In this document: positions 1-64,000 of the stretch, piece by piece
How the letters are laid out: the number at the start of each line of letters is the position of its first letter
How positions within the stretch are numbered: position 1 is the first letter of the stretch
Source of the DNA: Cypionkella aquatica
GTDB lineage: Bacteria > Pseudomonadota > Alphaproteobacteria > Rhodobacterales > Rhodobacteraceae
Direction of reading: 5' to 3'
DNA: 64,000 nt
Assembly (NCBI RefSeq): GCF_030161095.1
Contig: NZ_BSPP01000011.1
Coordinates: 1-64,000, forward strand
Made by a program: the position numbers and the translations under genes
Notes under the pieces: model-generated
The model's database searches: none
What the model was told of the DNA's origin: nothing
The model's input: the letters and a program-made list of their open reading frames with translations, nothing else

Positions 1-178
1 AGTAGGCGTAAATGACCACCGGGCTCCGGTCGTGGCTGGATGAAAGACCAGTGGCAGGTCAAGTGCGATGCAGGGATTTTTTTTGAGTATTTGAAAAAGA
101 GCAATGCAAAGGGATTTGCTTGGCTTGAAAGGCTCAGGTGCTGACCGCGACGTTCCGCGCAACCGGAGGCTTCGGCAA
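1..178. other. window edge, no gene supported
   Basis: I see no convincing coding sequence here. A short T-run lies near position 78, but no clear hairpin precedes it. The stretch is probably the intergenic space downstream of the minus-strand acetyltransferase gene. Confidence 0.4.
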
Positions 179-691
179 TTATCCGGCCGGCTTAATCAAA
201 GATTTGCAAAGCCTGTGCAGCAGGATGCTGCTGTCGGCGTCGCGGCGAGACAGGCCGGTGGGCGTGAAGCCTTCGCGCTGCCAAAAGCTGCGGCCACGCG
301 GGTTGGTGTCGAGCACCGCAAGATACAGGTTTGGCGATCCGGCGGCGCGGGCGCGCTGTTCGACCTCAGTCAGCAACAGCGCGCCCGCGCCTTGACCGCG
401 CAGGCGGGGGGCGAGCAGCATCAGGCCAAGATAGGCGTCTTGGCGCGTGGGAAAACCGAAGGAGAGTTCGGCGATGCCGGACAGAACAGGCTGGCCAGCG
501 TAGTTCTGAAACAGGCCAAGATGGTGGCTGTCGGCGGGGTCGCAGTTTGGCGGGCAATCGGTGAAGAACGCGGCGGCCTTTTCGACGGGATTGCAGCCCC
601 CTTCGGCCAGATGCCAGTAATCTTGCGCCTCGGTTTGCAGGGCGATCAGGGCGGCGCGGTCTTGGTCGGGATCAAGGTTACGGATCAGCAT
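179..691 (-). CDS. GNAT-family N-acetyltransferase
   Basis: A 170-residue protein with a single GNAT fold: the acetyl-CoA-binding loop appears as RGQGAGALLL at about residues 99-108, preceded by the beta-strand segment AYLGLMLLAP, and followed by the late strand/helix signature NPRGRSFWQREGF. Such proteins transfer an acetyl group from acetyl-CoA to an amine; the substrate cannot be told from sequence. The ATG at 691 is preferred over a TTG at 706 because it overlaps the end of the upstream Gre-factor gene by 14 bp, a usual translational-coupling arrangement, and begins at the natural N-terminus MLIRNLD. Family assignment is firm, function open. Confidence 0.85.
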   Translation of the reverse strand: MLIRNLDPDQDRAALIALQTEAQDYWHLAEGGCNPVEKAAAFFTDCPPNCDPADSHHLGLFQNYAGQPVLSGIAELSFGFPTRQDAYLGLMLLAPRLRGQGAGALLLTEVEQRARAAGSPNLYLAVLDTNPRGRSFWQREGFTPTGLSRRDADSSILLHRLCKSLIKPAG

Positions 692-1175
692 GGGCAATCT
701 TGACAATCGTCAGCGGGCTTGCGCCCGAGGGTTTGCGCCAGATCACTTCGTCACCGATTTGCGCCCCCAGCAGGGCGCGGGCCAGTGGGGATTGTGGCGT
801 TATGCGGTTCAGCCGCGCATCGGCTTCGTCTTCGCCCGTGATCTCGTAGCGGGTTTCGGTGCCATCTTCATCGGCAACGGTGATGCAGAGGCCGAAGGCT
901 GCTTCGGTCAGCGGCAGGGTTGCGGGATTGCGAAGGATGGCTGTGCGCAGGCGGGCTTCGATGTAGCGGATGTCACGCTCGGCTGCCGCTTCGGGCAGTT
1001 TGTCGAGGCGGTCTGTGCGGGATTTAAGCGCTGCAAGTGTGGTTTGCAGCGCATGCAGGCGGCTTTGCAGGGCGGCAAGGCCGCGTGGGGTGACGTGGTT
1101 TGGATGCGGCGATTGCGGCAGATCGGGCAAAGGGTCGAGCGCGCCATCGCCTTCTTTGACGAAGGCCCTGCTCAT
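678..1175 (-). CDS. GreA/GreB-family transcription elongation factor
   Basis: This 165-residue protein opens with the GreB-like segment MSRAFVKE followed by a PHPNHVTPRGL stretch. It then has an antiparallel coiled-coil region (about residues 30-85) and the FKBP-like C-terminal domain with SPLARALLG and GDEV, the hallmark of Gre factors. Gre proteins enter the RNA polymerase secondary channel and stimulate cleavage of backtracked transcripts. The N-terminus is more GreB-like than GreA-like. The reading frame overlaps the downstream acetyltransferase gene, so the two are probably cotranscribed. Which of the two Gre subfamilies it belongs to is inference. Confidence 0.85.
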   Translation of the reverse strand: MSRAFVKEGDGALDPLPDLPQSPHPNHVTPRGLAALQSRLHALQTTLAALKSRTDRLDKLPEAAAERDIRYIEARLRTAILRNPATLPLTEAAFGLCITVADEDGTETRYEITGEDEADARLNRITPQSPLARALLGAQIGDEVIWRKPSGASPLTIVKIAHADP

Positions 1176-1199
1176 CGCGGGTGGGGCATCACGGCTGGG

Positions 1200-1652
1200 T
1201 CATCGCACGATGACTTCCAGCGGATCATACAGAATGCCGGTGCCCCAGGCGGTGGCCAGAAGGCTGTCGGGCTTGAAACGGATGCGGCCGGATTCCAGAT
1301 CGGCACGGCTGAAAAACCGGCGTTGGGTGACGACGCCTTCGGGGTCGCGCCAGCTTGCGTTGATCGCCCCCGCCGTGATGGTGCAGCGAAAGAAGATATC
1401 CACCTGATGAAAGCCCGACACCGGATCGTGGAACTCGTTGATCAGGGCGGGGGGGCCGACATGGACGGAAAGCCCGGTTTCTTCATGCACTTCGCGGGCA
1501 AGGTTGGTGGGCAGGGATGTGCCGGATTCCACACCGCCACCCGGCGCGCACCACAGATCAGAGCGCCCACCGGGATAGGCGTTGACCAGCAGCAACCGAT
1601 CTTCATGCAAGATCAGCGCACGGGTGGCGAGGCGGGTCGGGCGTTTTGACAT
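1200..1652 (-). CDS. Nudix hydrolase
   Basis: A 150-residue Nudix protein. The Nudix box is visible at about residues 35-58 with GGGVESG, then REVHEETGL containing the metal-binding REVxEE core; the first acidic residue of the canonical box (usually GE) is a Thr here, a variation seen in some members. Nudix enzymes hydrolyse nucleoside diphosphates linked to another moiety. An upstream TTG at 1757 would extend the protein into the transporter gene, and the extension is rich in Cys and lacks family similarity, so ATG 1652 (MSKRPTRLA) was chosen. Substrate unknown. Confidence 0.85.
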   Translation of the reverse strand: MSKRPTRLATRALILHEDRLLLVNAYPGGRSDLWCAPGGGVESGTSLPTNLAREVHEETGLSVHVGPPALINEFHDPVSGFHQVDIFFRCTITAGAINASWRDPEGVVTQRRFFSRADLESGRIRFKPDSLLATAWGTGILYDPLEVIVR

Positions 1653-1692
1653 GGCCCTTAAGCTGAAGGCCATGTCGGGCAAGGTCAAGGGC

Positions 1693-2586
1693 TTATCCTG
1701 CCGCAGGGGAAGTTTGCAGCTGCCGCTCTGACCACAGCAGATACAGCGAGCCTGCAAGGATCAGCGCCACACCCAGCCAATAGGCCCCCTCGGGGGCGAA
1801 GCCCAGCACCAGCCAGCTGACCGCGATGTTGGAGAATAGTTTCAGATCATCAAAGGGTTGAACAAAGCCTGCATCGGCTGCGGCATAGGCAAGCGTCAGG
1901 AAATGCTGGGCTGCAAACATGATCGCACCGCCGAGGATCAGCAGGCCAAGCACCGCCCCGGTGGGCATTTCAAACCCTGCCTGCAGCGAGAACAGCCCGT
2001 TGATCGGGGTCAGCAGCAGCAGCAGCCACAAGGTGATGGCGGCTTGCGGCTCGGATCGGGTGAGGCGTTTGGTGATCAGCGAGGCGCCACCCCAGCAGAT
2101 CGCGGCGGCGATCGGGTAGAGGCTGGCAGCACTCAGCCCGCCTTCCCAAGGGCGCAGCAGGATCATTGCGCCCGAAAAGCCGATCACCGCCGCAAGCCAG
2201 CGGTTCGCGCCGACATGCTCGCGCAAAAACACCGCAGCCCCGATCAGCACGAAGAACGGCGAGGTCATCACCAATGCCACGACATGCCAAGGTGCCATGC
2301 CTGCGGCGAAGGCCTGGGTGAAGGCCTGCACCCCCAGCACCGACAGCAGGATGCGCAAACCGTGCAGCAGCGGATGACGGGTCTTCAGGCTGGCAGCGCC
2401 CTGACGCCAGATCAAGGGCAGCGAAAACACCGTCGCAATCGCATATTGCCAGAATGCATCCGACTGCGGCTTGAAGCCCATCTTATAAGTCACGGTCCAG
2501 GTGATCGCATTGGCGCTTGCAAAGGCGATGCCCGCCAGCACCATGAACACGGCACCTTTCAGCGGTGCATTGGTCGTCTGATCCAT
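1693..2586 (-). CDS. ribN: EamA/DMT-family transporter, probable riboflavin importer RibN
   Basis: A 297-residue inner-membrane protein with about ten hydrophobic segments arranged as two EamA repeats (roughly residues 10-140 and 150-285), typical of drug/metabolite transporters. A good Shine-Dalgarno GGAGG lies just upstream of the ATG. About 80 nt further upstream on the same strand is an FMN riboswitch, and no riboflavin biosynthesis gene is between them. EamA proteins controlled by this riboswitch in alphaproteobacteria were characterised as riboflavin transporters (RibN), so the substrate is inferred from the regulation rather than from residues in the protein. Without the riboswitch it would only be called a DMT permease. 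Confidence 0.8.
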   Translation of the reverse strand: MDQTTNAPLKGAVFMVLAGIAFASANAITWTVTYKMGFKPQSDAFWQYAIATVFSLPLIWRQGAASLKTRHPLLHGLRILLSVLGVQAFTQAFAAGMAPWHVVALVMTSPFFVLIGAAVFLREHVGANRWLAAVIGFSGAMILLRPWEGGLSAASLYPIAAAICWGGASLITKRLTRSEPQAAITLWLLLLLTPINGLFSLQAGFEMPTGAVLGLLILGGAIMFAAQHFLTLAYAAADAGFVQPFDDLKLFSNIAVSWLVLGFAPEGAYWLGVALILAGSLYLLWSERQLQTSPAAG

Positions 2587-2668
2587 GTCTGTCCTCCTTC
2601 AAGACCAACATCAATCAGGGGGATATGCTGCGCCAAAACCCATGCCGCGACGCGGACAGGCTGCGCAG

Positions 2669-2794
2669 ATTCTCTTGCATCCGGACTATACCGTCGGCCC
2701 CGGAGTTACACCGGATCTGCTGTCCCACTGACCAAAGGCCAGTGGCGCTCGCGGGCTATACCGCCGGTGGGGAATTGCGCCCCGCCCTGAGAAT
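2669..2794 (-). promoter_or_regulatory. FMN riboswitch (RFN element)
   Basis: Read on the minus strand this stretch has the conserved RFN blocks in order: GGGCGGGGCGCAATTCCCC, ACCGGCGGTATAGCCCGCGA, a variable hairpin (CCACTGGCC/GGTCAGTGG), then GTGTAACTCC, GCCGACGGTATAGTCCGGAT and a closing AAGAGAAT. The closing helix P1 pairs ATTCTC at 2789-2794 with GAGAAT at 2669-2674. The element binds FMN and lies in the leader of the EamA transporter gene ending at 1693, so transport would fall when FMN is plentiful. No clear intrinsic terminator is visible between it and the ATG, so translational control is possible. Confidence 0.95.
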
Positions 2795-2896
2795 GTCCGA
2801 AACAGCGCTCGGACGCCCGATGTCTAACACCACACTGTGCAGCCACAAGTCAGAAACCTTGCTTGCCCTGCACAACAGATGCGCTTTAATGCGGCG

Positions 2897-3634
2897 ATGA
2901 AATGCACGTTAGTTTTCTTCTGTTTGACCGCGATTGCGCAGAGTTTTCCCGCACAGGCCGATTGCGTTGTGCTGTTGCACGGGCTGGCGCGCACCGAAAC
3001 CTCGTTGATTGCGATGCAGGCAGCACTCGAAGCCAAGGGCCACAGGGTGATCAACGAAAGCTATCCCTCGACCCAAGCGCCGATTGCAGAATTGGCGGCA
3101 GGGGTGGGGTGGCGGGTGGCACAATGCCCCAAAGGCGCAAAGGTTGATTTCGTCACCCATTCGATGGGCGGGATTTTGGCGCGCTATTGGCTGGCCAATC
3201 ATAAACCCGGCGTGATGGGCCGGGTGGTGATGCTGGCGCCGCCCAACCACGGATCGGAACTGGTCGATGCCTTTGGCGAGATCGCGGCGTTCGAGTGGAT
3301 GAACGGCCCGGCGGGATTGCAACTGGGCACCGATGCGGCGGCAGTGCCGCACGCCTTGCCCGCGCCGGATTATCAGGTTGGCATCATCGCCGGAGATCAG
3401 TCGCTGAACCCGATCACCTCGGTGGTGATTCCGGGGCCGGACGATGGCAAAGTCTCGGTCGAAAGCACCTATCTGGCGGGGATGGCCGACCAGATCACCT
3501 TGCCGGTGACGCATACATTCATGATGCTGAACCCGGTTGTGATCGCGCAGACCGGGATTTTCCTCGACACCGGGCGCTTTGACCATGACTTAAGCTATAC
3601 CGATGCGGTGGGCATCGCTTTGGGCAAGGAGTAA
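2897..3634 (+). CDS. exported alpha/beta hydrolase (lipase/esterase-like)
   Basis: A 245-residue protein with a signal peptide (hydrophobic stretch [14 protein letters not shown], cleavage likely after AQA). The mature part is an alpha/beta hydrolase: oxyanion-type HGLARTE after the first strand, a nucleophile elbow THSMGG (catalytic Ser), the segment [12 protein letters not shown] common in triacylglycerol-lipase/PGAP1-like proteins, and a late catalytic His in VTHTFMM. It would act in the periplasm on an ester. Starts at 2837 (GTG) or 2879 are possible but would put about 6-20 extra residues before the signal peptide. The next gene follows after 4 bp, so the pair is likely one operon. Confidence 0.8.
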
Positions 3635-3638
3635 CGCC

Positions 3639-4046
3639 ATGGCCGCTTTGGGATATACGGAATTGGCCAAGGTGGTGGCGCGCTATTGCGGCCGTCCCAG
3701 CACCTTCATGCTGGCGGTGGGGGTGGTGGTGGTCTGGATCGTCACTGGCCCTTTGTTCAACTTTTCAGACACTTGGCAGTTGGTGATCAACACTGGCACC
3801 ACGATTGTGACGTTTCTTATGGTGTTTCTGATCCAGAACACCCAAAACCGCGACACGCAGGCGATCCAGCTGAAACTGGATGAATTGATCCGCGCCACGG
3901 CGGGGGCGCATAACGCCCTGCTTGATCTGGAAGAGCTGGACGAGCGCGCGCTGGAAGGCTTTCGCAAGCGGTATGAGGCTTTGGCCACGCAGGCCCGCGC
4001 GCAAAAACAGGCGGGCGGCGTCGATACGGATTCGCCCGAAGCCTAA
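3639..4046 (+). CDS. low-affinity iron permease family protein
   Basis: A 135-residue small membrane protein with two transmembrane helices (about residues 20-38 and 45-65). It carries the segment TIVTFLMVFLIQNTQNRD followed by QLKLDELI, which is typical of the low-affinity iron permease family (PF04120), and a charged C-terminal helix. Despite the family name, iron transport is not established for bacterial members. The ATG at 3639 has a GGAG sequence overlapping the stop region of the preceding hydrolase gene. Confidence 0.75.
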   Translation: MAALGYTELAKVVARYCGRPSTFMLAVGVVVVWIVTGPLFNFSDTWQLVINTGTTIVTFLMVFLIQNTQNRDTQAIQLKLDELIRATAGAHNALLDLEELDERALEGFRKRYEALATQARAQKQAGGVDTDSPEA

Positions 4047-4133
4047 GCTGTCGCCGGGCTGGCAACAGAACGCTTTGCCGAAACCGGGTTTTCTGCTAAA
4101 CTCTGCAGATATTTCACGGATAGGTTCAGGCTG

Positions 4134-5447
4134 ATGTTTGATCGCGTTGCGCAATTTCTGCGGTTGTGCCTGTTTGGCGTGCTTTCGCTGGCGATGTTGC
4201 CTGCGGTGGCAGATGCTGCGGGCCGCAAGCTGGCTTTGGTGGTCGGCAATCAGGCATACACGCAGCTTCCGGGCCTGAACACGCCAGTGGATGATGCGCA
4301 AGCGGTGTCCAACGCGCTGCGCGATCTGGGCTTTGAAGTGACGTTGCTGACCGATGTGGGGCCAGCGGTGTTTCAGGCGGTTTTGGGCACCTTTACCAGT
4401 CAGGTGGATCAGGCCGACACGGTTTTGTTCTATTACGCGGGCCATGCGTTTCAGAAAGATGGCGTCAACCATCTGGTGCCTGTGAATGCGCGATTGGCCG
4501 ATGCCAAGGCGCTCGATTCCGAAACATGGCGCTTGGATGATATTGCCAAGGCTTTGAAAGGGAAGACCAATCAGCTGTTGCTGTTCATCGACGCCTGCCG
4601 CGACAATCCCTTGCCAGAGGCGGTGCGATCGGTCGCAAGCGATGGTGGGTTGGCGCAGTTTGACGGCGGTGCTGGCACGTTTGTGGCCTTTGCGACCGCT
4701 CCCGGTCAGGTGGCGTGGGACAAGACCGATGGCGCGCTGAACAGCCCGTTCACCGCCGCTCTGCTCGCGCATATTACCAAGCCGGGGCAGAACATCTCTG
4801 ATCTGATGATCAAAGTCCGCAATGATGTCGAGACTGCGACCAGCGGCAAGCAGACCCCGTGGGAGCAATCGTCGCTGCGCGAGCAGTTCTATTTCGTGCC
4901 GGGTGCAGAGCCTGCCGTGGAAGAGGCCCTGCCAGAGTTTGAGGTGGTGGCAGATCAGAACACAGCGCTTGTGCCACCGCCGGGAATTACCGTGATCGGT
5001 CAAACGGTTGCGGATACGCAACTGGCTTCTCTGGACAGTGACACCCGCAGCTTGAACGCAGCCCTGCCCGAAAATCTGGCGCTTGGCGTGCAGACAGAGC
5101 TTGACCGCATCGGCTGCTATGGCATGCGGGTTGATGGCGATTGGGGCAATGGATCGCGCCGCGCGATGGCAGCCTACTATGATGCCAAAAAGGTCGAACC
5201 GGGCGAGATGGAGCCGACCGAGGCGGTCTATCGCGCCTTGTTGGCCGAGCCGGAAAACACCTGCGAAAAGGCCGCAGTGGCGGTGAAAGCCCCGACCAAA
5301 TCGCAACCGAAAGCCAGCACCAAGAAAGCGGCCACGACCACCAAAAAGGCCACCACGACCAAGAAAGCCGCAGCCCCCGTTGCCGCAGCCCCGGTGAAGA
5401 AAAAGCCGACCTGCAAATTCATGGTGATCGCCGTGGTCTGCTCGTAA
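4134..5447 (+). CDS. exported caspase-family (C14) protein with PG-binding-like and Lys-rich tail
   Basis: A 437-residue protein. Residues 1-28 form a signal peptide ending in ADAA. Residues 31-255 are a peptidase C14 (caspase-like) domain: LALVVGNQAY, the catalytic His104 in YYAGHA and catalytic Cys155 in FIDACRDNP are present. Residues about 313-373 resemble a peptidoglycan-binding domain (VQTELDRIGCY, DGDWGNGSRRAM). Residues 378-430 are a Lys/Ala/Thr repeat tail, ending with a Cys-containing peptide. It is probably a periplasmic cysteine protease or enzyme scaffold with an Arg/Lys preference, as for other bacterial metacaspase relatives; the substrate is unknown. It stands alone after an 87-bp gap. 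Confidence 0.85.
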   Translation: MFDRVAQFLRLCLFGVLSLAMLPAVADAAGRKLALVVGNQAYTQLPGLNTPVDDAQAVSNALRDLGFEVTLLTDVGPAVFQAVLGTFTSQVDQADTVLFYYAGHAFQKDGVNHLVPVNARLADAKALDSETWRLDDIAKALKGKTNQLLLFIDACRDNPLPEAVRSVASDGGLAQFDGGAGTFVAFATAPGQVAWDKTDGALNSPFTAALLAHITKPGQNISDLMIKVRNDVETATSGKQTPWEQSSLREQFYFVPGAEPAVEEALPEFEVVADQNTALVPPPGITVIGQTVADTQLASLDSDTRSLNAALPENLALGVQTELDRIGCYGMRVDGDWGNGSRRAMAAYYDAKKVEPGEMEPTEAVYRALLAEPENTCEKAAVAVKAPTKSQPKASTKKAATTTKKATTTKKAAAPVAAAPVKKKPTCKFMVIAVVCS

Positions 5448-5627
5448 AACCCGTTTGACTGGGCCAGCCCGACCTCTCAATGCGCTGGGCCCCGGTCATC
5501 CTCTCTGCAAAAATATCCCCGCCGGAGGCTTGCGCCCTCGCCACAGGCCAAACCTTAACAAATCGTTAAGCACCCCAGCCTAACCCGTTGATTTTGCACA
5601 AGTGCCAAGCCTGTCCACGCGTGGACA

Positions 5628-6698
5628 TCAGCCTTTGCGGATCACCCGGTTGACATGGCCCATCTTGCGCCCAGCCCGCGCCTCGGCCTTGCCATACAGA
5701 TGCACCGCGCAGTCATTCTCGCGCAAAATCTGCGGCAAACGCGCGATATCATCGCCGATCAGGTTTTCCATCACCACATCAGAATGTCGCGCGCCATCAC
5801 CCAACGGCAGCCCCGCCACCGCGCGGATATGCTGCTCAAACTGATCGACAGCGCAGCCATTCTGGGTCCAATGCCCCGAATTATGCACCCGAGGCGCGAT
5901 TTCATTGACGATCAGACCCTGCGGCGTCACGAACAACTCCACCCCCATCACGCCAACATAATCCAGCGCGTTCAGGATGCGGGCGGCGAGCAAAATCGCG
6001 TCGGACCGCAGCGAAGGCGACAATTTCGCGGGCAGGGTGGTGGTGTGCAGGATGCCGTCTTTATGCACGTTCTCGCCCGGATCATAGCACGCGACTGACC
6101 CATCAAGCCCCCGCGCCGCGATCACCGAAACCTCGTGGCTGAAGCTGATAAAGCCCTCCAACACCGAAGCCGCCCCCTTCATGCTGGCATGGGCCTCTGC
6201 CGCATCCTCCGCCGTCTTGATCCGCGCCTGCCCCTTGCCGTCATAGCCGAGCCGCGTGGTTTTCAGGATCGCAGGCGTGCCGATTGTCGCAATTGCGGCC
6301 TCTAGGTCGGGCAGGCTTTGCACCGCCGCATAGGGCGCGCAGGTCAGACCGAGGCTGGTGAGGAAGTCTTTCTCAAGGATACGATCCTGCGAGATCGCCA
6401 AAGCGCGACGGTTGGGGCGAATGGGGCGCAGCGCCTCCAAAGCATCCAGCGCGGCGGTGGGGATATTCTCGAATTCATAGGTGATCACATCGACCGAAGC
6501 CGCAAAGGCTTGCAGAGCCGCGATGTCATCATAACCGGCGGTGGTGACGGCATGGGCCACCTCTGCCGCGGGCGGGTGCGCGCTTGGCTCAAAAATATGG
6601 GTCTTGTAGCCCAGACGTGCCGCTGCAACCGACAGCATCCGGCCCAACTGGCCGCCGCCAAGGATGCCGATTGAAGACCCGAGGGGAAGGCTATTCAT
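5628..6698 (-). CDS. purK: N5-carboxyaminoimidazole ribonucleotide synthase
   Basis: A 356-residue ATP-grasp enzyme that converts AIR plus bicarbonate and ATP to N5-CAIR in purine biosynthesis. Visible features are the N-terminal nucleotide-like loop [11 protein letters not shown], the ATP-grasp segment [14 protein letters not shown], and the metal/ATP-binding region [14 protein letters not shown]. The start ATG 6698 overlaps the 3' end of purE by 8 bp; upstream in-frame starts would lie deep inside purE and give an unrelated peptide. It forms the purE-purK operon usual in alphaproteobacteria. Confidence 0.95.
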
Positions 6699-7173
6699 CT
6701 TTCGGCTCCTCTGGGATCGAGGCTGAGAGCGCATCGCGCCATGCATCCAGCCGTGCGGCAAGTGCTGCGTCCTGCAGCGCAAGGATACCTGCGGCCAGCA
6801 GGCCAGCATTGGCAGCCCCGGCAGCCCCGATCGCCATAGTGGCAACCGGATAGCCCTTTGGCATCTGCACGATGGAATACAGGCTGTCGACGCCCGACAA
6901 AGCCTTGGTTTGCACCGGCACCCCGATCACTGGCACGCGGGTTTTGCTGGCCATCATGCCGGGCAAATGCGCCGCCCCACCTGCGCCCGCGATGATCACC
7001 TGCACCCGGCCCGCCGCTGCTTTGCCATAGGCCCAAAGTCGGTCGGGGGTGCGATGCGCCGAGACGATCTTGGTCTCATAGCTGATCCCAAGTTGATCCA
7101 GCACAAGGGCCGCTTCTTTCATCGTCGGCCAGTCTGACTGGCTTCCCATGATGATCCCGACATCAACGGTCAT
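6691..7173 (-). CDS. purE: N5-carboxyaminoimidazole ribonucleotide mutase
   Basis: A 160-residue class I PurE, which moves the carboxyl group of N5-CAIR to give CAIR, the step after PurK. The substrate-binding motifs [17 protein letters not shown] and [11 protein letters not shown] are all present. The ATG at 7173 has a strong Shine-Dalgarno GGAGGTGCC immediately upstream, which decides it over an in-frame start at 7188. It overlaps purK by 8 bp. Confidence 0.96.
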
Positions 7174-7301
7174 TGGCACCTCCGGCATTTGCTGCGGACT
7201 TCATCGCAATGCGGACTTCTTACCGAAGCAGGCGGGGGAGGCAAGGAAAAGCCTTCGCTTCAAGCACAGGATGCGCTTTTCACGCACCAATCAGGCAGCG
7301 T

Positions 7302-7520
7302 TCAGGCCAGCAGATTGGGGATCAGCAAATCTTCGATCCGCACGATCTGGTCTTTCATCTGCAATTTCTGCTTTTTCAGCCGCCGCAGCGTCAGAATATC
7401 CGGGCGACCGCTGGTTTCCAGTGCATGCACAGCCTCATCCAGATCACGATGCTCGCGCCGCAGCACTTCCAGCTTTACGCGGAGCATGTCTTCAAAGTTC
7501 ATCTCGGAGGAGGCATTCAT
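7302..7520 (-). CDS. DUF465 (YdcH-like) family protein
   Basis: A small, highly charged 72-residue protein made almost entirely of two helices. The pattern of REHRDLDEAVHALE and LRRLKKQKLQMKDQI is that of the DUF465/YdcH family, whose members form short coiled-coil hairpins. Function is unknown. The start is uncertain: ATG 7520 or ATG 7502 (six residues shorter); neither has a strong ribosome-binding site. It is upstream of and in line with purE. Confidence 0.75.
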   Translation of the reverse strand: MNASSEMNFEDMLRVKLEVLRREHRDLDEAVHALETSGRPDILTLRRLKKQKLQMKDQIVRIEDLLIPNLLA

Positions 7521-7629
7521 GGCAGGACCGTATCCAGTCTTTTTGGCTTTCGCAAAGGATACAGTGATTCGGATGATTCCGGTGCGAAATTTCTGCATCA
7601 GGCTTTAAGTTTTCTTGAAACTGGCCCTA

Positions 7630-7658
7630 CTTGCGGGCCATGCCGACTGCCCCCATAT
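7630..7658 (+). promoter_or_regulatory. sigma-32 (RpoH) type promoter of hsp20
   Basis: CTTGCGG at 7630-7636 and CCCCATAT at 7651-7658 are separated by 14 nt. This matches the heat-shock promoter consensus CTTGAAA-N13/14-CCCCATNT closely, with an exact -10. It would start transcription about 60 nt before the hsp20 ATG. Position before a small heat-shock gene makes the assignment likely. Confidence 0.75.
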
Positions 7659-7725
7659 TGATCTTGTCGGGTGCCGCTGTCTGGGCCTGACACTTCAGTG
7701 TCGCTTGTTGCAAAGGGCATCGGTC

Positions 7726-8139
7726 ATGACGAAACTTACTTTTGGCGCGCATCCCTTTCTTTTGGGATTTGAACAGCTGGAGCGTTTGGTAGAACGCACC
7801 GCGAAAACCGCGTCCGAGGGCTATCCGCCTTTTAACATCGAGGCGACCTCGGAGAACACCTACCGCATCACCCTCGCGGTGGCCGGATTTCGTGATGAAG
7901 ATTTGGCGATTACGGTGGAAGATCGCCAGCTCGTGGTGCGCGGTCGGCAAAGTGATGATCTGGGCGAGCGGGTTTTCCTGCATCGCGGCATCGCAGCGCG
8001 GGCGTTCCAGCGCTCATTCGTGTTGGCGGATGGGGTAGAGGTTGCAGGTGCCGATCTGGATCACGGGCTGTTGCATATCGACCTGCGCCGGATGGTGCCA
8101 GACACGATTGTGCAGACCATTCGTATTGGCCGTAAATAA
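7726..8139 (+). CDS. small heat-shock protein Hsp20 (IbpA type)
   Basis: A 137-residue small heat-shock chaperone. The N-terminus matches the class A (IbpA) pattern with HPFLLGFEQLERL and YPPFNIE; the alpha-crystallin domain follows (YRITLAVAGF, DLAITVEDRQLVVRG, HRGIAARAFQRSF, GLLHIDL). It holds unfolded proteins during heat stress for ATP-dependent chaperones. ATG 7726 is chosen because it starts the family's usual N-terminus; an in-frame TTG at 7615 lies upstream of the heat-shock promoter. The DUF1150 gene follows after 12 bp. Confidence 0.93.
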   Translation: MTKLTFGAHPFLLGFEQLERLVERTAKTASEGYPPFNIEATSENTYRITLAVAGFRDEDLAITVEDRQLVVRGRQSDDLGERVFLHRGIAARAFQRSFVLADGVEVAGADLDHGLLHIDLRRMVPDTIVQTIRIGRK

Positions 8140-8151
8140 GGAGAGAATGTC

Positions 8152-8379
8152 ATGGATGTGAAATTTGATGGCCTTGATGAGGCTGCGGACCGGATCGTTT
8201 ACGTGCGTCCCATCGCGGTAGAAACCCTCCCGGAAAAGGTTCGCGCACAGATCAACGGCATGAAAACCGTCTATGCGGTGCATGGCGAGGATGGCGAGCA
8301 GCTGGCTTTAGTCGCCGACCGCGATCTGGCGTTCTCATTGGCGCGGCAGCACGATATGGCGCCGGTCAACGCGCATTGA
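8152..8379 (+). CDS. DUF1150 family protein
   Basis: A 75-residue protein with the DUF1150 pattern: IVYVRPI near the start, then YAVHGEDGEQLALVADRDLAFSLAR, in which the C-terminal half ends in a helix. Members are almost always encoded immediately downstream of hsp20 in rhodobacteria and rhizobia, as here (12-bp gap), which points to a role in the heat response. The actual function is not known. A GGAG ribosome-binding site precedes the ATG. Confidence 0.88.
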   Translation: MDVKFDGLDEAADRIVYVRPIAVETLPEKVRAQINGMKTVYAVHGEDGEQLALVADRDLAFSLARQHDMAPVNAH

Positions 8380-8577
8380 TGCATCTGCTGTGATGCGTCG
8401 TTTTGATCCGTTGCGCGGGTTGATGGCATGGAAAACCTGCCACAACCACTATATGTTGTGGATTTAAGCGCAAAACCGGCCAATAGACACAAGTGTGTCC
8501 CAGCGGGGACAGATCTTGAAGCCGCAGGGCCGTTGAAACCCGGCCAATAAAACCCCGCAGGATATGCGTGAAAAAGC

Positions 8578-8606
8578 AAAAGGCCGCGCAAATAGCGCGG
8601 CCTTTT
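8578..8606. terminator. bidirectional intrinsic terminator
   Basis: Perfect 12-bp inverted repeat AAAAGGCCGCGC / GCGCGGCCTTTT around a 5-nt loop. The A/T ends give a U-run on either strand. It sits between the convergent DUF1150 and trxB genes and can terminate both. Confidence 0.88.
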
Positions 8607-8626
8607 GTTGGATAAACGTGGCGGCG

Positions 8627-10314
<1,688 letters not shown>

Positions 10315-10331
10315 GGCTGGCAAGTGGGGGG

Positions 10332-10379
10332 CGTTTTCTGAAGCCAGAAAACGTGCACGAATTCTGCTTTCAGAATTCG
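10332..10379. repeat. pair of adjacent perfect inverted repeats
   Basis: Two consecutive hairpins with 9-bp perfect stems and 4-nt loops: CGTTTTCTG/CAGAAAACG (10332-10353) and CGAATTCTG/CAGAATTCG (10358-10379). Both share the inner TTCTG/CAGAA and are separated by only 4 nt. They start 18 nt after the Lrp stop codon. There is no T-run after either, so they are not classic intrinsic terminators. Confidence 0.8.
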
Positions 10380-10384
10380 GCTTG

Positions 10385-10456
10385 GTGCCACGGCTCTGCA
10401 CAGTGCCACGGCTCTGCACAGTGCCACGGCTCTGCACAGTGCCACGGGTCTGCACA
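10385..10456. repeat. 18-bp tandem repeat, four copies
   Basis: The unit GTGCCACGGCTCTGCACA is repeated four times head-to-tail without gaps; the last copy has one substitution (C to G). Because 18 is a multiple of 3, open frames pass through on both strands, but none looks like a real gene. Each unit has GTGC/GCAC ends and could form small hairpins. Confidence 0.9.
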
Positions 10457-10464
10457 AATGTTTA

Positions 10465-10503
10465 GGCGGCCCCTTGATGGTGTCAGAGAACACCGGGGCC
10501 GCC
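10465..10503. terminator. long G/C hairpin, possible terminator or RNA element
   Basis: GGCGGCCCC (10465-10473) pairs perfectly with GGGGCCGCC (10495-10503); inside it GGTGT pairs with ACACC around a 6-nt loop. Only short A/T tracts flank it (TTTA before, TTAA after), so it is a weak intrinsic terminator candidate on either strand, or the end of a structured RNA. Confidence 0.45.
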
Positions 10504-10757
10504 TTAACTGAGCATCATCCTCAATCCGGCTGTGGCCGAACTGGTGCGCTGAGGGGGGAGCCTGCTTTTGCAAGAGGTCTTACCACGCCCGCCACCGCCT
10601 GTTTTCACAGAGGGACATCTGTGAAGCAAAGATGGCGGAAACGCGACTGCGTGTCAAAGTTTATTCTTAATTGGCGCGCAGTTGCGCGTCGATCTTCATG
10701 CTATTGCCGCTATTGTTGCGGGATGCGGTGAAATCTTGTGGTTGTATGTTGGAAAAT

Positions 10758-10788
10758 GAAAAAACGCCGGGGGTTGTTCCCTCGGCGT
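10758..10788 (-). terminator. intrinsic terminator of the 47-codon gene
   Basis: On the minus strand a stem ACGCCG/CGGCGT, extended by further G/C pairs with one mismatch, is followed by six or more T residues (the A-run at 10758-10764 on the plus strand). It lies about 60 nt past the stop codon of the small gene starting at 10992. Confidence 0.8.
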
Positions 10789-10848
10789 GTCTGCGAATCG
10801 GGCCTTTGTGGGCCAATGGTTTTGGGTCGATGTTCTTGGGTCGGTGTA

Positions 10849-10992
10849 TTAGCGGGCGGCGAGTGCGCGCGGTTTGACCTCTGCCTTCACCGCTTCGGGG
10901 CGGCGGCGTTGGCCGCGGGCCCAAGGCAGCGCCACTTGCGGCTCGGTGCTGGCGGCGATTGCGGATTTCATCCAGCGCGGTTGTTTTTTCAT
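10849..10992 (-). CDS. conserved-looking small basic protein, 47 residues
   Basis: A 47-codon frame starting MKKQPRWMKSAIAAS and continuing with a PWARGQRRR segment and a basic Ala-rich C-terminus ending ALAAR. An AAGGA ribosome-binding site lies 8 nt before the ATG, and a good intrinsic terminator follows the stop, so the unit has its own translation and termination signals. I recall small proteins with a similar 'QPRWMKS...PWARG' pattern in Rhodobacteraceae, but cannot verify this. No signal peptide or membrane segment; the composition suggests nucleic-acid or ribosome contact, which is inference. Confidence 0.7.
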   Translation of the reverse strand: MKKQPRWMKSAIAASTEPQVALPWARGQRRRPEAVKAEVKPRALAAR

Positions 10993-11132
10993 CAGAGGCA
11001 TCCTTTGCAGGTTTGTTCATGCGTTGGAGACAATCTGACCGGAATTTGCGGCAAGGATTGGACTGGAAGCAGGGGGGATTAAGGAAAGTTTGTGGTGAAT
11101 TGCGGCAACCAGTGGCTAGCTTTCGCAGAGGC

Positions 11133-11882
11133 TTACAGCCGGATCACCGACAGCAGACGACCATAGTCGGCCTCGCCTGCATGGGTGGTGCGGCGGTATG
11201 AAAAGAACCGCGACGCATCGGAAAACGTGCAATGCCGGGTCCATTCGGCATGGCCGACACCCGCGGCGCGCAACCGCCATAGCCCATAGCCGGGCAGGTC
11301 GAACAACATGCGGTCCGCTTTGCCTTGGGCGAAGAAGCGGCGCGTTTCGGGGGTATCGTCGGTAAAGCTTTCAAAAAACTCTGGTCCGACCTCGTAGGCG
11401 GATTGGCTGATGCAGGGGCCGATCACAGCAGCGATATTGGCGCGGGTGGCACCAAGGGCTTCCATCGCGTCAATGGTGGCTTCCAGCACGCCCTCTTTTG
11501 CGCCGCGCCACCCCGCATGCGCGGCCCCGATCACGCCTGCTTTGGCATCGGCGAACAGCACGGGTTGGCAATCGGCGGTCAGGATCGCAAGGCCAAGGCC
11601 GGGGGTGGCGGTGACCATCGCATCGGCTTGTGGCCGCAATTTCAGCGGCGCTGTCACGGCCAAGGCGTCTGGTGAATGGACCTGATGCACAGAGACCAGA
11701 TGATCGGGCGCCAAATCCAGCGCCTCGGCGACGCGGGTACGGTTGATCGCCACCGCTTCGGCCTGATCGGTCGATCCGGTGCCGCAGTTCAGCCCGGCAA
11801 AGATGCCAGAGGACGCACCGCCTTTGCGGGTGAAAAACCCGTGGCGGGGGCTCAGGGCGTCAGAGGTGATGATTTCGAGCAT
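11133..11882 (-). CDS. pgeF: peptidoglycan editing factor PgeF / YfiH-family polyphenol oxidase-like
   Basis: A 249-residue YfiH/DUF152 protein. Family motifs are visible: HGFFTRKGGAS near the start, VHQVHSPDAL, LTADCQPVLF with the zinc-binding Cys, and AHAGWRGAKEGVLEAT with the zinc His. Members have been assigned purine nucleoside phosphorylase/adenosine deaminase activity, and in E. coli a role in keeping wrong amino acids out of peptidoglycan. Its ATG overlaps the stop of the methyltransferase gene (ATGA), completing an lgt-methyltransferase-pgeF operon. Confidence 0.92.
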   Translation of the reverse strand: MLEIITSDALSPRHGFFTRKGGASSGIFAGLNCGTGSTDQAEAVAINRTRVAEALDLAPDHLVSVHQVHSPDALAVTAPLKLRPQADAMVTATPGLGLAILTADCQPVLFADAKAGVIGAAHAGWRGAKEGVLEATIDAMEALGATRANIAAVIGPCISQSAYEVGPEFFESFTDDTPETRRFFAQGKADRMLFDLPGYGLWRLRAAGVGHAEWTRHCTFSDASRFFSYRRTTHAGEADYGRLLSVIRL

Positions 11883-12931
11883 CAGGAAAATCCGGGGGGC
11901 TTGGCGGCATAGGATGGAAACAGCGCAAGGGCTTTGAACAGCTTTCCCATTTCCTCGGGCGCGGTCAAGCGGCGCGTGGCGGCATTATGCTGGGCAAGGG
12001 CCTCGCCCTGCAGCTTTGCGGCCAGTTGGGCGGCGCGGTGCTCGATGCCAAGTGCAGTGAGAAACTGCGCTTGGGTGGTGTAGGCGTAGGATTTGGCAGC
12101 GCTGGCAAGGGCCGCGAAATCGACATGGGCGGTCAGGTCTGCATTGCCGGGATCGGCGAGCGGATCGGTGAAGCGGTGAGCTTGCAGGGCCTGAAACGTA
12201 TCCCCGCGTGAGATCCAATCGCCATAGTCAAGGATCAACGCCGCGCCACCGTGGCTTTCGATCTGGGCGGCGATGGTTTGCGCGATGGCGGGGGCTGCGG
12301 GGCAGATCTCAATCACATCGCCGGGGGCGGTATCGGCAAGGCGATGATCCAGCAAGGCAATCGGCGCAGGCGCTGATTTGCCCATGCAGAGCTGGTGGTT
12401 CGCAAGGCCGATCAGGGTTTCCGACCAGCCTTCTGGCGTCCGGGTGAATTGGCGAATTGGCAGGGCGTCGAAGAATTCGTTCGCGATGAAGTAAAGCGGG
12501 GTGTCGCCCGAGGGCAACTGGTCGGTCCACCGCACCGGATGTTCGCCCAAAGTGCTGCGCTGGCGGGCGCGTAGGGTGGCCGAGGCCTCGACCAGCAGCA
12601 CTTCGGCTGCGGCATGAAAGCCGGGCACACGTTGGGTCGCGCGCAAAACGTCGGCCATCAGGGTGCCGCGACCGGGGCCAAGCTCGGCCAAAGTGAAGCG
12701 GGCGGGTGCGCCTTGGTCAAGCCAGCTTTGCGCAAGGCAAAGGCCCAACAACTCGCCAAACATTTGGCTGATCTCGGGCGCGGTGGTGAAATCACCCGAT
12801 GCGCCGAACGGATCGCGGGTGGCATAGTAGCCGTGCTGCGGGTGCAGCAGGCAGTCAGCCATATATTCGGCCAGCGTGATCGGGCCGCTGGCCCTTATGC
12901 GTTGGATCAGCAGGGCGGCGAGCGGGGTCAT
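11882..12931 (-). CDS. NDUFAF7/MidA-type SAM-dependent methyltransferase (DUF185)
   Basis: A 349-residue class I methyltransferase of the COG1565/DUF185 family. Motifs include [36 protein letters not shown], the SAM-binding [15 protein letters not shown] and [14 protein letters not shown]. The mitochondrial homologue NDUFAF7 dimethylates an arginine of complex I subunit NDUFS2; bacterial targets are not established. ATG 12931 overlaps the lgt stop codon by 4 bp. Upstream in-frame starts would lie within lgt and encode an Arg-rich unrelated peptide. Confidence 0.9.
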
Positions 12932-13836
12932 GCGGCAGTGGTCGCCGGGGGCGGGAGGGCCACGGGTTTGGCGCGGGCGATGAACCAGATGCCTGCCGCG
13001 ATCATCGGCAGGGTCAGGATCTGGCCCATGGTCAGCCCGTAACCTGCAACGTGAAAGGCAAGGCCCAGCGGGTTGCCCTCCGAGACGAATTGCGCGTCGG
13101 GTTGGCGGACGAATTCGACCAAAAAGCGCGACACTCCATAGCCCGCGAAAAACAGACCCGCGATTTTCCCCGGGGTTTTCAGCCAATCATAGCGCCAGAC
13201 CAACAGGCTAAGGAGGATCAGCAGGATCAGACCTTCCAGCGCTGCTTCGTAAAGCTGGCTGGGATGACGGGCGCAGATCGTCAGCAGACCGGGGCAGGTT
13301 TGCGCGGCCTCGCCGGGAAAAGCCACGCCCCACGGCAGATCGGTGGGCCTGCCCCAGAGTTCAGCATTCACAAAATTGGCAAGGCGGCCCAGCAAAAGGC
13401 CAATCGGCACCACGGCAGCCATCAGATCGGCGGCGGGCAGCATCGGGATTTTCTCGCGCTTGCAAAACCAGATGCCCGCAACCATCACGCCAAGGAAGCC
13501 ACCGTGGAAGGACATGCCGCCTTCCCAGACCCGCAGGATTTCGCTGGGGTTTTGCAGAAAATGGCCGGGCTGGTAGAAGATCACATAGCCCAAGCGCCCG
13601 CCTGCGATGACGCCAAAGATCACCCATGTCAGCAGACGCTCGACCTGCTCGGCGGTCATCGGGGCCGGGCCGGACCACAGCCGCGGCGTGTTGATCATGT
13701 GAACGATCAGCTTCCAGCCCAGCAGCAGGCCCGCGATATAGGCCAAGGCATACCAGCGCAAAGTCAGGCTCATCGGCCCCAAGGGGATCGAGAAAATATC
13801 CGGCGAGAGCCATGACGGGAACGGAATATAGGACAT
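12928..13836 (-). CDS. lgt: prolipoprotein diacylglyceryl transferase
   Basis: A 302-residue inner-membrane enzyme with about seven transmembrane helices. It transfers diacylglycerol from phosphatidylglycerol to the Cys of lipoprotein precursors. Seen motifs: [21 protein letters not shown] containing the essential His, [16 protein letters not shown] with the Lgt signature Arg and Asn, and RHPSQLYEA. First gene of the lgt-methyltransferase-pgeF operon; divergent from ubiK with 146 bp between. Confidence 0.96.
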
Positions 13837-13982
13837 GCGGTTTCCTGCAGTTGCTTGCGCGTTGTCGGCAAGCCGGGCGGCTATGTCAACGCGGCAATGC
13901 GTCAGATCGCCTTCTTGTGTGACGTGCCTTGTGCGTGGGGGCGGGGCGGCTCATATAGAAGGCTAGCGAAAGGAGGCCCCTG

Positions 13983-14225
13983 ATGACGGCCGGAAACAAA
14001 TTCTTCGACGATATGTCCAAGTTGATGACCAATGCGATGGGCGTGGCGCAGGGTGCCAAGTCTGAGGCGGAGACCGCGATGAAGGGCTTCGTTGATCGCT
14101 GGATGGCGGATCGTGATTTCGTAACCCGCGAGGAATTCGACGCGGTGCGGCTGATGGCGCAGAAGGCTCGCGAAGAGAATATGGCGCTTGCGGCGCGTTT
14201 GGCGGCGCTTGAGGCCAAGGGTTAA
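13983..14225 (+). CDS. ubiK: ubiquinone biosynthesis accessory factor UbiK (BMFP family)
   Basis: An 80-residue protein with an N-terminal amphipathic helix (NKFFDDMSKLMTNAMG), then the BMFP pattern FVTREEFDAVRLMAQKAREEN and a C-terminal coiled coil. UbiK family members are trimeric accessory factors for aerobic ubiquinone synthesis. An AAAGGAGG ribosome-binding site lies 6-7 nt before the ATG. Confidence 0.85.
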   Translation: MTAGNKFFDDMSKLMTNAMGVAQGAKSEAETAMKGFVDRWMADRDFVTREEFDAVRLMAQKAREENMALAARLAALEAKG

Positions 14226-14350
14226 GCGCGGGCCTGTCAGCCTGTTGTGGGCGGCTCTGGCGGGTGGCGGTGCTTGGGCGCGCCCGTCAGCCGCGCCTTC
14301 AGCATTGCTGCACCTTGCGGGCTGATCAACGCCCTGCACCTGCGGCGCGG

Positions 14351-14722
14351 TCAGGGTGTGTCTTCGCCCAAGGTTCTGCGGGCAATCTCTGGCAGTTCTG
14401 GCGCGTTTTCCTTGCGGTCGCGGTGGAGTGCGGCGCGGCCCAGCATCATCATGGTGACAGGCGTGGTGATCATCACGAACACCGCGATCACGGCCTCGTG
14501 CAGCGAGGGGCGACCTTCCAGCCACGAGAACAGCAAGATCGAGGCCAGCACGATTGCCGCCATGCCCCAGCCCGTGCCCAAGGTCGGCGCATGCAGGCGG
14601 TCGTAAAAGCTTTTAAGTTGCACAAGGCCGATGGTGCCGAGCAGGGTCAGCCCGCTGCCCAGAACCAACAGCAGCCCCACCGGGATCGCAAGCCAGAGCG
14701 GGACGGTTTCAAGATGGCTCAT
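14351..14722 (-). CDS. mnhG: Na+/H+ antiporter subunit G (MnhG/PhaG)
   Basis: A 123-residue membrane protein with three transmembrane helices. Family motifs: [24 protein letters not shown] followed by WGM, and a third helix [21 protein letters not shown]. Last gene of the Mrp antiporter operon; its ATG overlaps the mnhF stop by 4 bp. The charged C-terminal tail is cytoplasmic. Confidence 0.93.
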
Positions 14723-15000
14723 TCGATCACCTCGCCACGCAGCAGGAATTTCGCCATAGCCACGGTCGCAACAAAGCCGAGCACGCCGATCACCATCGCG
14801 GCCTCGAAGAAAAAGCTGCTGTTGGTGCGCATGCCGGTGACAAGGAACAGCAGCATCGCCGTGACGTACAGCGTATCAACGCCAATCACCCGGTCTTGGG
14901 CGCGCGGGCCACGGATGATACGATAGCACGCGCAGCCCGCCGCCAGTGCGAGACTGATCTGCGCAAAGCTGAGGGCTGCGAACAAGATGGCGGCGCTCAT
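14719..15000 (-). CDS. mnhF: Na+/H+ antiporter subunit F (MnhF/PhaF)
   Basis: A 93-residue membrane protein with three helices; the core [20 protein letters not shown] is the MnhF signature. The in-frame start at 15054 would add 18 residues inside mnhE; ATG 15000 instead gives the usual ATGA overlap with mnhE and the usual length. Confidence 0.93.
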
Positions 15001-15485
15001 CCGAAAATCTCCAGAAGGGGGGCTTCGTAGCGGTTGCGGATCAGTCCCGACCAATCATCGCCATCGCGCAGATCGAACACATGCAGCAGCAAAAGCCCGC
15101 TGTCCTGATCATGCTCTAGCCATGCGGTGCCGGGCGTGGCGGTCAGGATGATGGCAAGCAGCGCCAAGCCATTGATGCTGCGCAACTCCAGCGGGATGCA
15201 GACAAAACCAGAGCGGCGCTTGCCGCCACGGCCATTGGTCAGGATTGCCCAAGCGACAGTGGCGTTGGATTTCAATATGTCCCAAGTCACGATGCAAAGC
15301 AGTTTTGCCAGCAGATCCCAGCGCCGCAAGCGCACCCGTCGTGGATGCAACGCCCCCATGGCCCAGCCTGCGATCAGGGCAATGGCCGCACCAAGCAGCA
15401 GATTTCCCAGCGAAAACCGGGTCAGCAGCAGCCACATGGCGGTCAGTGCCAAGGACAAGAGCGGATGCGGGAAAAATCGGCTCAT
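14997..15485 (-). CDS. mnhE: Na+/H+ antiporter subunit E (MnhE/PhaE)
   Basis: A 162-residue protein with two to three N-terminal helices and a cytoplasmic domain. The family motifs are [27 protein letters not shown]-like (ATPGT core) and LLLHVFDL. Both ends overlap neighbours by ATGA. Part of the membrane-bound Mrp complex exchanging Na+ or K+ for H+. Confidence 0.92.
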
Positions 15486-17149
15486 GGTGTGTCGTCTTTC
15501 GGCTGATCGACGACGCGGGGGGCGGACATCACGCCCTCGGTGTAGATCGCAGGGGTCAGCAGGGCGCGGGCGGTGTCCTCCATATAGCGGATCGAGTGCT
15601 GGGCTTTGATGGTCAGCAACAAAATCATGCCGATCAGCACAATCACCGGAGCAATCTCTAGCGCCAGAACCTTTGGCGCGGCACCATCAGTCACCCAGAA
15701 GGTGCGGATGCCAATGCGGATCATGCCGATCAGGGTGGCAAGGCCCGACAGCAACAACAACGCCATGAAGCCCCAGATCAGCGGGGCGGCCACGCTGGAT
15801 TGATCCAAGCCAGCGGAGAGCATGGCAAACTTGCCAAGAAAGCCGGAGAGAGGCGGCAGACCCGCCAGCACCAAAAGGCAGGCGCCAAAGCACAGGCCAA
15901 GAATGGTCAAAGTGCCGGGGATGGCAAAGCCGACCTCGGGTGCGCCGTCATCCTCGACATCATCCAGACCGTAAGCATCGGCGGTCAACGCCAGCATGGC
16001 GGCAATGCCGCCTTCTTCGCGGCTCATCGGTTCGATCAACAAAAATAACGCGCTGGTGGCAAGGGTAGAGCTGACCAGATAATAAAGCGCGCCTGCCAGC
16101 AGCGCGCTGCCAGCACCCATCAGGGCAAATCCGGTGACGGCCAAAGCGGTGCCAGAGGATATCAGCACCAGATGCGCTGCCATCCGACCCACGCCTTGCG
16201 AGGCCAGAACACCCAGAAAACCGAAGGTCACCGTGGCCATACCGCCTGCGATCAGCACCTCGGCACCGAAGCCCGCCGACGCTCCGGCCCCTGCGCCAAA
16301 CAACAGCAGGGAGAGCCGCATCACCACATAGACGCCCACTTTGGTCATGATGGCGAACATGGCGGCGACGGGGGCGGCACCCGCCATGTAGGCGGTGGAG
16401 AGCCAGAACGACAGCGGCCACATCCCGGATTTGATCAGAAAGGCAATGCCCATCAGGGCGGCTGCTGCGTGCAGCAGGGGGCGGTCTGCGGCGGGCAGGT
16501 TGGGGATCACCAAGGAAAGCTGCGCCATGTTCAGCGTGCCTGTGACGCCATAGATCAGGCTGACCCCCAGCAGAAACAGCAAAGATGCGGTCAGGTTCAC
16601 GGCGATGTAATGCAACCCGGCGCGCACCCGCAACTGGCCGCTGCCATGCAGCAACAGGCCATAAGACGCGGCCAGCAGCACTTCAAAGAACACGAAGAGA
16701 TTGAACAGATCGCCGGTCAAAAACGCGCCGTTCAACCCCATCAGCAGGAACTGGAACAGAGACTGAAAGTGCTGGCCCTGCTTGTGCCAGCCCGCCGCCG
16801 AATAGATCAGCGCAGGCACCGCCAGCAATGCCGTCAGCATCAGCATCATGGCCGACAGCCTGTCCAGCACCAGCACGATGCCGAACGGCACCGCCCAATC
16901 GCCCAGCAGATAAAAGCCGATGCCGGTATCGCCCGGCAGATGGCTGCCCTTGGCGCGGTTCAACAGCTCAATGGAAACCAGCAGCAGTGCGAGGGCCGAG
17001 CCGATGCTGATGCCCAGCTTGGCGCGGCGCTGGCGTTCATCGTAAAGCAGCATCAAGGCCCCGGCGATGAACGGGATCAGGATGGGCGCGATCATCAGAT
17101 GTTCGGGCGCGAAAAGATCGGGCGCAAAAAGATCGGAGGCGGGGTTCAT
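15482..17149 (-). CDS. mnhD: Na+/H+ antiporter subunit D (MnhD/PhaD)
   Basis: A 555-residue integral membrane protein with about 14 helices of the proton-translocating NADH-quinone oxidoreductase M family. Conserved features include GDLFNLFVFFEVLLAASYGLL with the functional Glu in TM5, and KSGMWPLSFWLSTAYMAGAAPV with the TM7 Lys. Somewhat longer than many MnhD proteins, the extra length being an acidic insertion (DDVEDDGAPE) near residue 396 and a C-terminal hydrophilic tail. ATGA overlap with mnhC. Confidence 0.95.
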   Translation of the reverse strand: MNPASDLFAPDLFAPEHLMIAPILIPFIAGALMLLYDERQRRAKLGISIGSALALLLVSIELLNRAKGSHLPGDTGIGFYLLGDWAVPFGIVLVLDRLSAMMLMLTALLAVPALIYSAAGWHKQGQHFQSLFQFLLMGLNGAFLTGDLFNLFVFFEVLLAASYGLLLHGSGQLRVRAGLHYIAVNLTASLLFLLGVSLIYGVTGTLNMAQLSLVIPNLPAADRPLLHAAAALMGIAFLIKSGMWPLSFWLSTAYMAGAAPVAAMFAIMTKVGVYVVMRLSLLLFGAGAGASAGFGAEVLIAGGMATVTFGFLGVLASQGVGRMAAHLVLISSGTALAVTGFALMGAGSALLAGALYYLVSSTLATSALFLLIEPMSREEGGIAAMLALTADAYGLDDVEDDGAPEVGFAIPGTLTILGLCFGACLLVLAGLPPLSGFLGKFAMLSAGLDQSSVAAPLIWGFMALLLLSGLATLIGMIRIGIRTFWVTDGAAPKVLALEIAPVIVLIGMILLLTIKAQHSIRYMEDTARALLTPAIYTEGVMSAPRVVDQPKDDTP

Positions 17150-17490
17150 TGCTCGCGCTCCTGCCCGTCAACGTGGTCGGTGCCGGTCATCCCGCGCGAG
17201 GCGATCATCACCACCAGAAACAGGGCTGTGGTGGCAAAGCTGATCACGATGGCGGTCAGCACCAAAGCCTGCGGCAAAGGATCGGCATAAGCGGTTGGAT
17301 TGACGAAACCGCCCTTCGCCATGATCGGCGGTGCGCCAACGGTCAGCCGCCCCATCGAGAAAATGAACAGATTGACAGCATAGGACAGCAGGCACAGCCC
17401 AACGATCACCTGAAATGTGCGCGGGCGCAGCAAAAGCCAGATGCCGGAGGCTGCAAGGATGCCGATGGCTGTGGACAAAACAATCTCCAT
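17146..17490 (-). CDS. mnhC: Na+/H+ antiporter subunit C (MnhC/PhaC)
   Basis: A 114-residue NuoK-like membrane protein with three helices. Seen: GLCLLSYAVNLFIFSMG and ADPLPQALVLTAIVISFA, both family signatures. ATG 17490 overlaps the mnhA stop by one base (TGATG). A longer frame upstream to 17712 reads Arg-rich out-of-frame mnhA sequence and is rejected. Confidence 0.94.
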   Translation of the reverse strand: MEIVLSTAIGILAASGIWLLLRPRTFQVIVGLCLLSYAVNLFIFSMGRLTVGAPPIMAKGGFVNPTAYADPLPQALVLTAIVISFATTALFLVVMIASRGMTGTDHVDGQEREQ

Positions 17491-20375
17491 CACTCGGCCT
17501 CCGTCTCGGGTAGGGCTTCGTCTTGGGCGCGCAGACGGGCCGAGCGCAAGGACTGGTGGGCAATCGCAATCAGCATCAGCACGGTCGCGCCGACCACCAG
17601 CGCATAGACGCCGATATCGAACAAAAGCGCGGTGGCGGCGGGCACTTTGCCGATCAGCGGCAGGTTGAGATATTGCGCATGTGCGGTCAGGAACGGATAG
17701 CCGAACAGCCATGCGCCGATGCCAGTGCCGCCGGAAATCAACAGGCCCAGCCCCATCCAGCGGATGGGCAGGATGACGATATGGCTTTCGACCCAGCGCA
17801 CATTCGCCGCGAGATATTGCAGCAGCAGCGCGATTGCCAAAGTGACGCCAGCGGAAAAGCCGCCTCCGGGCAGGTCATGGCCGCGGAAGAACAGATAGGC
17901 CGACATGACGATCATCGCGGGAAACATCCATTGCATGATCACCGAAGGCACGACGAGATAATCCTTCAACGCCTCTGCCGCTTCGCCAAGCTGCTCGGCG
18001 GGCATGCCTGCGCTTTCGGCGCCGGGGCGGAAGCGGCGCAGCAGGGCATAGACGGTTATCGCCACGACGGCCAGAACGCTGATCTCGCCAAAGGTGTCAA
18101 AGGCGCGGAAATCCACCAGAATGACATTCACAACGTTGGTGCCGCCGCCTTCGTAATAGGCATTGCGCAAGAACCAATCGCCGATGTTCGGGATCAGCGG
18201 GCGGGTCATCACCACATAGGCAATGCTGGCGATGCCAAAGCCAGAGATGCTTGCGATCACCAGATCAGCAATGCGCCGGGTGCGGGCGGGGCTAAGTTTA
18301 TCGGCGGCGATTTCCTCGCGGCGTTTGGGCAGCCAGCGCAGACCCAACAGCAGCAGCACGGTTGTCACCACCTCGACCAGCAGTTGCGTCACGGCGAGAT
18401 CGGGGGCGGAAAACCATGCAAAGGTCAGGCAGGTGACAACGCCCGCGCCGCCCAAAAGCGCGAGAGAGGCAAAACGGTGATATTTCGCCTGCCATGCCGC
18501 CCCAATCGCACAGGCGCATCCGATCGCCCACATGATCGCAAAAGCCAGATCAAAACTGGGCAGGTCGGGTTTTTGAAGCAGGGTCAGCCCGCGCCACAGC
18601 GTCAGCGATACGGCGGCGAAAGACAGCACTACGATCAGACGCAGCTGCGGTTGCAACCGTTCAGTCCCGAACAGGCGGTGCAGATCGCGCGGCCATTTCC
18701 AGCTGAAGGCCAACAGAAGCCGTTCAAAGATGCGCTGGGCCCGGATGCGGTGCAGGAAGGGCGGGCCCTCTGGTCCGGCGGCGATCTGTTTGGCCAGCAG
18801 GAAATAAAGCCCGCTGCCAAGCACAATGGCGATCAGGCTCATGATCATCGGAGTGTTAAAGCCGTGCCAGACCGCGATGCTGAAATAGGGCGTATCCGGC
18901 CCCAGCACCGAGCGTGCCGCCATGTTCAAAACCGGGCCAAGCGTCACTCCGGGCAGGATCCCCACCACAAGGCAGGTCAGCACCAACAGCTCAACCGGGC
19001 GGCGCATCCACGGGGTAGGCTCGTGCGGGGTTTTGGGCAGGTCGGTCGGGGCGGGGCCAAAGAACACCGTCATGATGAAGCGCAGCGAATAGGCGACCGC
19101 GAAGATGCTGGCGAAAGTTGCGAGGTAGGGCAGGGCATCATCAAGCCATGATCCATTGTGCCAGCTTGCCGCTTCGGCAAAAAACATCTCTTTCGACAGG
19201 AAGCCATTCAGCAATGGCACACCCGCCATCGCTGCCGCAGCCACGATGGCCAAGGTTCCGGTGACGGGCATCAATCGGATCAAACCACTCAGCCGGCGCA
19301 TGTCGCGGGTACCGCTTTCGTGGTCGATGATCCCAGCGGCCATGAACAAAGAGGCTTTGAATACCGCGTGATTGGCGATGTGGAAGATTGCGGCGACGAT
19401 CGCCCCGGTGCTGCCGATGCCCGCAAGGGCGGTGATAAGGCCAAGATGGCTGATGGTGGAATAGGCAAGCAAGCCCTTCAGATCATGGCGGAACAGCGCG
19501 ATCACAGCCCCAATGATCAGGGTGGCCATGCCAGTGCCGGTGACGGCGAAAAACCATGCTTCGGTGCCACCCAGCGCAGGCGAGAAGCGCACAAGCAGGA
19601 ACACGCCAGCCTTGACCATCGTGGCAGAATGAAGAAAGGCCGAGACCGGAGTGGGGGCGGCCATGGCGTTTGGCAGCCAGAAATGGAACGGAAACTGCGC
19701 GGATTTGGTAAAGGCTCCGATCAGGAACAGGGCGAGGACCGGCAGATACAGCGGATGTGCGCGGATCATCTCACCCGACGATAGCACGCGGTCCAGATCG
19801 TAACTGCCGACGATTTGCCCCAGCAACAGCATCGAAGCCAACAGACAGATGCCGCCCGTTGCGGTGACAATCAGCGCCATGCGGGCGCCGTCGCGGGCGG
19901 CCGGATTGTGGTTCCAATAGCCGATCAGCATGAAGGAGATCACGCTCGTCAGCTCCCAGAACACCACCAGCATGATGATGTTGCCTGACACCAGCATGCC
20001 GACCATCGCGCCGGTGAAGGCCAGCAAAAAGCAGTAAAACCGTGGCACCGGATCATTTTTCGACAGGTAATAGCGGGCGTAAATCACCACAAGCACGCCG
20101 ATGCCCAGTACCAGCGTCACAAAAAGCCAAGCAAATCCGTCGATGCGGAAGTTCAGGTTCAAGCGCAGCGATGGCACCCATGTCACAACGCTGCGCAGCA
20201 CGCGACCTTGCTCGATCTCGGGGTAGAGCACGGCCAGGATCATCAGGCCTGCGATCAGCACCGCGCCGGACAGCCAAGCGGCAGCATTATGGGCATGAAC
20301 AGAGAGGGTTGCGGCAGCAATTGCCCCAGCAAAAGGCAGAAAAATAAGAAACAAGATCAGGTTTTGCTGTAACAT
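17490..20375 (-). CDS. mnhA: Na+/H+ antiporter subunit A fused to subunit B (MnhAB/PhaAB)
   Basis: A 961-residue membrane protein. Residues about 1-500 are NuoL-like, with the TM5 Glu region MLVVFWELTSVISFMLIGYW and the segment TKSAQFPFHFWLPNAMAAPT. Residues 600-720 match the MrpA C-terminal extension (DUF4040; DLAVTQLLVEVVTTVLLLL). Residues about 810-940 are a complete MrpB domain (SAYLFFRGHDLPGGGFSAGV). The fusion gives a six-gene operon for seven subunits, as in the pha systems of rhizobia, and serves pH and Na+/K+ homeostasis. The ATG lacks a strong ribosome-binding site but no better start is seen. Confidence 0.94.
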   Translation of the reverse strand: MLQQNLILFLIFLPFAGAIAAATLSVHAHNAAAWLSGAVLIAGLMILAVLYPEIEQGRVLRSVVTWVPSLRLNLNFRIDGFAWLFVTLVLGIGVLVVIYARYYLSKNDPVPRFYCFLLAFTGAMVGMLVSGNIIMLVVFWELTSVISFMLIGYWNHNPAARDGARMALIVTATGGICLLASMLLLGQIVGSYDLDRVLSSGEMIRAHPLYLPVLALFLIGAFTKSAQFPFHFWLPNAMAAPTPVSAFLHSATMVKAGVFLLVRFSPALGGTEAWFFAVTGTGMATLIIGAVIALFRHDLKGLLAYSTISHLGLITALAGIGSTGAIVAAIFHIANHAVFKASLFMAAGIIDHESGTRDMRRLSGLIRLMPVTGTLAIVAAAAMAGVPLLNGFLSKEMFFAEAASWHNGSWLDDALPYLATFASIFAVAYSLRFIMTVFFGPAPTDLPKTPHEPTPWMRRPVELLVLTCLVVGILPGVTLGPVLNMAARSVLGPDTPYFSIAVWHGFNTPMIMSLIAIVLGSGLYFLLAKQIAAGPEGPPFLHRIRAQRIFERLLLAFSWKWPRDLHRLFGTERLQPQLRLIVVLSFAAVSLTLWRGLTLLQKPDLPSFDLAFAIMWAIGCACAIGAAWQAKYHRFASLALLGGAGVVTCLTFAWFSAPDLAVTQLLVEVVTTVLLLLGLRWLPKRREEIAADKLSPARTRRIADLVIASISGFGIASIAYVVMTRPLIPNIGDWFLRNAYYEGGGTNVVNVILVDFRAFDTFGEISVLAVVAITVYALLRRFRPGAESAGMPAEQLGEAAEALKDYLVVPSVIMQWMFPAMIVMSAYLFFRGHDLPGGGFSAGVTLAIALLLQYLAANVRWVESHIVILPIRWMGLGLLISGGTGIGAWLFGYPFLTAHAQYLNLPLIGKVPAATALLFDIGVYALVVGATVLMLIAIAHQSLRSARLRAQDEALPETEAE

Positions 20376-20732
20376 GCCGGGCGTGCGTCTCTCTCTTTAT
20401 GAGGCCGTGGTCCGCAGTCGCAAAACATCATACCCCGGTCACCCTGCGATTGGGGCGGCGATGGCATGTTGGTTTGGTATGGGAACCGATGCGTTAAATG
20501 AAGCGGAAACGTGGGGGGGTTCAACCCTATCTGCAAAGAAATCCGCGATTTGGGCACGATTTTCGTCAATTTGACGAGTGGTGCGACGCCACGACCTACC
20601 CGGCGCTTTTGCGGGGCGCTGTGGATGGTCGGCGATTGCGGGCTGGGCAGAGTTGCAGAAGGGGTGGTTGGGGCAGGCTTTGGCCGGGTGCTGCCAGCTT
20701 AGGCCCCAAAACCTGCGCCCCTTACATCTAAA
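20376..20732. other. gene-free stretch upstream of mnhA
   Basis: About 355 bp between the mnhA start and the ribulokinase stop. It must contain the mnh promoter, but I cannot pick confident -35/-10 boxes. Short open frames here show no recognisable protein features, and I see no RNA gene. Confidence 0.5.
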
Positions 20733-22340
20733 TCAGCGCGCCTTTTGGCGGATTTGCCGCGCGGCGTGTTGCAAGGCTTGGAAGGCCGCATATCTGTCCG
20801 CATGGGTTTCGGAATGGGATGCCGTTGCGGGGAGGAAGCTGCGGCTTGGGCGGGACATCGCGGCCATCGCCCGCGCGATGTCGGGGTATTGCGCCGCTGC
20901 AACAGCCGCGAGGATTGCAGAGCCAAGCAGCACAGGCTCTTCGGCTTCGGTCGTGATCACCGGCACGCCCGTTGCATCGGCCAGAATTTGCCGGACAAGA
21001 TCGTGCTGCCCGGCGCCGCCGCTGATCGCAAGGCGTTGGATCGGCGCGCCGTTGGCGGCTTGGGTGTCGATGATCTGGCGAAGTCCATAGCCGATGCCAC
21101 TGAGGCCCGCGATGTAGAGGGCAAGCAGGCTGGCAAGATCAGTCTCCATCCCCAAGCCTGCGATGAGCGCGCGGGCGTGGGGGTCGGCGAAGGGCGCACG
21201 GTTGCCGAGGAATTCGGGCACGACATGCAGGCCTTCCGCAAGATCTATGGCATCAGAAACGTCGGGCGATTTATCTGCGGCAAGATTGGCCAGCCATACT
21301 GGCAGCGGCAGGCCCGCGGCGTCGGCGGCGGCTTTGGCCTCGTGATGCGCGGGGTGCAGTTTCAGCAGATGGTCGATGGCAGCTCCTGCGGCGGATTGGC
21401 CGCCCTCGTTCAACCACATGTTCGGCAGCATCGCCGAGAAATACGGCCCCCAGACGCCGGGCACGAATTGCGGCTGCGCGGTGGTGGTCATGGTGCAGGA
21501 TGAGGTGCCAAAGACATAGGCCATATTCTGGGTCGCATCATCGCCCATCGCGCCGACGGTGCCGATGCCGCCTGCATGGGCGTCGATCAGACCTGCGGCT
21601 ACGGGCGTGCCGGGGCGCAGGCCAAGGTCGGCGGCTGCGGCGGCGGTCAGGCCATTCGCCAAGGCCGTGCCGGGTTCGACCATGTCAGTGCCGATGCGGG
21701 AGAAGCCTTGATCTGCCAGAATGCCAAGGCCGATTTGATGGAAATAGCTGGCATCCCAGCGTGCCTCATGCGCGAGGTAGGTCCATTTGCAAGTGACGGT
21801 GCAGGTGGAGCGCGCAAGACTGCCCGAGGCACGCCATGTCAGATAATCGGCCAGATCAAAGAACGCCTCGGCTTGATCGAACACTTGAGGGCGGTTTTCG
21901 CGCAGCCATAACAGCTTGGGCGTCTCCATCTCGGGTGAGATCACGCCGCCGACGTATTTCAGCACGTCGTGGCCCGTCGCGTTGATCCGCTCGGCCTGGT
22001 CCACCGCGCGGTGATCCATCCAGACGATGATGTTGCGTGCAGGGTCTTCCGATGGCCCAACTGCCAGCGGTTTGCCCCCTGCACCCAGAACCACCAGCGA
22101 GCAAGTGGCGTCAAAACCGATGCCAGCTACATCGGCAGGATCAACGCCCGCGGCCAGCACTGCCGCGCGGACTGATTGACAGACGGCCTGCCAGATCTGA
22201 TCTGAAGATTGCTCGACAATCGCGCCTGCCTCGCGCCACATCGTTACATCGGCTTTGGCCGAGGCCAGCATCACGCCCGCGCCGTCGAATACTCCGGCGC
22301 GTGCGCTGCCCGTGCCTACGTCAATGCCGATCAGATACAT
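20733..22340 (-). CDS. D-ribulokinase (FGGY family)
   Basis: A 535-residue FGGY carbohydrate kinase. Visible: N-terminal phosphate-binding GIDVGTGSARAGVFD, the segment GFDATCSLVVL and IVWMDHRAVDQA typical of ribulokinase-like members, the ribulokinase-type GLIDAHAGGIGT around the catalytic Asp, and the C-terminal ATP-binding ISGGAGQHDLV. It directly follows ribitol dehydrogenase (1-bp gap), which yields D-ribulose, so phosphorylation of D-ribulose to D-ribulose 5-phosphate is the likely reaction. Last gene of the operon. Confidence 0.88.
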   Translation of the reverse strand: MYLIGIDVGTGSARAGVFDGAGVMLASAKADVTMWREAGAIVEQSSDQIWQAVCQSVRAAVLAAGVDPADVAGIGFDATCSLVVLGAGGKPLAVGPSEDPARNIIVWMDHRAVDQAERINATGHDVLKYVGGVISPEMETPKLLWLRENRPQVFDQAEAFFDLADYLTWRASGSLARSTCTVTCKWTYLAHEARWDASYFHQIGLGILADQGFSRIGTDMVEPGTALANGLTAAAAADLGLRPGTPVAAGLIDAHAGGIGTVGAMGDDATQNMAYVFGTSSCTMTTTAQPQFVPGVWGPYFSAMLPNMWLNEGGQSAAGAAIDHLLKLHPAHHEAKAAADAAGLPLPVWLANLAADKSPDVSDAIDLAEGLHVVPEFLGNRAPFADPHARALIAGLGMETDLASLLALYIAGLSGIGYGLRQIIDTQAANGAPIQRLAISGGAGQHDLVRQILADATGVPVITTEAEEPVLLGSAILAAVAAAQYPDIARAMAAMSRPSRSFLPATASHSETHADRYAAFQALQHAARQIRQKAR

Positions 22341-22341
22341 G

Positions 22342-23073
22342 CTACAGGTCCACCGAATTGGGCAGGATCACCAGATCCCGGATCGTCACATTGCGCGGTC
22401 GCGTCAGCATGAACAAGACCGCATCGGCGACTTCTTTCGGCATCATCAGGCTTCCGTTGGCGAGGGCCTCATCCATTTTCGCCTTCGGCCAATCATCCAG
22501 CAAGGCGGTAACAACCGGGCCGGGGCAAACCGCGCCGATGCGGATGCCGTGCTTGGCGATTTGCCGCCGCACGGTATGCACAAAGGCTTGAACCGCGAAT
22601 TTTGACGCGGTGTAGATCGGCTCCCACACCACCGGGACGATGCCCGCGATGGATGAGGTCATGATGATATCGCCCGTCTGACGTTCGACCATATGCGGCA
22701 ACACGGCTTGAATGGCACGGAACGAGGCGTTGATATTCAGGTTCAGCATGCGGTCCCAGACATCAGGATCGCCCGTCACCACATCGCCGCCGACATAAGA
22801 CCCGGCATTGGCGTGGAAGATGTCCAACTGCCCGGCTTTGCTCAGGATTTGCGGCATCATCTTGGCCACACTGGCTGGGCTGGTCAGATCAATCACCAAA
22901 GGGATGGCGTTGGGGCCAAGCTCGGCACACAGGGCGGCCAGCTTATCCTCGGCCCGGTCGATCAGAACCACTTTTGCGCCGGCGATCAGCATCGATTTGG
23001 CACATTCCAACCCGATCCCCGAAGCGGCCCCGGTAACGGCTGCGACTTTTCCGTTCAATTCACTGGACATCAT
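22342..23073 (-). CDS. rbtD: ribitol 2-dehydrogenase (SDR family)
   Basis: A 243-residue classical short-chain dehydrogenase. NAD-binding TGAASGIG at residues 14-21, NANAG-type HANAG near 87-91, Ser140/141, Tyr154 and Lys158 of the catalytic triad. Several long stretches, for example [19 protein letters not shown] and the C-terminus VILPNSVDL, correspond to enterobacterial ribitol dehydrogenase as I remember it, so the assignment is specific. It oxidises ribitol to D-ribulose. ATG 23073 has AAGGA about 7 nt upstream; the following ATG at 23070 is equally possible. Confidence 0.9.
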
Positions 23074-23159
23074 TCTATTCCTTGAGGATGTCGGGCCGGA
23101 CAAATGCCCGGCCCAATTTTCTGCGCCTTGACTGCTGCGCGACAGGCTTGGCCCTAGAT

Positions 23160-24389
23160 TTAGCCGCGACCATGCGAAGCGCGGCTTTGGCGGGCAAGGC
23201 TGTCAACGATCACGGCGATGGCCAGAACCGCCCCGGTGATCATGTAGCGCAAGCTGGAGTTCAGGTTCAAAAGCGTCAGCCCGTTGGCAATCGACTGGAT
23301 GACGATGATGCCCAGCAGTGCCGAGAACGCGGTGCCACGGCCCCCGAACAGGCTGGTGCCACCGATCACTGCCGCCGCGATGGCGTTCAGGTTGACGTCC
23401 CCGGTGCCAGCTTGTTGGCTGGATGAGGCAAGCCGTGCGGCGGACAAAACCCCGCCCAACGCGGCCAGAGCCGAGCATAGCATGAACGCGCTGATATAAA
23501 TGCCGCGCACATTGATGCCCGCGCGCCGTGCCGCTTCGGCATTGCCGCCCACGGCTTTCATTGATCGGCCCCATTGGGTGCGGGTCAATGCGTAATTCAT
23601 CGCCAGAACCAGCGCGACGAACAACGCAAACATCCACGGCACGCCGCGACCAAGCGACAGGTAGAACACGATGGCCAGCAAAGCGATGGTGGTAAAAACG
23701 GCCTTCAGGATCAACCCCGTGGACGAACCTGCCGATAGGTTTGCGGCACGGCGGCGCGCATTGGTCGAACGCCCCACCACCAGCATCACAATACCGGGGA
23801 TCAATGCCAAAGTGTAAGACATCCAAGCGGGCAGGATCATCAACTGACCGAACTCGACCATTTTCGAGCCATAGGGCAGGTTGATCGACCCTGTCGCACC
23901 CAGCATGTAAAGCTGCAAGCCAAGCAGGGCGAGCAGGCCCGACAGGGTGGACACGAAACTCGGCATGCCAAGGCGGTTGCGCAATGTGGCATAGACGGCG
24001 CCAATCAGTGCGCCCAAAGCCACGGCGGTGCCGATGGCGACTGGCAAAGGCACGCCTTGGTTGACCCAGAGCACCCCGATCATGGCCGAGCCTACGCCGC
24101 TCATCGAGCCGACCGACAGGTCAATCTCGCCCAGCATCAGCACGCAAACGATGCCAAGGGCGATGACTCCGGTGGTCGAGCAATCAAACAGCAGGTTCAC
24201 GAGGTTGTTTGGCGACAGAAAGATCGGGTTCAGCACGGTGAAGACTGTCCAGATGATCGCCAAACCTACGACCACGGGCAACGACCCCAGATCTCCGGAT
24301 TTCACGCGATCAAGAAAGGCTTTGATGGTGCCGGACAGCCCGGTGGCATGGCTTACGCGCGCGTCGGCGCGATCTAATTGCTGGCTCAT
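23160..24389 (-). CDS. ABC sugar/polyol importer permease (XylH/RbsC type)
   Basis: A 409-residue permease of the carbohydrate uptake-2 class with about ten to twelve helices. Seen: [22 protein letters not shown], a CUT2 permease signature, and [14 protein letters not shown], the EAA-like loop contacting the ATPase. Its start overlaps the ATPase gene's stop (ATGA). Long version as in XylH. Substrate inferred as ribitol from the operon. Confidence 0.88.
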
Positions 24390-25195
24390 ATCGCTTCTCC
24401 TGCGGCTTCACGCAAGCGATCAGCCCGGCGCGAGACGGCGTTATCGGTGGCCCCGGTAATGGCGCCCACAAGTTCTTGATTGCTGGCATCCGGCGTGAAC
24501 ACGCCATTGTTGCGGCCCAGACGCAGCACCACGATGCGGTCAGCGACAGCGCGCACGTCTTCCATATTGTGGCTGATCATGATGACGCCCAGACCCTTGT
24601 CGCGCACCCGTTCGACAAGGTTCAGCACCTCGGCCGTCTGCGCCACGCCCAAGGCGGCGGTGGGTTCGTCCAGCATGATGATCTTGGGGTTCAACAGCAA
24701 AGACCGCGCAATCGCCACGGTCTGCCGCTGACCGCCAGACAATGAGGCAATCGGTTCGCGCACCGAAGGGATGCGCGCGGCGAGTTCGTTGAGCAGGGTC
24801 CAGGCCCGCACTTCCATCGCCACTTCGTCCAAGCGAAGCGGGTTCAATTCCTGCCCTAAGAAGATGTTCGCCACCACGTCCAGATTTTCGCACAAAGCCA
24901 AATCTTGGAACACAGTGGCAATGCCCAGTTGCAGCGCCGCCGCAGGGCTGGCCATTGTCACAGGCTTGCCCTGAAATTCAATGCTGCCAGAGGACGCCTG
25001 ATGCACCCCGGCCAGCACCTTGACCAAGGTTGATTTGCCCGCGCCGTTATCGCCAACCAAGGCCACGACCTCGCCCGCGTGAATGTCTAAATCAATATCC
25101 GTCAGCGCTGAAACCGCGCCGAAGTTCTTGGAAATGCCACGCAGGGAAAGCAACAACTCTCCGGGGGCTTTGCGGGTTTGGGATCGGTCCGACAT
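24386..25195 (-). CDS. ABC sugar/polyol importer ATP-binding protein
   Basis: A 269-residue single-domain ATPase: Walker A GDNGAGKSTLVK near residue 48, Q-loop VFQDLALCENL, signature LSGGQRQTVAIARSL, Walker B IIMLDEPTAALG and switch His in ISHNMED. Most CUT2 importers have a two-domain ATPase of about 500 residues, so this belongs to the shorter FrcA-like group. Between the binding-protein and permease genes. Confidence 0.92.
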   Translation of the reverse strand: MSDRSQTRKAPGELLLSLRGISKNFGAVSALTDIDLDIHAGEVVALVGDNGAGKSTLVKVLAGVHQASSGSIEFQGKPVTMASPAAALQLGIATVFQDLALCENLDVVANIFLGQELNPLRLDEVAMEVRAWTLLNELAARIPSVREPIASLSGGQRQTVAIARSLLLNPKIIMLDEPTAALGVAQTAEVLNLVERVRDKGLGVIMISHNMEDVRAVADRIVVLRLGRNNGVFTPDASNQELVGAITGATDNAVSRRADRLREAAGEAI

Positions 25196-25261
25196 GGCGG
25201 CTCCTGTAAGTTCGAGAAAAACCGTCTGGGCCGGGGAGGGCGGCCCAGACGGCAGGGCGCG

Positions 25262-26314
25262 TTACTTGATGCCAAGCTCCGCGCAACCAGCGGCATAGCG
25301 ATCAACGCACAGCTCGGCTGCGGTGTTGATGCCCTTGTCGATGATTTCAGCCTTCAGGTTTTCGCGGGTGACAACCGCCGGGACGAACAGTTGCGACGGA
25401 GTGTCATACAGGCTCATCTCGGCCTTCGGGGTCTCGCCATTCAGGAACTGCACCGCGATTTGCGCCGCAGCCGCTGCGACGATTTCAGAGGGTTTCGAGA
25501 TGGTGTTGTATTGATCCCCCGCGATGATCAGCTGCAACGCCGCGATGGTCGCATCGTTGCCGGTCACCGGCGGCACCGGATCAACGCCCGCTGCTTTGAA
25601 CGCCGCAACTGCACCGCCACCCGTGCCGTCATTGGCCGCGACGACGCCGATGATATCTGTGCCAAAACGGGTGACTTGTCCCGCTGCCCATTCCTGCGCT
25701 TTCGGCGGCGCCCATTCCGGTGTGTCGAACTCGGCCAAAGTCTTGTAGCCCGAAGCCGCAATACCCTCATGAATGCCGTCCTTGATCAGCCCGGCTGCCG
25801 CATCGGTGGGCGAGCCGTTGATCTGCAACACGCCGCCCTTGTCGGTGGGCAGGCCAAGATCTTTCAGATGCGTCATCAACGATTCTGCAATCGCCTTGCC
25901 GATGCCCTTGTTATCAAACGACACATAGTAATCTGCGGGCTTGTCCGGGATCGGACGGTCATATGCGATCACTTTGATACCTTGGCTTTGCGCAAGGCTG
26001 ACCATTGAGGCCGCTGCACTGCTGTCCACCGGATCCAGCACGATGACTTTCGCGCCTTGGGTGATCACCGAGTTGAACTGCTGCTGTTGCAGGTTCGCGT
26101 CGCCCGTTGCGTTTTGGTAGATCACGGTGCAATCGGCGCACAGCTTGGTCATCTCGGCCTGAAAGCCGGGGAAGTCGTGCTGTTCATAGCGGGTCGAGGC
26201 TTGGTCGGGCATCAGAAATGCCACGGTGCCCGCGGTTTGCGCGAAAGCTGCGCCTGAAATCAAGGCGGTAGACAGCGCCAAAGCGCCCATTACGCGCGAT
26301 GCAGAAAGTGTCAT
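25262..26314 (-). CDS. periplasmic sugar/polyol-binding protein (ribitol likely)
   Basis: A 350-residue periplasmic-binding protein with a Sec signal peptide cut after GAAFA. Fold of the Peripla_BP_4/XylF-type: VAFLMPDQASTRYEQHD, GDANLQQQQFNSVITQGAKVIVLDPVD, GVVAANDGTGGGAVAAFKAAG, PPVTGNDATIAALQLIIAGDQY. Position at the head of the transporter genes with dehydrogenase and kinase downstream indicates ribitol as ligand; this is inference. A strong GGAGG precedes ATG 26314, 16 residues after an alternative upstream start. Confidence 0.88.
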   Translation of the reverse strand: MTLSASRVMGALALSTALISGAAFAQTAGTVAFLMPDQASTRYEQHDFPGFQAEMTKLCADCTVIYQNATGDANLQQQQFNSVITQGAKVIVLDPVDSSAAASMVSLAQSQGIKVIAYDRPIPDKPADYYVSFDNKGIGKAIAESLMTHLKDLGLPTDKGGVLQINGSPTDAAAGLIKDGIHEGIAASGYKTLAEFDTPEWAPPKAQEWAAGQVTRFGTDIIGVVAANDGTGGGAVAAFKAAGVDPVPPVTGNDATIAALQLIIAGDQYNTISKPSEIVAAAAAQIAVQFLNGETPKAEMSLYDTPSQLFVPAVVTRENLKAEIIDKGINTAAELCVDRYAAGCAELGIK

Positions 26315-26525
26315 TGGTCGTCCTCCATGTTGACCGTTTATCAAAAATCGCGACGGCACTGGTCAGAGCCGCCGGAGTTGGTCGGTTTGAAATCAGGCAA
26401 AGAAAGATCATGCGAGGGCAGTAGGATCTGCCGCCGTTGTGCTTTGCTGATCAAGCCGGGTCTTCGCCAAAAACCGTTCCCTTGGGGTTCCTCCTGCCCG
26501 TGGGTTTGATCTGTGGCCGAATGGT

Positions 26526-27407
26526 CTAGGCCGCGAGGGCCGTTTGTTGGTTCTGCGCCAGCAGATCGCGGAAGCGCGAGGGCGTCATGCCCTTTTGCGC
26601 CTGAAACTGGCGGTTAAAGTTTGATATGTTGTTGAAACCAGACGAAAAGCACACATCGGTGATCTTCATCTCGTCCTTGCCCATCAGCAACTGACAGGCC
26701 AGATTGATCCGCAGGCGGTTGACGTATTTCACCAAGACCTGCCCGGTATGCCGCCTGAAGCTGCGCGAGAAAGCCGAGGCGCTGAGGCCCGCGATTTCTG
26801 CCAGATCTGCCTCGGTGAAAGGCTCGGTCAGGTTGGCATTGATATAGGCCAAAGCCTCGTTGATGCCAGTGGACATAAAGCCGGAAGGGTCGGGCAGGTA
26901 GTTGGTCGATGTCAAAGTGGTGACTTCGGCGCGCGACAGCACGCCCAGCAAGCCAAGGAAAACCTCGATCCGGCGGATGCCTTGGGCTGTCACCAATTCG
27001 GCGAGCAGGGGGGCTGCCAGCTCTGCGGTGGCGGGGCTGAACAACGCGCCGCGACGGCTGGATTCTAGCAGATCGGCACAGGCAGACAGTTCGGGCAGCA
27101 ATGCCATCGCATCGCTGATAAACTCGGCGCTGAATTGCAGGATACGGCAGCGCAGTGGAATGGTCACGCCGGGTTCAACATTGCTGACCCAATTGTGCGG
27201 CAGGTTCGGCCCGGTCAGCACCAGATTGCCGGGTTCAAAATTGCCAATGAAATCGCCGACAAAGTAATGGCCCGAGGTCGCCACCACATGATGGATCTCG
27301 TATTCCGGGTGAAAATGCCAGCGCACCGTGTGATACGGATAGCCATGCGCCCAAGCCTTGAAAGATTCCGAGCGCCCAATCTGGACGACCTCTAGATCCG
27401 GTTTCAT
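26526..27407 (-). CDS. AraC-family transcriptional regulator
   Basis: A 293-residue regulator with an N-terminal cupin-like sensor (HFHPEYEIHHVVATSGHYFVGD region) and two C-terminal helix-turn-helices, residues about 190-290 (DLAEIAGLSASAFSRSFRRH; ITDVCFSSGFNNISNFNRQF). Encoded just upstream of and in the same direction as the ribitol operon, so it is the likely activator. The GGAGGAGA ribosome-binding site sets the start at 27407 rather than 27434. The 211-bp gap to the binding-protein gene should hold its operator; none could be recognised. Confidence 0.9.
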   Translation of the reverse strand: MKPDLEVVQIGRSESFKAWAHGYPYHTVRWHFHPEYEIHHVVATSGHYFVGDFIGNFEPGNLVLTGPNLPHNWVSNVEPGVTIPLRCRILQFSAEFISDAMALLPELSACADLLESSRRGALFSPATAELAAPLLAELVTAQGIRRIEVFLGLLGVLSRAEVTTLTSTNYLPDPSGFMSTGINEALAYINANLTEPFTEADLAEIAGLSASAFSRSFRRHTGQVLVKYVNRLRINLACQLLMGKDEMKITDVCFSSGFNNISNFNRQFQAQKGMTPSRFRDLLAQNQQTALAA

Positions 27408-27667
27408 CCGCGTCTCCTCCCTGCGCAAATCCAAAACTCTGGGCCTTGGTGGTTGCGTCGCATCGCCATGGGTTATTTTCCCGAGGCTATAGCTGAAGGT
27501 AGCGCTGGGGATGCGTGCAGGCTACTACAGCCTCGCCAATGCGATGATACTTTTTTGCCGTTTCTGGATCAAATAGCGCGGATTTTGGGGCTTTGATCAA
27601 GATTGCATCGGCGCGGTTTGTGCAGAATCAGCTGCAATCCTGTGTGGTTTGCCGCTGATCCCTAGCG

Positions 27668-29533
27668 TCAGCGATAGCCTGCGGCTTGCAGTTCAAACAG
27701 CTCGGCATAGCGGCCCGACAGCGCCAGCAGTTCATCATGGGTGCCAGAGGATTCCACCCGCCCCTCGGCCAGCACCAGAATCCGGTCAGCCATCCGCACC
27801 GAGCTGAACCGGTGCGAAATCAGCACGGCGGTTTTCCCGGCGCTGAGTTCCTTGAAACGCTGAAACACTTCAAACTCGGATCGCGCATCAAGCGCTGCTG
27901 TCGGCTCGTCTAGGATCAGCACCTCTGCGCCGCGCATATAGGCGCGGGCTATCGCCAGCTTTTGCCACTCACCGCCTGACAATTCGACACCATTGCGAAA
28001 GCGCTTGCCGATCATCTGATCATAGCGATCTGGCAGATGCTCGATCACCTGATCGGCCATACTGCGCTGGGCGGCGACGATAATGCGGGGGCGGTTGTTG
28101 CGTTCCTCAATGCGCCCCACCGCGATATTGTCGGCGGCACTTAGATTGTAGCGCATGAAGTCCTGAAAGATCACGCCCATCTCGCCACGCAAGGCGTCCA
28201 GATCATAGCTGCGCAGGTCGTGGCCATCCAAGGTGATACGGCCCTCATCCGGGTCGTAAAGCCGTGCCAGCAGTTTGACCAAGGTGGTCTTGCCCGCACC
28301 GTTTTCGCCGACAAGCGCCAAAGTCTCGCCAGCATGCAGGCTGAAATTCATGCCGCGCACTGCCCAGCGTTCAGCGCCCGGATAGCGAAAGCCTACATTC
28401 TCGAACACAAAGCCCGTTCGGATCGGTTTGGGAAACGGCAGGGCGTTGGCTTGGGTCAGAATTTCCGGCTTTACCTGAAAAAAGCTGAACAGATCGTCGA
28501 GATACAGCGCCTGCGCTGCAGTCGAGGAAAAAGTGGTCAGCAGACCTTCAAGCAAGCTGCGCAACCGCAGGAAAGACCCCGACAGAAATGTCAGATCTCC
28601 AAGGCTGAGATCCCCTGCCAAGGTGCTGGCAATGATCCAGCCATAGGCGGCATAATATCCCAGCGTGCCAAGCGCTGTCAGCACCCCGCCCCAGATCGCA
28701 CGGCGCTGCGCGATCGCCCGGCTGGCGGTGTAAAAGCTTTCGGAAAGTTCACGGTAGCGGTTGGTCAGGAAGCTGTTCAGCCCAAAGATCTTGACCTCTT
28801 TCGCGGATTCGACGCTGGCGGCGGTTTGGCGCACATAGTCAAGTTCCCGGCGCTGTGGCGTGCGACCGAAATCCAGCGAATAGCTTTGGGCGTTGAAATG
28901 CGCTTCGCCAATAAACGCTGGGATCAGGGCCAAGGCCAGCAATAGGATCAGCCACGGATTGAACAATACAAGACCCGCCGCGAAGGTCGAGACCGTAACA
29001 AGGTTCTGCATCTGGGTGAACAAAAGCCCCATCAGCGACATCCGTCCGCTGGCTTGCACACGCGCGCGCTCCAGCTTGTCCTGAAAGTCGGCGTTCTCGA
29101 AATCTTCAAGGTCAAGCGTCGCTGCGTGCTCCATCAGCCGGATCGAGGAAGACATCGTCAAACGATCCGATAACAGCGTGTCCACCAATCCAACCACGCG
29201 CCCCAGAACATCAGACAGGATTGCCAGCGCAAATTCGGCCACAACATATCCGATCAGCAGGCCCAACAGGTCACTTTGCCACCAGCCGGGTAAATCAACG
29301 GGGCGGTCGGGCAGGGCAGACAGCCGCACCACCTCGTCGATGATCAACTTGCCGATCCAAAGGGCGGTGACAGGCAGCACCGCTCGGATCAGACGCAGCG
29401 CCATTGAGATCAGGAGCAGCATTGGGCTGGCCTGCCAGACCAGCAGCAGGAACGGCCAGATGTTGCGCAGGGCGGAGAATCGTGCGCGGAATGTGGCGGG
29501 CACAACAGGCGGGGTAAGGCGGGCAGAACTCAC
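27668..29533 (-). CDS. ABC exporter, fused membrane and ATPase domains
   Basis: A 621-residue half-transporter. Residues about 30-330 are a six-helix exporter membrane domain; residues 370-610 are the ATPase with Walker A GENGAGKTTLVK, signature LSGGEWQKLAIARA, Walker B VLILDEPTAALD and switch ISHRFSS. It likely works as a homodimer in the inner membrane. Substrate unknown (lipid, peptide or drug). It is divergent from the AcrR-type repressor gene. Confidence 0.88.
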   Translation of the reverse strand: MSSARLTPPVVPATFRARFSALRNIWPFLLLVWQASPMLLLISMALRLIRAVLPVTALWIGKLIIDEVVRLSALPDRPVDLPGWWQSDLLGLLIGYVVAEFALAILSDVLGRVVGLVDTLLSDRLTMSSSIRLMEHAATLDLEDFENADFQDKLERARVQASGRMSLMGLLFTQMQNLVTVSTFAAGLVLFNPWLILLLALALIPAFIGEAHFNAQSYSLDFGRTPQRRELDYVRQTAASVESAKEVKIFGLNSFLTNRYRELSESFYTASRAIAQRRAIWGGVLTALGTLGYYAAYGWIIASTLAGDLSLGDLTFLSGSFLRLRSLLEGLLTTFSSTAAQALYLDDLFSFFQVKPEILTQANALPFPKPIRTGFVFENVGFRYPGAERWAVRGMNFSLHAGETLALVGENGAGKTTLVKLLARLYDPDEGRITLDGHDLRSYDLDALRGEMGVIFQDFMRYNLSAADNIAVGRIEERNNRPRIIVAAQRSMADQVIEHLPDRYDQMIGKRFRNGVELSGGEWQKLAIARAYMRGAEVLILDEPTAALDARSEFEVFQRFKELSAGKTAVLISHRFSSVRMADRILVLAEGRVESSGTHDELLALSGRYAELFELQAAGYR

Positions 29534-29652
29534 AGGGTTTGGGTCTCCTTTGCCCCGATGTCATTGTGGCAGAAGGCGCTGGCAGGGAAAAGCGCCAAGC
29601 GGTAGTGGCGCAAAAGCGGTTCATCGTCGCGACAAATACTTCGCGCCGATAC

Positions 29653-29680
29653 TTTACATACATCCATGAATGTTTGTAAA
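29653..29680. promoter_or_regulatory. AcrR/TtgR-type operator
   Basis: 28-bp palindrome: TTTACATACAT, a 6-nt centre, ATGTTTGTAAA (10 of 11 positions symmetric). It closely resembles the E. coli AcrR operator core TACATACAT...ATGTATGTA as I remember it. It lies 28 nt before the repressor's proposed GTG start, so autorepression is likely, with control of the downstream pump genes on the same strand. Confidence 0.8.
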
Positions 29681-29707
29681 AGGCGTTTGAAACAGACGGA
29701 GACTCGG

Positions 29708-30331
29708 GTGCGTAGAAGTAAAGAGGATGCCGAGCAGACCCGCTGTGCCATCCTTGACGCAGCAGAGCAAATGTTCTGTGAACAGGGCGTGTCTAACTCG
29801 GCTTTGGAGAAAATATCGCGCAAGGCCGGGGTGACCCGAGGGGCACTTTATTGGCATTTCAAGGATAAGATCGACCTGCTGCGCGCGCTGCACAGCCGCT
29901 GCGAGCCGCCGCAGAAACTGTTGATCCGCAAGGTGGCGGAAGAAGGCCATGACGATCCGCTGGGATTTCTGCAGCAGACTGCCGCAGAAGTTCTGATAGG
30001 GTTCGAACAGGACGAGCGCCAACAGCGTATCTTTATCATCATGAACTCGTATTCTTGTGATCCGGAAAGTATTGCCTGGATGAACGAGACCAACGCCGAG
30101 ATGTTCATGACCATTGCCGCGCTGACCAATCAGGCCCAAGCGCAAGGCAGCCTTTCACCGGATTTCTCGCCAGAAGAAACGGCGGGGATTTTGATGGCCA
30201 CGATGAACGGTCTGCTGAGTGAATGGTTGCGCTCGGGAAAATGTTTTTCGGTTTCTGATCTGGGAACCCGATTTTTAAATAAGCAAATGGCGATCTTCCG
30301 CAGGCCCGCCACCTGCACACAGGCCACCTGA
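29708..30331 (+). CDS. AcrR/TtgR-type TetR repressor
   Basis: A 207-residue TetR-family protein. The N-terminal helix-turn-helix (ILDAAEQMFCEQGVSNSALEKISRKAGVTRGALYWHFKDK) is very close to AcrR/TtgR. The C-terminal domain binds drugs and releases DNA in that group. I chose GTG 29708, giving MRRSKEDAEQTR as in TtgR, with GGAG six nt upstream; the ATG at 29666 lies within the operator and has no ribosome-binding site. It precedes the pump genes acrA/acrB. Confidence 0.9.
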   Translation: MRRSKEDAEQTRCAILDAAEQMFCEQGVSNSALEKISRKAGVTRGALYWHFKDKIDLLRALHSRCEPPQKLLIRKVAEEGHDDPLGFLQQTAAEVLIGFEQDERQQRIFIIMNSYSCDPESIAWMNETNAEMFMTIAALTNQAQAQGSLSPDFSPEETAGILMATMNGLLSEWLRSGKCFSVSDLGTRFLNKQMAIFRRPATCTQAT

Positions 30332-30371
30332 CCAATATCGATACCTCCTCAACCGCGAACGGGCTAAATTC

Positions 30372-31574
30372 ATGCAAAATCATATCCGACATGCACCTTT
30401 GCGTGCATCTTTATTGGCACTTACGCTGGGGCTGGTGCCGGTTGCATCGCTTGCACAGCAGGCTCCGCCGCCGCCCGCAGTGGCGGTGATGGCGGCAAAA
30501 GTTGGCGAATATACCCTGACCACCCGGCTGCCGGGGCGGATCAAAGCCTCGACCGTGGCCGAGGTGCGTCCGCAGGTATCTGGCCTGATCCGCGAGCAAT
30601 TGTTTGAAGAGGGTGCTTGGATCGAAGCAGGCACGCCGCTTTACAAGATCGACGATGCAATCTACGCGGCCACCGTTGCCGCAGCGAAAGCCGCAGTCGC
30701 GCAGGCGCAGGCCAATTACAATCTCGCACTGTCGGACGGAAACCGCGCCGAAGAACTGCTGTCGTCCAATGCGGGCTCGGCTGCCAACCGTGACAAGGCG
30801 ATTGCGGCGCGGGATGCCGCCGCGGCAGCCCTGCAAGCCGCGAAAGCGCAAGAGCTGAGCGCCGAAATTGATCTGGATCACACCACCATTCGCGCGCCGG
30901 TCACGGGTGTAATCGGTCTGTCGCAGGTCAATACCGGATCGCTTGTGGCGGCACAGCAGGCCGGGGCGATGGCCACGATCCGCACGCTGGACCCGATTTA
31001 TGTCGATGTGACGCAATCGGCCAGCGATCTGCTGCGGTGGACCAGCCCCGGCGAGATGCGCGATTTCATCAAAAGCGCCGAAGCGACGCTGTACATGCCG
31101 AACGGTGCGCCGTTTGGTCACAAAGGCAAGCTGAAGGCAGCAGAGCCGCAAGTAGAGCCGACCACCGGGATGATCACCCTGCGCATCAGCTTTGCCAACC
31201 CGGATTTCATTTTGCTGCCGGGGCTTTATGTCGAAGTAGAGCTGCCACAAACCACTGAAAAGAATGCAATTCTTGTCTCTCAAAGCGCTGTGATGCGCGA
31301 TCAAAACGGCAGTGCCAATGTTTGGGTCGTGGAAGGCACTGCTGAGGGCGGCAAGATTGCGGTGCGCCCGGTGACGATCCTGGGTGCGTCGGGCGGCGAT
31401 TGGGTGGTGACCTCTGGGCTCAAAGACGGCGATCAGATCGTAACCGCTGGCTTTCAGAAGGCAGGACCGGGTGCGGATGTGACCATTTTGCCGCCAGAAC
31501 CAGTGGCGAGTGCGGCACCTGCGGCTGGTGCAGCGCCTGCGGCAGCGCCCGCAGCTGCGACCGAGGGGAACTGA
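30372..31574 (+). CDS. RND efflux periplasmic adaptor (AcrA/MexA type)
   Basis: A 400-residue membrane-fusion protein with a Sec signal peptide cut after ASLA; no lipobox Cys, unlike E. coli AcrA. Seen: lipoyl/barrel motifs GRIKASTVAEVRPQVSGLI and LFEEGAWIEAGTPLYKID, a coiled-coil hairpin (residues about 95-165), and TIRAPVTGVIGLSQVNTGSLV. The C-terminus is Ala/Pro-rich. It links the RND pump to an outer-membrane channel, whose gene is not in this window. Confidence 0.92.
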   Translation: MQNHIRHAPLRASLLALTLGLVPVASLAQQAPPPPAVAVMAAKVGEYTLTTRLPGRIKASTVAEVRPQVSGLIREQLFEEGAWIEAGTPLYKIDDAIYAATVAAAKAAVAQAQANYNLALSDGNRAEELLSSNAGSAANRDKAIAARDAAAAALQAAKAQELSAEIDLDHTTIRAPVTGVIGLSQVNTGSLVAAQQAGAMATIRTLDPIYVDVTQSASDLLRWTSPGEMRDFIKSAEATLYMPNGAPFGHKGKLKAAEPQVEPTTGMITLRISFANPDFILLPGLYVEVELPQTTEKNAILVSQSAVMRDQNGSANVWVVEGTAEGGKIAVRPVTILGASGGDWVVTSGLKDGDQIVTAGFQKAGPGADVTILPPEPVASAAPAAGAAPAAAPAAATEGN

Positions 31575-31577
31575 TCC

Positions 31578-34500
31578 ATGTCACGCTTTTTTATCAATAG
31601 ACCCATCTTTGCATGGGTTTTGGCGATCATCGTGATGGCGGTGGGCGTGCTTTCAGTGATGCGACTGCCGATCTCGCAATATCCTGCGATTGCCGGACCT
31701 TCGATCGTGATCAGCGCAAGCTATCCGGGGGCCTCGGCTGAAACGGCGGCCGATACGGTGGTGCAGATCATCGAGAAAGAGATGACCGGTCTGGACGGGC
31801 TGCGCTACATCAATTCGTCCACCACCTCGACCGGACAAATCTCGATCACGTTGACTTTCCTGATCGGCACCGATCCAGACATCGCGCAGGTGCAGGTGCA
31901 GAACAAGCTGGCGCAGGCGCAGGCGGGGTTGCCGGAGACGGTGACACGCCAGGGCGTTGTGGTTGAGAAATCTGCGACAGGCTTTCTGATGATCGTCGGC
32001 CTTGTCTCGGAGGGAGGGACCAAGAACGCGATCGACCTTGCGGATTATCTGGCCTCGAACATTGTCGAGCCGGTGTCTCGCGTTGAGGGCGTGGGTAAAG
32101 TGCAGGTGTTCGGTTCGGAATATGCGATGCGGATCTGGTTGGACCCGCTGAAGCTGAAGTATTACGATCTGTCGCCAGCCACGATCATCGCGGCCATCGG
32201 TGCGCAGAATGCGCAGATTTCAGCAGGCAGCTTTGGCTCGATGCCAGCCCCTGAAGGCCAGATGCTGAATGCCACGATCACCGCACAGTCCTTGCTGAAA
32301 ACCCCCGAGGATTTTGAGCGTATCGTGCTGCGTGCCGATACGGATGGCGGTTTGGTGTTGCTGCGCGACGTCGCGCGGGCCGAACTTGGCGCCGAAACTT
32401 ACGAAATCTCGGGCTTTTATGACGGCAAGCCTGCGGCGGCTATGGCGATCCAGCTGGCCTCGGGTGCCAATGCGATCGAGACTGCCGATCTGGTGAAAGC
32501 CAAGATTGAAGAACTGTCGAAAAGTTTCCCTGCCGACACGACCTATGTGGTTCCCTATGAGACCACGCCCTTTGTGTTGCTGTCCATCGAAGCGGTGATT
32601 GAGACACTGATCGAAGCCATGGTTTTGGTGGTTTTGGTGATCTTGGTGTTCTTGCACAACTTCCGCGCCACGCTGATCCCGACCCTGGCGGTTCCCGTCG
32701 TTCTGCTTGGCACATTCGGCATCATGGCAAGTCTGGGCTTCACCATCAACACGCTGACCATGTTGGCGATGGTGCTTGCGATTGGCCTTCTGGTTGATGA
32801 CGCGATTGTTGTCGTGGAAAACGTCGAGCGGGTGATGCAGGAAGAGGGCTTGGGGCCAAAAGAGGCCACCGAGAAGTCGATGGATGAAATCCAAGGCGCG
32901 CTCGTCGGCATTGCGATGGTGGTGTCTGCCGTGTTCGTGCCGATGGCGTTCTTTGGCGGAGCTACTGGCGAGATGTACAAGCAATTCGCCGTCACGATTG
33001 TCTCGGCGATGGGGCTTTCGGTGGTGGTGGCGTTGATCTTCACGCCAGCGCTGTGTGCGACGATGCTGAAACCGCATGCGCATGGCGAAAAGCGGCAAGG
33101 CGTGTTGTCAAAACTGGGCAGCAGCTTTTCAAACTGGTTTGAGCGAAACTTTGGCCGCCTGACCAATGGCTATACCGGGCTTGTGCGTCTTGCCACCGGG
33201 TGGCCTCTGATGATGATGGTGATTTATGCGGCCATCGTTGTGGCTATGGGCGCGCTGTATCTACGCACACCAACTTCCTTCCTGCCCGACGAGGATCAGG
33301 GCGCGTTGATCACCATTGTCCAGTTGCCGTCGGGCGCAACCGCTGGTGCTACCGAGAAGGTGCTGCGCAAGGTTGAGAACTACTACATGAACGGTGAAGC
33401 TGCGAATACTGATGCCGTGTTCTCGGTGCGTGGCTTCTCGTTTGGTGGGCAAGGTCAGAACATGGGACTATTGTTCACCAAGCTGAAGGATTGGAGCGAA
33501 CGCACCACTGCTGACTCGTCGATCTCGGCGATTGCCGGGCGCGCGTTTGGTCCGCTGTTCTTTGGCATCAACGAGGCGATGGTGGTGCCGTTTGCGCCCC
33601 CCGCTGTGCCAGAGCTTGGCACCTCAAACGGCTTCAGCGCATATCTGCAAGCAACCAGCGGCAAAACTCACCAAGAACTGCTGGATGCCCGCAACATGCT
33701 GCTTGGCATGGCGGCGCAAAGCCCAGTGCTGACGGGCGTTCGACCCAGCGGTGTGGAAGATGCGCCGCAGTTTCGGCTGAACATCGACTGGGCCAAAGCG
33801 GGCGCGGTCGGGGTTACGGCGGCGGATGTGGGCACTTTTCTGAATACGATCTGGTCAAGCGCCTATGTCAACGACTTCCTCTATCAAGGTCGCGTCAAGC
33901 GGGTGTTCGTGCAGGGGGAACCGGCAGCGCGATCAACCCCCGAGGATCTGTCCTTGTGGCGCGTGCAGAACGTGAACGGCGATTTCGTTGATTTCTCGAC
34001 CTTTGCAACGCAGGAATGGGTTTACGGACCACAACAGGTGACGCGCTACAACGCGCTGCCGTCGATGGGGATTGATGGCACGGCCGCACCGGGCTTTACC
34101 TCGGGTGCAGCGATTGCTGAGATGGAGCAGCTGGCGACCAAACTGCCACCGGGGTTCAATCTGGAATGGACAGGCATGTCGCTGGAGGAAAAAGAAGCCG
34201 GTGCAGGGGCGATGGCGCTGTATGGTCTGGCGCTTGCGGCGGTGTTCTTGTGCCTTGCGGCGCTTTATGAAAGCTGGTCGATCCCGATTGTGGTGCTGCT
34301 TGCGATGCCTGTCGGTGTGCTTGGCGCGCTGCTGGGGGCGTTGATTGGTGGGCAGTCGAACGGGGTTTACTTCCAGGTTGGGCTGCTGACGGTGGTGGGT
34401 CTGACCGGTAAAAACGGCATTATGATCGTGGAATTCGCGCGTGAACGCATGGCAAGCATGGGCGAGACTGCGGTGCAGGCGGTGATCGAGGCCAGCCGGC

Positions 34501-34730
34501 TGCGCTTCCGCCCGATCCTGATGACCTCGCTGGCGTTTGGTTTGGGGGTGGTGCCGCTGGTGCTCTCTTCGGGCGCGGGCGCGGGCGCGCGGACGGCCAT
34601 TGGCTATGCGACGCTGTTTGGCACCATCACAGGCACGGCACTGACGATCCTGTTCGTGCCAGTGTTCTTCGTACTGATTGACCGGCTGTTCTCGCGCCGC
34701 GGCGCCACGCGGCAATCCGTTACGGTCTAA
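31578..34730 (+). CDS. RND multidrug efflux pump (AcrB/MexB/HAE1 type)
   Basis: A 1050-residue inner-membrane trimer subunit, proton-driven drug exporter. N-terminus MSRFFINRPIFAWVLAI is standard; TM4 carries the proton-relay Asp pair in GLLVDDAIVVVENVERVM; TM10 has the essential Lys in GLTGKNGIMIVEFARE. Full length. It starts 3 bp after the adaptor gene and is followed by a strong terminator. Confidence 0.95.
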   Translation: MSRFFINRPIFAWVLAIIVMAVGVLSVMRLPISQYPAIAGPSIVISASYPGASAETAADTVVQIIEKEMTGLDGLRYINSSTTSTGQISITLTFLIGTDPDIAQVQVQNKLAQAQAGLPETVTRQGVVVEKSATGFLMIVGLVSEGGTKNAIDLADYLASNIVEPVSRVEGVGKVQVFGSEYAMRIWLDPLKLKYYDLSPATIIAAIGAQNAQISAGSFGSMPAPEGQMLNATITAQSLLKTPEDFERIVLRADTDGGLVLLRDVARAELGAETYEISGFYDGKPAAAMAIQLASGANAIETADLVKAKIEELSKSFPADTTYVVPYETTPFVLLSIEAVIETLIEAMVLVVLVILVFLHNFRATLIPTLAVPVVLLGTFGIMASLGFTINTLTMLAMVLAIGLLVDDAIVVVENVERVMQEEGLGPKEATEKSMDEIQGALVGIAMVVSAVFVPMAFFGGATGEMYKQFAVTIVSAMGLSVVVALIFTPALCATMLKPHAHGEKRQGVLSKLGSSFSNWFERNFGRLTNGYTGLVRLATGWPLMMMVIYAAIVVAMGALYLRTPTSFLPDEDQGALITIVQLPSGATAGATEKVLRKVENYYMNGEAANTDAVFSVRGFSFGGQGQNMGLLFTKLKDWSERTTADSSISAIAGRAFGPLFFGINEAMVVPFAPPAVPELGTSNGFSAYLQATSGKTHQELLDARNMLLGMAAQSPVLTGVRPSGVEDAPQFRLNIDWAKAGAVGVTAADVGTFLNTIWSSAYVNDFLYQGRVKRVFVQGEPAARSTPEDLSLWRVQNVNGDFVDFSTFATQEWVYGPQQVTRYNALPSMGIDGTAAPGFTSGAAIAEMEQLATKLPPGFNLEWTGMSLEEKEAGAGAMALYGLALAAVFLCLAALYESWSIPIVVLLAMPVGVLGALLGALIGGQSNGVYFQVGLLTVVGLTGKNGIMIVEFARERMASMGETAVQAVIEASRLRFRPILMTSLAFGLGVVPLVLSSGAGAGARTAIGYATLFGTITGTALTILFVPVFFVLIDRLFSRRGATRQSVTV

Positions 34731-34754
34731 GGCGAACCCAAGCGCCATGGACCC

Positions 34755-34786
34755 GCCCCGGCTGGAAACGGCCGGGGCATTTTTTT
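34755..34786 (+). terminator. intrinsic terminator of the RND efflux operon
   Basis: Perfect 8-bp stem GCCCCGGC/GCCGGGGC with an 8-nt loop, followed by A and seven T residues. Twenty-five nt after the pump gene stop. Confidence 0.92.
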
Positions 34787-34882
34787 GCCGCGATGGGGCG
34801 GAATGTTTTCAGATGCGCAGGCGGCATTTCTCTGCAAGATGCTCTGGCTATATGTATTTTTGCTGGGATAGGGGAGATTGAG

Positions 34883-35494
34883 GTGGATTGGATCGCCGGG
34901 CATGTGATGAACCTGATCCACCACTTTGGCGCTGTGGCGCTGTTCGTCTCATTGACACTGGAAACGTTGGGCCTGCCTTTGCCCGGCGAAAGCGCATTGA
35001 TTGTGGCATCAACCCTTGCCGGAGCAGGCAAGATCAGCATTTGGACGGTGGTGATTGCGGCATTGTGTGGCGCTGTGCTTGGCGACAACATTGCTTACTT
35101 CATTGGCCGTCGGTATGGCCGGGCGGTGGTGACGCGCTACGGTGCACGGTTTGGCATCAGCGACAGCCGCTATGCGCGGGTCGAGGCAATCTTCGCGCGC
35201 TATGGTCCGCTGATGGTGATTGCCGCGCGATTCGTGGTTTTGCTGCGCCAGATGAATGGCTTGGTTGCGGGCACTGCCAATATGCATTGGCTGGTGTTTC
35301 TGCTGTCAAATCTGATCGGCGCGGCGCTGTGGGTGGGGTTCTGGACCACGATTGCCTATCACTTTGGCCATTCGGTTGACATACTGCCGTTCTTTGGCCG
35401 CCACATTGGTTTGCTTGCGACCGTCTTGGTGGCAGTGGCTCTATCGGCTCTGTTGTTGGGATATCAGCGGTTGCGGCGCACGCGTAAAAGGTGA
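34883..35494 (+). CDS. DedA-family membrane protein
   Basis: A 203-residue membrane protein with four or five helices and the DedA pattern: ETLGLPLPGESALI, GAVLGDNIAYFIGRRYGR, and FARYGPLMVIAARFVVLLRQMNGLVAG. DedA proteins support membrane lipid homeostasis, some as lipid scramblases. GTG 34883 is proposed because GGGGAG lies six nt upstream; an ATG at 34793 falls just after the preceding terminator and would add 30 residues. Confidence 0.85.
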   Translation: MDWIAGHVMNLIHHFGAVALFVSLTLETLGLPLPGESALIVASTLAGAGKISIWTVVIAALCGAVLGDNIAYFIGRRYGRAVVTRYGARFGISDSRYARVEAIFARYGPLMVIAARFVVLLRQMNGLVAGTANMHWLVFLLSNLIGAALWVGFWTTIAYHFGHSVDILPFFGRHIGLLATVLVAVALSALLLGYQRLRRTRKR

Positions 35495-35963
35495 CGCGCC
35501 GCCACGGCTGCGGCTCGCCCGTGCAAGGCAGCTTTGCTGAACTGTCGAATTGTCTATGCGTCAACGCCTTTCGGGAAGAACAACTTCTTCGCCCGCCTGT
35601 TCCTGAACGCGCGCGTCGGTGACGGCATCCACCGCAGTGTTGTTTCAGGTAAGCCGATCCCACGCCTCGCACCCCGCCTTGCGCTTCTCAACCCACTGGC
35701 CCTTATTGAAAGACGGCTGGATATGCTCGCGGTGGATCGGATAATCGAACGGAACGCCCAAAGTGCAGCCCACTTTGTTCCCGTTCAGCACAAATCGCTT
35801 ATGTGACAGGGCTTTGGCGCAAACTATGCAACTCAGCGGGGTGTCTGCGCGTCTAAACGTGCCGATCATCAATGGTGCAAGACTGTTGCAAACCTCTCAG
35901 AAACGCGAAAGCCGCCCTAAAGGACGGCCTGCTAAACGCGATCTAATCACCTTTGAAGATTGA

Positions 35964-35974
35964 TGGAGCCAGGG
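35964..35974. repeat. left attachment repeat (attL candidate)
   Basis: TGGAGCCAGGG, identical to the 3' end of tRNA-Ala at 44156-44166, with the preceding TG also shared. It is about 190 bp before the integrase ATG. The repeat is short for a P4-type core, so part of the original core may have diverged. Confidence 0.65.
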
Positions 35975-35990
35975 TCCACATTTTACCTGC

Positions 35991-36074
35991 CTCACCTTGT
36001 CTCACTTTGTCTATTTTTATCTTGTATCCCCAATGGGTTACAGTTTCATGTTGCCTCACCATGTCTCATTTCGT
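35991..36074. repeat. iterons upstream of integrase (CTCACYTTGT x4)
   Basis: Two tandem pairs of a 10-bp unit: CTCACCTTGT and CTCACTTTGT (35991-36010), then CTCACCATGT and CTCATTTCGT (36055-36074). The pairs start 64 bp apart. A related CTCACCCTGC is at 38156. They are probably arm-type integrase sites or binding sites of the AlpA-like protein; which of these is unknown. Confidence 0.65.
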
Positions 36075-36164
36075 ATAGCTGTTGCGCAATCCCTATGATG
36101 GGAACGGTGATGGGATAGCCCTTGCCGGTTTGTTCACGCACCCGGTTCGCTGGACCTTGGGAAA

Positions 36165-37406
36165 ATGTTGGGAAGCATGATGGCAAGTGGAGAGTCGGGT
36201 ATCGAACCCCCTACAGACCGGGCGAAAAAGCGGTCTGGCACGAACTTCCTTGATGCCAGAAAAGTTAAGGCGGCGAAAGAGGCGGGCATGTATGCGGACG
36301 GCGGCGGGCTGTATCTGCATGTCAGTCCGACCGGGGCAAAGTCATGGATTCTGCGCACAGTCATTCATGGCAAGCGCCGAGACTTGGGGTGTGGGTCCGC
36401 TGATCTGGTGACGTTGGCAGAGGCCAGAGAGGCGGCGCGCAAGTTGCGCAAGGTTGCGCGGGAAGGTGGCGACCCCGCCCGTGAACGCAAGCGGCAGACC
36501 CTCACCTTTGAAGTCGCTGCCCGGCGGGTTCACACGAACCTGTTGCCGACTTGGACAAATGCCCACTTTGGCAAGACGTGGCTTTCGTCGCTTGAGAATG
36601 ACGTGTTCCCCCATATCGGTTCGCGGCAGTTGCAGAGCGTCACCACGGCGGACCTGTTGTCGGTGCTGCAACCGATTTGGACGGTGAAGGCTGACACGGC
36701 GAAAAAGATCAAACAGCGCATCGCGGCAGTTTTCGACTGGGCCAAGGGGGCAGGGCACTTCGCCGGGGAAAACCCTGTGCTGGGTCTGAAAAAGGCGCTT
36801 CCGACTATGAAGGCCACGGGTGCGCACTATGATGCTATGCCGTGGCCTGATCTACCCGCGTTCCTCAAGGTGCTGCATCAGCGCGACGGCATGTCGGCCC
36901 GCTGCCTTGAGTTCATCATTCTCACCTGTGTGCGGTCTGGTGAAGCGCGGGGCGCGCGGTGGTCAGAGATACAGGGCAATGTCTGGACTATCCCCGCCGA
37001 ACGGATGAAGGCGCGGGAAGTGCATCGCGTCCCCCTGACCCCCGAAGCCTTGGCCGTGCTGGATCGGGTGCGGGGGCTGGATGATGAACTGATCTTTCCG
37101 AGTTCCCAGAAGGGCAAGGATGGCCGCGCCAAGGAACAGTCAGATATGGTGTTCATCGCCCTATACAAACGCATGGAGGTGGAGGGGTTCACCACGCACG
37201 GGTTCCGCAGCACGTTCCGCGATTGGTGCGGGGAAAGCGCACGGGCAGATAGGGAGGTTGCAGAGGCAGCACTTGCGCACAGTGTCGGCAATGCGGTGGA
37301 ACGCGCCTATGCCCGATCTGATCTGTTTGACCGGCGGCGGGAACTCATGGTGCAATGGTCTACCTATGCAAAGGGCACAAAGAAAGAAGTTGCTTCCGAT
37401 AACTGA
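36165..37406 (+). CDS. tyrosine-type site-specific integrase (P4 family)
   Basis: A 413-residue integrase. Residues about 27-115 are the N-terminal arm-binding domain (DUF4102 type: DARKVKAAKEAGMYADGGGLYLHV), 120-210 the core-binding domain, 225-400 the catalytic domain. The catalytic residues are all visible: Arg257 (CVRSGEARGARW), Lys282, His345 and Arg348 (THGFRSTFRDW), His372 and the nucleophile Tyr382 (ERAYARSD). It should be active and target the tRNA-Ala gene at the other end of the element. No strong ribosome-binding site precedes ATG 36165. Confidence 0.93.
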   Translation: MLGSMMASGESGIEPPTDRAKKRSGTNFLDARKVKAAKEAGMYADGGGLYLHVSPTGAKSWILRTVIHGKRRDLGCGSADLVTLAEAREAARKLRKVAREGGDPARERKRQTLTFEVAARRVHTNLLPTWTNAHFGKTWLSSLENDVFPHIGSRQLQSVTTADLLSVLQPIWTVKADTAKKIKQRIAAVFDWAKGAGHFAGENPVLGLKKALPTMKATGAHYDAMPWPDLPAFLKVLHQRDGMSARCLEFIILTCVRSGEARGARWSEIQGNVWTIPAERMKAREVHRVPLTPEALAVLDRVRGLDDELIFPSSQKGKDGRAKEQSDMVFIALYKRMEVEGFTTHGFRSTFRDWCGESARADREVAEAALAHSVGNAVERAYARSDLFDRRRELMVQWSTYAKGTKKEVASDN

Positions 37407-37525
37407 TTGCGTTCCCAGCCTAATCCAGCGCACCCCGGTTCGGTAAGTGGCTGAAAAGAAACACATATCAATCTCATGCTGAATCATCTATACACATGTT
37501 GCTTCAACTGAATGAGGGCGGCTTG

Positions 37526-37759
37526 ATGGACAACAGCTTGAGACTGATACGCGATACAGAGGCGGCTGCGCTGTTGGGCTGTTCCCGTGCAACCTTCTGG
37601 CGGCGGGTGAAGGACGGCACGATAGCCAAGCCCTTGCGCATCGGTGGCCTGACAAGGTGGCGAGAGTCTGACCTTGCAAGAGTCATCGACAAGGCGGCGG
37701 CTCTGTCTGCGCCCGAAGTGAAGCTGCAACCCCGCGAACGCAAAAGGATCATGCAATGA
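37526..37759 (+). CDS. AlpA/excisionase-like helix-turn-helix protein
   Basis: A 77-residue protein with the AlpA/MerR-like pattern LIRDTEAAALLGCSRATFWRRVKDGTIAKPLRIGGLTRWRESDL, i.e. an HTH_17-type DNA-binding domain with the RWRESDL end. In P4-like elements AlpA controls integrase expression and excision. The ATG at 37526 has a GAGGG sequence upstream; an in-frame ATG lies at 37496. The stop overlaps the next gene's ATG. Confidence 0.85.
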   Translation: MDNSLRLIRDTEAAALLGCSRATFWRRVKDGTIAKPLRIGGLTRWRESDLARVIDKAAALSAPEVKLQPRERKRIMQ

Positions 37760-38097
37760 CCGAGAAAGCCACTACCGTTACAAAGCCGATGGGCGACCTG
37801 TTTATCGGCCTTCTCTACGGATTGGCCTGCGCCGAAGAACGCGCTGCTAAGAAGCCGAGAATCAAGCGCGATGGAAATGGACAGGTTGTCTGGACTGCTA
37901 CTGATCTGGTTGGGGCGGACTACTTCCAGTATATGCTTGAGACGGGCTTCACCAAGGATATTGCTCTGTGCTTCCTGAACGATCTGACCGAATGGCCGCG
38001 CTACTACCAAGAGCGCTACCCCGTCGAGTATCTGGCGTTCAAGGCGGCGCTTGTGCGAACACTGCCCCCGCGTGAACGCCTGCGAGTGGTGAAGTGA
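37756..38097 (+). CDS. hypothetical protein of the element
   Basis: A 113-residue protein without recognised family. It has a short, weakly hydrophobic segment near residue 15 and a mixed-charge body with many aromatic residues (EWPRYYQERYPVEYLAF). Its ATG overlaps the AlpA-like stop (ATGA), so it is translated from the same message. Confidence 0.7.
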   Translation: MTEKATTVTKPMGDLFIGLLYGLACAEERAAKKPRIKRDGNGQVVWTATDLVGADYFQYMLETGFTKDIALCFLNDLTEWPRYYQERYPVEYLAFKAALVRTLPPRERLRVVK

Positions 38098-38288
38098 ACA
38101 TCTTCCTATCCCTGATCAAAGCGTAATGTAGCATAAGCCAGCACCGCCTGCCTGCCTCACCCTGCACCTGATACCTTCCCCCATGACCATAGACCCTAAG
38201 GGAACCCTGCCGGGCAGCTATGGGAGAGGATACTTACGGGGCTGGTGTGGGCTAAGGAGTCTCTCGCTCGCCCCCTACAGGTGGCGGA

Positions 38289-39851
38289 ATGGACGGCGGC
38301 GGACACGACATAGCGCACCCGGTGCGGCATCGGACCCGCCCCGCCGTGGAGGTGCGGTTTGCGCATTGGCTGCGGCATACCTTCAAAATCCCTTCTGGCA
38401 TGGGTGCCGGTGAGCCGTTTGCGCTGCATCCGTTTCAAATGGCATTTTTGCGCCAGTATCTTGCTGTGGAGGTGGATGGCCCCCTCTGGCGGACCTGCAT
38501 TTTCAGCACCCCCCGCAAACTGGGCAAGTCCACGCTTCTAGGCGCGCTGTTGCTGGGCCGCATGTGCGAAGATAGCCCGATCTATTTGCCCGGATTCACC
38601 GGGGATGTTGCGGCACCATCCGAAAAGCACGCGGGCTACATTGCTGCTGCCCTCAAATCGCTTCTGGAAACCGCCGGGCGCGAAAAGGAACTGCGCAGGC
38701 GGCATGACCCCAAGCCGGGGATTCTGTTCATCGGGGATGCCACACTCACGCTTTCCACCGGCACGCGGGCGCAGGGGCACGGGGCGGACCTTGACCTTGC
38801 CGTGATTGACGAGTGCGGCTTGATCACCTCCAACCAAGCGGACCTGATCACCGGATTCTTTGACGCCCTGTCAGCACGCAACGGGCAACTGATCTTGACC
38901 GGCACCCGTGGGGACAGCCCGGCCTACAACGAACTGATTGACCGCCCCGACAAGCGCACCCACGTCACGCTGTATGCAGCCGACAAGGGCGATGATGCGT
39001 CCGACCCTGAAATCTGGGCTAAGGCGAACCCCGGCCTAGGGTCCGGGCTTGGTGCGATCAAGCCGCTGCGCTTCCTAGAAGACGCCTATGAGAAGGCGCA
39101 GCAAAGCGGTTCGCTGGCAGAGTTTGAGGCTTGGCAGTTGAACAAGCCCCTCGCACCGGGCCGTGAATTGCTGATCGACTATGACACGCTGCGCAAGTCT
39201 TACCGCGATGACCCCCAGACCATCCCCGGCGAACCTGTTCATATCGGGATAGACCTTGGCGGTTCGGCGTCTATGACCGCTGCGACGGTTTCCTATGAAC
39301 AGTCCGGCGTGGTGAAGGTGCTGGGGGCTTTCCCCGGCGCGGATTTGAACCTGTTGGAACGCGGCAAGCGCGATCTGGTGGGCGATCTGTGGGCGCGCTG
39401 TGCCGATGCTGGGGAGTTGATTGAAACCTCTGGCAGCGTGTCGGACTTGGCAGAGTTCCTGCCCGCGCTGATTGCCATGATCGGGCCGCACCCGGTGCGT
39501 TCGGTGTCTTGTGACAGATACCGCCAAGCCGAGTTTGAAACGGCGATGGCACGCGCCCGGCTTGCTTGGCCGGTGATCTATCGCGGCACCGGGCCAAAGG
39601 ACGGCGATGCGGACATTCGCAGCACCCGCCGTCTGTTCATCGCCGGGGCAATCCAGATGCGGCGCAGCCTCTTGCTGGAAGGCAGCATGGCAGAGGCGGA
39701 CGTGAAGGTGTCCACCACGGGCGCTTGCCAGCTTTCCAAATCGCACCCGCACGCCCGTATCGACGTGGCGCAGTCCCTTGTCTTAGCCTGTTCCGCGCTG
39801 TTGCGGGCGCGGGATGAAGTCCGCCCGACCTACGAAGTGGAGATTCTTTGA
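38289..39851 (+). CDS. phage terminase large subunit
   Basis: A 520-residue two-domain terminase. The ATPase has a divergent Walker A STPRKLGKST at residues 73-82 and Walker B LAVIDE at 170-175; motif III-like ILTGTRGDS near 202. The nuclease domain begins near HIGIDLGGSAS (Asp322), with a further conserved Asp in SCDRYRQAEFE and a late DVAQS. It cuts and pumps DNA into procapsids. No small terminase gene is recognisable upstream; the 190 bp before it could include a packaging site. The stop shares a base with the next ATG. Confidence 0.9.
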   Translation: MDGGGHDIAHPVRHRTRPAVEVRFAHWLRHTFKIPSGMGAGEPFALHPFQMAFLRQYLAVEVDGPLWRTCIFSTPRKLGKSTLLGALLLGRMCEDSPIYLPGFTGDVAAPSEKHAGYIAAALKSLLETAGREKELRRRHDPKPGILFIGDATLTLSTGTRAQGHGADLDLAVIDECGLITSNQADLITGFFDALSARNGQLILTGTRGDSPAYNELIDRPDKRTHVTLYAADKGDDASDPEIWAKANPGLGSGLGAIKPLRFLEDAYEKAQQSGSLAEFEAWQLNKPLAPGRELLIDYDTLRKSYRDDPQTIPGEPVHIGIDLGGSASMTAATVSYEQSGVVKVLGAFPGADLNLLERGKRDLVGDLWARCADAGELIETSGSVSDLAEFLPALIAMIGPHPVRSVSCDRYRQAEFETAMARARLAWPVIYRGTGPKDGDADIRSTRRLFIAGAIQMRRSLLLEGSMAEADVKVSTTGACQLSKSHPHARIDVAQSLVLACSALLRARDEVRPTYEVEIL

Positions 39852-40201
39852 TGCGCACCGATACCCGCCCGATCAATTCCCAGCACTGGCGCTACACCGT
39901 CCGGCCCTTCGTCGCGCATCGGGCAAGCCTGCGCTGCGAACATTGCTTTCAGTTCCTAGGGCTGTGCGGGCAGGTGGACCACATCGTGCCGCGTTCTGAA
40001 ATCGGGATGCTGGGTATTAGCGTCTTTGACCCCAGCAACCTGCAATACCTTTGCATCTCTTGCCATTCCGCCAAGTCGAACCGGGAACGGGCGGCGGGGC
40101 GCGAGAAGAAACCACCCAAAGGCCACAACCGCTCACACGTCCCCGGACGCGACAAGTTCCTTGACGCAATCGGATTAACCCCAGCCCCCGAAAGGAACTG
40201 A
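39851..40201 (+). CDS. HNH endonuclease
   Basis: A 116-residue HNH nuclease: zinc-binding CEHC, then VDHIVPRSE with the catalytic His, NLQYLCISCHSAKSNRER with the second Cys pair and the N/H residues. Phage HNH proteins of this type work with the terminase in DNA packaging. Start ATG 39851 overlaps the terL stop (TGATG). In HK97-like phages the HNH gene usually precedes the terminase genes, so the order here is reversed. Confidence 0.9.
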   Translation: MRTDTRPINSQHWRYTVRPFVAHRASLRCEHCFQFLGLCGQVDHIVPRSEIGMLGISVFDPSNLQYLCISCHSAKSNRERAAGREKKPPKGHNRSHVPGRDKFLDAIGLTPAPERN

Positions 40202-40203
40202 CT

Positions 40204-41439
40204 ATGCTGAAATCCCAAACCGTAACCCTTGCGCAGTCCAAGCGCCGCGAACGCATGGCCGCAATCCAGAAGACCGAGACGCTTTCCGATGAAGGCCGCG
40301 CCGAACTGCGCAGCCTTGCCGATGCTTATGAAGCGGCAGAGGTGGAAATTCGCGCCGCGCTGCTGGTGGAAGGTGCCGAACGTGCCCAGATTGCCGAACC
40401 CGACAAGGCAGGCACCGACTTTGACCGCGAGTGCCGTTCGTTTGATCTGTCGGCTGTCTTGGCATCTCTGACCGAAAGCAAGCCGCTGACGGGCCGTGAG
40501 GCCGAAGTGAGCGCCGAACTCGAAACCCGCCACGGCGCAGGCCAGAAGGGCACCCGCTTTCCTTGGGAAGCCTTGGAACAGCGCGCGGACGTGGCAACGG
40601 ACACGCAACCGGGCCTTGGTGGCAACCTTGCATCCCGTCCGACCATGAACGCGCTGGAACGCTTCTTTGAATCCTCTGCGGCGGAACGCTTCGGCGTGCG
40701 TGCGATGCAGGTTTCCGGTTCGCCGGTGTTCCCCGAAATCACGGCGGGCGGTGCCCTGTCGTGGGTGGCTGAAGGTGCGGGCGCGGATGCTTCGGCCATT
40801 GCCACCACCACCAAGACCCCGACCATCAAGACGGCAACCGGGCGTTACCTGATCACGCGCCAAGCCATCCGGCAAAACTCCGCCCTTGGGGCCATGCTGC
40901 GCCGTGATCTGTCGGAAGTGCTTCGGCAAGGTATCGACTTGGCTGTGTTCCAAGGCACTGGGGCGGATGAACAACCGGCGGGCCTGAATACCCTGCTGAC
41001 CGCAGGCCGCACCGCTGCACTGACCGCCAAGGCGTCTTTCTCTGCGCTGCTGTTGCGGGCGGTGGAGATCATGGAGACGGCCAAGCTGTCGGACCCGTCG
41101 CAGGTTCGTATCGCCGGGGCACCGATCCTGATGCAAACGCTCATGGATTCCTTGCTGGCTGGCACGGCGGTTTCCGAGTTCGACCGCCTGAAATCGGCTG
41201 GCTTCGCCCCCATGTTTTCCTCGCAGGTGTCGGCACGGGCGGCGCGGGACGCTACGGGCAAGGGTGCATCTACGGTTTACTTCGGCGCGGGTGCCCGAAC
41301 TTGCCAAGATCGGTGTCACGTCCCTGTCCACGGGTTCCATGATGAGTGCAGACGTGGCAGGCCGCGCGCGCGCCGTTGGAACGCTGGTGGGCGCTGGCAT
41401 GACGCTGGAGAACGCCTTGCAACTGGTGGGCTGGGGTAA
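40204..41439 (+). pseudogene. HK97-type major capsid protein, C-terminus lost
   Basis: The first about 358 residues are an HK97-fold capsid protein: an N-terminal charged coiled-coil delta-like domain (to about 105), then VFPEITAGGALSWVAEG, GRYLITRQAIRQNS, AVFQGTGADEQPAGLNTLL. After TVYFG (about 41281) the frame reads Cys/Arg-rich junk to the stop at 41439, where the normal last 40-60 residues of the fold should be. In the +1 frame the same DNA reads like the end of a portal protein. A deletion between two neighbouring genes explains this. The product probably cannot assemble. Confidence 0.8.
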
Positions 41440-41464
41440 AGCGGATGGGCGGACCTATGAATAG
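41285..41464 (+). pseudogene. probable portal-protein C-terminal remnant
   Basis: In the frame +1 to the capsid gene the DNA encodes about 59 well-formed residues: VPELAKIGVTSLSTGSMMS and then RARAVGTLVGAGMTLENALQ, ending RTYE. The helix pattern (charged, Leu/Val, 'AGMTLENAL') resembles the last helices of HK97-family portal proteins. The stop overlaps the next gene's ATG by 8 bp in ordinary phage fashion. Portal identity is inference; the reading frame being a coding remnant is better supported. Confidence 0.5.
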
Positions 41465-41837
41465 CGATCAGATCAAGGCGGCGTTCCGCCGGGCCGCAAA
41501 GGTCAGCCCCCTGTATCGGCCTTTTCAGTTGTTCAAGCTGGCGACGGGCGGGCCGCACAACCGGCCCTTGGCCCACACGTTCGACTTCATGGAGTCCGCG
41601 CGCGGCACGCTGCATTGGCGCGAGTTGGCAGGCCCTGACTATCGGGAAGGCGTGGTGACGCTGCTTGGGCACTTCACGGTGTTGCCTGATCTGATCCTTG
41701 CCGATGATGGGCAATGGCTGGGGGTGGTGGAAGGCGCTGGGGCTGATGCCCTTGGGGCGTCCTACAAGATCATCGTTCGGCGCTGGGAAATGGGCGTGGA
41801 CGACCACACCCCGGTCATCCGCAACGCGGCACCTTGA
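41457..41837 (+). CDS. phage-derived hypothetical protein
   Basis: A 126-residue protein of unknown family. N-terminus MNSDQIKAAFRRAAKV; an aromatic, Gly-rich middle (LLGHFTVLPDLILADDGQW) suggests a beta-rich fold. Its ATG overlaps the preceding remnant by 8 bp, and its stop is followed within 3 bp by the next gene, so it lies in a phage-type gene cluster. A head-completion or connector role is possible but not shown. Confidence 0.65.
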   Translation: MNSDQIKAAFRRAAKVSPLYRPFQLFKLATGGPHNRPLAHTFDFMESARGTLHWRELAGPDYREGVVTLLGHFTVLPDLILADDGQWLGVVEGAGADALGASYKIIVRRWEMGVDDHTPVIRNAAP

Positions 41838-41839
41838 TC

Positions 41840-42289
41840 ATGGGAGGGTTCAGCCGGGCGGGGGAAGTGCCCATAGGCATCCAGCGACAAGGCGAAATGC
41901 GCGAGATGATGCTTGGGGCAGCGTCCGCCTTTGGCATCGGCCCGGAAGTCGCGGCGCTGATGGAAGACCGGCACGATAGCAGGTTACAGGATTGGCCGCT
42001 GTCGCGTCTTCTGTCCCGCTCAAGGGAAATCTCTGGTCTGTCCAAGACCGAGGTTGCGCGCCGGGGCGGGCCGAGCCGCACAGTCGTAAAGACGCTGGAG
42101 AATCCAACCGATGCAGACCGGCTGCGGAATCCACCTGTGAGCCTTTTGGTGAAGTTGTCAGAGGGCTACGGATTGCCTTTGGCCTTGGTTCTAAATGCGG
42201 CAATGGTGGAGGCTAAATTGCTTCCCGAACCGGGTTCGTTTGGTGGACAGCCTGTAAGAATCCGTAAACGCAAGATAAAACCAGCTTAA
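41840..42289 (+). CDS. XRE-like helix-turn-helix protein
   Basis: A 149-residue protein. Residues about 50-115 look like a Cro/CI-type helix-turn-helix (LSRLLSRSREISGLSKTEVARRGGPSR, then VVKTLENP). The C-terminus is basic (RIRKRKIKPA). The start is uncertain: ATG 41840, a TTG at 41834, or ATG 41897; none has a clear ribosome-binding site. It may be the element's repressor. Confidence 0.6.
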   Translation: MGGFSRAGEVPIGIQRQGEMREMMLGAASAFGIGPEVAALMEDRHDSRLQDWPLSRLLSRSREISGLSKTEVARRGGPSRTVVKTLENPTDADRLRNPPVSLLVKLSEGYGLPLALVLNAAMVEAKLLPEPGSFGGQPVRIRKRKIKPA

Positions 42290-42357
42290 AATAGGCGGTG
42301 TCGCATAAACCGAACGCTAGTTTATTCAATTATGCCGGTATTGTTTTTCATGCTATT

Positions 42358-42379
42358 ACTCCTTTGTCCCTAAAGGAGT
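42358..42379 (+). promoter_or_regulatory. hairpin covering a Shine-Dalgarno site
   Basis: A perfect 8-bp inverted repeat ACTCCTTT / AAAGGAGT with a 6-nt loop. The right arm contains the ribosome-binding site AAAGGAG of the gene starting at 42389 (10 nt spacing). It could block translation as an RNA hairpin or serve as an operator as DNA. The surroundings are AT-rich and promoter-like. Confidence 0.6.
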
Positions 42380-42388
42380 TGAAGAAAA

Positions 42389-42808
42389 ATGACCAATCAA
42401 AATACCACCTGCGAACAACCTTCTGATCAAGCGGGCTATCAAGTTCCCATTGATCGCGCGGCGGGGCTATTGCAGCGGCTTGCGCTCTATATGCCACGGC
42501 CAAATCTGGTAGTGCTGCTCTTCCTTATGCGGGAATCCTACCGCCAGAACACCGCAGAGGTGGCTATATCGACGTATGACGTTGCAGAGTTGACGGGGCT
42601 TTCCCGCCTAACCGTGTCAGCTTCGTTGAAGCAACTCACAGCACTGGGGTTGCTGAAATCCAAGCCCCACTATGGGCCAAGCCCTTGTGTTTACGAGGTT
42701 GATTTGGACAACGTGGAACTTCGTGCCGAGGATGAATACCTGAAGCTGCGCGAGATGTTTGCCGATTCAAGCAAGCCTTCGGTGCGCAAGCGGACACGCC
42801 AGAACTGA
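42389..42808 (+). CDS. winged helix-turn-helix protein of the element
   Basis: A 139-residue protein with a single winged helix: LVVLLFLMRESYRQNTAEVAIS (helix 1), YDVAELTGLSRLTVSASLKQLTALGLL (HTH), and a wing with SPCVYEVDL. The layout is like the DNA-binding part of replication initiators and MarR-like proteins. The ATG has a good but possibly sequestered AAAGGAG. It precedes the replication-O-like gene and may act in replication or its control. Confidence 0.7.
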   Translation: MTNQNTTCEQPSDQAGYQVPIDRAAGLLQRLALYMPRPNLVVLLFLMRESYRQNTAEVAISTYDVAELTGLSRLTVSASLKQLTALGLLKSKPHYGPSPCVYEVDLDNVELRAEDEYLKLREMFADSSKPSVRKRTRQN

Positions 42809-42880
42809 TCGAAAAAAGAAGAACCCGCCCGGTGGCTGAATACCGAGCGGGGTAATGTTTCGATAAGGAGTTCATACCCA

Positions 42881-43753
42881 ATGAACAACCCAACTATAGT
42901 GAAAACTGATTCGGATGGCAATAAAAAAGCCTCGAAAAAGAAATACACACGAAAATTAGATCTTTTTACAGAACACCTCTACATTCAATGGATAAACCAT
43001 GAATGGGCAGCGGTCCTGACTTCCTCTGAATTTAAGATCGTGATGGCCGTAGCCGCGCGGTCTATTTGCTGGGGCAAGTGGCGAGAGATAATCACATTGA
43101 CGCACTTCACTCATGGCGTCACTCCAAAAACCAGACCCGGTGCGGCAAAGCACTACAACGGCACCGGGCTTTCGCGGCCAACGGTGATCAGAGTCCTTAG
43201 GGTTCTTCTGCATGAGGGCTTCATCTACCGGGTGCCGATAGGTGACACATGGGCCTACGGGCTAAACGTCCGGGCGATGGCAACAGACCAAGACCCCTGC
43301 CGGGCACGGAAAGCAGAATCGACAGCCGCGCGGAAACTCAAGATCGCGGTATGTAAGGAGCGGCGGTCTACCCTGATCCGGGCGCAAGCCTTGTGGCAGG
43401 ATACGGGAAGTGAAAAGGCGCGCGAAGCCTTCATGGCACTGTGTGGCGGTGACGTAAAAAACGTGTTTTCTCAAAACGGAAAGATATGCGAAAACAATGA
43501 TTTGGAAGGTTTTGCTAGTAACATGGCGTTACCCTTTAATTTAGAACATACACCTTCTAAAAACCTTACAGGTTTATTAGAGGTTGCACCTGAAGGTGCG
43601 GGCGAGAAGCCAATTTTTCCAGAAGCAAGGGTAAGGCGTAGGTCTAAAGACCTTGGTTGCGGCACCGTTGCAGGCAGTATCTTTCCAGTGCGGCGCAGCC
43701 GTTACCCCGCAAGACCCAAGGGGCAACGCCCCGCCACGCAAAGGACTCCATAG
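42881..43753 (+). CDS. phage replication protein O-like (winged helix)
   Basis: A 290-residue protein. Residues about 35-125 have the replication-O pattern: LTSSEFKIVMAVAARSICWGK, then a helix-turn-helix TGLSRPTVIRVLRVLLHEGFIYR. The rest is basic with low-complexity ends. In lambda-like phages protein O binds the origin. The codon use at both ends is unusually AT-rich compared with the chromosome (runs of AAA/AAT), a sign of foreign origin. A GGAG site is 10-11 nt before the ATG. The last 40 residues may overlap another frame. Confidence 0.65.
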   Translation: MNNPTIVKTDSDGNKKASKKKYTRKLDLFTEHLYIQWINHEWAAVLTSSEFKIVMAVAARSICWGKWREIITLTHFTHGVTPKTRPGAAKHYNGTGLSRPTVIRVLRVLLHEGFIYRVPIGDTWAYGLNVRAMATDQDPCRARKAESTAARKLKIAVCKERRSTLIRAQALWQDTGSEKAREAFMALCGGDVKNVFSQNGKICENNDLEGFASNMALPFNLEHTPSKNLTGLLEVAPEGAGEKPIFPEARVRRRSKDLGCGTVAGSIFPVRRSRYPARPKGQRPATQRTP

Positions 43754-44127
43754 GAGCGCCGCCAGAGGGCCGTCTCACCCTTCGCCGCTATTCATCCCTA
43801 TCCCGCCAGCACGAAGGGCCTCTGCGGGCCGCGTTTGAGCCTGTGGCGAATCCTGCCCTTGTCTCGCCCCAAGCGCGTAGCGCCCCGCCGATCCAGCCTT
43901 GCGCCGTTGGCGCTTCCCCGCATGTGGTGCCTGTGTGGCGCGCGTGGGTGATCCTGCCCGCGCATGACGGGCGCGCTTGCGCTGTGTCTGGTGTCAATCT
44001 TGCGGGTTTGTGGGGGATGATCGGTTCGCCCGTGAAGCGGATTCGGGCGTGCAAATCCCGTTTCTTCTCAATCCCGACGATGGTATTTATGATGGGAACG
44101 CTTTTTGCGTTTCCCGTAAGTATCTGA
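43657..44127 (+). CDS. possible hypothetical gene at the element's right end
   Basis: A 156-codon frame overlapping the end of the replication-O-like gene. Its second half (from about 43830) has chromosomal-type codon use with G/C third positions and reads VVPVWRAWVILPAHDGRACAVSG; the first half is Arg/Pro-rich. No start with a ribosome-binding site and no family recognised. It may be a shorter gene or a remnant. Confidence 0.3.
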   Translation: MRHRCRQYLSSAAQPLPRKTQGATPRHAKDSIGAPPEGRLTLRRYSSLSRQHEGPLRAAFEPVANPALVSPQARSAPPIQPCAVGASPHVVPVWRAWVILPAHDGRACAVSGVNLAGLWGMIGSPVKRIRACKSRFFSIPTMVFMMGTLFAFPVSI

Positions 44128-44152
44128 TTTTATTGTATAAAAATTAAGGTGG

Positions 44153-44228
<76 letters not shown>

Positions 44229-44377
44229 ATCCTTATCACGACATTGGGCGTGTCGCGTCGTCTTCGTGGGCGCTGTTTAGGCGACAGGGCGAAGGGGTGC
44301 AAGAGGAAAAATGCAACCTTCGCGCCCATCGTAAACAGCCCGTCTGAACCACTTGTCCAGACGGCCAAATCAAGGCT

Positions 44378-44716
44378 TTAGACGTCTTCTTCGTCGCCAG
44401 CCACGTCGGTCAGATCATCCAGCGACACGGTGTCGTCGGCATCATCCTCCAGCAGTTCATCGTCCAGCTCGGCATCGTCAGCGACGCCCGCAACCAGCAG
44501 ATCATCGTCGGCTTCCAGATCATCGACCAGAACCGCATCATCATCTTTTTCAGGCTGAACGCGCGCGATTACGGCTGCTGCCATTTTGCGGCGTGCCGAT
44601 TCGATATCAACGATCTCGCCCGTGTAGGGGCTGACGATCGGCGTGCGGTTCAGGTCATAAAAGCGCTTGCCGGTGGTCGGGCAAACGCGCTTGGTGCCCC
44701 ATTCAGCCAATGGCAT
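44378..44716 (-). CDS. TIGR02300 (FYDLN acid) family protein
   Basis: A 112-residue protein. The N-terminus has GTKRVCPTTGKRFYDLNRTPIVSPYTG, the FYDLN signature of TIGR02300; from residue 57 on the sequence is extremely acidic, with long Asp/Glu/Leu runs. Members are restricted to alphaproteobacteria; function unknown. The single N-terminal Cys makes a complete zinc ribbon unlikely. Confidence 0.92.
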   Translation of the reverse strand: MPLAEWGTKRVCPTTGKRFYDLNRTPIVSPYTGEIVDIESARRKMAAAVIARVQPEKDDDAVLVDDLEADDDLLVAGVADDAELDDELLEDDADDTVSLDDLTDVAGDEEDV

Positions 44717-44908
44717 GGTGTTCCCTTTATTCAGTCTGGCCCCAAGGGGCTGTCAATTCGGAATATAGCCGCTTGCCACAAGGTCGGCGGAGTGTCAAAG
44801 GCTTTTGTCGCGCCGGCAGCTTTTGCGGCAGTTGCGGCTGCTGTGCAGATAGGTATGCTGGCCGCCCCTGTCCAGATGCACAGCTCAAGACGCCGTGTCA
44901 GAGGTGCA

Positions 44909-45610
44909 ATGTTTCAACTGCCCGGCCCACCACCAATCGAAATTTCCCTGCGCCGTAACGCCCGCGCGCGCCGGTTTTCCTTGCGGGTGTCGCAGGCGAC
45001 CGGTGCCGTGACCCTCTCGCTGCCAACCCGCGCCCGCGAGGCCGAGGCGATGGCCTTTGCGCGCGCGCAAGAGGGCTGGATCAGGGCTGCTTTGGCGCGG
45101 ATGCCAGTTGCGTCTCGCGTGGGTATTGGCTGTGATTTACCGTTTGAGGGCAAGATTTTGCGGCTGCAGGCCGGGCCCGGGCGTTCGGTCCGGGTTGAGG
45201 GGGATTTGATGGTGGTGCCGGGCGATCCTCAGCGGGCTGCGGCGCGGATCTCGGCGTTTTTGAAGGTGCAGGCGCGCAATCGGCTGGTTGCGGCCTCGGA
45301 TCATTATGCTGGGCTGATCGGGCGCAAAGTGTCTCAGGTGACATTGCGCGACACACGGTCGCGCTGGGGGTCGTGCACCTCGGATGGGGCGCTGATGTAT
45401 TCGTGGCGGCTGATCATGGCCCCGCCGCGCGTGCTGGATTATGTCGCCGCACACGAGGTCGCGCATATGCTTGAGATGAACCATTCAGATCGATTCTGGG
45501 CGGTTGTGCAGCGGCTGTTCCCCGGATGGCAGGCCGAGCGGTCTTGGCTGAAGCGCGAAGGTGGCAGTTTGCAGGCGATGAGGTTTGATCTTGATGATAC
45601 CGTCGAATGA
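44909..45610 (+). CDS. YgjP/SprT-like zinc metallopeptidase (DUF45, M48-related)
   Basis: A 233-residue protein: N-terminal beta domain (RRFSLRVSQATGAVTLSLP), then the DUF45 core with LRDTRSRWGSCTSDGALMYSWRL and the zinc motif HEVAHMLEMNHSDRFW (HExxH plus a third His). An unknown-function metal-dependent hydrolase family, also called YgjP. GAGG lies just upstream of ATG 44909; the longer start at 44792 would add Ala-rich residues without family similarity. Confidence 0.85.
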   Translation: MFQLPGPPPIEISLRRNARARRFSLRVSQATGAVTLSLPTRAREAEAMAFARAQEGWIRAALARMPVASRVGIGCDLPFEGKILRLQAGPGRSVRVEGDLMVVPGDPQRAAARISAFLKVQARNRLVAASDHYAGLIGRKVSQVTLRDTRSRWGSCTSDGALMYSWRLIMAPPRVLDYVAAHEVAHMLEMNHSDRFWAVVQRLFPGWQAERSWLKREGGSLQAMRFDLDDTVE

Positions 45611-45658
45611 GGTCGCTGGGGATTGACGCCCTCTGCGTGCGGGTGCTTGGGTAGCGCC

Positions 45659-46324
45659 ATGTCGATGCCGCCGCACCCCATCTCGCCCCGTTTGGCCGAT
45701 CCCAATGCCGCAGCGCATGAACGGGTCTATCGCAGCCTGCGCTTGCAGGTGCTGCATGGCGAGCTTTCGCCGGGGCAGGCGCTGACTTTACGCGGGATTG
45801 CCGAGCAATTCGGGGTCTCAATGACCCCGGCCCGTGAAGCGGTGCGGCGTCTGATCGCAGAGGGGGCTTTTACCATGTCATCCTCGGGGCGGGTTTCAAC
45901 GCCAGAGCTGACGCCCGAACGTATCGAGGAACTCGCCGCGATCCGCGCGATGTTAGAGCCTGAAATGGCCTCGCGTGCGCTGCCGAGGGCGCATTTCGCG
46001 CTGATTGATCGGTTGGCTGCTATAAATGCGCTGAACCAAGAGGCGGTGATGAATCAAGATGCGGTCGGCTATGTCCGCACCAATCTGGAGTTTCACCGCA
46101 CCCTGTATCTGCGCGCGCAGACCCCCGCTATGCTGGCTTTATGTGAGACGGTTTGGCTACAGCTGGGGCCAACCATGCGCGCCCTATACCAGAAATTGCG
46201 CAGGCGCGACATGCCGCAGCACCACCGGATGATCCTTGCCGCCTTGAGGGCAGGCGACGAGCCGGGGTTGCGTCTGGCGGTGCGCACGGATGTGACGCAA
46301 GGGCTGCGGCATCTCGCAAGTTAA
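45659..46324 (+). CDS. GntR-family (FadR subgroup) transcriptional regulator
   Basis: A 221-residue regulator: N-terminal winged helix with LHGELSPGQALTLRGIAEQFGVSMTPAREAVRRLIAEGAF, then an FCD ligand-binding domain (IRAMLEPEMASRALPRAH, NLEFHRTLYLRAQ with a metal-binding-type His). FadR-type regulators sense small organic acids. The start may be ATG 45659 or 45665. It precedes the intradiol dioxygenase and might control it, though the gap and lack of an evident operator leave this open. Confidence 0.9.
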   Translation: MSMPPHPISPRLADPNAAAHERVYRSLRLQVLHGELSPGQALTLRGIAEQFGVSMTPAREAVRRLIAEGAFTMSSSGRVSTPELTPERIEELAAIRAMLEPEMASRALPRAHFALIDRLAAINALNQEAVMNQDAVGYVRTNLEFHRTLYLRAQTPAMLALCETVWLQLGPTMRALYQKLRRRDMPQHHRMILAALRAGDEPGLRLAVRTDVTQGLRHLAS

Positions 46325-46390
46325 ATAGCGAGACTTTGCGACGGAAATCTCTGGGCGGGGCGTTTGATGCTGGCAGATACAGGAGACACC

Positions 46391-47131
46391 ATGCGCCCGC
46401 TTTCGACCCTTGATCGCCGCACTTTGCTGAAGGCACTGAGCCTCGCCCCAATCGCGGCCACTGTGCCCGCGCTGCTGCAAGCGCGGGTGGCGCAATCCGG
46501 GCTGATCTCGACCGATGTGTGTCTGCTGCAGGCCGAAGTGACCGAAGGCCCGTTCTATATCGAACCCCCATTGCTGCGCGCCGATATAACCGAAGGCAAA
46601 TCCGGCCTGCCGATGCAACTGCGTTTGCAGGTGGTGACGGCGGATTGCACGCCGATTGCGGGTGCGCGGGTCGATGTCTGGCATTGCGATGCGTTGGGGG
46701 TATATTCGGGGGTGAAAAACCTTGGTGGCGGCGCTGATACCGAGGGGCAGACCTTTTTGCGCGGCACGCAACTGACTGATTTCGCAGGGGTAGTGCAGTT
46801 TGAAACCATTTTTCCCGGCTGGTATCCGGGGCGCACGACGCATCTGCATTACAAGGTGTTTCTGGATGTGAAAACGGTGCTGACCAGCCAGATTTTCTTT
46901 GATGAGACGCTCAATGACGAGATCTATGCCGAACATCCGGCCTATGCGCGTCCAACTGCGCGCAGCGTAAAGAATGTCGATGATGGCATTGCCGCAGATG
47001 CGGGCCAAGGTGCTTATGCGCGGGTGCGGATGACCGAACCGGATGGTGCGATGGAGGCAGCTTTGGTGGTGGGCGTCACCCCCGAGGGCGAGTCATCGGG
47101 GGTGCTGGATTGGCTTTGGAAGAAGGCCTAG
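46391..47131 (+). CDS. exported intradiol ring-cleavage dioxygenase
   Basis: A 246-residue protein. The N-terminus LDRRTLLKALSLAPIAAT is a twin-arginine-like signal. The rest is an intradiol dioxygenase beta-sandwich: TEGPFYIEPPLLRADI, PIAGARVDVWHCDALGVYSG, and GWYPGRTTHLHYKVFLD, which holds the Fe(III) ligands Tyr, His and His; the first Tyr ligand is in GVYSG. The family cleaves catechol-type rings between the hydroxyls. Export and lack of a ring-degradation cluster suggest an atypical substrate. Confidence 0.85.
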   Translation: MRPLSTLDRRTLLKALSLAPIAATVPALLQARVAQSGLISTDVCLLQAEVTEGPFYIEPPLLRADITEGKSGLPMQLRLQVVTADCTPIAGARVDVWHCDALGVYSGVKNLGGGADTEGQTFLRGTQLTDFAGVVQFETIFPGWYPGRTTHLHYKVFLDVKTVLTSQIFFDETLNDEIYAEHPAYARPTARSVKNVDDGIAADAGQGAYARVRMTEPDGAMEAALVVGVTPEGESSGVLDWLWKKA

Positions 47132-47192
47132 GCCTTGGTTTGTCCGGGTCTTTCGTCTGCCAGGGGCAGCCCGCAAGGCCCGGAATATTGCT

Positions 47193-48581
47193 TTAGGCGT
47201 GAATCGCGCCGTCACCGCAAGCAAGGGCGGCTTCGCGCACAGCCTCGCTATAGGTGGGGTGTGCGTGGCAGGTGAGTGCCAGATCCTGTGCTGATGCGCC
47301 AAACTCCATGGCAACGCAAACCTCGTGGATCAGATCGCCCGCACCCGGCCCGATGATATGGCAGCCCAAAATCCGATCAGTGTTGGCATCGGCGAGCATT
47401 TTGACGAAACCCTCTGCCTGAAACACCGCTTTCGCCCGCGCGTTTCCCATGAACGGGAATTTTCCGACCTTGTAAGCGCGGCCTTGTTCTTTCAGCTGTT
47501 CTTCGGTTGCCCCCACGGATGCCACTTCTGGGCTGGTGTATACCACACCGGGGATTACCGAGTAGTTAACATGGCCCGCTTTGCCCGCCATGATCTCTGC
47601 CAAGGCCATGCCTTCGTCTTCGGCTTTGTGCGCCAGCATCGGGCCCACAATCGCATCGCCAATGGCATACAAGCCACTGATATTGGTTGCAAAATGGGCA
47701 TCGGTTTTGACTTGACCACGGGGCAGCATCTCCACGCCCAAAGCCTCTAGCCCCAAACCTTTCACAAAGGGTTTGCGGCCGGTGGCGACAAGAACAACCT
47801 CTGCCTCAAGGCTGGCTTCGGTGTCGTTCTTGCGCAGCTTATAGCTGACTTTGGCGGCACCATCTTTGGTTTCAACCCCTTGCACAGCCGCGCCCAAGAC
47901 AAACTTAAGGCCTTGTTTCGTCAGGATTCTTTGGAAGCTCTTCGCCACCTCGGCGTCCATGCCGGGGGTGATCGCGTCCAGATATTCAACCACGGTGACC
48001 TCGGTGCCAAGCCGGGCGTAGACCGAGCCCATTTCCAGCCCGATCACGCCTGCACCAATCACCACCATGGTTTTCGGGATCGAAGGCAGGGTCAAAGCGC
48101 CAGTCGATGTCACCACAATTGTCTCGTCGACCGTGACGCCGGGGAGGCTTGAAGGCTCGGAACCCGTTGCAATCACGATGTTTTTCGCCTCGTGCACCTC
48201 GTCACCGATCTGCACTTTGCCGGGGGCCGGGATTGTCGCCCAGCCTTTCAGCCAAGTGATTTTGTTCTTCTTGAACAGAAACTCGATGCCCTTGGTGTTG
48301 CCGTTCACCACATCTGTTTTATAGGCCTGCATCTTGACCCAATCAACCGTAGGCGCACCGCCCATCAGACCCATTTTCTCAAAGTTTTCATGGACTTCGT
48401 GCAAAGAGTGCGTGGCGTGCAGCAGGGCTTTCGACGGGATGCAACCGATGTTCAAACAGGTGCCGCCAAGGGTATCGCGCCCCTCAACCACGGCGACGTT
48501 CAGGCCGAGTTGGGCGGCGCGGATGGCGCAAACATAGCCGCCGGGGCCAGCACCGATGATGATTGCGTCAAAGCTTGCCAT
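47193..48581 (-). CDS. lpdA: dihydrolipoyl dehydrogenase (E3)
   Basis: A 462-residue flavoprotein that reoxidises the lipoyl arm of 2-oxoacid dehydrogenases with NAD+. FAD motif [10 protein letters not shown] at 10-19; redox disulfide Cys42/Cys47 in [19 protein letters not shown] motif [18 protein letters not shown]-terminal catalytic HAHPTYSE. Encoded downstream of sucA-sucB, so it most likely serves 2-oxoglutarate dehydrogenase. ATG 48581 is the natural start; a CtrA-like site lies 33 bp upstream. Confidence 0.95.
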
Positions 48582-48613
48582 GGGTTTGATTTCCTTGGGT
48601 TTTTGGATGTCGA

Positions 48614-48628
48614 TTAACAAGAGCTTAA
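48614..48628. promoter_or_regulatory. CtrA-like box (TTAA-N7-TTAA) upstream of lpdA
   Basis: An exact TTAA-N7-TTAA match, the consensus of the alphaproteobacterial response regulator CtrA, placed 33-47 bp before the lpdA ATG. AT-rich 8-base matches are uncommon in this GC-rich DNA, but binding is not shown. Confidence 0.4.
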
Positions 48629-48689
48629 CAGTATGGAAACCGTATGGATTTGGCCCATATAGCGGCCATACGATTTCCGGGGGGCGGCG

Positions 48690-49085
48690 TTAGATCAAAG
48701 CGGCGACGATCATGGTCACTGTGGCGAAAAATCCGACCGCCCAGATCGCCGAGCGCCACGGGCGCAGGCCGAACGCATAGGCGGGGATGTAGAGCACGCG
48801 GGCGGCGAGATAGGCGTAGGCTGCGTATTGGGTCACGCTGCTGGATTGGTTGCCAAGAGTGACGACGACAACGGCGAGGGTGAACAGGATCAGCCCTTCA
48901 AAATGGTTGTTCAGCGCGCGCTGCATCCGGGCTGCCACCACCGACAATTGCCGCGATGGCGGCCGGTCGCGCGGGCTGGAGGTGTAGCCCGTGCCAAGCT
49001 GCAGATTGGCGGGGATGGCGAACAGCACGAATTGCACCGCTTGCAGCAGACCCACGAGGGCGAGGGTGGTGAGTTCAGGGGTCAT
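48690..49085 (-). CDS. MAPEG-family membrane protein
   Basis: A 131-residue membrane protein with four helices and the MAPEG pattern: RMQRALNNHFEGLILFTLAV (with the Arg/Asn/Glu glutathione-site residues) and AYLAARVLYIPAYAFGL. MAPEG proteins in eukaryotes act in eicosanoid and glutathione metabolism; bacterial roles are unknown. An upstream GAGG precedes ATG 49085. Confidence 0.88.
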   Translation of the reverse strand: MTPELTTLALVGLLQAVQFVLFAIPANLQLGTGYTSSPRDRPPSRQLSVVAARMQRALNNHFEGLILFTLAVVVVTLGNQSSSVTQYAAYAYLAARVLYIPAYAFGLRPWRSAIWAVGFFATVTMIVAALI

Positions 49086-49095
49086 TGCGGCCTCT

Positions 49096-49338
49096 TCAAG
49101 CGGTTTTCAGGAATTGCGCGGTGCCGCTGCGCCCGAAGCCTGCTTCGGTTTTCACCCAATCCTGCGCGCGCTTGCGGTCGTTGACCTCAAACAGCACGGC
49201 AATTTTGCTGGCGGAATCCGCATCGCGCCAGATTTGCAGAACGCTTAGGCCCGCAGCCCCACGATTTTCGCTATCGGCGTCAAAACCGGATTTCCAAGTC
49301 GCATAGTCGGAAGTGTCGATCTGGTAGATCATCTGCAT
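49096..49338 (-). CDS. small ABM/ferredoxin-fold-like protein, function unknown
   Basis: An 80-residue protein: MQMIYQIDTSDYATWKSGFD, then LSVLQIWRDADSASKIAVLFEVNDRKRAQDWV. The alternating strand-helix layout suggests a dimeric alpha/beta barrel (ABM-like) domain. GGAG is present upstream of the ATG. It lies between sucB and the MAPEG gene on the same strand. Confidence 0.75.
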   Translation of the reverse strand: MQMIYQIDTSDYATWKSGFDADSENRGAAGLSVLQIWRDADSASKIAVLFEVNDRKRAQDWVKTEAGFGRSGTAQFLKTA

Positions 49339-49378
49339 CGTGCCGCTCCTGCGTTTTATATCGCGGTCATCTGGCAGA

Positions 49379-49403
49379 CCGCCCCCACACGAAATGGGGG
49401 CGG
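49379..49403. terminator. G/C hairpin after sucB
   Basis: Perfect 9-bp inverted repeat CCGCCCCCA/TGGGGGCGG with a 7-nt loop, 10 nt past the sucB stop on the minus strand. No T-run follows, so it may slow transcription or protect mRNA ends rather than terminate fully. Confidence 0.55.
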
Positions 49404-49413
49404 CGCTGGGTGA

Positions 49414-50619
49414 TTACAAATCCATCAACAAACGGCGGGGATCTTCCAGTGCTTCTTTGACGCGCACCAGGAAGGTCACAGCGCCTTTGCCATCCACAAC
49501 GCGGTGATCGTAGGACAACGCCAGATACATCATCGGGCGGATGACGATTTGGCCGTTGACCACCACCGGGCGGTCTTGGATTTTGTGCATACCCAAGATG
49601 CCCGATTGTGGCGGGTTCAGGATCGGCGAGGACATCAGCGAGCCGTAGACGCCACCGTTCGAGATGGTGAAAGACCCGCCCTGCATTTCTGCCATCGACA
49701 GCTTGCCATCGCGGGCGCGCAGACCGAGTTCCGAGATTTTCTTCTCAATCGCGGCAAAGCCCATCTGATCGGCATCGCGCACCACGGGCACCACAAGACC
49801 CGAAGGCGTGCCGACGGCGACGCCCATATGAACGTAGTTTTTGTAAACCACGTCTTGACCGTCAATCTCGGCGTTCACTTCCGGGATTTCTTTCAAAGCA
49901 TGGGTGCAGGCTTTGACGAAGAACGACATGAAGCCCAGTTTGACGCCGTGCTTTTTCTCGAAGATGTCTTTGTATTCATTGCGCAAAGACATGATGCCGG
50001 ACATGTCCACCTCGTTGTAGGTGGTCAGCATGGCAGCGGTGTTCTGCGCGTCTTTCAAGCGGCGCGCGATGGTGGCGCGCAGGCGGGTCATCTTGACGCG
50101 CTCTTCGCGTGCGGCGTCATCGGCAGGCACCGGGGCGCGCGGGATGGCGGCGGGGGCGGGGGCTGCGGCAATCGGCGCGGCGGCGCTTGCGCGCGCCACG
50201 TCTTCCTTCATCACGCGGCCATCGCGGCCCGTGCCTTGGACTTGATCGGCGGACAAACCGGCCTCTGCCATGGCTTTTTTGGCAGCGGGCGCGTTTTCAA
50301 CGTCTTTGGCAGCCACCGGAGCCGGGGCTGCGGCAGGTGCAGGTGCCGGGGCAGCGGCTTTGGGGGCCGCAACCGCGCCAGCCGCACCTTCGGTCACGAT
50401 GGCAAGACGGGCGTTGGCGGCCACGGTCGTGCCTTCGGGGGCGAGGATTTCGGCCAGCACGCCGGACACCGGCGAGGGGACTTCGACCGAGACTTTATCG
50501 GTTTCAAGTTCACACAGCATCTCGTCTTGCTTGACGGTATCGCCGGGTTTCTTGAACCACGTAGAAACCGTGGCTTCCGAGACGCTTTCGCCCAAGCTGG
50601 GCACCATTACATCGGTCAT
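49414..50619 (-). CDS. sucB: 2-oxoglutarate dehydrogenase E2, dihydrolipoyl succinyltransferase
   Basis: A 401-residue E2. Lipoyl domain at 1-80 with the lipoylated Lys42 in [11 protein letters not shown]; Ala/Pro-rich linker; E3-binding domain with a [14 protein letters not shown] motif (about 125-160); catalytic domain at 175-401 with [15 protein letters not shown]-type end (catalytic His/Asp in [10 protein letters not shown]). It starts 1 bp after sucA, with GGAG overlapping the sucA stop region. It transfers the succinyl group to CoA. Confidence 0.96.
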
Positions 50620-50620
50620 A

Positions 50621-53604
<2,984 letters not shown>

Positions 53605-53608
<4 letters not shown>

Positions 53609-54132
53609 TTGGATGCCTCCGTGGGGTTGGGGCGGTGAGAGAATTTTACCTGCCGGGACGGCGCGGCCATTTGGGAAAACAGAGCAGAGCCTGTTATCAA
53701 ACCTAAGAAGAATTGGTGAAGGAAGGCGGGGATAAGCACACAAACACCCGTAAGCCAGATGAGCAGAACGCCCAACATGCCGGGGCCATCGCGCAGGGGA
53801 TCGAGCGCCCAATTTGTCAGACCAACAATCGCCCAAACCGAGGTAAGAGCAAAAACCAACGCCATCAGCGGTGTTTCAAACCAAAATGATGCCTCACCCG
53901 TGTCTGTCAGTCGACGCCTTGTAACAGCCATTAGCGGTGACAGCGTTAGAAAGAACACCAAACCACGCAAAAGTGTTGGAGAGTCAGGCATGGCTTGGTT
54001 CAGCATGGCCAAAGCTGCCATTGGGAGAATAAGTCCGACCGGCAGAAAGCACCAATACTCGGCGCGAGAGGCTCGCCCCGAGTATTGGAAAGACTTGCGC
54101 AAACAAGTCCCGATGGCCTGCGCCGGTCCCAT
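53605..54132 (-). CDS. DUF805 family membrane protein
   Basis: A 175-residue protein with a DUF805 core: KSFQYSGRASRAEYWCFLPVGLI, then helices and VTRRRLTDTGEASFW. Four to five membrane helices. Function unknown. It sits inside the TCA operon, 2 bp after sucD and overlapping sucA by ATGA, so it is translated with them. Its ATG lacks the strong ribosome-binding site of its neighbours. Confidence 0.88.
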
Positions 54133-54134
54133 GA

Positions 54135-55019
54135 TCAGCCTTTGATCGCTTTCAGCACAGCTTCGCCCAAAGTCGCCGGGCTGTCGGCCACGATGATTCC
54201 GGCCATTTTCATCGCCTCGATCTTGCTTTCCGCGTCACCTTTGCCGCCTGCCACGATGGCGCCGGCATGACCCATGCGGCGGCCCGGAGGGGCGGTGCGG
54301 CCTGCGATGAAGCCTGCGGTAGGTTTCCAGCGGCCGCGTTTCTTTTCATCGGCCAGGAATTGTGCCGCTTCTTCTTCAGCGGAACCGCCGATTTCCCCAA
54401 TCATGATGATCGAATGGGTGTCGGGGTCAGCCAGGAACATCTCAAGGATATCAATATGCTCGCTGCCCTTGATCGGATCGCCGCCGATGCCGACAGCCGA
54501 GGTTTGGCCCAAGCCCACGTCGGTGGTTTGCTTCACAGCCTCGTAGGTCAGCGTGCCGGAACGGCTGACCACGCCAACAGAGCCGCGCGAGAAAATGCTG
54601 CCCGGCATGATGCCGATTTTACATTCGCCGGGGGTCATCACGCCGGGGCAGTTTGGCCCGATCAGGCGCGACTTTGAATTGATCAGCGCGCGCTTGACCT
54701 TCATCATGTCCAGCACCGGGATGCCTTCGGTGATGCAGACGATCAGTTCCATCTCGGCGTCGATGGCTTCCAGAATGGAATCTGCAGCGAACGGCGGTGG
54801 CACATAGATCACCGACGCATTGGCACCGGTGACCGCGCGGGCCTCGTGGACGCTATCGAACACCGGCAGGTTCAGGTGGCTGGATCCGCCCTTGCCGGGG
54901 GTCACGCCGCCGACCATTTTGGTGCCGTAAGCGATGGCCTGCTCCGAGTGGAACGTGCCTTGGCTGCCAGTGAAGCCTTGGCAGATGACTTTGGTGTTTT
55001 GGTTTACAAGAACAGCCAT
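54135..55019 (-). CDS. sucD: succinate-CoA ligase alpha subunit
   Basis: A 294-residue subunit. CoA-binding Rossmann part [35 protein letters not shown]; and the phosphohistidine in [20 protein letters not shown]. It makes succinate and ATP/GTP from succinyl-CoA. It is 4 bp downstream of sucC. Confidence 0.97.
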
Positions 55020-55023
55020 GATA

Positions 55024-56217
55024 TTATCCCTTCACCGCTTTAACGATCTTCTCGGCGCCGTCTTTCAGATCGTCAGCAGCGATCACGTTCAGGCCCGAGT
55101 TGCGGATGATTTCCTTGCCCAACTCAACGTTGGTGCCTTCCAACCGCACCACCAGCGGCACTTTCAGGCCGACCTCTTTCACCGCCGCGATCACGCCCTC
55201 GGCTATGATGTCGCAGCGCATGATGCCGCCGAAGATGTTGACGAGGATGCCTTTGACGTTGGGGTCAGAGGTGATGATCTTGAACGCCTCGGTGACCTTT
55301 TCCTTGGTGGCACCGCCGCCGACGTCAAGGAAGTTCGCAGGCTCGGCCCCGTACAGTTTGATGATGTCCATCGTGGCCATCGCCAGACCTGCGCCATTGA
55401 CCATGCAGCCGATTTCGCCATCCAAAGCGATATAGTTCAGATCGAATTTCGACGCGGCAAGCTCTTTCGGGTCTTCTTCCGTCTCATCCCGAAGCGCGGC
55501 AATGTCGGGGTGGCGATACATCGCGTTGCCGTCAAAGCTCATCTTGGCGTCGAGCAGCTTCATGTTGCCGTCTTTCATCACCACAAGCGGGTTGATTTCC
55601 AGCATATCCATGTCTTTTTCGACGAAGAGTTTATACAGGTTCTTCACGATGCCGACGCATTGCTTGACCTGATTGCCGGTCAGACCCAGCGAGAAGGCGA
55701 CGCGGCGGCCGTGGAAATCCGAATAGCCCGAGGCCGGATCGACGCTGAACGACAGGATCTTTTCCGGGGTGTCGTGGGCCACATCTTCAATCGACATGCC
55801 GCCTTCGGTGGAACACACGATCGAGATGCGGCTGGTTTGACGGTCGATCAGCAGGGCGAGGTAAAGTTCCCGCTCAATGTCGCTGCCGTCTTCGATGTAG
55901 ATGCGGTTGACCTGCTTGCCCGCCGGACCGGTCTGCACGGTGACCAAGGTGCGGCCCAGCATTTGCCGTGCGAATTCAGCGGCCTCACCGACCGAGCGGG
56001 CCAGACGCACGCCGCCTTTTTCGCCGGCCTCAGCCTCAAGGAAATGGCCTTTGCCGCGACCACCGGCGTGGATTTGCGCTTTGACCACCCAAAGCGGGCC
56101 ATCAAGTTCGCCCGCGGCGGTCTTGGCTTCTTCGGCCTTGGTGACGGCGCGGCCATCGGATACCGGTATGCCGTAGCTGCGCAGCAGGGCCTTGGCCTGG
56201 TATTCATGGATATTCAT
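55024..56217 (-). CDS. sucC: succinate-CoA ligase beta subunit
   Basis: A 397-residue ATP-grasp subunit. Begins [16 protein letters not shown]; nucleotide loop [18 protein letters not shown]; and [19 protein letters not shown] toward the end. First gene of the sucC-sucD-DUF805-sucA-sucB unit. A weak GGGAC sequence precedes the ATG. Two copies of a palindrome lie 97-127 bp upstream. Confidence 0.97.
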
Positions 56218-56313
56218 GGATGTGTCCCATCAGCTTGGATTTGCAGGCGGTGTGGCATAATTTTGGGCATTAGGAAAACCCGAATTTAGGGGTCTCGGCG
56301 GAAAACCGACATT

Positions 56314-56344
56314 TGTGATCACACGCAAAAAAATTGTGATCACA
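56314..56344. promoter_or_regulatory. double palindromic operator of the suc operon
   Basis: Two identical perfect palindromes TGTGATCACA at 56314-56323 and 56335-56344, exactly 21 bp apart (two helical turns), both preceded by T. The arrangement fits cooperative binding by a dimeric repressor; the GTGATCAC core is compatible with a FadR-type GntR protein. It may also serve the divergent glycosyltransferase gene. Confidence 0.7.
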
Positions 56345-56448
56345 TGAAGGGTTTCCTTAAGTTTATGGCTGCCGGGCTTCGGGCTTGCCGTTGGCGCTAA
56401 CGCTGGGCATGGTTGCACAAGGTTCTAAAACGGGATGGCAACAGTTCG

Positions 56449-57444
56449 ATGAAACCAAGTTGGGCGGTTGTAACAACGGTGGACGAGCCTGCCGCATTGG
56501 TGGCGACTTTCGCGACGCATCATCTGGCCCAAGGCGCGCGGGCGGTGCATGTTTTTCTGGATCAGCCCGATTTGGATGCGCAGGCGATGTTGGCGAAATT
56601 GCCGCGTTGCGTGGTGACGGTGTGCGATGATGCCTATTGGGCAGCCAGCGAAAAAGGCAAACGGCCCCTGATCCATACCGCGCGCCAATTGCATAATGCG
56701 CGGCAGGTTTACGCCCAGACCGATGCCGACTGGCTGCTGCATTGCGACGGTGATGAATATGTGCGCGACGGGGCGGCGATGGTCCAAGCTCTTGCCGAGG
56801 CCCCGGCAGAGGCGATGTATATGCGGCTTTTGGTGGCCGAGCGCGCCTATCCAAAGGGTGAGATCGGCGCGGATATTTTCGCAGGCATCTTCCGCCATGC
56901 CTTGCCGGATTACCCGCGCAACGGCCCGGATGTTTACGGCGAGATGGCCGAGTTTTTCCATTTTGGCCTGACCGGGCATAAGGCGGGCAAAGCGCTGTCG
57001 CGTGTGGGGGCGGGGCTGCAGATCGGGTTGCACGCGCCCAATCTCAAGCCGGTGCATCGGGTGATCCAGACCACGCGGCTGTTGCATTTCGACGGGCTGA
57101 CCCGGCTGCATTTCACCTTGAAACTGCTGCGCCGCGCGGCCGAGCCGCCGCATGGTGGCAGCAATCGGCATGGCGAGGCGCGCAGTCTGCAATTTCAGTC
57201 ACTGCGCGAGGCGGTGGCAGAGGTGGCGTTGCGCGAGGAATTGGTGTCTGTGCTGAAAAATCTGGACCGCCAGCAGCTGCGGCAGTTGCGGCGGCTGGGT
57301 TGTCTGGACGAGGTGGGGTTTGATCCGCACGCGGTGCTGGCCGCAGCCGGGCTTGCGCCGGATTTGTCGGTTGCGGCGTTTGATGCCAGCTTGCGGCAGC
57401 GCCACGCCGCGTTTTTGCGACAGCATGCACCCGATTTGGCCTGA
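56449..57444 (+). CDS. glycosyltransferase family 2 protein
   Basis: A 331-residue protein with a GT2 (PF13704-type) domain: WAVVTTVDEPAALVATFATHH, HVFLDQPD, and the metal-binding DADWLLHCDGDEYV. The C-terminal third is a Leu/Arg-rich helical region. Acceptor and sugar unknown; typical of roseobacter surface or exopolysaccharide proteins. ATG 56449 is the family-like N-terminus, but no strong ribosome-binding site is seen and an upstream TTG at 56413 is possible. Confidence 0.82.
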   Translation: MKPSWAVVTTVDEPAALVATFATHHLAQGARAVHVFLDQPDLDAQAMLAKLPRCVVTVCDDAYWAASEKGKRPLIHTARQLHNARQVYAQTDADWLLHCDGDEYVRDGAAMVQALAEAPAEAMYMRLLVAERAYPKGEIGADIFAGIFRHALPDYPRNGPDVYGEMAEFFHFGLTGHKAGKALSRVGAGLQIGLHAPNLKPVHRVIQTTRLLHFDGLTRLHFTLKLLRRAAEPPHGGSNRHGEARSLQFQSLREAVAEVALREELVSVLKNLDRQQLRQLRRLGCLDEVGFDPHAVLAAAGLAPDLSVAAFDASLRQRHAAFLRQHAPDLA

Positions 57445-57490
57445 TCAGGTCTGCCCAATCATTTAAACCTGATCATTTCAGCCTGATCAG
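57440..57490. repeat. three CCTGATCA repeats at a convergent gene end
   Basis: CCTGATCA at 57440, 57468 and 57482; the first is part of the palindrome CCTGATCAGG. They lie between the stop codons of the converging glycosyltransferase and exported-protein genes. Meaning unknown. Confidence 0.5.
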
Positions 57491-58701
57491 TTGAGGTAAA
57501 ACGACAGCATCATCGCCTCACCCCCGACCATTTGTTCAAATGCGCTCCAGTTTTGGCCGCTGACAAGCGTGCCCTGTTCCAGATAGGGCGCGGCTGCCCA
57601 GCCTTGGATCCAGCCTGCCAGATCGGCGGGGCGCGGCTCGTTGAAGACTTTGGCGATATTGATGCCAGCGCCGCCTTCCTGCCGCCAATAGGGCGCGAGT
57701 TTGGTGCCGTTCAGCAGCGCCTCGGCATCCTGCAGCACGGCCATCCACGTCGCGCCAGTGCCGGGGGGCAGGGTGACGCCAAGCGCGGATTGTTGCTTAT
57801 CGTTGGGCAACCATTCGGCGGCATTGTCGGTTTCCAGGGTTACGGCGGCCCAGAACCGGCGGTTGTCGGCAATCATCGCCAAAAGGTGCTGATGCGCCGC
57901 CGCCATGCGCGGTGCATCGGGGGTTTGTTGCAGCGCGGCGATGACAATGGCGATCACATCGACCTCATCCATGCCATCGCTGCCGCCAGAGAAGAAGCTT
58001 GGGGCGCTGCCACCAAGGCTTTCGATCTTGGCGCGGGCCTCGCGGATGCGGGTGATCGGTTCGGTCGGATCATAGGCCAGCACGATCTGGCTTAGGCCTT
58101 GCAGCAGGTGCGTATAGGCCGAAAGCCAAGCCGCGTCGGCTGCGTCAAATTTCACCACCGGGGCGGGCGTCGCAGGGTCGCGGCTGTCCCATTGCCAACC
58201 CAGCAGCATCGGGCCAAGCGTGGACAGCGCATCCTCGCCGGCATCGCGGCTCTGGTTGGCGTTGATGTCAAACCACAGGTCAGCAAAATTCACTTCCAGC
58301 GTGAAATCAGAGGTTTGCGGGATCTCGGCCAGTGGTGCGCGGGCTTGCTGCATCTTGGCATCCACCTGACGGAACAGATCCGCGATCATTGCAGGCTGAA
58401 ACGCTGCGGGCGTGGGATTGTCGGGCAGCGGCAGGCGCAGGAAGGGCAGCATGCCGGTACGATCGGTCATTCCGGCGGCGTAGCGCAGCTGCAAAGCCGC
58501 CTCGACTGCGCCAAGAAAGCGGGTGCCTGCAAGCGCAAAGCGGTCGGCATCGGTCGGGGTCTCAAGGGCCGCAAGCCGGGCCTCGGTGGCGGCAAGGCCG
58601 CGGGTGCCGATTTCGGTGCTCAGGCTTTCGGCCTTGGCTATTTCGGCGTGCAAGGACGCGGCAAGGGCTGCAGTGCACAGCAGAGTGGGCAGGATGCGCA
58701 T
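57487..58701 (-). CDS. exported protein of unknown function
   Basis: A 404-residue protein with a Sec signal peptide (MRILPTLLCTAALAASLHAEIAKA). Two related-looking helical halves, Ala/Leu-rich, with conserved-looking NFADLWFDINANQSRDAGED, an EF-hand-like acidic loop. I do not recognise the family. ATG 58701 has GGAG six nt upstream; ATG 58707 overlaps that site and is less likely. Confidence 0.75.
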   Translation of the reverse strand: MRILPTLLCTAALAASLHAEIAKAESLSTEIGTRGLAATEARLAALETPTDADRFALAGTRFLGAVEAALQLRYAAGMTDRTGMLPFLRLPLPDNPTPAAFQPAMIADLFRQVDAKMQQARAPLAEIPQTSDFTLEVNFADLWFDINANQSRDAGEDALSTLGPMLLGWQWDSRDPATPAPVVKFDAADAAWLSAYTHLLQGLSQIVLAYDPTEPITRIREARAKIESLGGSAPSFFSGGSDGMDEVDVIAIVIAALQQTPDAPRMAAAHQHLLAMIADNRRFWAAVTLETDNAAEWLPNDKQQSALGVTLPPGTGATWMAVLQDAEALLNGTKLAPYWRQEGGAGINIAKVFNEPRPADLAGWIQGWAAAPYLEQGTLVSGQNWSAFEQMVGGEAMMLSFYLN

Positions 58702-58773
58702 GGTCATCTCCAGTAAGCTTGGCTGCAGGGTGCGCCGCGCGAAGCTGTGATGCAACTGCGGGATTCCAGACCT

Positions 58774-59445
58774 TTACGCAGGAGTGGCGGTGAACAGCAC
58801 CTGCCCACGCGGCAACCACATCTGATGCTGGGTGACAGCAAAGCCCGAGGCGCGGCTGAGATGCAGGATATCCTCGGCCAGCATGTGATAGGGCGCGCGG
58901 GTGTCATGCGTGACCACGCCATCAACTTGCCGGAACGGCTGCAGGCTTTGGGCGGCATCTGGGGCAAGAAAGCAGGTGAACAGGAATTTCTGCAAGCTGG
59001 GGAAGCGGGCGCGGGCTTGGATCAGCGCGCGGCGCAGATGGTTGGCGGGCAGATGGGTGAACACCGCAAAGCAGATCGCATGGGTGATTGTGTCGGGGAT
59101 GCCGGGGAAGTTGAAATTGGCATCCTCGATCAGTTGTTTGGGGCTGAGATGTGATTTATCTGCGATTTCCGCCTGATAGCCGCGTTGCATCAGCGCGCCG
59201 GACAGATCGGTCGCCCAGTAGTGGCCGGGATCAAGATAAGGCGCGGCGAGGCAGCCCAGCCGCAGCGACCCCGCACCAATGTCGAGCAGATGGTGGCGCG
59301 GCATCAGCCCAGCCTCGATCAGCAGTTCCATCTGGAAATTGCCGGTTTCCTCCCACCGTCCGCCGACGATATCGCGGTGACGGCCCTTGGCGAGGGCATC
59401 GGTGAAGAAATCCGGGGCGTGATAGGGCGAGATATGCTGGGCCAT
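58774..59445 (-). CDS. SAM-dependent methyltransferase
   Basis: A 223-residue class I methyltransferase: LLDIGAGSLRLGCLAAPYLD (SAM-binding loop), YWATDLSGALMQRGY (acidic end of strand 2), FAVFTHLPANHLRRAL. Substrate unknown. The short spacing to the exported-protein gene downstream (73 bp) may mean cotranscription. Confidence 0.8.
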   Translation of the reverse strand: MAQHISPYHAPDFFTDALAKGRHRDIVGGRWEETGNFQMELLIEAGLMPRHHLLDIGAGSLRLGCLAAPYLDPGHYWATDLSGALMQRGYQAEIADKSHLSPKQLIEDANFNFPGIPDTITHAICFAVFTHLPANHLRRALIQARARFPSLQKFLFTCFLAPDAAQSLQPFRQVDGVVTHDTRAPYHMLAEDILHLSRASGFAVTQHQMWLPRGQVLFTATPA

Positions 59446-59472
59446 GGCGGTCTATGGCACAAAGGCCGGGTA

Positions 59473-59529
59473 TTTCACACCCCCCGCTCCGACGCTTCTT
59501 CGCTCCTTCGCACCCCGTGGGATATCTAG
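59473..59529 (+). repeat. interspersed repeat, copy 1
   Basis: Begins TTTCACACCCCC and ends CCCCGTGGGATATCTAG, with an unrelated middle. The same two end blocks recur at 60947-60999, so pepT lies between two direct copies. Copy 1 ends about 20 bp from the pepT stop. Confidence 0.6.
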
Positions 59530-59550
59530 AAACAGGGAAACAACTGGCTC

Positions 59551-60786
59551 TTAGGGCTTGGCGGCGTGTTGGACGAGGGCGAGGCAGAATTCGGTCGCCT
59601 GCGCCATGTCCTGCACCGAGACCCATTCCAGCGGGCCGTGGATATTTTGCATCCCGGTGAAAAGGTTGGGGCAGGGGACACCCATCTCGGTCAGCCGTGA
59701 TCCATCGGTGCCGCCGCGGATCGGCACGGACACTGGCTCGATCCCAAGGCTGCGGGCAGCTTGGCGGGCAAGCTCTACCGGGGTCATATCCTTTTCTAGC
59801 CAGTAGCGCATGTTGCGGTATTGCGGCGTAATGGTGCAGGTGATTTCGGCGCGGGGTTCGGTCGCGGCGACGGCGGCGCAGACCTGTTGCAGCAGCGCGC
59901 CTTTGGCGGCGAGGCCGTCGCGTTCAAAGTCGCGCAGGATGAATTTCAGGGTCATCTCGGATGCGCCGCCTGTCATGTCGGTGGCGTGGATGAAACCTTC
60001 GCGGTCGTCGGTGGTTTCGGGGGTGAGGGTGGCTTGCGGCAGGGTCTGGATGATTTTGGCGGCAAGGTGGATGGCGTTGACGAGTTTGTCTTTCGCAAGG
60101 CCGGGGTGGATCGAGACGCCTTTGATGGTGACAACCGCGCCATCGGCCGAGAAACTTTCGTATTCGATCTCGCCCACCGCTCCGCCGTCGAAGGTGTAGG
60201 CGAAATCGGTGTTCAGGTCTTTGGGCAGGCTGGAATGGACGCCGCGACCGATTTCCTCATCCGGGGTGAAGGCTACGCGCAAGGTCGGGTGGGCGATCTC
60301 GGGGTTTTGCAGCAGGTGGCGGGCGGTGGTCATCAGGATGGCGACGCCTGCTTTGTCATCCGCGCCCAGCAGGGTGAGTCCCGAGGCGGTGATGATGTCG
60401 TGGCCCTGTTTGGTGCCGAGGTAGGGGTTGTGCTCGGGGGTAAGCGAGAGGGCGGGGTTGTCGGGGAAAGAGATCGCGCCGCCATTGTAGCCTCGGATCA
60501 CGCGGGGTTTGACGCCGGTTGCGTTGAATTGCGGGGCGGTGTCGACATGGGCGAGTAGGGCCACGGTGGGGCCCGCTGCGGTGCCGGGGATGGTGGCGAT
60601 CACGGTGCCATAGGGGGTGAGTTGCACATCTGAGGCGCCGATGTCGCGCAGCTCGGCTTCCAGCAGGCGCAGGATGTTCAGTTGGATTTCGGTGGAGGGC
60701 GAGGAGGTCCCGTCGTCATTGGATTGGCTGTCGATGCTGGCGTAGCGGATCAGGCGGGATTCGAGTTCAGCGTGAAAATCAGACAT
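59551..60786 (-). CDS. pepT: peptidase T (tripeptide aminopeptidase)
   Basis: A 411-residue M20B zinc peptidase. Metal ligands and catalytic residues visible: LLAHVDTAP, LLGADDKAG, FTPDEEIGRG, TFDGG, and the final His in TGMQNIHGPLEW. Removes the N-terminal residue of tripeptides in the cytosol. Normal length; the gene is isolated between two copies of a repeat. Confidence 0.96.
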   Translation of the reverse strand: MSDFHAELESRLIRYASIDSQSNDDGTSSPSTEIQLNILRLLEAELRDIGASDVQLTPYGTVIATIPGTAAGPTVALLAHVDTAPQFNATGVKPRVIRGYNGGAISFPDNPALSLTPEHNPYLGTKQGHDIITASGLTLLGADDKAGVAILMTTARHLLQNPEIAHPTLRVAFTPDEEIGRGVHSSLPKDLNTDFAYTFDGGAVGEIEYESFSADGAVVTIKGVSIHPGLAKDKLVNAIHLAAKIIQTLPQATLTPETTDDREGFIHATDMTGGASEMTLKFILRDFERDGLAAKGALLQQVCAAVAATEPRAEITCTITPQYRNMRYWLEKDMTPVELARQAARSLGIEPVSVPIRGGTDGSRLTEMGVPCPNLFTGMQNIHGPLEWVSVQDMAQATEFCLALVQHAAKP

Positions 60787-60946
60787 TCTGGCCTCCGATG
60801 TTTTGCGGGAGTTGGGGCGCTGATCGGCGGGCTGTCAAGGGGGATTGGGCTGCGGTCCCAACGCGGGACCATTTAGATGTGTTTGAAATCAAGGGGTTGG
60901 GGTGGCAGATTTAAGGTCTTGTTAAGATTTGCGCGGTGGATGGGGG

Positions 60947-60999
60947 TTTCACACCCCCACGGGTTTGGCGTGCCAAACCCTGCCCCGTGGAATATCTGG
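60947..60999 (+). repeat. interspersed repeat, copy 2, with hairpins
   Basis: Begins TTTCACACCCCC and ends CCCCGTGGAATATCTGG, as copy 1 at 59473-59529. This copy is strongly palindromic: GGGGGT/ACCCCC (60942-60958) and GGTTTGGC/GCCAAACC next to it, enclosed by ACGGG/CCCGT. Confidence 0.65.
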
Positions 61000-61432
61000 G
61001 CCGATGTGAAAGCGTGGCGGACGGTTTATGCAGGGGCTGGTGTTATGCCGGGGTATCGCTGCGGCGTTCGGCCACGACTTGTTGTCAATCGTCATGAATG
61101 ACGTCGCCGCAGCGGTTTGCGCGCAGAATTTCAGTCACATGGGCTTTTCGATCAGCAAGGTGGCGAGGACATGGGCGCGAGTAAGCTTCTTTGTCGCGGT
61201 TGGCTGGTGGGGCCGAGTTTTCCGGGGCGTATAAAGCGCAGATACATCGCGGACAAATTGTCAAATGAGGGTGTTTGCCGGTTTAGCCATCTGCGGGACC
61301 TGTGGCGTAGGTTTGCGAAGGTCTGGGTGCTGCGAAAAATGCGGCTGCGCGGGTGGCGTCGATGGCCAAAGCGTCTTGCGGAGTGGATTTCGGGGAAAGC
61401 GTTGGGTCGCAAACCCAATCAAGCTGTGAAAA

Positions 61433-61457
61433 ATGCGCGCCGGGGTGCGGCGCGCAT
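61433..61457 (-). terminator. intrinsic terminator of mdh
   Basis: Perfect 10-bp stem ATGCGCGCCG/CGGCGCGCAT with a 5-nt loop. On the minus strand it is followed by a T-run (A residues 61429-61433 on plus). Forty bp after the mdh stop. Confidence 0.85.
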
Positions 61458-61498
61458 TATGCATCATGGGTGTAGGGCGGGGTTTCACCCCATGGCGC

Positions 61499-62584
<1,086 letters not shown>

Positions 62585-62682
62585 CTAAACGGGCGCAAGC
62601 AACTGGGGCTGGGCGATTCCGAAAGCCGGTCGGGTCGGCAACGCGGTGATCATGGGTGATTCCGCTGGCAGGGGAAAGAGCC

Positions 62683-63438
62683 ATGATGGACGGATTTGCG
62701 TTTTGGGCGCTGGCCAGTTTTGCGGCGGTGCTGGTCGGCATGGGCAAAGGCGGCATGCCGGTGGTCGGGATGCTGTCGGTGCCGGTGCTGGCTTTGGTGC
62801 CGGGGATGCATCCTGTGACGGCGGCTGGGCTGTTGTTGCCGCTGTATGTGGTGTCGGATATGTTCGGGCTTTACGCCTATCGCCATGCGTTTGATCGTCG
62901 GGTGCTGGCGATCATCGTGCCTGCGGCGACGCTTGGGGTGATCTTGGGCTATGTCACCGCTGAGGCGGTGTCAGAGGCTTGGGTGACGGTGCTGATCGGG
63001 GTGATCGGCGTGGTGTTTGCGTTGAACCTGTTGATCCGCCGCAAGATTGTTGTGGCCCCCGCCGAGCCAAAGATCGCGCCCGGCGTGTTCTGGGGCGCGG
63101 TCACCGGATTTACCAGCTTTGTCAGCCATTCGGGTGGGCCGCCCTATCAGGTTTACACCATGCCCTTGGGGATGAACAAAGCGGTGTTTGCCGGCACTTC
63201 GACCATCGCCTTTGCCTATATCAACGCGATCAAGCTGATCCCGTATTACATGCTGGGGCAAGTCAATTTGTTAAGCCTTGAGAAGGTGTTGGTGTTGATG
63301 CCGATTGCGGCGGTGTCGGTTTTTGTCGGGGTCAGGCTGGTGAAGTGGCTGCCAGAGAAGCTGTTTTTCGAGCTGGTGACATGGGCCTTGCTGCTGGTGT
63401 CACTCAAGCTGATCTGGGACGGCTATCGCGGGTTTTAG
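62683..63438 (+). CDS. TauE/SafE (TSUP) family permease
   Basis: A 251-residue membrane protein with about eight helices and the two-repeat TSUP pattern: GMGKGGMPVVGMLSVPVLAL in the first half and SFVSHSGGPPYQVYTMPLGMNK in the second. The family exports or imports sulfite, sulfoacetate or related anions. GGGGAAAGAG lies before ATG 62683. Divergent from mdh. Its last 39 bp overlap a small minus-strand frame. Confidence 0.88.
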   Translation: MMDGFAFWALASFAAVLVGMGKGGMPVVGMLSVPVLALVPGMHPVTAAGLLLPLYVVSDMFGLYAYRHAFDRRVLAIIVPAATLGVILGYVTAEAVSEAWVTVLIGVIGVVFALNLLIRRKIVVAPAEPKIAPGVFWGAVTGFTSFVSHSGGPPYQVYTMPLGMNKAVFAGTSTIAFAYINAIKLIPYYMLGQVNLLSLEKVLVLMPIAAVSVFVGVRLVKWLPEKLFFELVTWALLLVSLKLIWDGYRGF

Positions 63439-63534
63439 GAAGGCTAGGGTGTTGTGGGGCGCGGCTTGCAAGGCATGCGCGGCAAGGATCAGCCCGGCAA
63501 AACCTAGCGACAGGGCGAACAGGGAGTTTTGCAT
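63400..63534 (-). CDS. possible small exported peptide, 44 residues
   Basis: A 44-codon frame on the minus strand: MQNSLFALSLGFAGLILAAHA is a clear signal-peptide or membrane segment, followed by about 20 residues. AGAGG lies 5 nt before the ATG. The 3' end overlaps the TSUP gene tail on the other strand. It could be a small membrane peptide or the stub of a longer exported protein. Confidence 0.4.
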   Translation of the reverse strand: MQNSLFALSLGFAGLILAAHALQAAPHNTLAFLKPAIAVPDQLE

Positions 63535-63721
63535 CTTGGCCTCTGCGTTTGTGAGATGCAGCCAGCTTGGGCAGAAGATGCAAGCAAAGCGTTAACAGCT
63601 CGCGCGCGGGGGCTGTGCTTAGGCTGTGCGGCGGGGGATTTTTCTGCGATGCAGCAAAATTGAGCTTGCCGAAAGTGGCGAAATGCGGTCGTTTGGCGCA
63701 ATATTGTTGCTGGAGAGAATC

Positions 63722-64000
63722 ATGACCGCGCGCCCCTATCGTTCTGTGCTGTATATTCCGGGCTCTAATGCGCGGGCGTTGGACAAGGCGCGGGGCTTGG
63801 CGGCGGATGCGATCATCTTTGATCTGGAAGATGCGGTGGCACCGGATGAAAAGGCTGCGGCGCGCGATGTGCTGCGGGCGGCGCTGGCGGCGGGCGGTTA
63901 TGGCAAGCGCGCACGTATCGTCAGGATCAACGGCTTGGATACCCCATGGGGGGCAGATGATCTGGCGGTGTTTGGATCAGACCCGGCAGTCGAGGCGGTG
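63722..64000 (+). CDS. HpcH/HpaI aldolase/citrate-lyase-beta family, partial
   Basis: The first 93 residues are visible before the window ends: RSVLYIPGSNARALDKARGL, DAIIFDLEDAVAPDEKAAAR, RIVRINGLDTPWG. This is the CitE-type TIM-barrel start. The close match in style to the rhodobacterial (3S)-malyl-CoA thioesterase/malyl-CoA lyase group, and nearness to mdh, suggest a role with malyl-CoA; not certain. GGAGAG lies five nt before ATG 63722. Confidence 0.85.
   Translation, partial: MTARPYRSVLYIPGSNARALDKARGLAADAIIFDLEDAVAPDEKAAARDVLRAALAAGGYGKRARIVRINGLDTPWGADDLAVFGSDPAVEAV

Follow-up and report, generated by a model that had tools for sequence, protein, structure and literature searches.

A tRNA-Ala-associated element of Cypionkella aquatica as a probable deletion-inactivated copy of a capsid-forming phage satellite

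P4 possesses its own P4-type integrase and an AlpA-like protein; it encodes no capsid, and the capsid of its helper is remodelled instead. P4-like satellites are recognised by an alpha primase and by the capsid-remodelling genes psu, sid and delta. Capsid-forming phage-inducible chromosomal islands (cf-PICIs), reportedly treated by Alqurainy et al. in 2023, likewise carry an integrase. Descriptions of cf-PICIs are found in PMC10690885, PMC10803314, PMC10448857, PMC11389934 and PMC13230959. These papers name genes for the major capsid protein (MCP), head maturation protease, portal and head-tail connectors among others (PMC10690885), an AlpA-type regulator and a Pri-Rep replication initiator (PMC10448857), and an average size of 14 kb with occurrence mainly in Enterobacteriaceae, several Firmicutes groups, Pasteurella and Morganellaceae (PMC10803314). 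Large and small terminases, an HNH endonuclease, particles that use helper tails in place of tail genes of their own, and capsids falling within one of the cf-PICI radiations are further marks of the group. PMC10803314 also gives a mean of about 10 kb for P4-like satellites. The Streptomyces satellites MulchRoom and MiniFlayer encode their own head and packaging genes; their ends are direct terminal repeats, they lack a primase homologue, and their helpers are virulent (PMC10690885). No paper on capsid-forming satellites in Rhodobacteraceae was found in the literature searched, a body of text outside which most subscription journals lie.

The element analysed here lies in a 64-kb window (positions 1 to 64,000 of contig NZ_BSPP01000011.1, to which all coordinates refer) and is very probably an integrative phage satellite inactivated by a deletion, whose intact family would build its own heads. 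It spans 8192 bp between 14-bp repeats beside a tRNA-Ala gene, and all its genes are co-directional. The right attachment repeat (44153..44166, minus strand) is situated inside the 3' end of the intact tRNA-Ala(GGC) gene that forms the integration site (44153..44228, minus strand), and the left repeat, tgatggagccaggg (35961..35974, plus strand), is identical to this 3' end at 13 of 14 positions. This terminal repeat is more accurately taken as 14 bp long, with 13 positions matching. At least 13 of 14 matches to the 14-mer of the tRNA 3' end are found in the 64-kb window just at 35961-35974 and 44153-44166, and of about 5000 14-mers drawn at random from the window, none was matched this well within the 300 bp preceding int. 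In the related elements L037, L038, L049, L052 and L053, cores of 14-16 bp start at the same tRNA position. Upstream of int, a 26-nt direct repeat occurs three times (35988..36077, plus strand) and might provide integrase arm sites. A possible arm site is also seen in the first copy of the 13-bp word tatgatgggaacg (36094..36106, plus strand), which is present in the window only there and at 44088..44100 (plus strand).

Pfam and PHROG scans confirmed the integrase, AlpA, TerL, HNH, capsid and HTH genes listed in the initial annotation and their common (plus) strand. The tyrosine integrase displays arm, core and catalytic domains (36165..37406; PF13356, PF22022, PF00589) and precedes an AlpA/excisionase-like HTH_17 protein (37496..37759; PF12728 above cut-off, PF05930 AlpA below it with E=0.0077). 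The adjoining 113-aa protein (37756..38097) has no family match in these scans, nor does it resemble the gene occupying the equivalent position of L038. A neck-like gene located between alpA and terL in L028, L029, L030 and L038 was not found in the window copy; its product (A6) gives weak PHROG neck matches and no significant match in a fold search. The gene for the terminase large subunit, TerL (38289..39851; PF20441), is open and its product is 90% identical to that of L037/L027. A profile combining this protein with four relatives matches a solved TerL structure, 6z6d, that of HK97 (E=4e-27). The gene for an HNH endonuclease (39848..40201; PF01844) directly adjoins terL.

The capsid gene is indeed broken, as first read; this is not a point lesion, because about 2.2 kb encoding the MCP C-terminus, the protease, the adaptor and most of the portal are missing. 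What remains is an MCP remnant of about 360 N-terminal codons (40204..41290, plus strand; PF05065), whose reading frame continues out of frame to 41439, and, identified by comparison with relatives, the last 57 codons of the portal in a different frame (41291..41464, plus strand). At the junction (41287..41304, plus strand) the portal codons follow the MCP codons out of frame. The missing block is kept in all eight relatives measured, with a length of 2163-2218 bp, and its restoration gives an estimated size of 8192 + 2191 = 10383 bp (about 10.4 kb), within the range of the related elements. Both remnants are still open, with dN/dS values against L037 of 0.15 (MCP) and 0.14 (portal), close to the 0.10-0.14 of the four intact genes measured, and the deletion therefore looks recent relative to the divergence from L037. 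The window copy retains int, the AlpA-like gene, TerL, HNH, a stopper and replication-like genes. Due to the loss of 2.2 kb of mid-head genes, however, it is almost certainly no longer able to build a head, and hence particles, by itself.

Downstream of the junction, a neck gene absent from the initial annotation (41445..41837, plus strand) is predicted from its fold to encode a head-tail stopper or head-completion protein. Its AlphaFold2 model (pLDDT 78.9) has two PDB matches with E<=0.001, 9ums (P1 connector) and 9mkb (T4 neck), and seven of the next eight are, by title, also neck or connector entries of phages or SaPIs. In the same PDB search, HtrA-type proteases appear from rank 11 onward (E=0.027). 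Head-tail joining and adaptor names occur among others in the BFVD matches. An Xre-type HTH protein (41834..42289; PF13560, below cut-off) is followed by two winged-HTH proteins, all three on the plus strand. The replication-like genes proposed earlier are represented by these two proteins, although their resemblance to initiators is weak: the first (42389..42808) resembles replication protein O (PF04492, E=1.7e-4, below cut-off) and the second (42881..43753) an O-like replication initiator (phrog_678, E=0.0011). No tail or lysis family was matched in the 11 window stretches scanned with PHROGs and/or Pfam, in agreement with the absence of such genes noted at the outset.

Relatives with an intact capsid block, for which the initial annotation had proposed to search, were found (eight of eight measured). 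The arrangement terL-HNH-(neck)-MCP-protease-adaptor-portal is kept in L027/L037, L028, L029 (whose contig ends within the protease), L030, L031 and L038, with TerL 77-90% identical to that of the window, and in L039, L044 and L045, with TerL 50-61% identical to that of L037. Fourteen related elements lying between tRNA repeats have lengths of 9588-11147 bp (mean 10525, s.d. 447), and they occupy tRNA genes for Ser, Glu, Thr, Asn, Pro, Phe, Met and Ala. Since the intact relatives are of near-constant size at tRNA genes, the kind of element is read as a tail-less capsid-forming satellite, and, if the family works as read, the near-constant length in turn suggests a small capsid sized for one genome.

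TerL, HNH, MCP, protease and portal are present in 13/13 elements mapped gene by gene, and the adaptor was detected by similarity search in 10 of these 13; HNH was not detected in L114. Connectors were recognised in several related elements by Pfam/PHROG or by fold. An integrase and an AlpA-like protein accompany the block in the relatives, the latter not being detected in every distant one. The protease is of HK97 type, with TIGR01543 just under its cut-off. In the close family the portal was assigned via relatives at about 28% identity that match portal families; it has no direct PHROG or NCBIfam match and a marginal PDB match (9i8c, E=0.078). Weak O-like initiators characterize the window copy and its close relatives, and a primase or prim-pol is found in several distant ones.

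Family scans covered 82 distinct other ORFs of the 180 called; the remainder, about 100, were placed by homology or lay outside the scans, and many of them are core genes. Primases, helicases and initiators were recovered, as were families for head closure, head-tail adaptor and tail-completion/Neck1 proteins. The families listed for these 82 ORFs (in two of the scans, 25 of 61 and 25 of 27) include neither a tail tube, tape measure or baseplate nor a lysin, a result that a single tail match outside the listed rows could escape. Likewise, no scanned ORF matched a small terminase (TerS) family among those listed, a result that a divergent TerS could escape; the TerS matches seen are sub-threshold (AlpA-like protein versus phrog_141, E=0.072) or HNH-driven (HNH versus phrog_4581, E=1.8e-6). 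The block was not seen in five viral contigs with TerL at about 25% identity (L032-L036), which may be ordinary phages.

Among 149 sampled genomes from the host family, 13 have a TerL match together with a terL-HNH-MCP-protease-portal block on inspection: C. aquatica itself, with the broken copy, and G092 (equated with L039 by contig coordinates), G130, G050, G001, G145, G116, G143, G094, G026, G051, G044 and G147. Wide regions were inspected for 16 of the 31 TerL matches listed, window and G092 included, the other 15 being mostly weak or partial; G047 and G025 have a TerL match and no block. A scan of genome contigs with two short patterns returned at least three loci. Among 385 genomes of the class, portal matches with E<=1e-10 occur in four: that of C. 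aquatica; G785, outside the host family, where TerL, MCP, protease, adaptor and portal occur together with a 17-bp repeat, HNH not being detected; G572, on contig fragments; and G075, a remnant with portal only, beside tRNA-Asn. In INPHARED the family TerL matches 116 records, all below 60% identity (about 25% in the listed rows), and the family MCP 20 records (25-28% among the matches listed); the family portal matches none. Ten plasmid records match the family TerL at 21-28% identity.

The initial annotation left a choice between a capsid-forming satellite and a decaying element. Each alternative is correct in part: by kind the element is a tail-less capsid-forming satellite, and it is decaying in the sense of being a deletion derivative. 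Its phage-like head genes and visible deletion would also fit a former ordinary tailed prophage from which the tail and lysis genes and part of the head have been lost. This explanation is very improbable, given that relatives keeping the block lack recognised tail genes and stay within 9.6-11.1 kb between repeats, and that the deletion falls inside the head block, not in a tail region. Moreover, a full-length tailed prophage, the outcome named beforehand as speaking against a satellite, was not found among 10 congeneric tRNA-Ala regions. One of them, in a sister species (G503/L081), harbors a like element at the same tRNA-Ala, also tail-less; the other nine contain no family member by protein search, except for an integrase piece in G499. 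The right flank of the window element shows good conservation in 12 of the 14 congeners compared, the left flank matches five of 14, never beside the tRNA, and flank matching revealed no empty site among them. Also speaking against this explanation, the host's tailed prophage, on contig C10, has a portal of PF04860 and an S49 protease, and its TerL was missed by a query with the element's TerL; it further carries genes for head completion and gp17 tail completion and HK97-gp10-like genes. PF10145 gave no match in this prophage; as a guess, its tape measure is a 736-aa ORF without Pfam match.

A working minimal satellite would be a deletion derivative that has kept TerL, HNH and replication-like genes and travels in heads supplied by an intact relative or a helper phage; this reading is likewise improbable. 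The remaining genes are all open, and the four intact genes measured have the low range of dN/dS given above; these values, however, mostly reflect the time before the deletion, and the out-of-frame MCP-portal joint looks accidental. In addition, searches of this genome yielded no further portal or TerL of the family, and the same deletion was noted in no other locus examined, these loci being viewed without a junction search. Rhodobacteraceae are known for gene transfer agents, and a gene-transfer-agent-like or domesticated head module could be considered for this reason. It is scarcely credible here, since the element's own integrase, attachment repeats, replication-like genes and the varied tRNA sites mark a mobile element.

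For the intact members of the satellite family, a life cycle can be proposed from gene content. The integrase would insert the DNA of about 10.5 kb at a tRNA 3' end, and infection by a helper or induction would presumably lead to excision of the element, with replication started by its own initiator or primase. A small HK97-type head may then be assembled from its own MCP, protease and portal, packaged by its own TerL and HNH and closed by its own adaptor and stopper, whereas tail and lysis functions would be taken from a helper phage. As a tentative proposal, rather less likely than not to hold, the intact relatives could represent a lineage of capsid-forming satellites distinct to Alphaproteobacteria, its genome size fixed near 10.5 kb and its replication modules and tRNA targets varied. 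Their compact terL-HNH-MCP-protease-adaptor-portal-stopper block would package without a conventional small terminase, for which an AlpA- or Xre-like HTH protein perhaps substitutes. A single deletion could remove the heads while integrase, terminase and replication-like genes persist, such defective copies perhaps being carried by intact ones. If the family works as read, own-head satellites would be a regular part of Rhodobacteraceae-type genomes. The capsid size is directly measurable, and Pseudotabrizicola alkalilacus, strain DJC of which has the intact copy L037, is a named host for testing tail piracy; the window copy itself, a deletion derivative, is of local interest only.

Compared with tailed prophages, the element shows no tail or lysis family in the window stretches scanned. 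With HK97-type modules it shares the TerL match to 6z6d, an HNH gene adjoining terL, an MCP of PF05065 and, in the relatives, an HK97-type protease (TIGR01543 just under cut-off); in contrast to them, recognised tail genes are lacking and the portal gene comes last in the block, after those for protease and adaptor. A size of about 10 kb, a P4-type integrase and an AlpA-like protein resemble P4-like satellites. Nevertheless, the P4-type affinity suggested initially is a poor match, as the elements encode a head-building set and the MCP carried by the window element argues against membership in a group whose type member lacks capsid genes. MulchRoom and MiniFlayer share with the present elements the possession of head and packaging genes, but the elements here sit between attachment repeats and carry replication genes.

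The cf-PICIs are resembled in the AlpA-like protein, TerL, HNH, MCP, protease, portal and connectors, the lack of recognised tail genes among the ORFs scanned and the form of a chromosomal island of phage scale. By comparison with the published descriptions, the lineage is smaller (9.6-11.1 kb) and resides in Rhodobacteraceae and, with G785, in at least one further family of Alphaproteobacteria; it is further distinguished by having no recognised TerS and, in the window copy, no working head. The MCP-protease-portal-connector set of cf-PICIs is present in the related elements, while in the window copy MCP and portal are truncated and protease and adaptor lost. TerL and HNH are both open in the window copy and present in all 13 related elements mapped, and the AlpA-type regulator and integrase are found in the window element as well as in relatives. 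On sequence grounds, the best reading of the window element is a copy, with a recent deletion, of a cf-PICI-like satellite, one of a family that would make its own heads and borrow the tails of a helper.

The element at 35961–44166 of the window belongs to a family of tail-less, head-encoding satellites, and a deletion, seemingly a recent one, has shortened this copy. Its co-directional block begins with a tyrosine integrase, an AlpA-like helix-turn-helix (HTH) protein and a 113-aa protein of unknown function, followed by the large terminase subunit (TerL), HNH, a truncated major capsid protein (MCP), a short portal remnant, a predicted head-tail stopper, an Xre-type HTH protein and two winged-HTH proteins with weak similarity to replication initiators. 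The co-directional integrase-AlpA-TerL-HNH-capsid-HTH-replication-like set at a tRNA-Ala described in the initial annotation is confirmed by these genes. The frames of the integrase, the AlpA-like protein, the 113-aa protein and the replication-like proteins are all open. The tRNA-Ala(GGC) gene (44153–44228, minus strand) points with its 3' end towards the element, and its terminal 14 bases, read on the plus strand, are repeated with one mismatch at 35961–35974. Matches to this 14-mer at 13 or more positions occur at only two places in the 64-kb window, and none of about 5000 random-control 14-mers of the window had such a partner within 300 bp before the integrase gene. Near both ends of the element lies the 13-bp word tatgatgggaacg (36094–36106 and 44088–44100; no further copy in the window), which, together with a 26-nt repeat present in three copies before the integrase gene, may represent candidate integrase arm sites.

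Searching viral contigs with TerL identified five close relatives (L027–L031, 77–90% identity) and five distant ones (about 25%), while a genome scan revealed L037 of Pseudotabrizicola alkalilacus, which is the same element as L027, L038 of a Rhodobacteraceae MAG and L039 of Albibacillus kandeliae. Any TerL match was present in 23 of 149 genomes of the host's family and a match at E ≤ 1e-60 in 4 of 390 genomes of the order, the host's own included in both counts. Regions of 12–20 kb were examined at 15 places and in three further relatives, and a portal search of viral contigs provided L109 and L110 in addition. Relatives that keep the block in TerL-HNH-capsid order, for which the initial annotation suggested looking, were found (for example L037–L039 and L044–L056). 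By reference-protein mapping, the order TerL-HNH-MCP-protease-portal, with or without adaptor/neck genes, extends to L081 (the tRNA-Ala locus of genome G503), L109, L110 and L115; in L114, an element of genome G785, TerL, MCP, protease and portal were mapped and no HNH was found. The same mapping detected no head block in L057 and L058. The viral contigs L032–L036 lack the block as well and carry TerL only, plus a protease in L032, so that TerL similarity of about 25% alone is no marker of the family.

Within L038, two related head-encoding blocks are arranged in tandem, a distant one on the left (271–4609, TerL 29%) and a close one at a tRNA-Glu on the right (7081–17916). The capsid gene of L037/L027 contains an in-frame stop 12 codons after an upstream ATG (L037 11886–11940); judging from homology, the following ATG is the probable start codon. 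In a region of genome G075 (L116), only a portal piece of the distant group (11924–12574) was observed beside a tRNA-Asn (13427), representing another decayed copy.

A repeat of the tRNA 3' end was located on the far side in 13 of 15 relatives tested, all with the tRNA present in the stretch. It measures 14–16 bp in L037, L038, L049, L052 and L053, and 46–51 bp, in some cases with one difference, in L039, L044, L045, L050, L051, L054, L055 and L081; none was found in L048 and L031, the contig of the latter beginning within terL. L114 has a 17-bp repeat at a tRNA-Met. The repeat-to-repeat spacing in 14 elements, L114 included, is 9588–11147 bp (mean 10525, s.d. 447). Genome G503, from a sister species, carries a distant member at this tRNA-Ala; it measures 9.6 kb, is flanked by a 48-bp repeat and encodes integrase, TerL, HNH, MCP, protease and portal. 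A search for an empty tRNA-Ala site found none. At distances of 5.9 kb (G499; L080 7026) and 8.5 kb (G500; L082 4679) from the tRNA-Ala, its 3' end recurs in part, with the head block absent, and L080 harbors an integrase piece 54% identical to that of the window. Other islands may use the site in these two genomes.

Compared with all eight relatives measured, the window lacks 2163–2218 bp between MCP codon ~360 and the final 57 codons of the portal gene, a gap located at 41287–41304 by blastn against L037. The MCP C-terminus, the protease, the adaptor and most of the portal are lost, and the MCP frame crosses into the portal remnant out of frame, ending at a stop at 41439. Measured between the repeats, as for the relatives, the element comprises 8192 bp; adding 2191 bp gives 10383 bp and restores the family size. 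Up to the junction, both remnants are free of stops and frameshifts. Their dN/dS against L037 (MCP 0.15; portal 0.14, 57 codons) is close to that of TerL (0.10), HNH (0.14), stopper (0.10) and HTH (0.14), these values being rough, with dS above 1 in five of six genes measured. Since the remnants are still open and evolve near the rate ratio of the other genes, the deletion seems recent relative to the divergence from L037. Judged by its remaining genes, the window copy would be unable to complete a satellite cycle on its own. The initial interpretation, either satellite or decaying element, is partly supported: the relatives speak for a satellite family, and the ~2.2-kb deletion for decay of this copy.

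Among the packaging and head proteins, TerL was matched by profile to a solved large terminase, 6z6d, the MCP matches PF05065 and the protease PF04586, with an HK97 proheadase match just under the cut-off. The close-group portal has no direct family match; its relatives at ~28% identity (L049, L081) match portal PHROGs, and a profile gives a marginal match to a portal in the PDB (E=0.078). An adaptor was recognized by similarity in 10 of 13 elements mapped, with matches to PF05135 or phrog_442/40 in some members. For the gene 3' of the portal, a head-tail stopper fold is predicted from its structural model. In the PDB, two entries match this model at E ≤ 0.001, the P1 connector and the T4 neck; they are followed by mostly neck/connector entries down to rank 10 (phiCD508, FCWL1, Pa193, SaPI1, SPP1 and others; E up to 0.023, TM-scores 0.40–0.56) and HtrA-type proteases from rank 11 on (E=0.027). 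Against BFVD, 20 matches at E ≤ 0.001 were obtained, several of which are annotated as head-tail joining or adaptor proteins. A neck-like gene with weak family evidence and a negative fold search is situated between AlpA and TerL in L028–L030 and L038, whereas in L044, L045 and L110 it follows HNH; no such gene was detected in the window, L037 or L039. Besides the core genes, 82 distinct ORFs were scanned out of 180 called, many of the remainder being core genes assigned by similarity. The scans revealed neck families and, for replication, primase, prim-pol, DnaB-like helicase and initiator families. Among the families listed (25 of 61 in one scan and 25 of 27 in another), none stood for a tail tube, tape measure, baseplate or lysin.

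This gene content suggests a cycle in which integrase and AlpA-like protein would excise the element, and its own initiator or primase would replicate it. MCP, protease and portal would build a small head, into which TerL with HNH would cut and package a unit of ~10.5 kb. Adaptor and stopper would close the head and offer a docking face for the tail of a helper, which would also supply lysis. A possible tail donor is a tailed prophage with neck genes on host contig C10 (L113, 112000–131900), encoding a PF04860 portal, S49 protease, gp6 connector, head completion, gp17 tail completion and HK97-gp10-like proteins. Such co-occurrence is weak evidence, because in the strain carrying EcCIEDL933, a named capsid-forming phage-inducible chromosomal island (cf-PICI), none of 17 prophages mobilised the island detectably, according to PMC11389934.

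No report of such a family in Rhodobacteraceae was found in the open-access literature. According to published descriptions, cf-PICIs encode both terminase subunits and HNH alongside MCP, protease, portal and connectors, and take their tails from a helper (PMC10690885); their mean size is 14 kb, they occur mainly in Enterobacteriaceae, several Firmicutes groups, Pasteurella and Morganellaceae (PMC10803314), and their capsids fall into three radiations (PMC11389934). Since the comparison with cf-PICIs is one of published descriptions, the family can be classified as cf-PICI only provisionally. Although it differs in host, in size and in having no recognised small terminase subunit, it matches the cf-PICIs in kind, and we state with confidence that it works like one.
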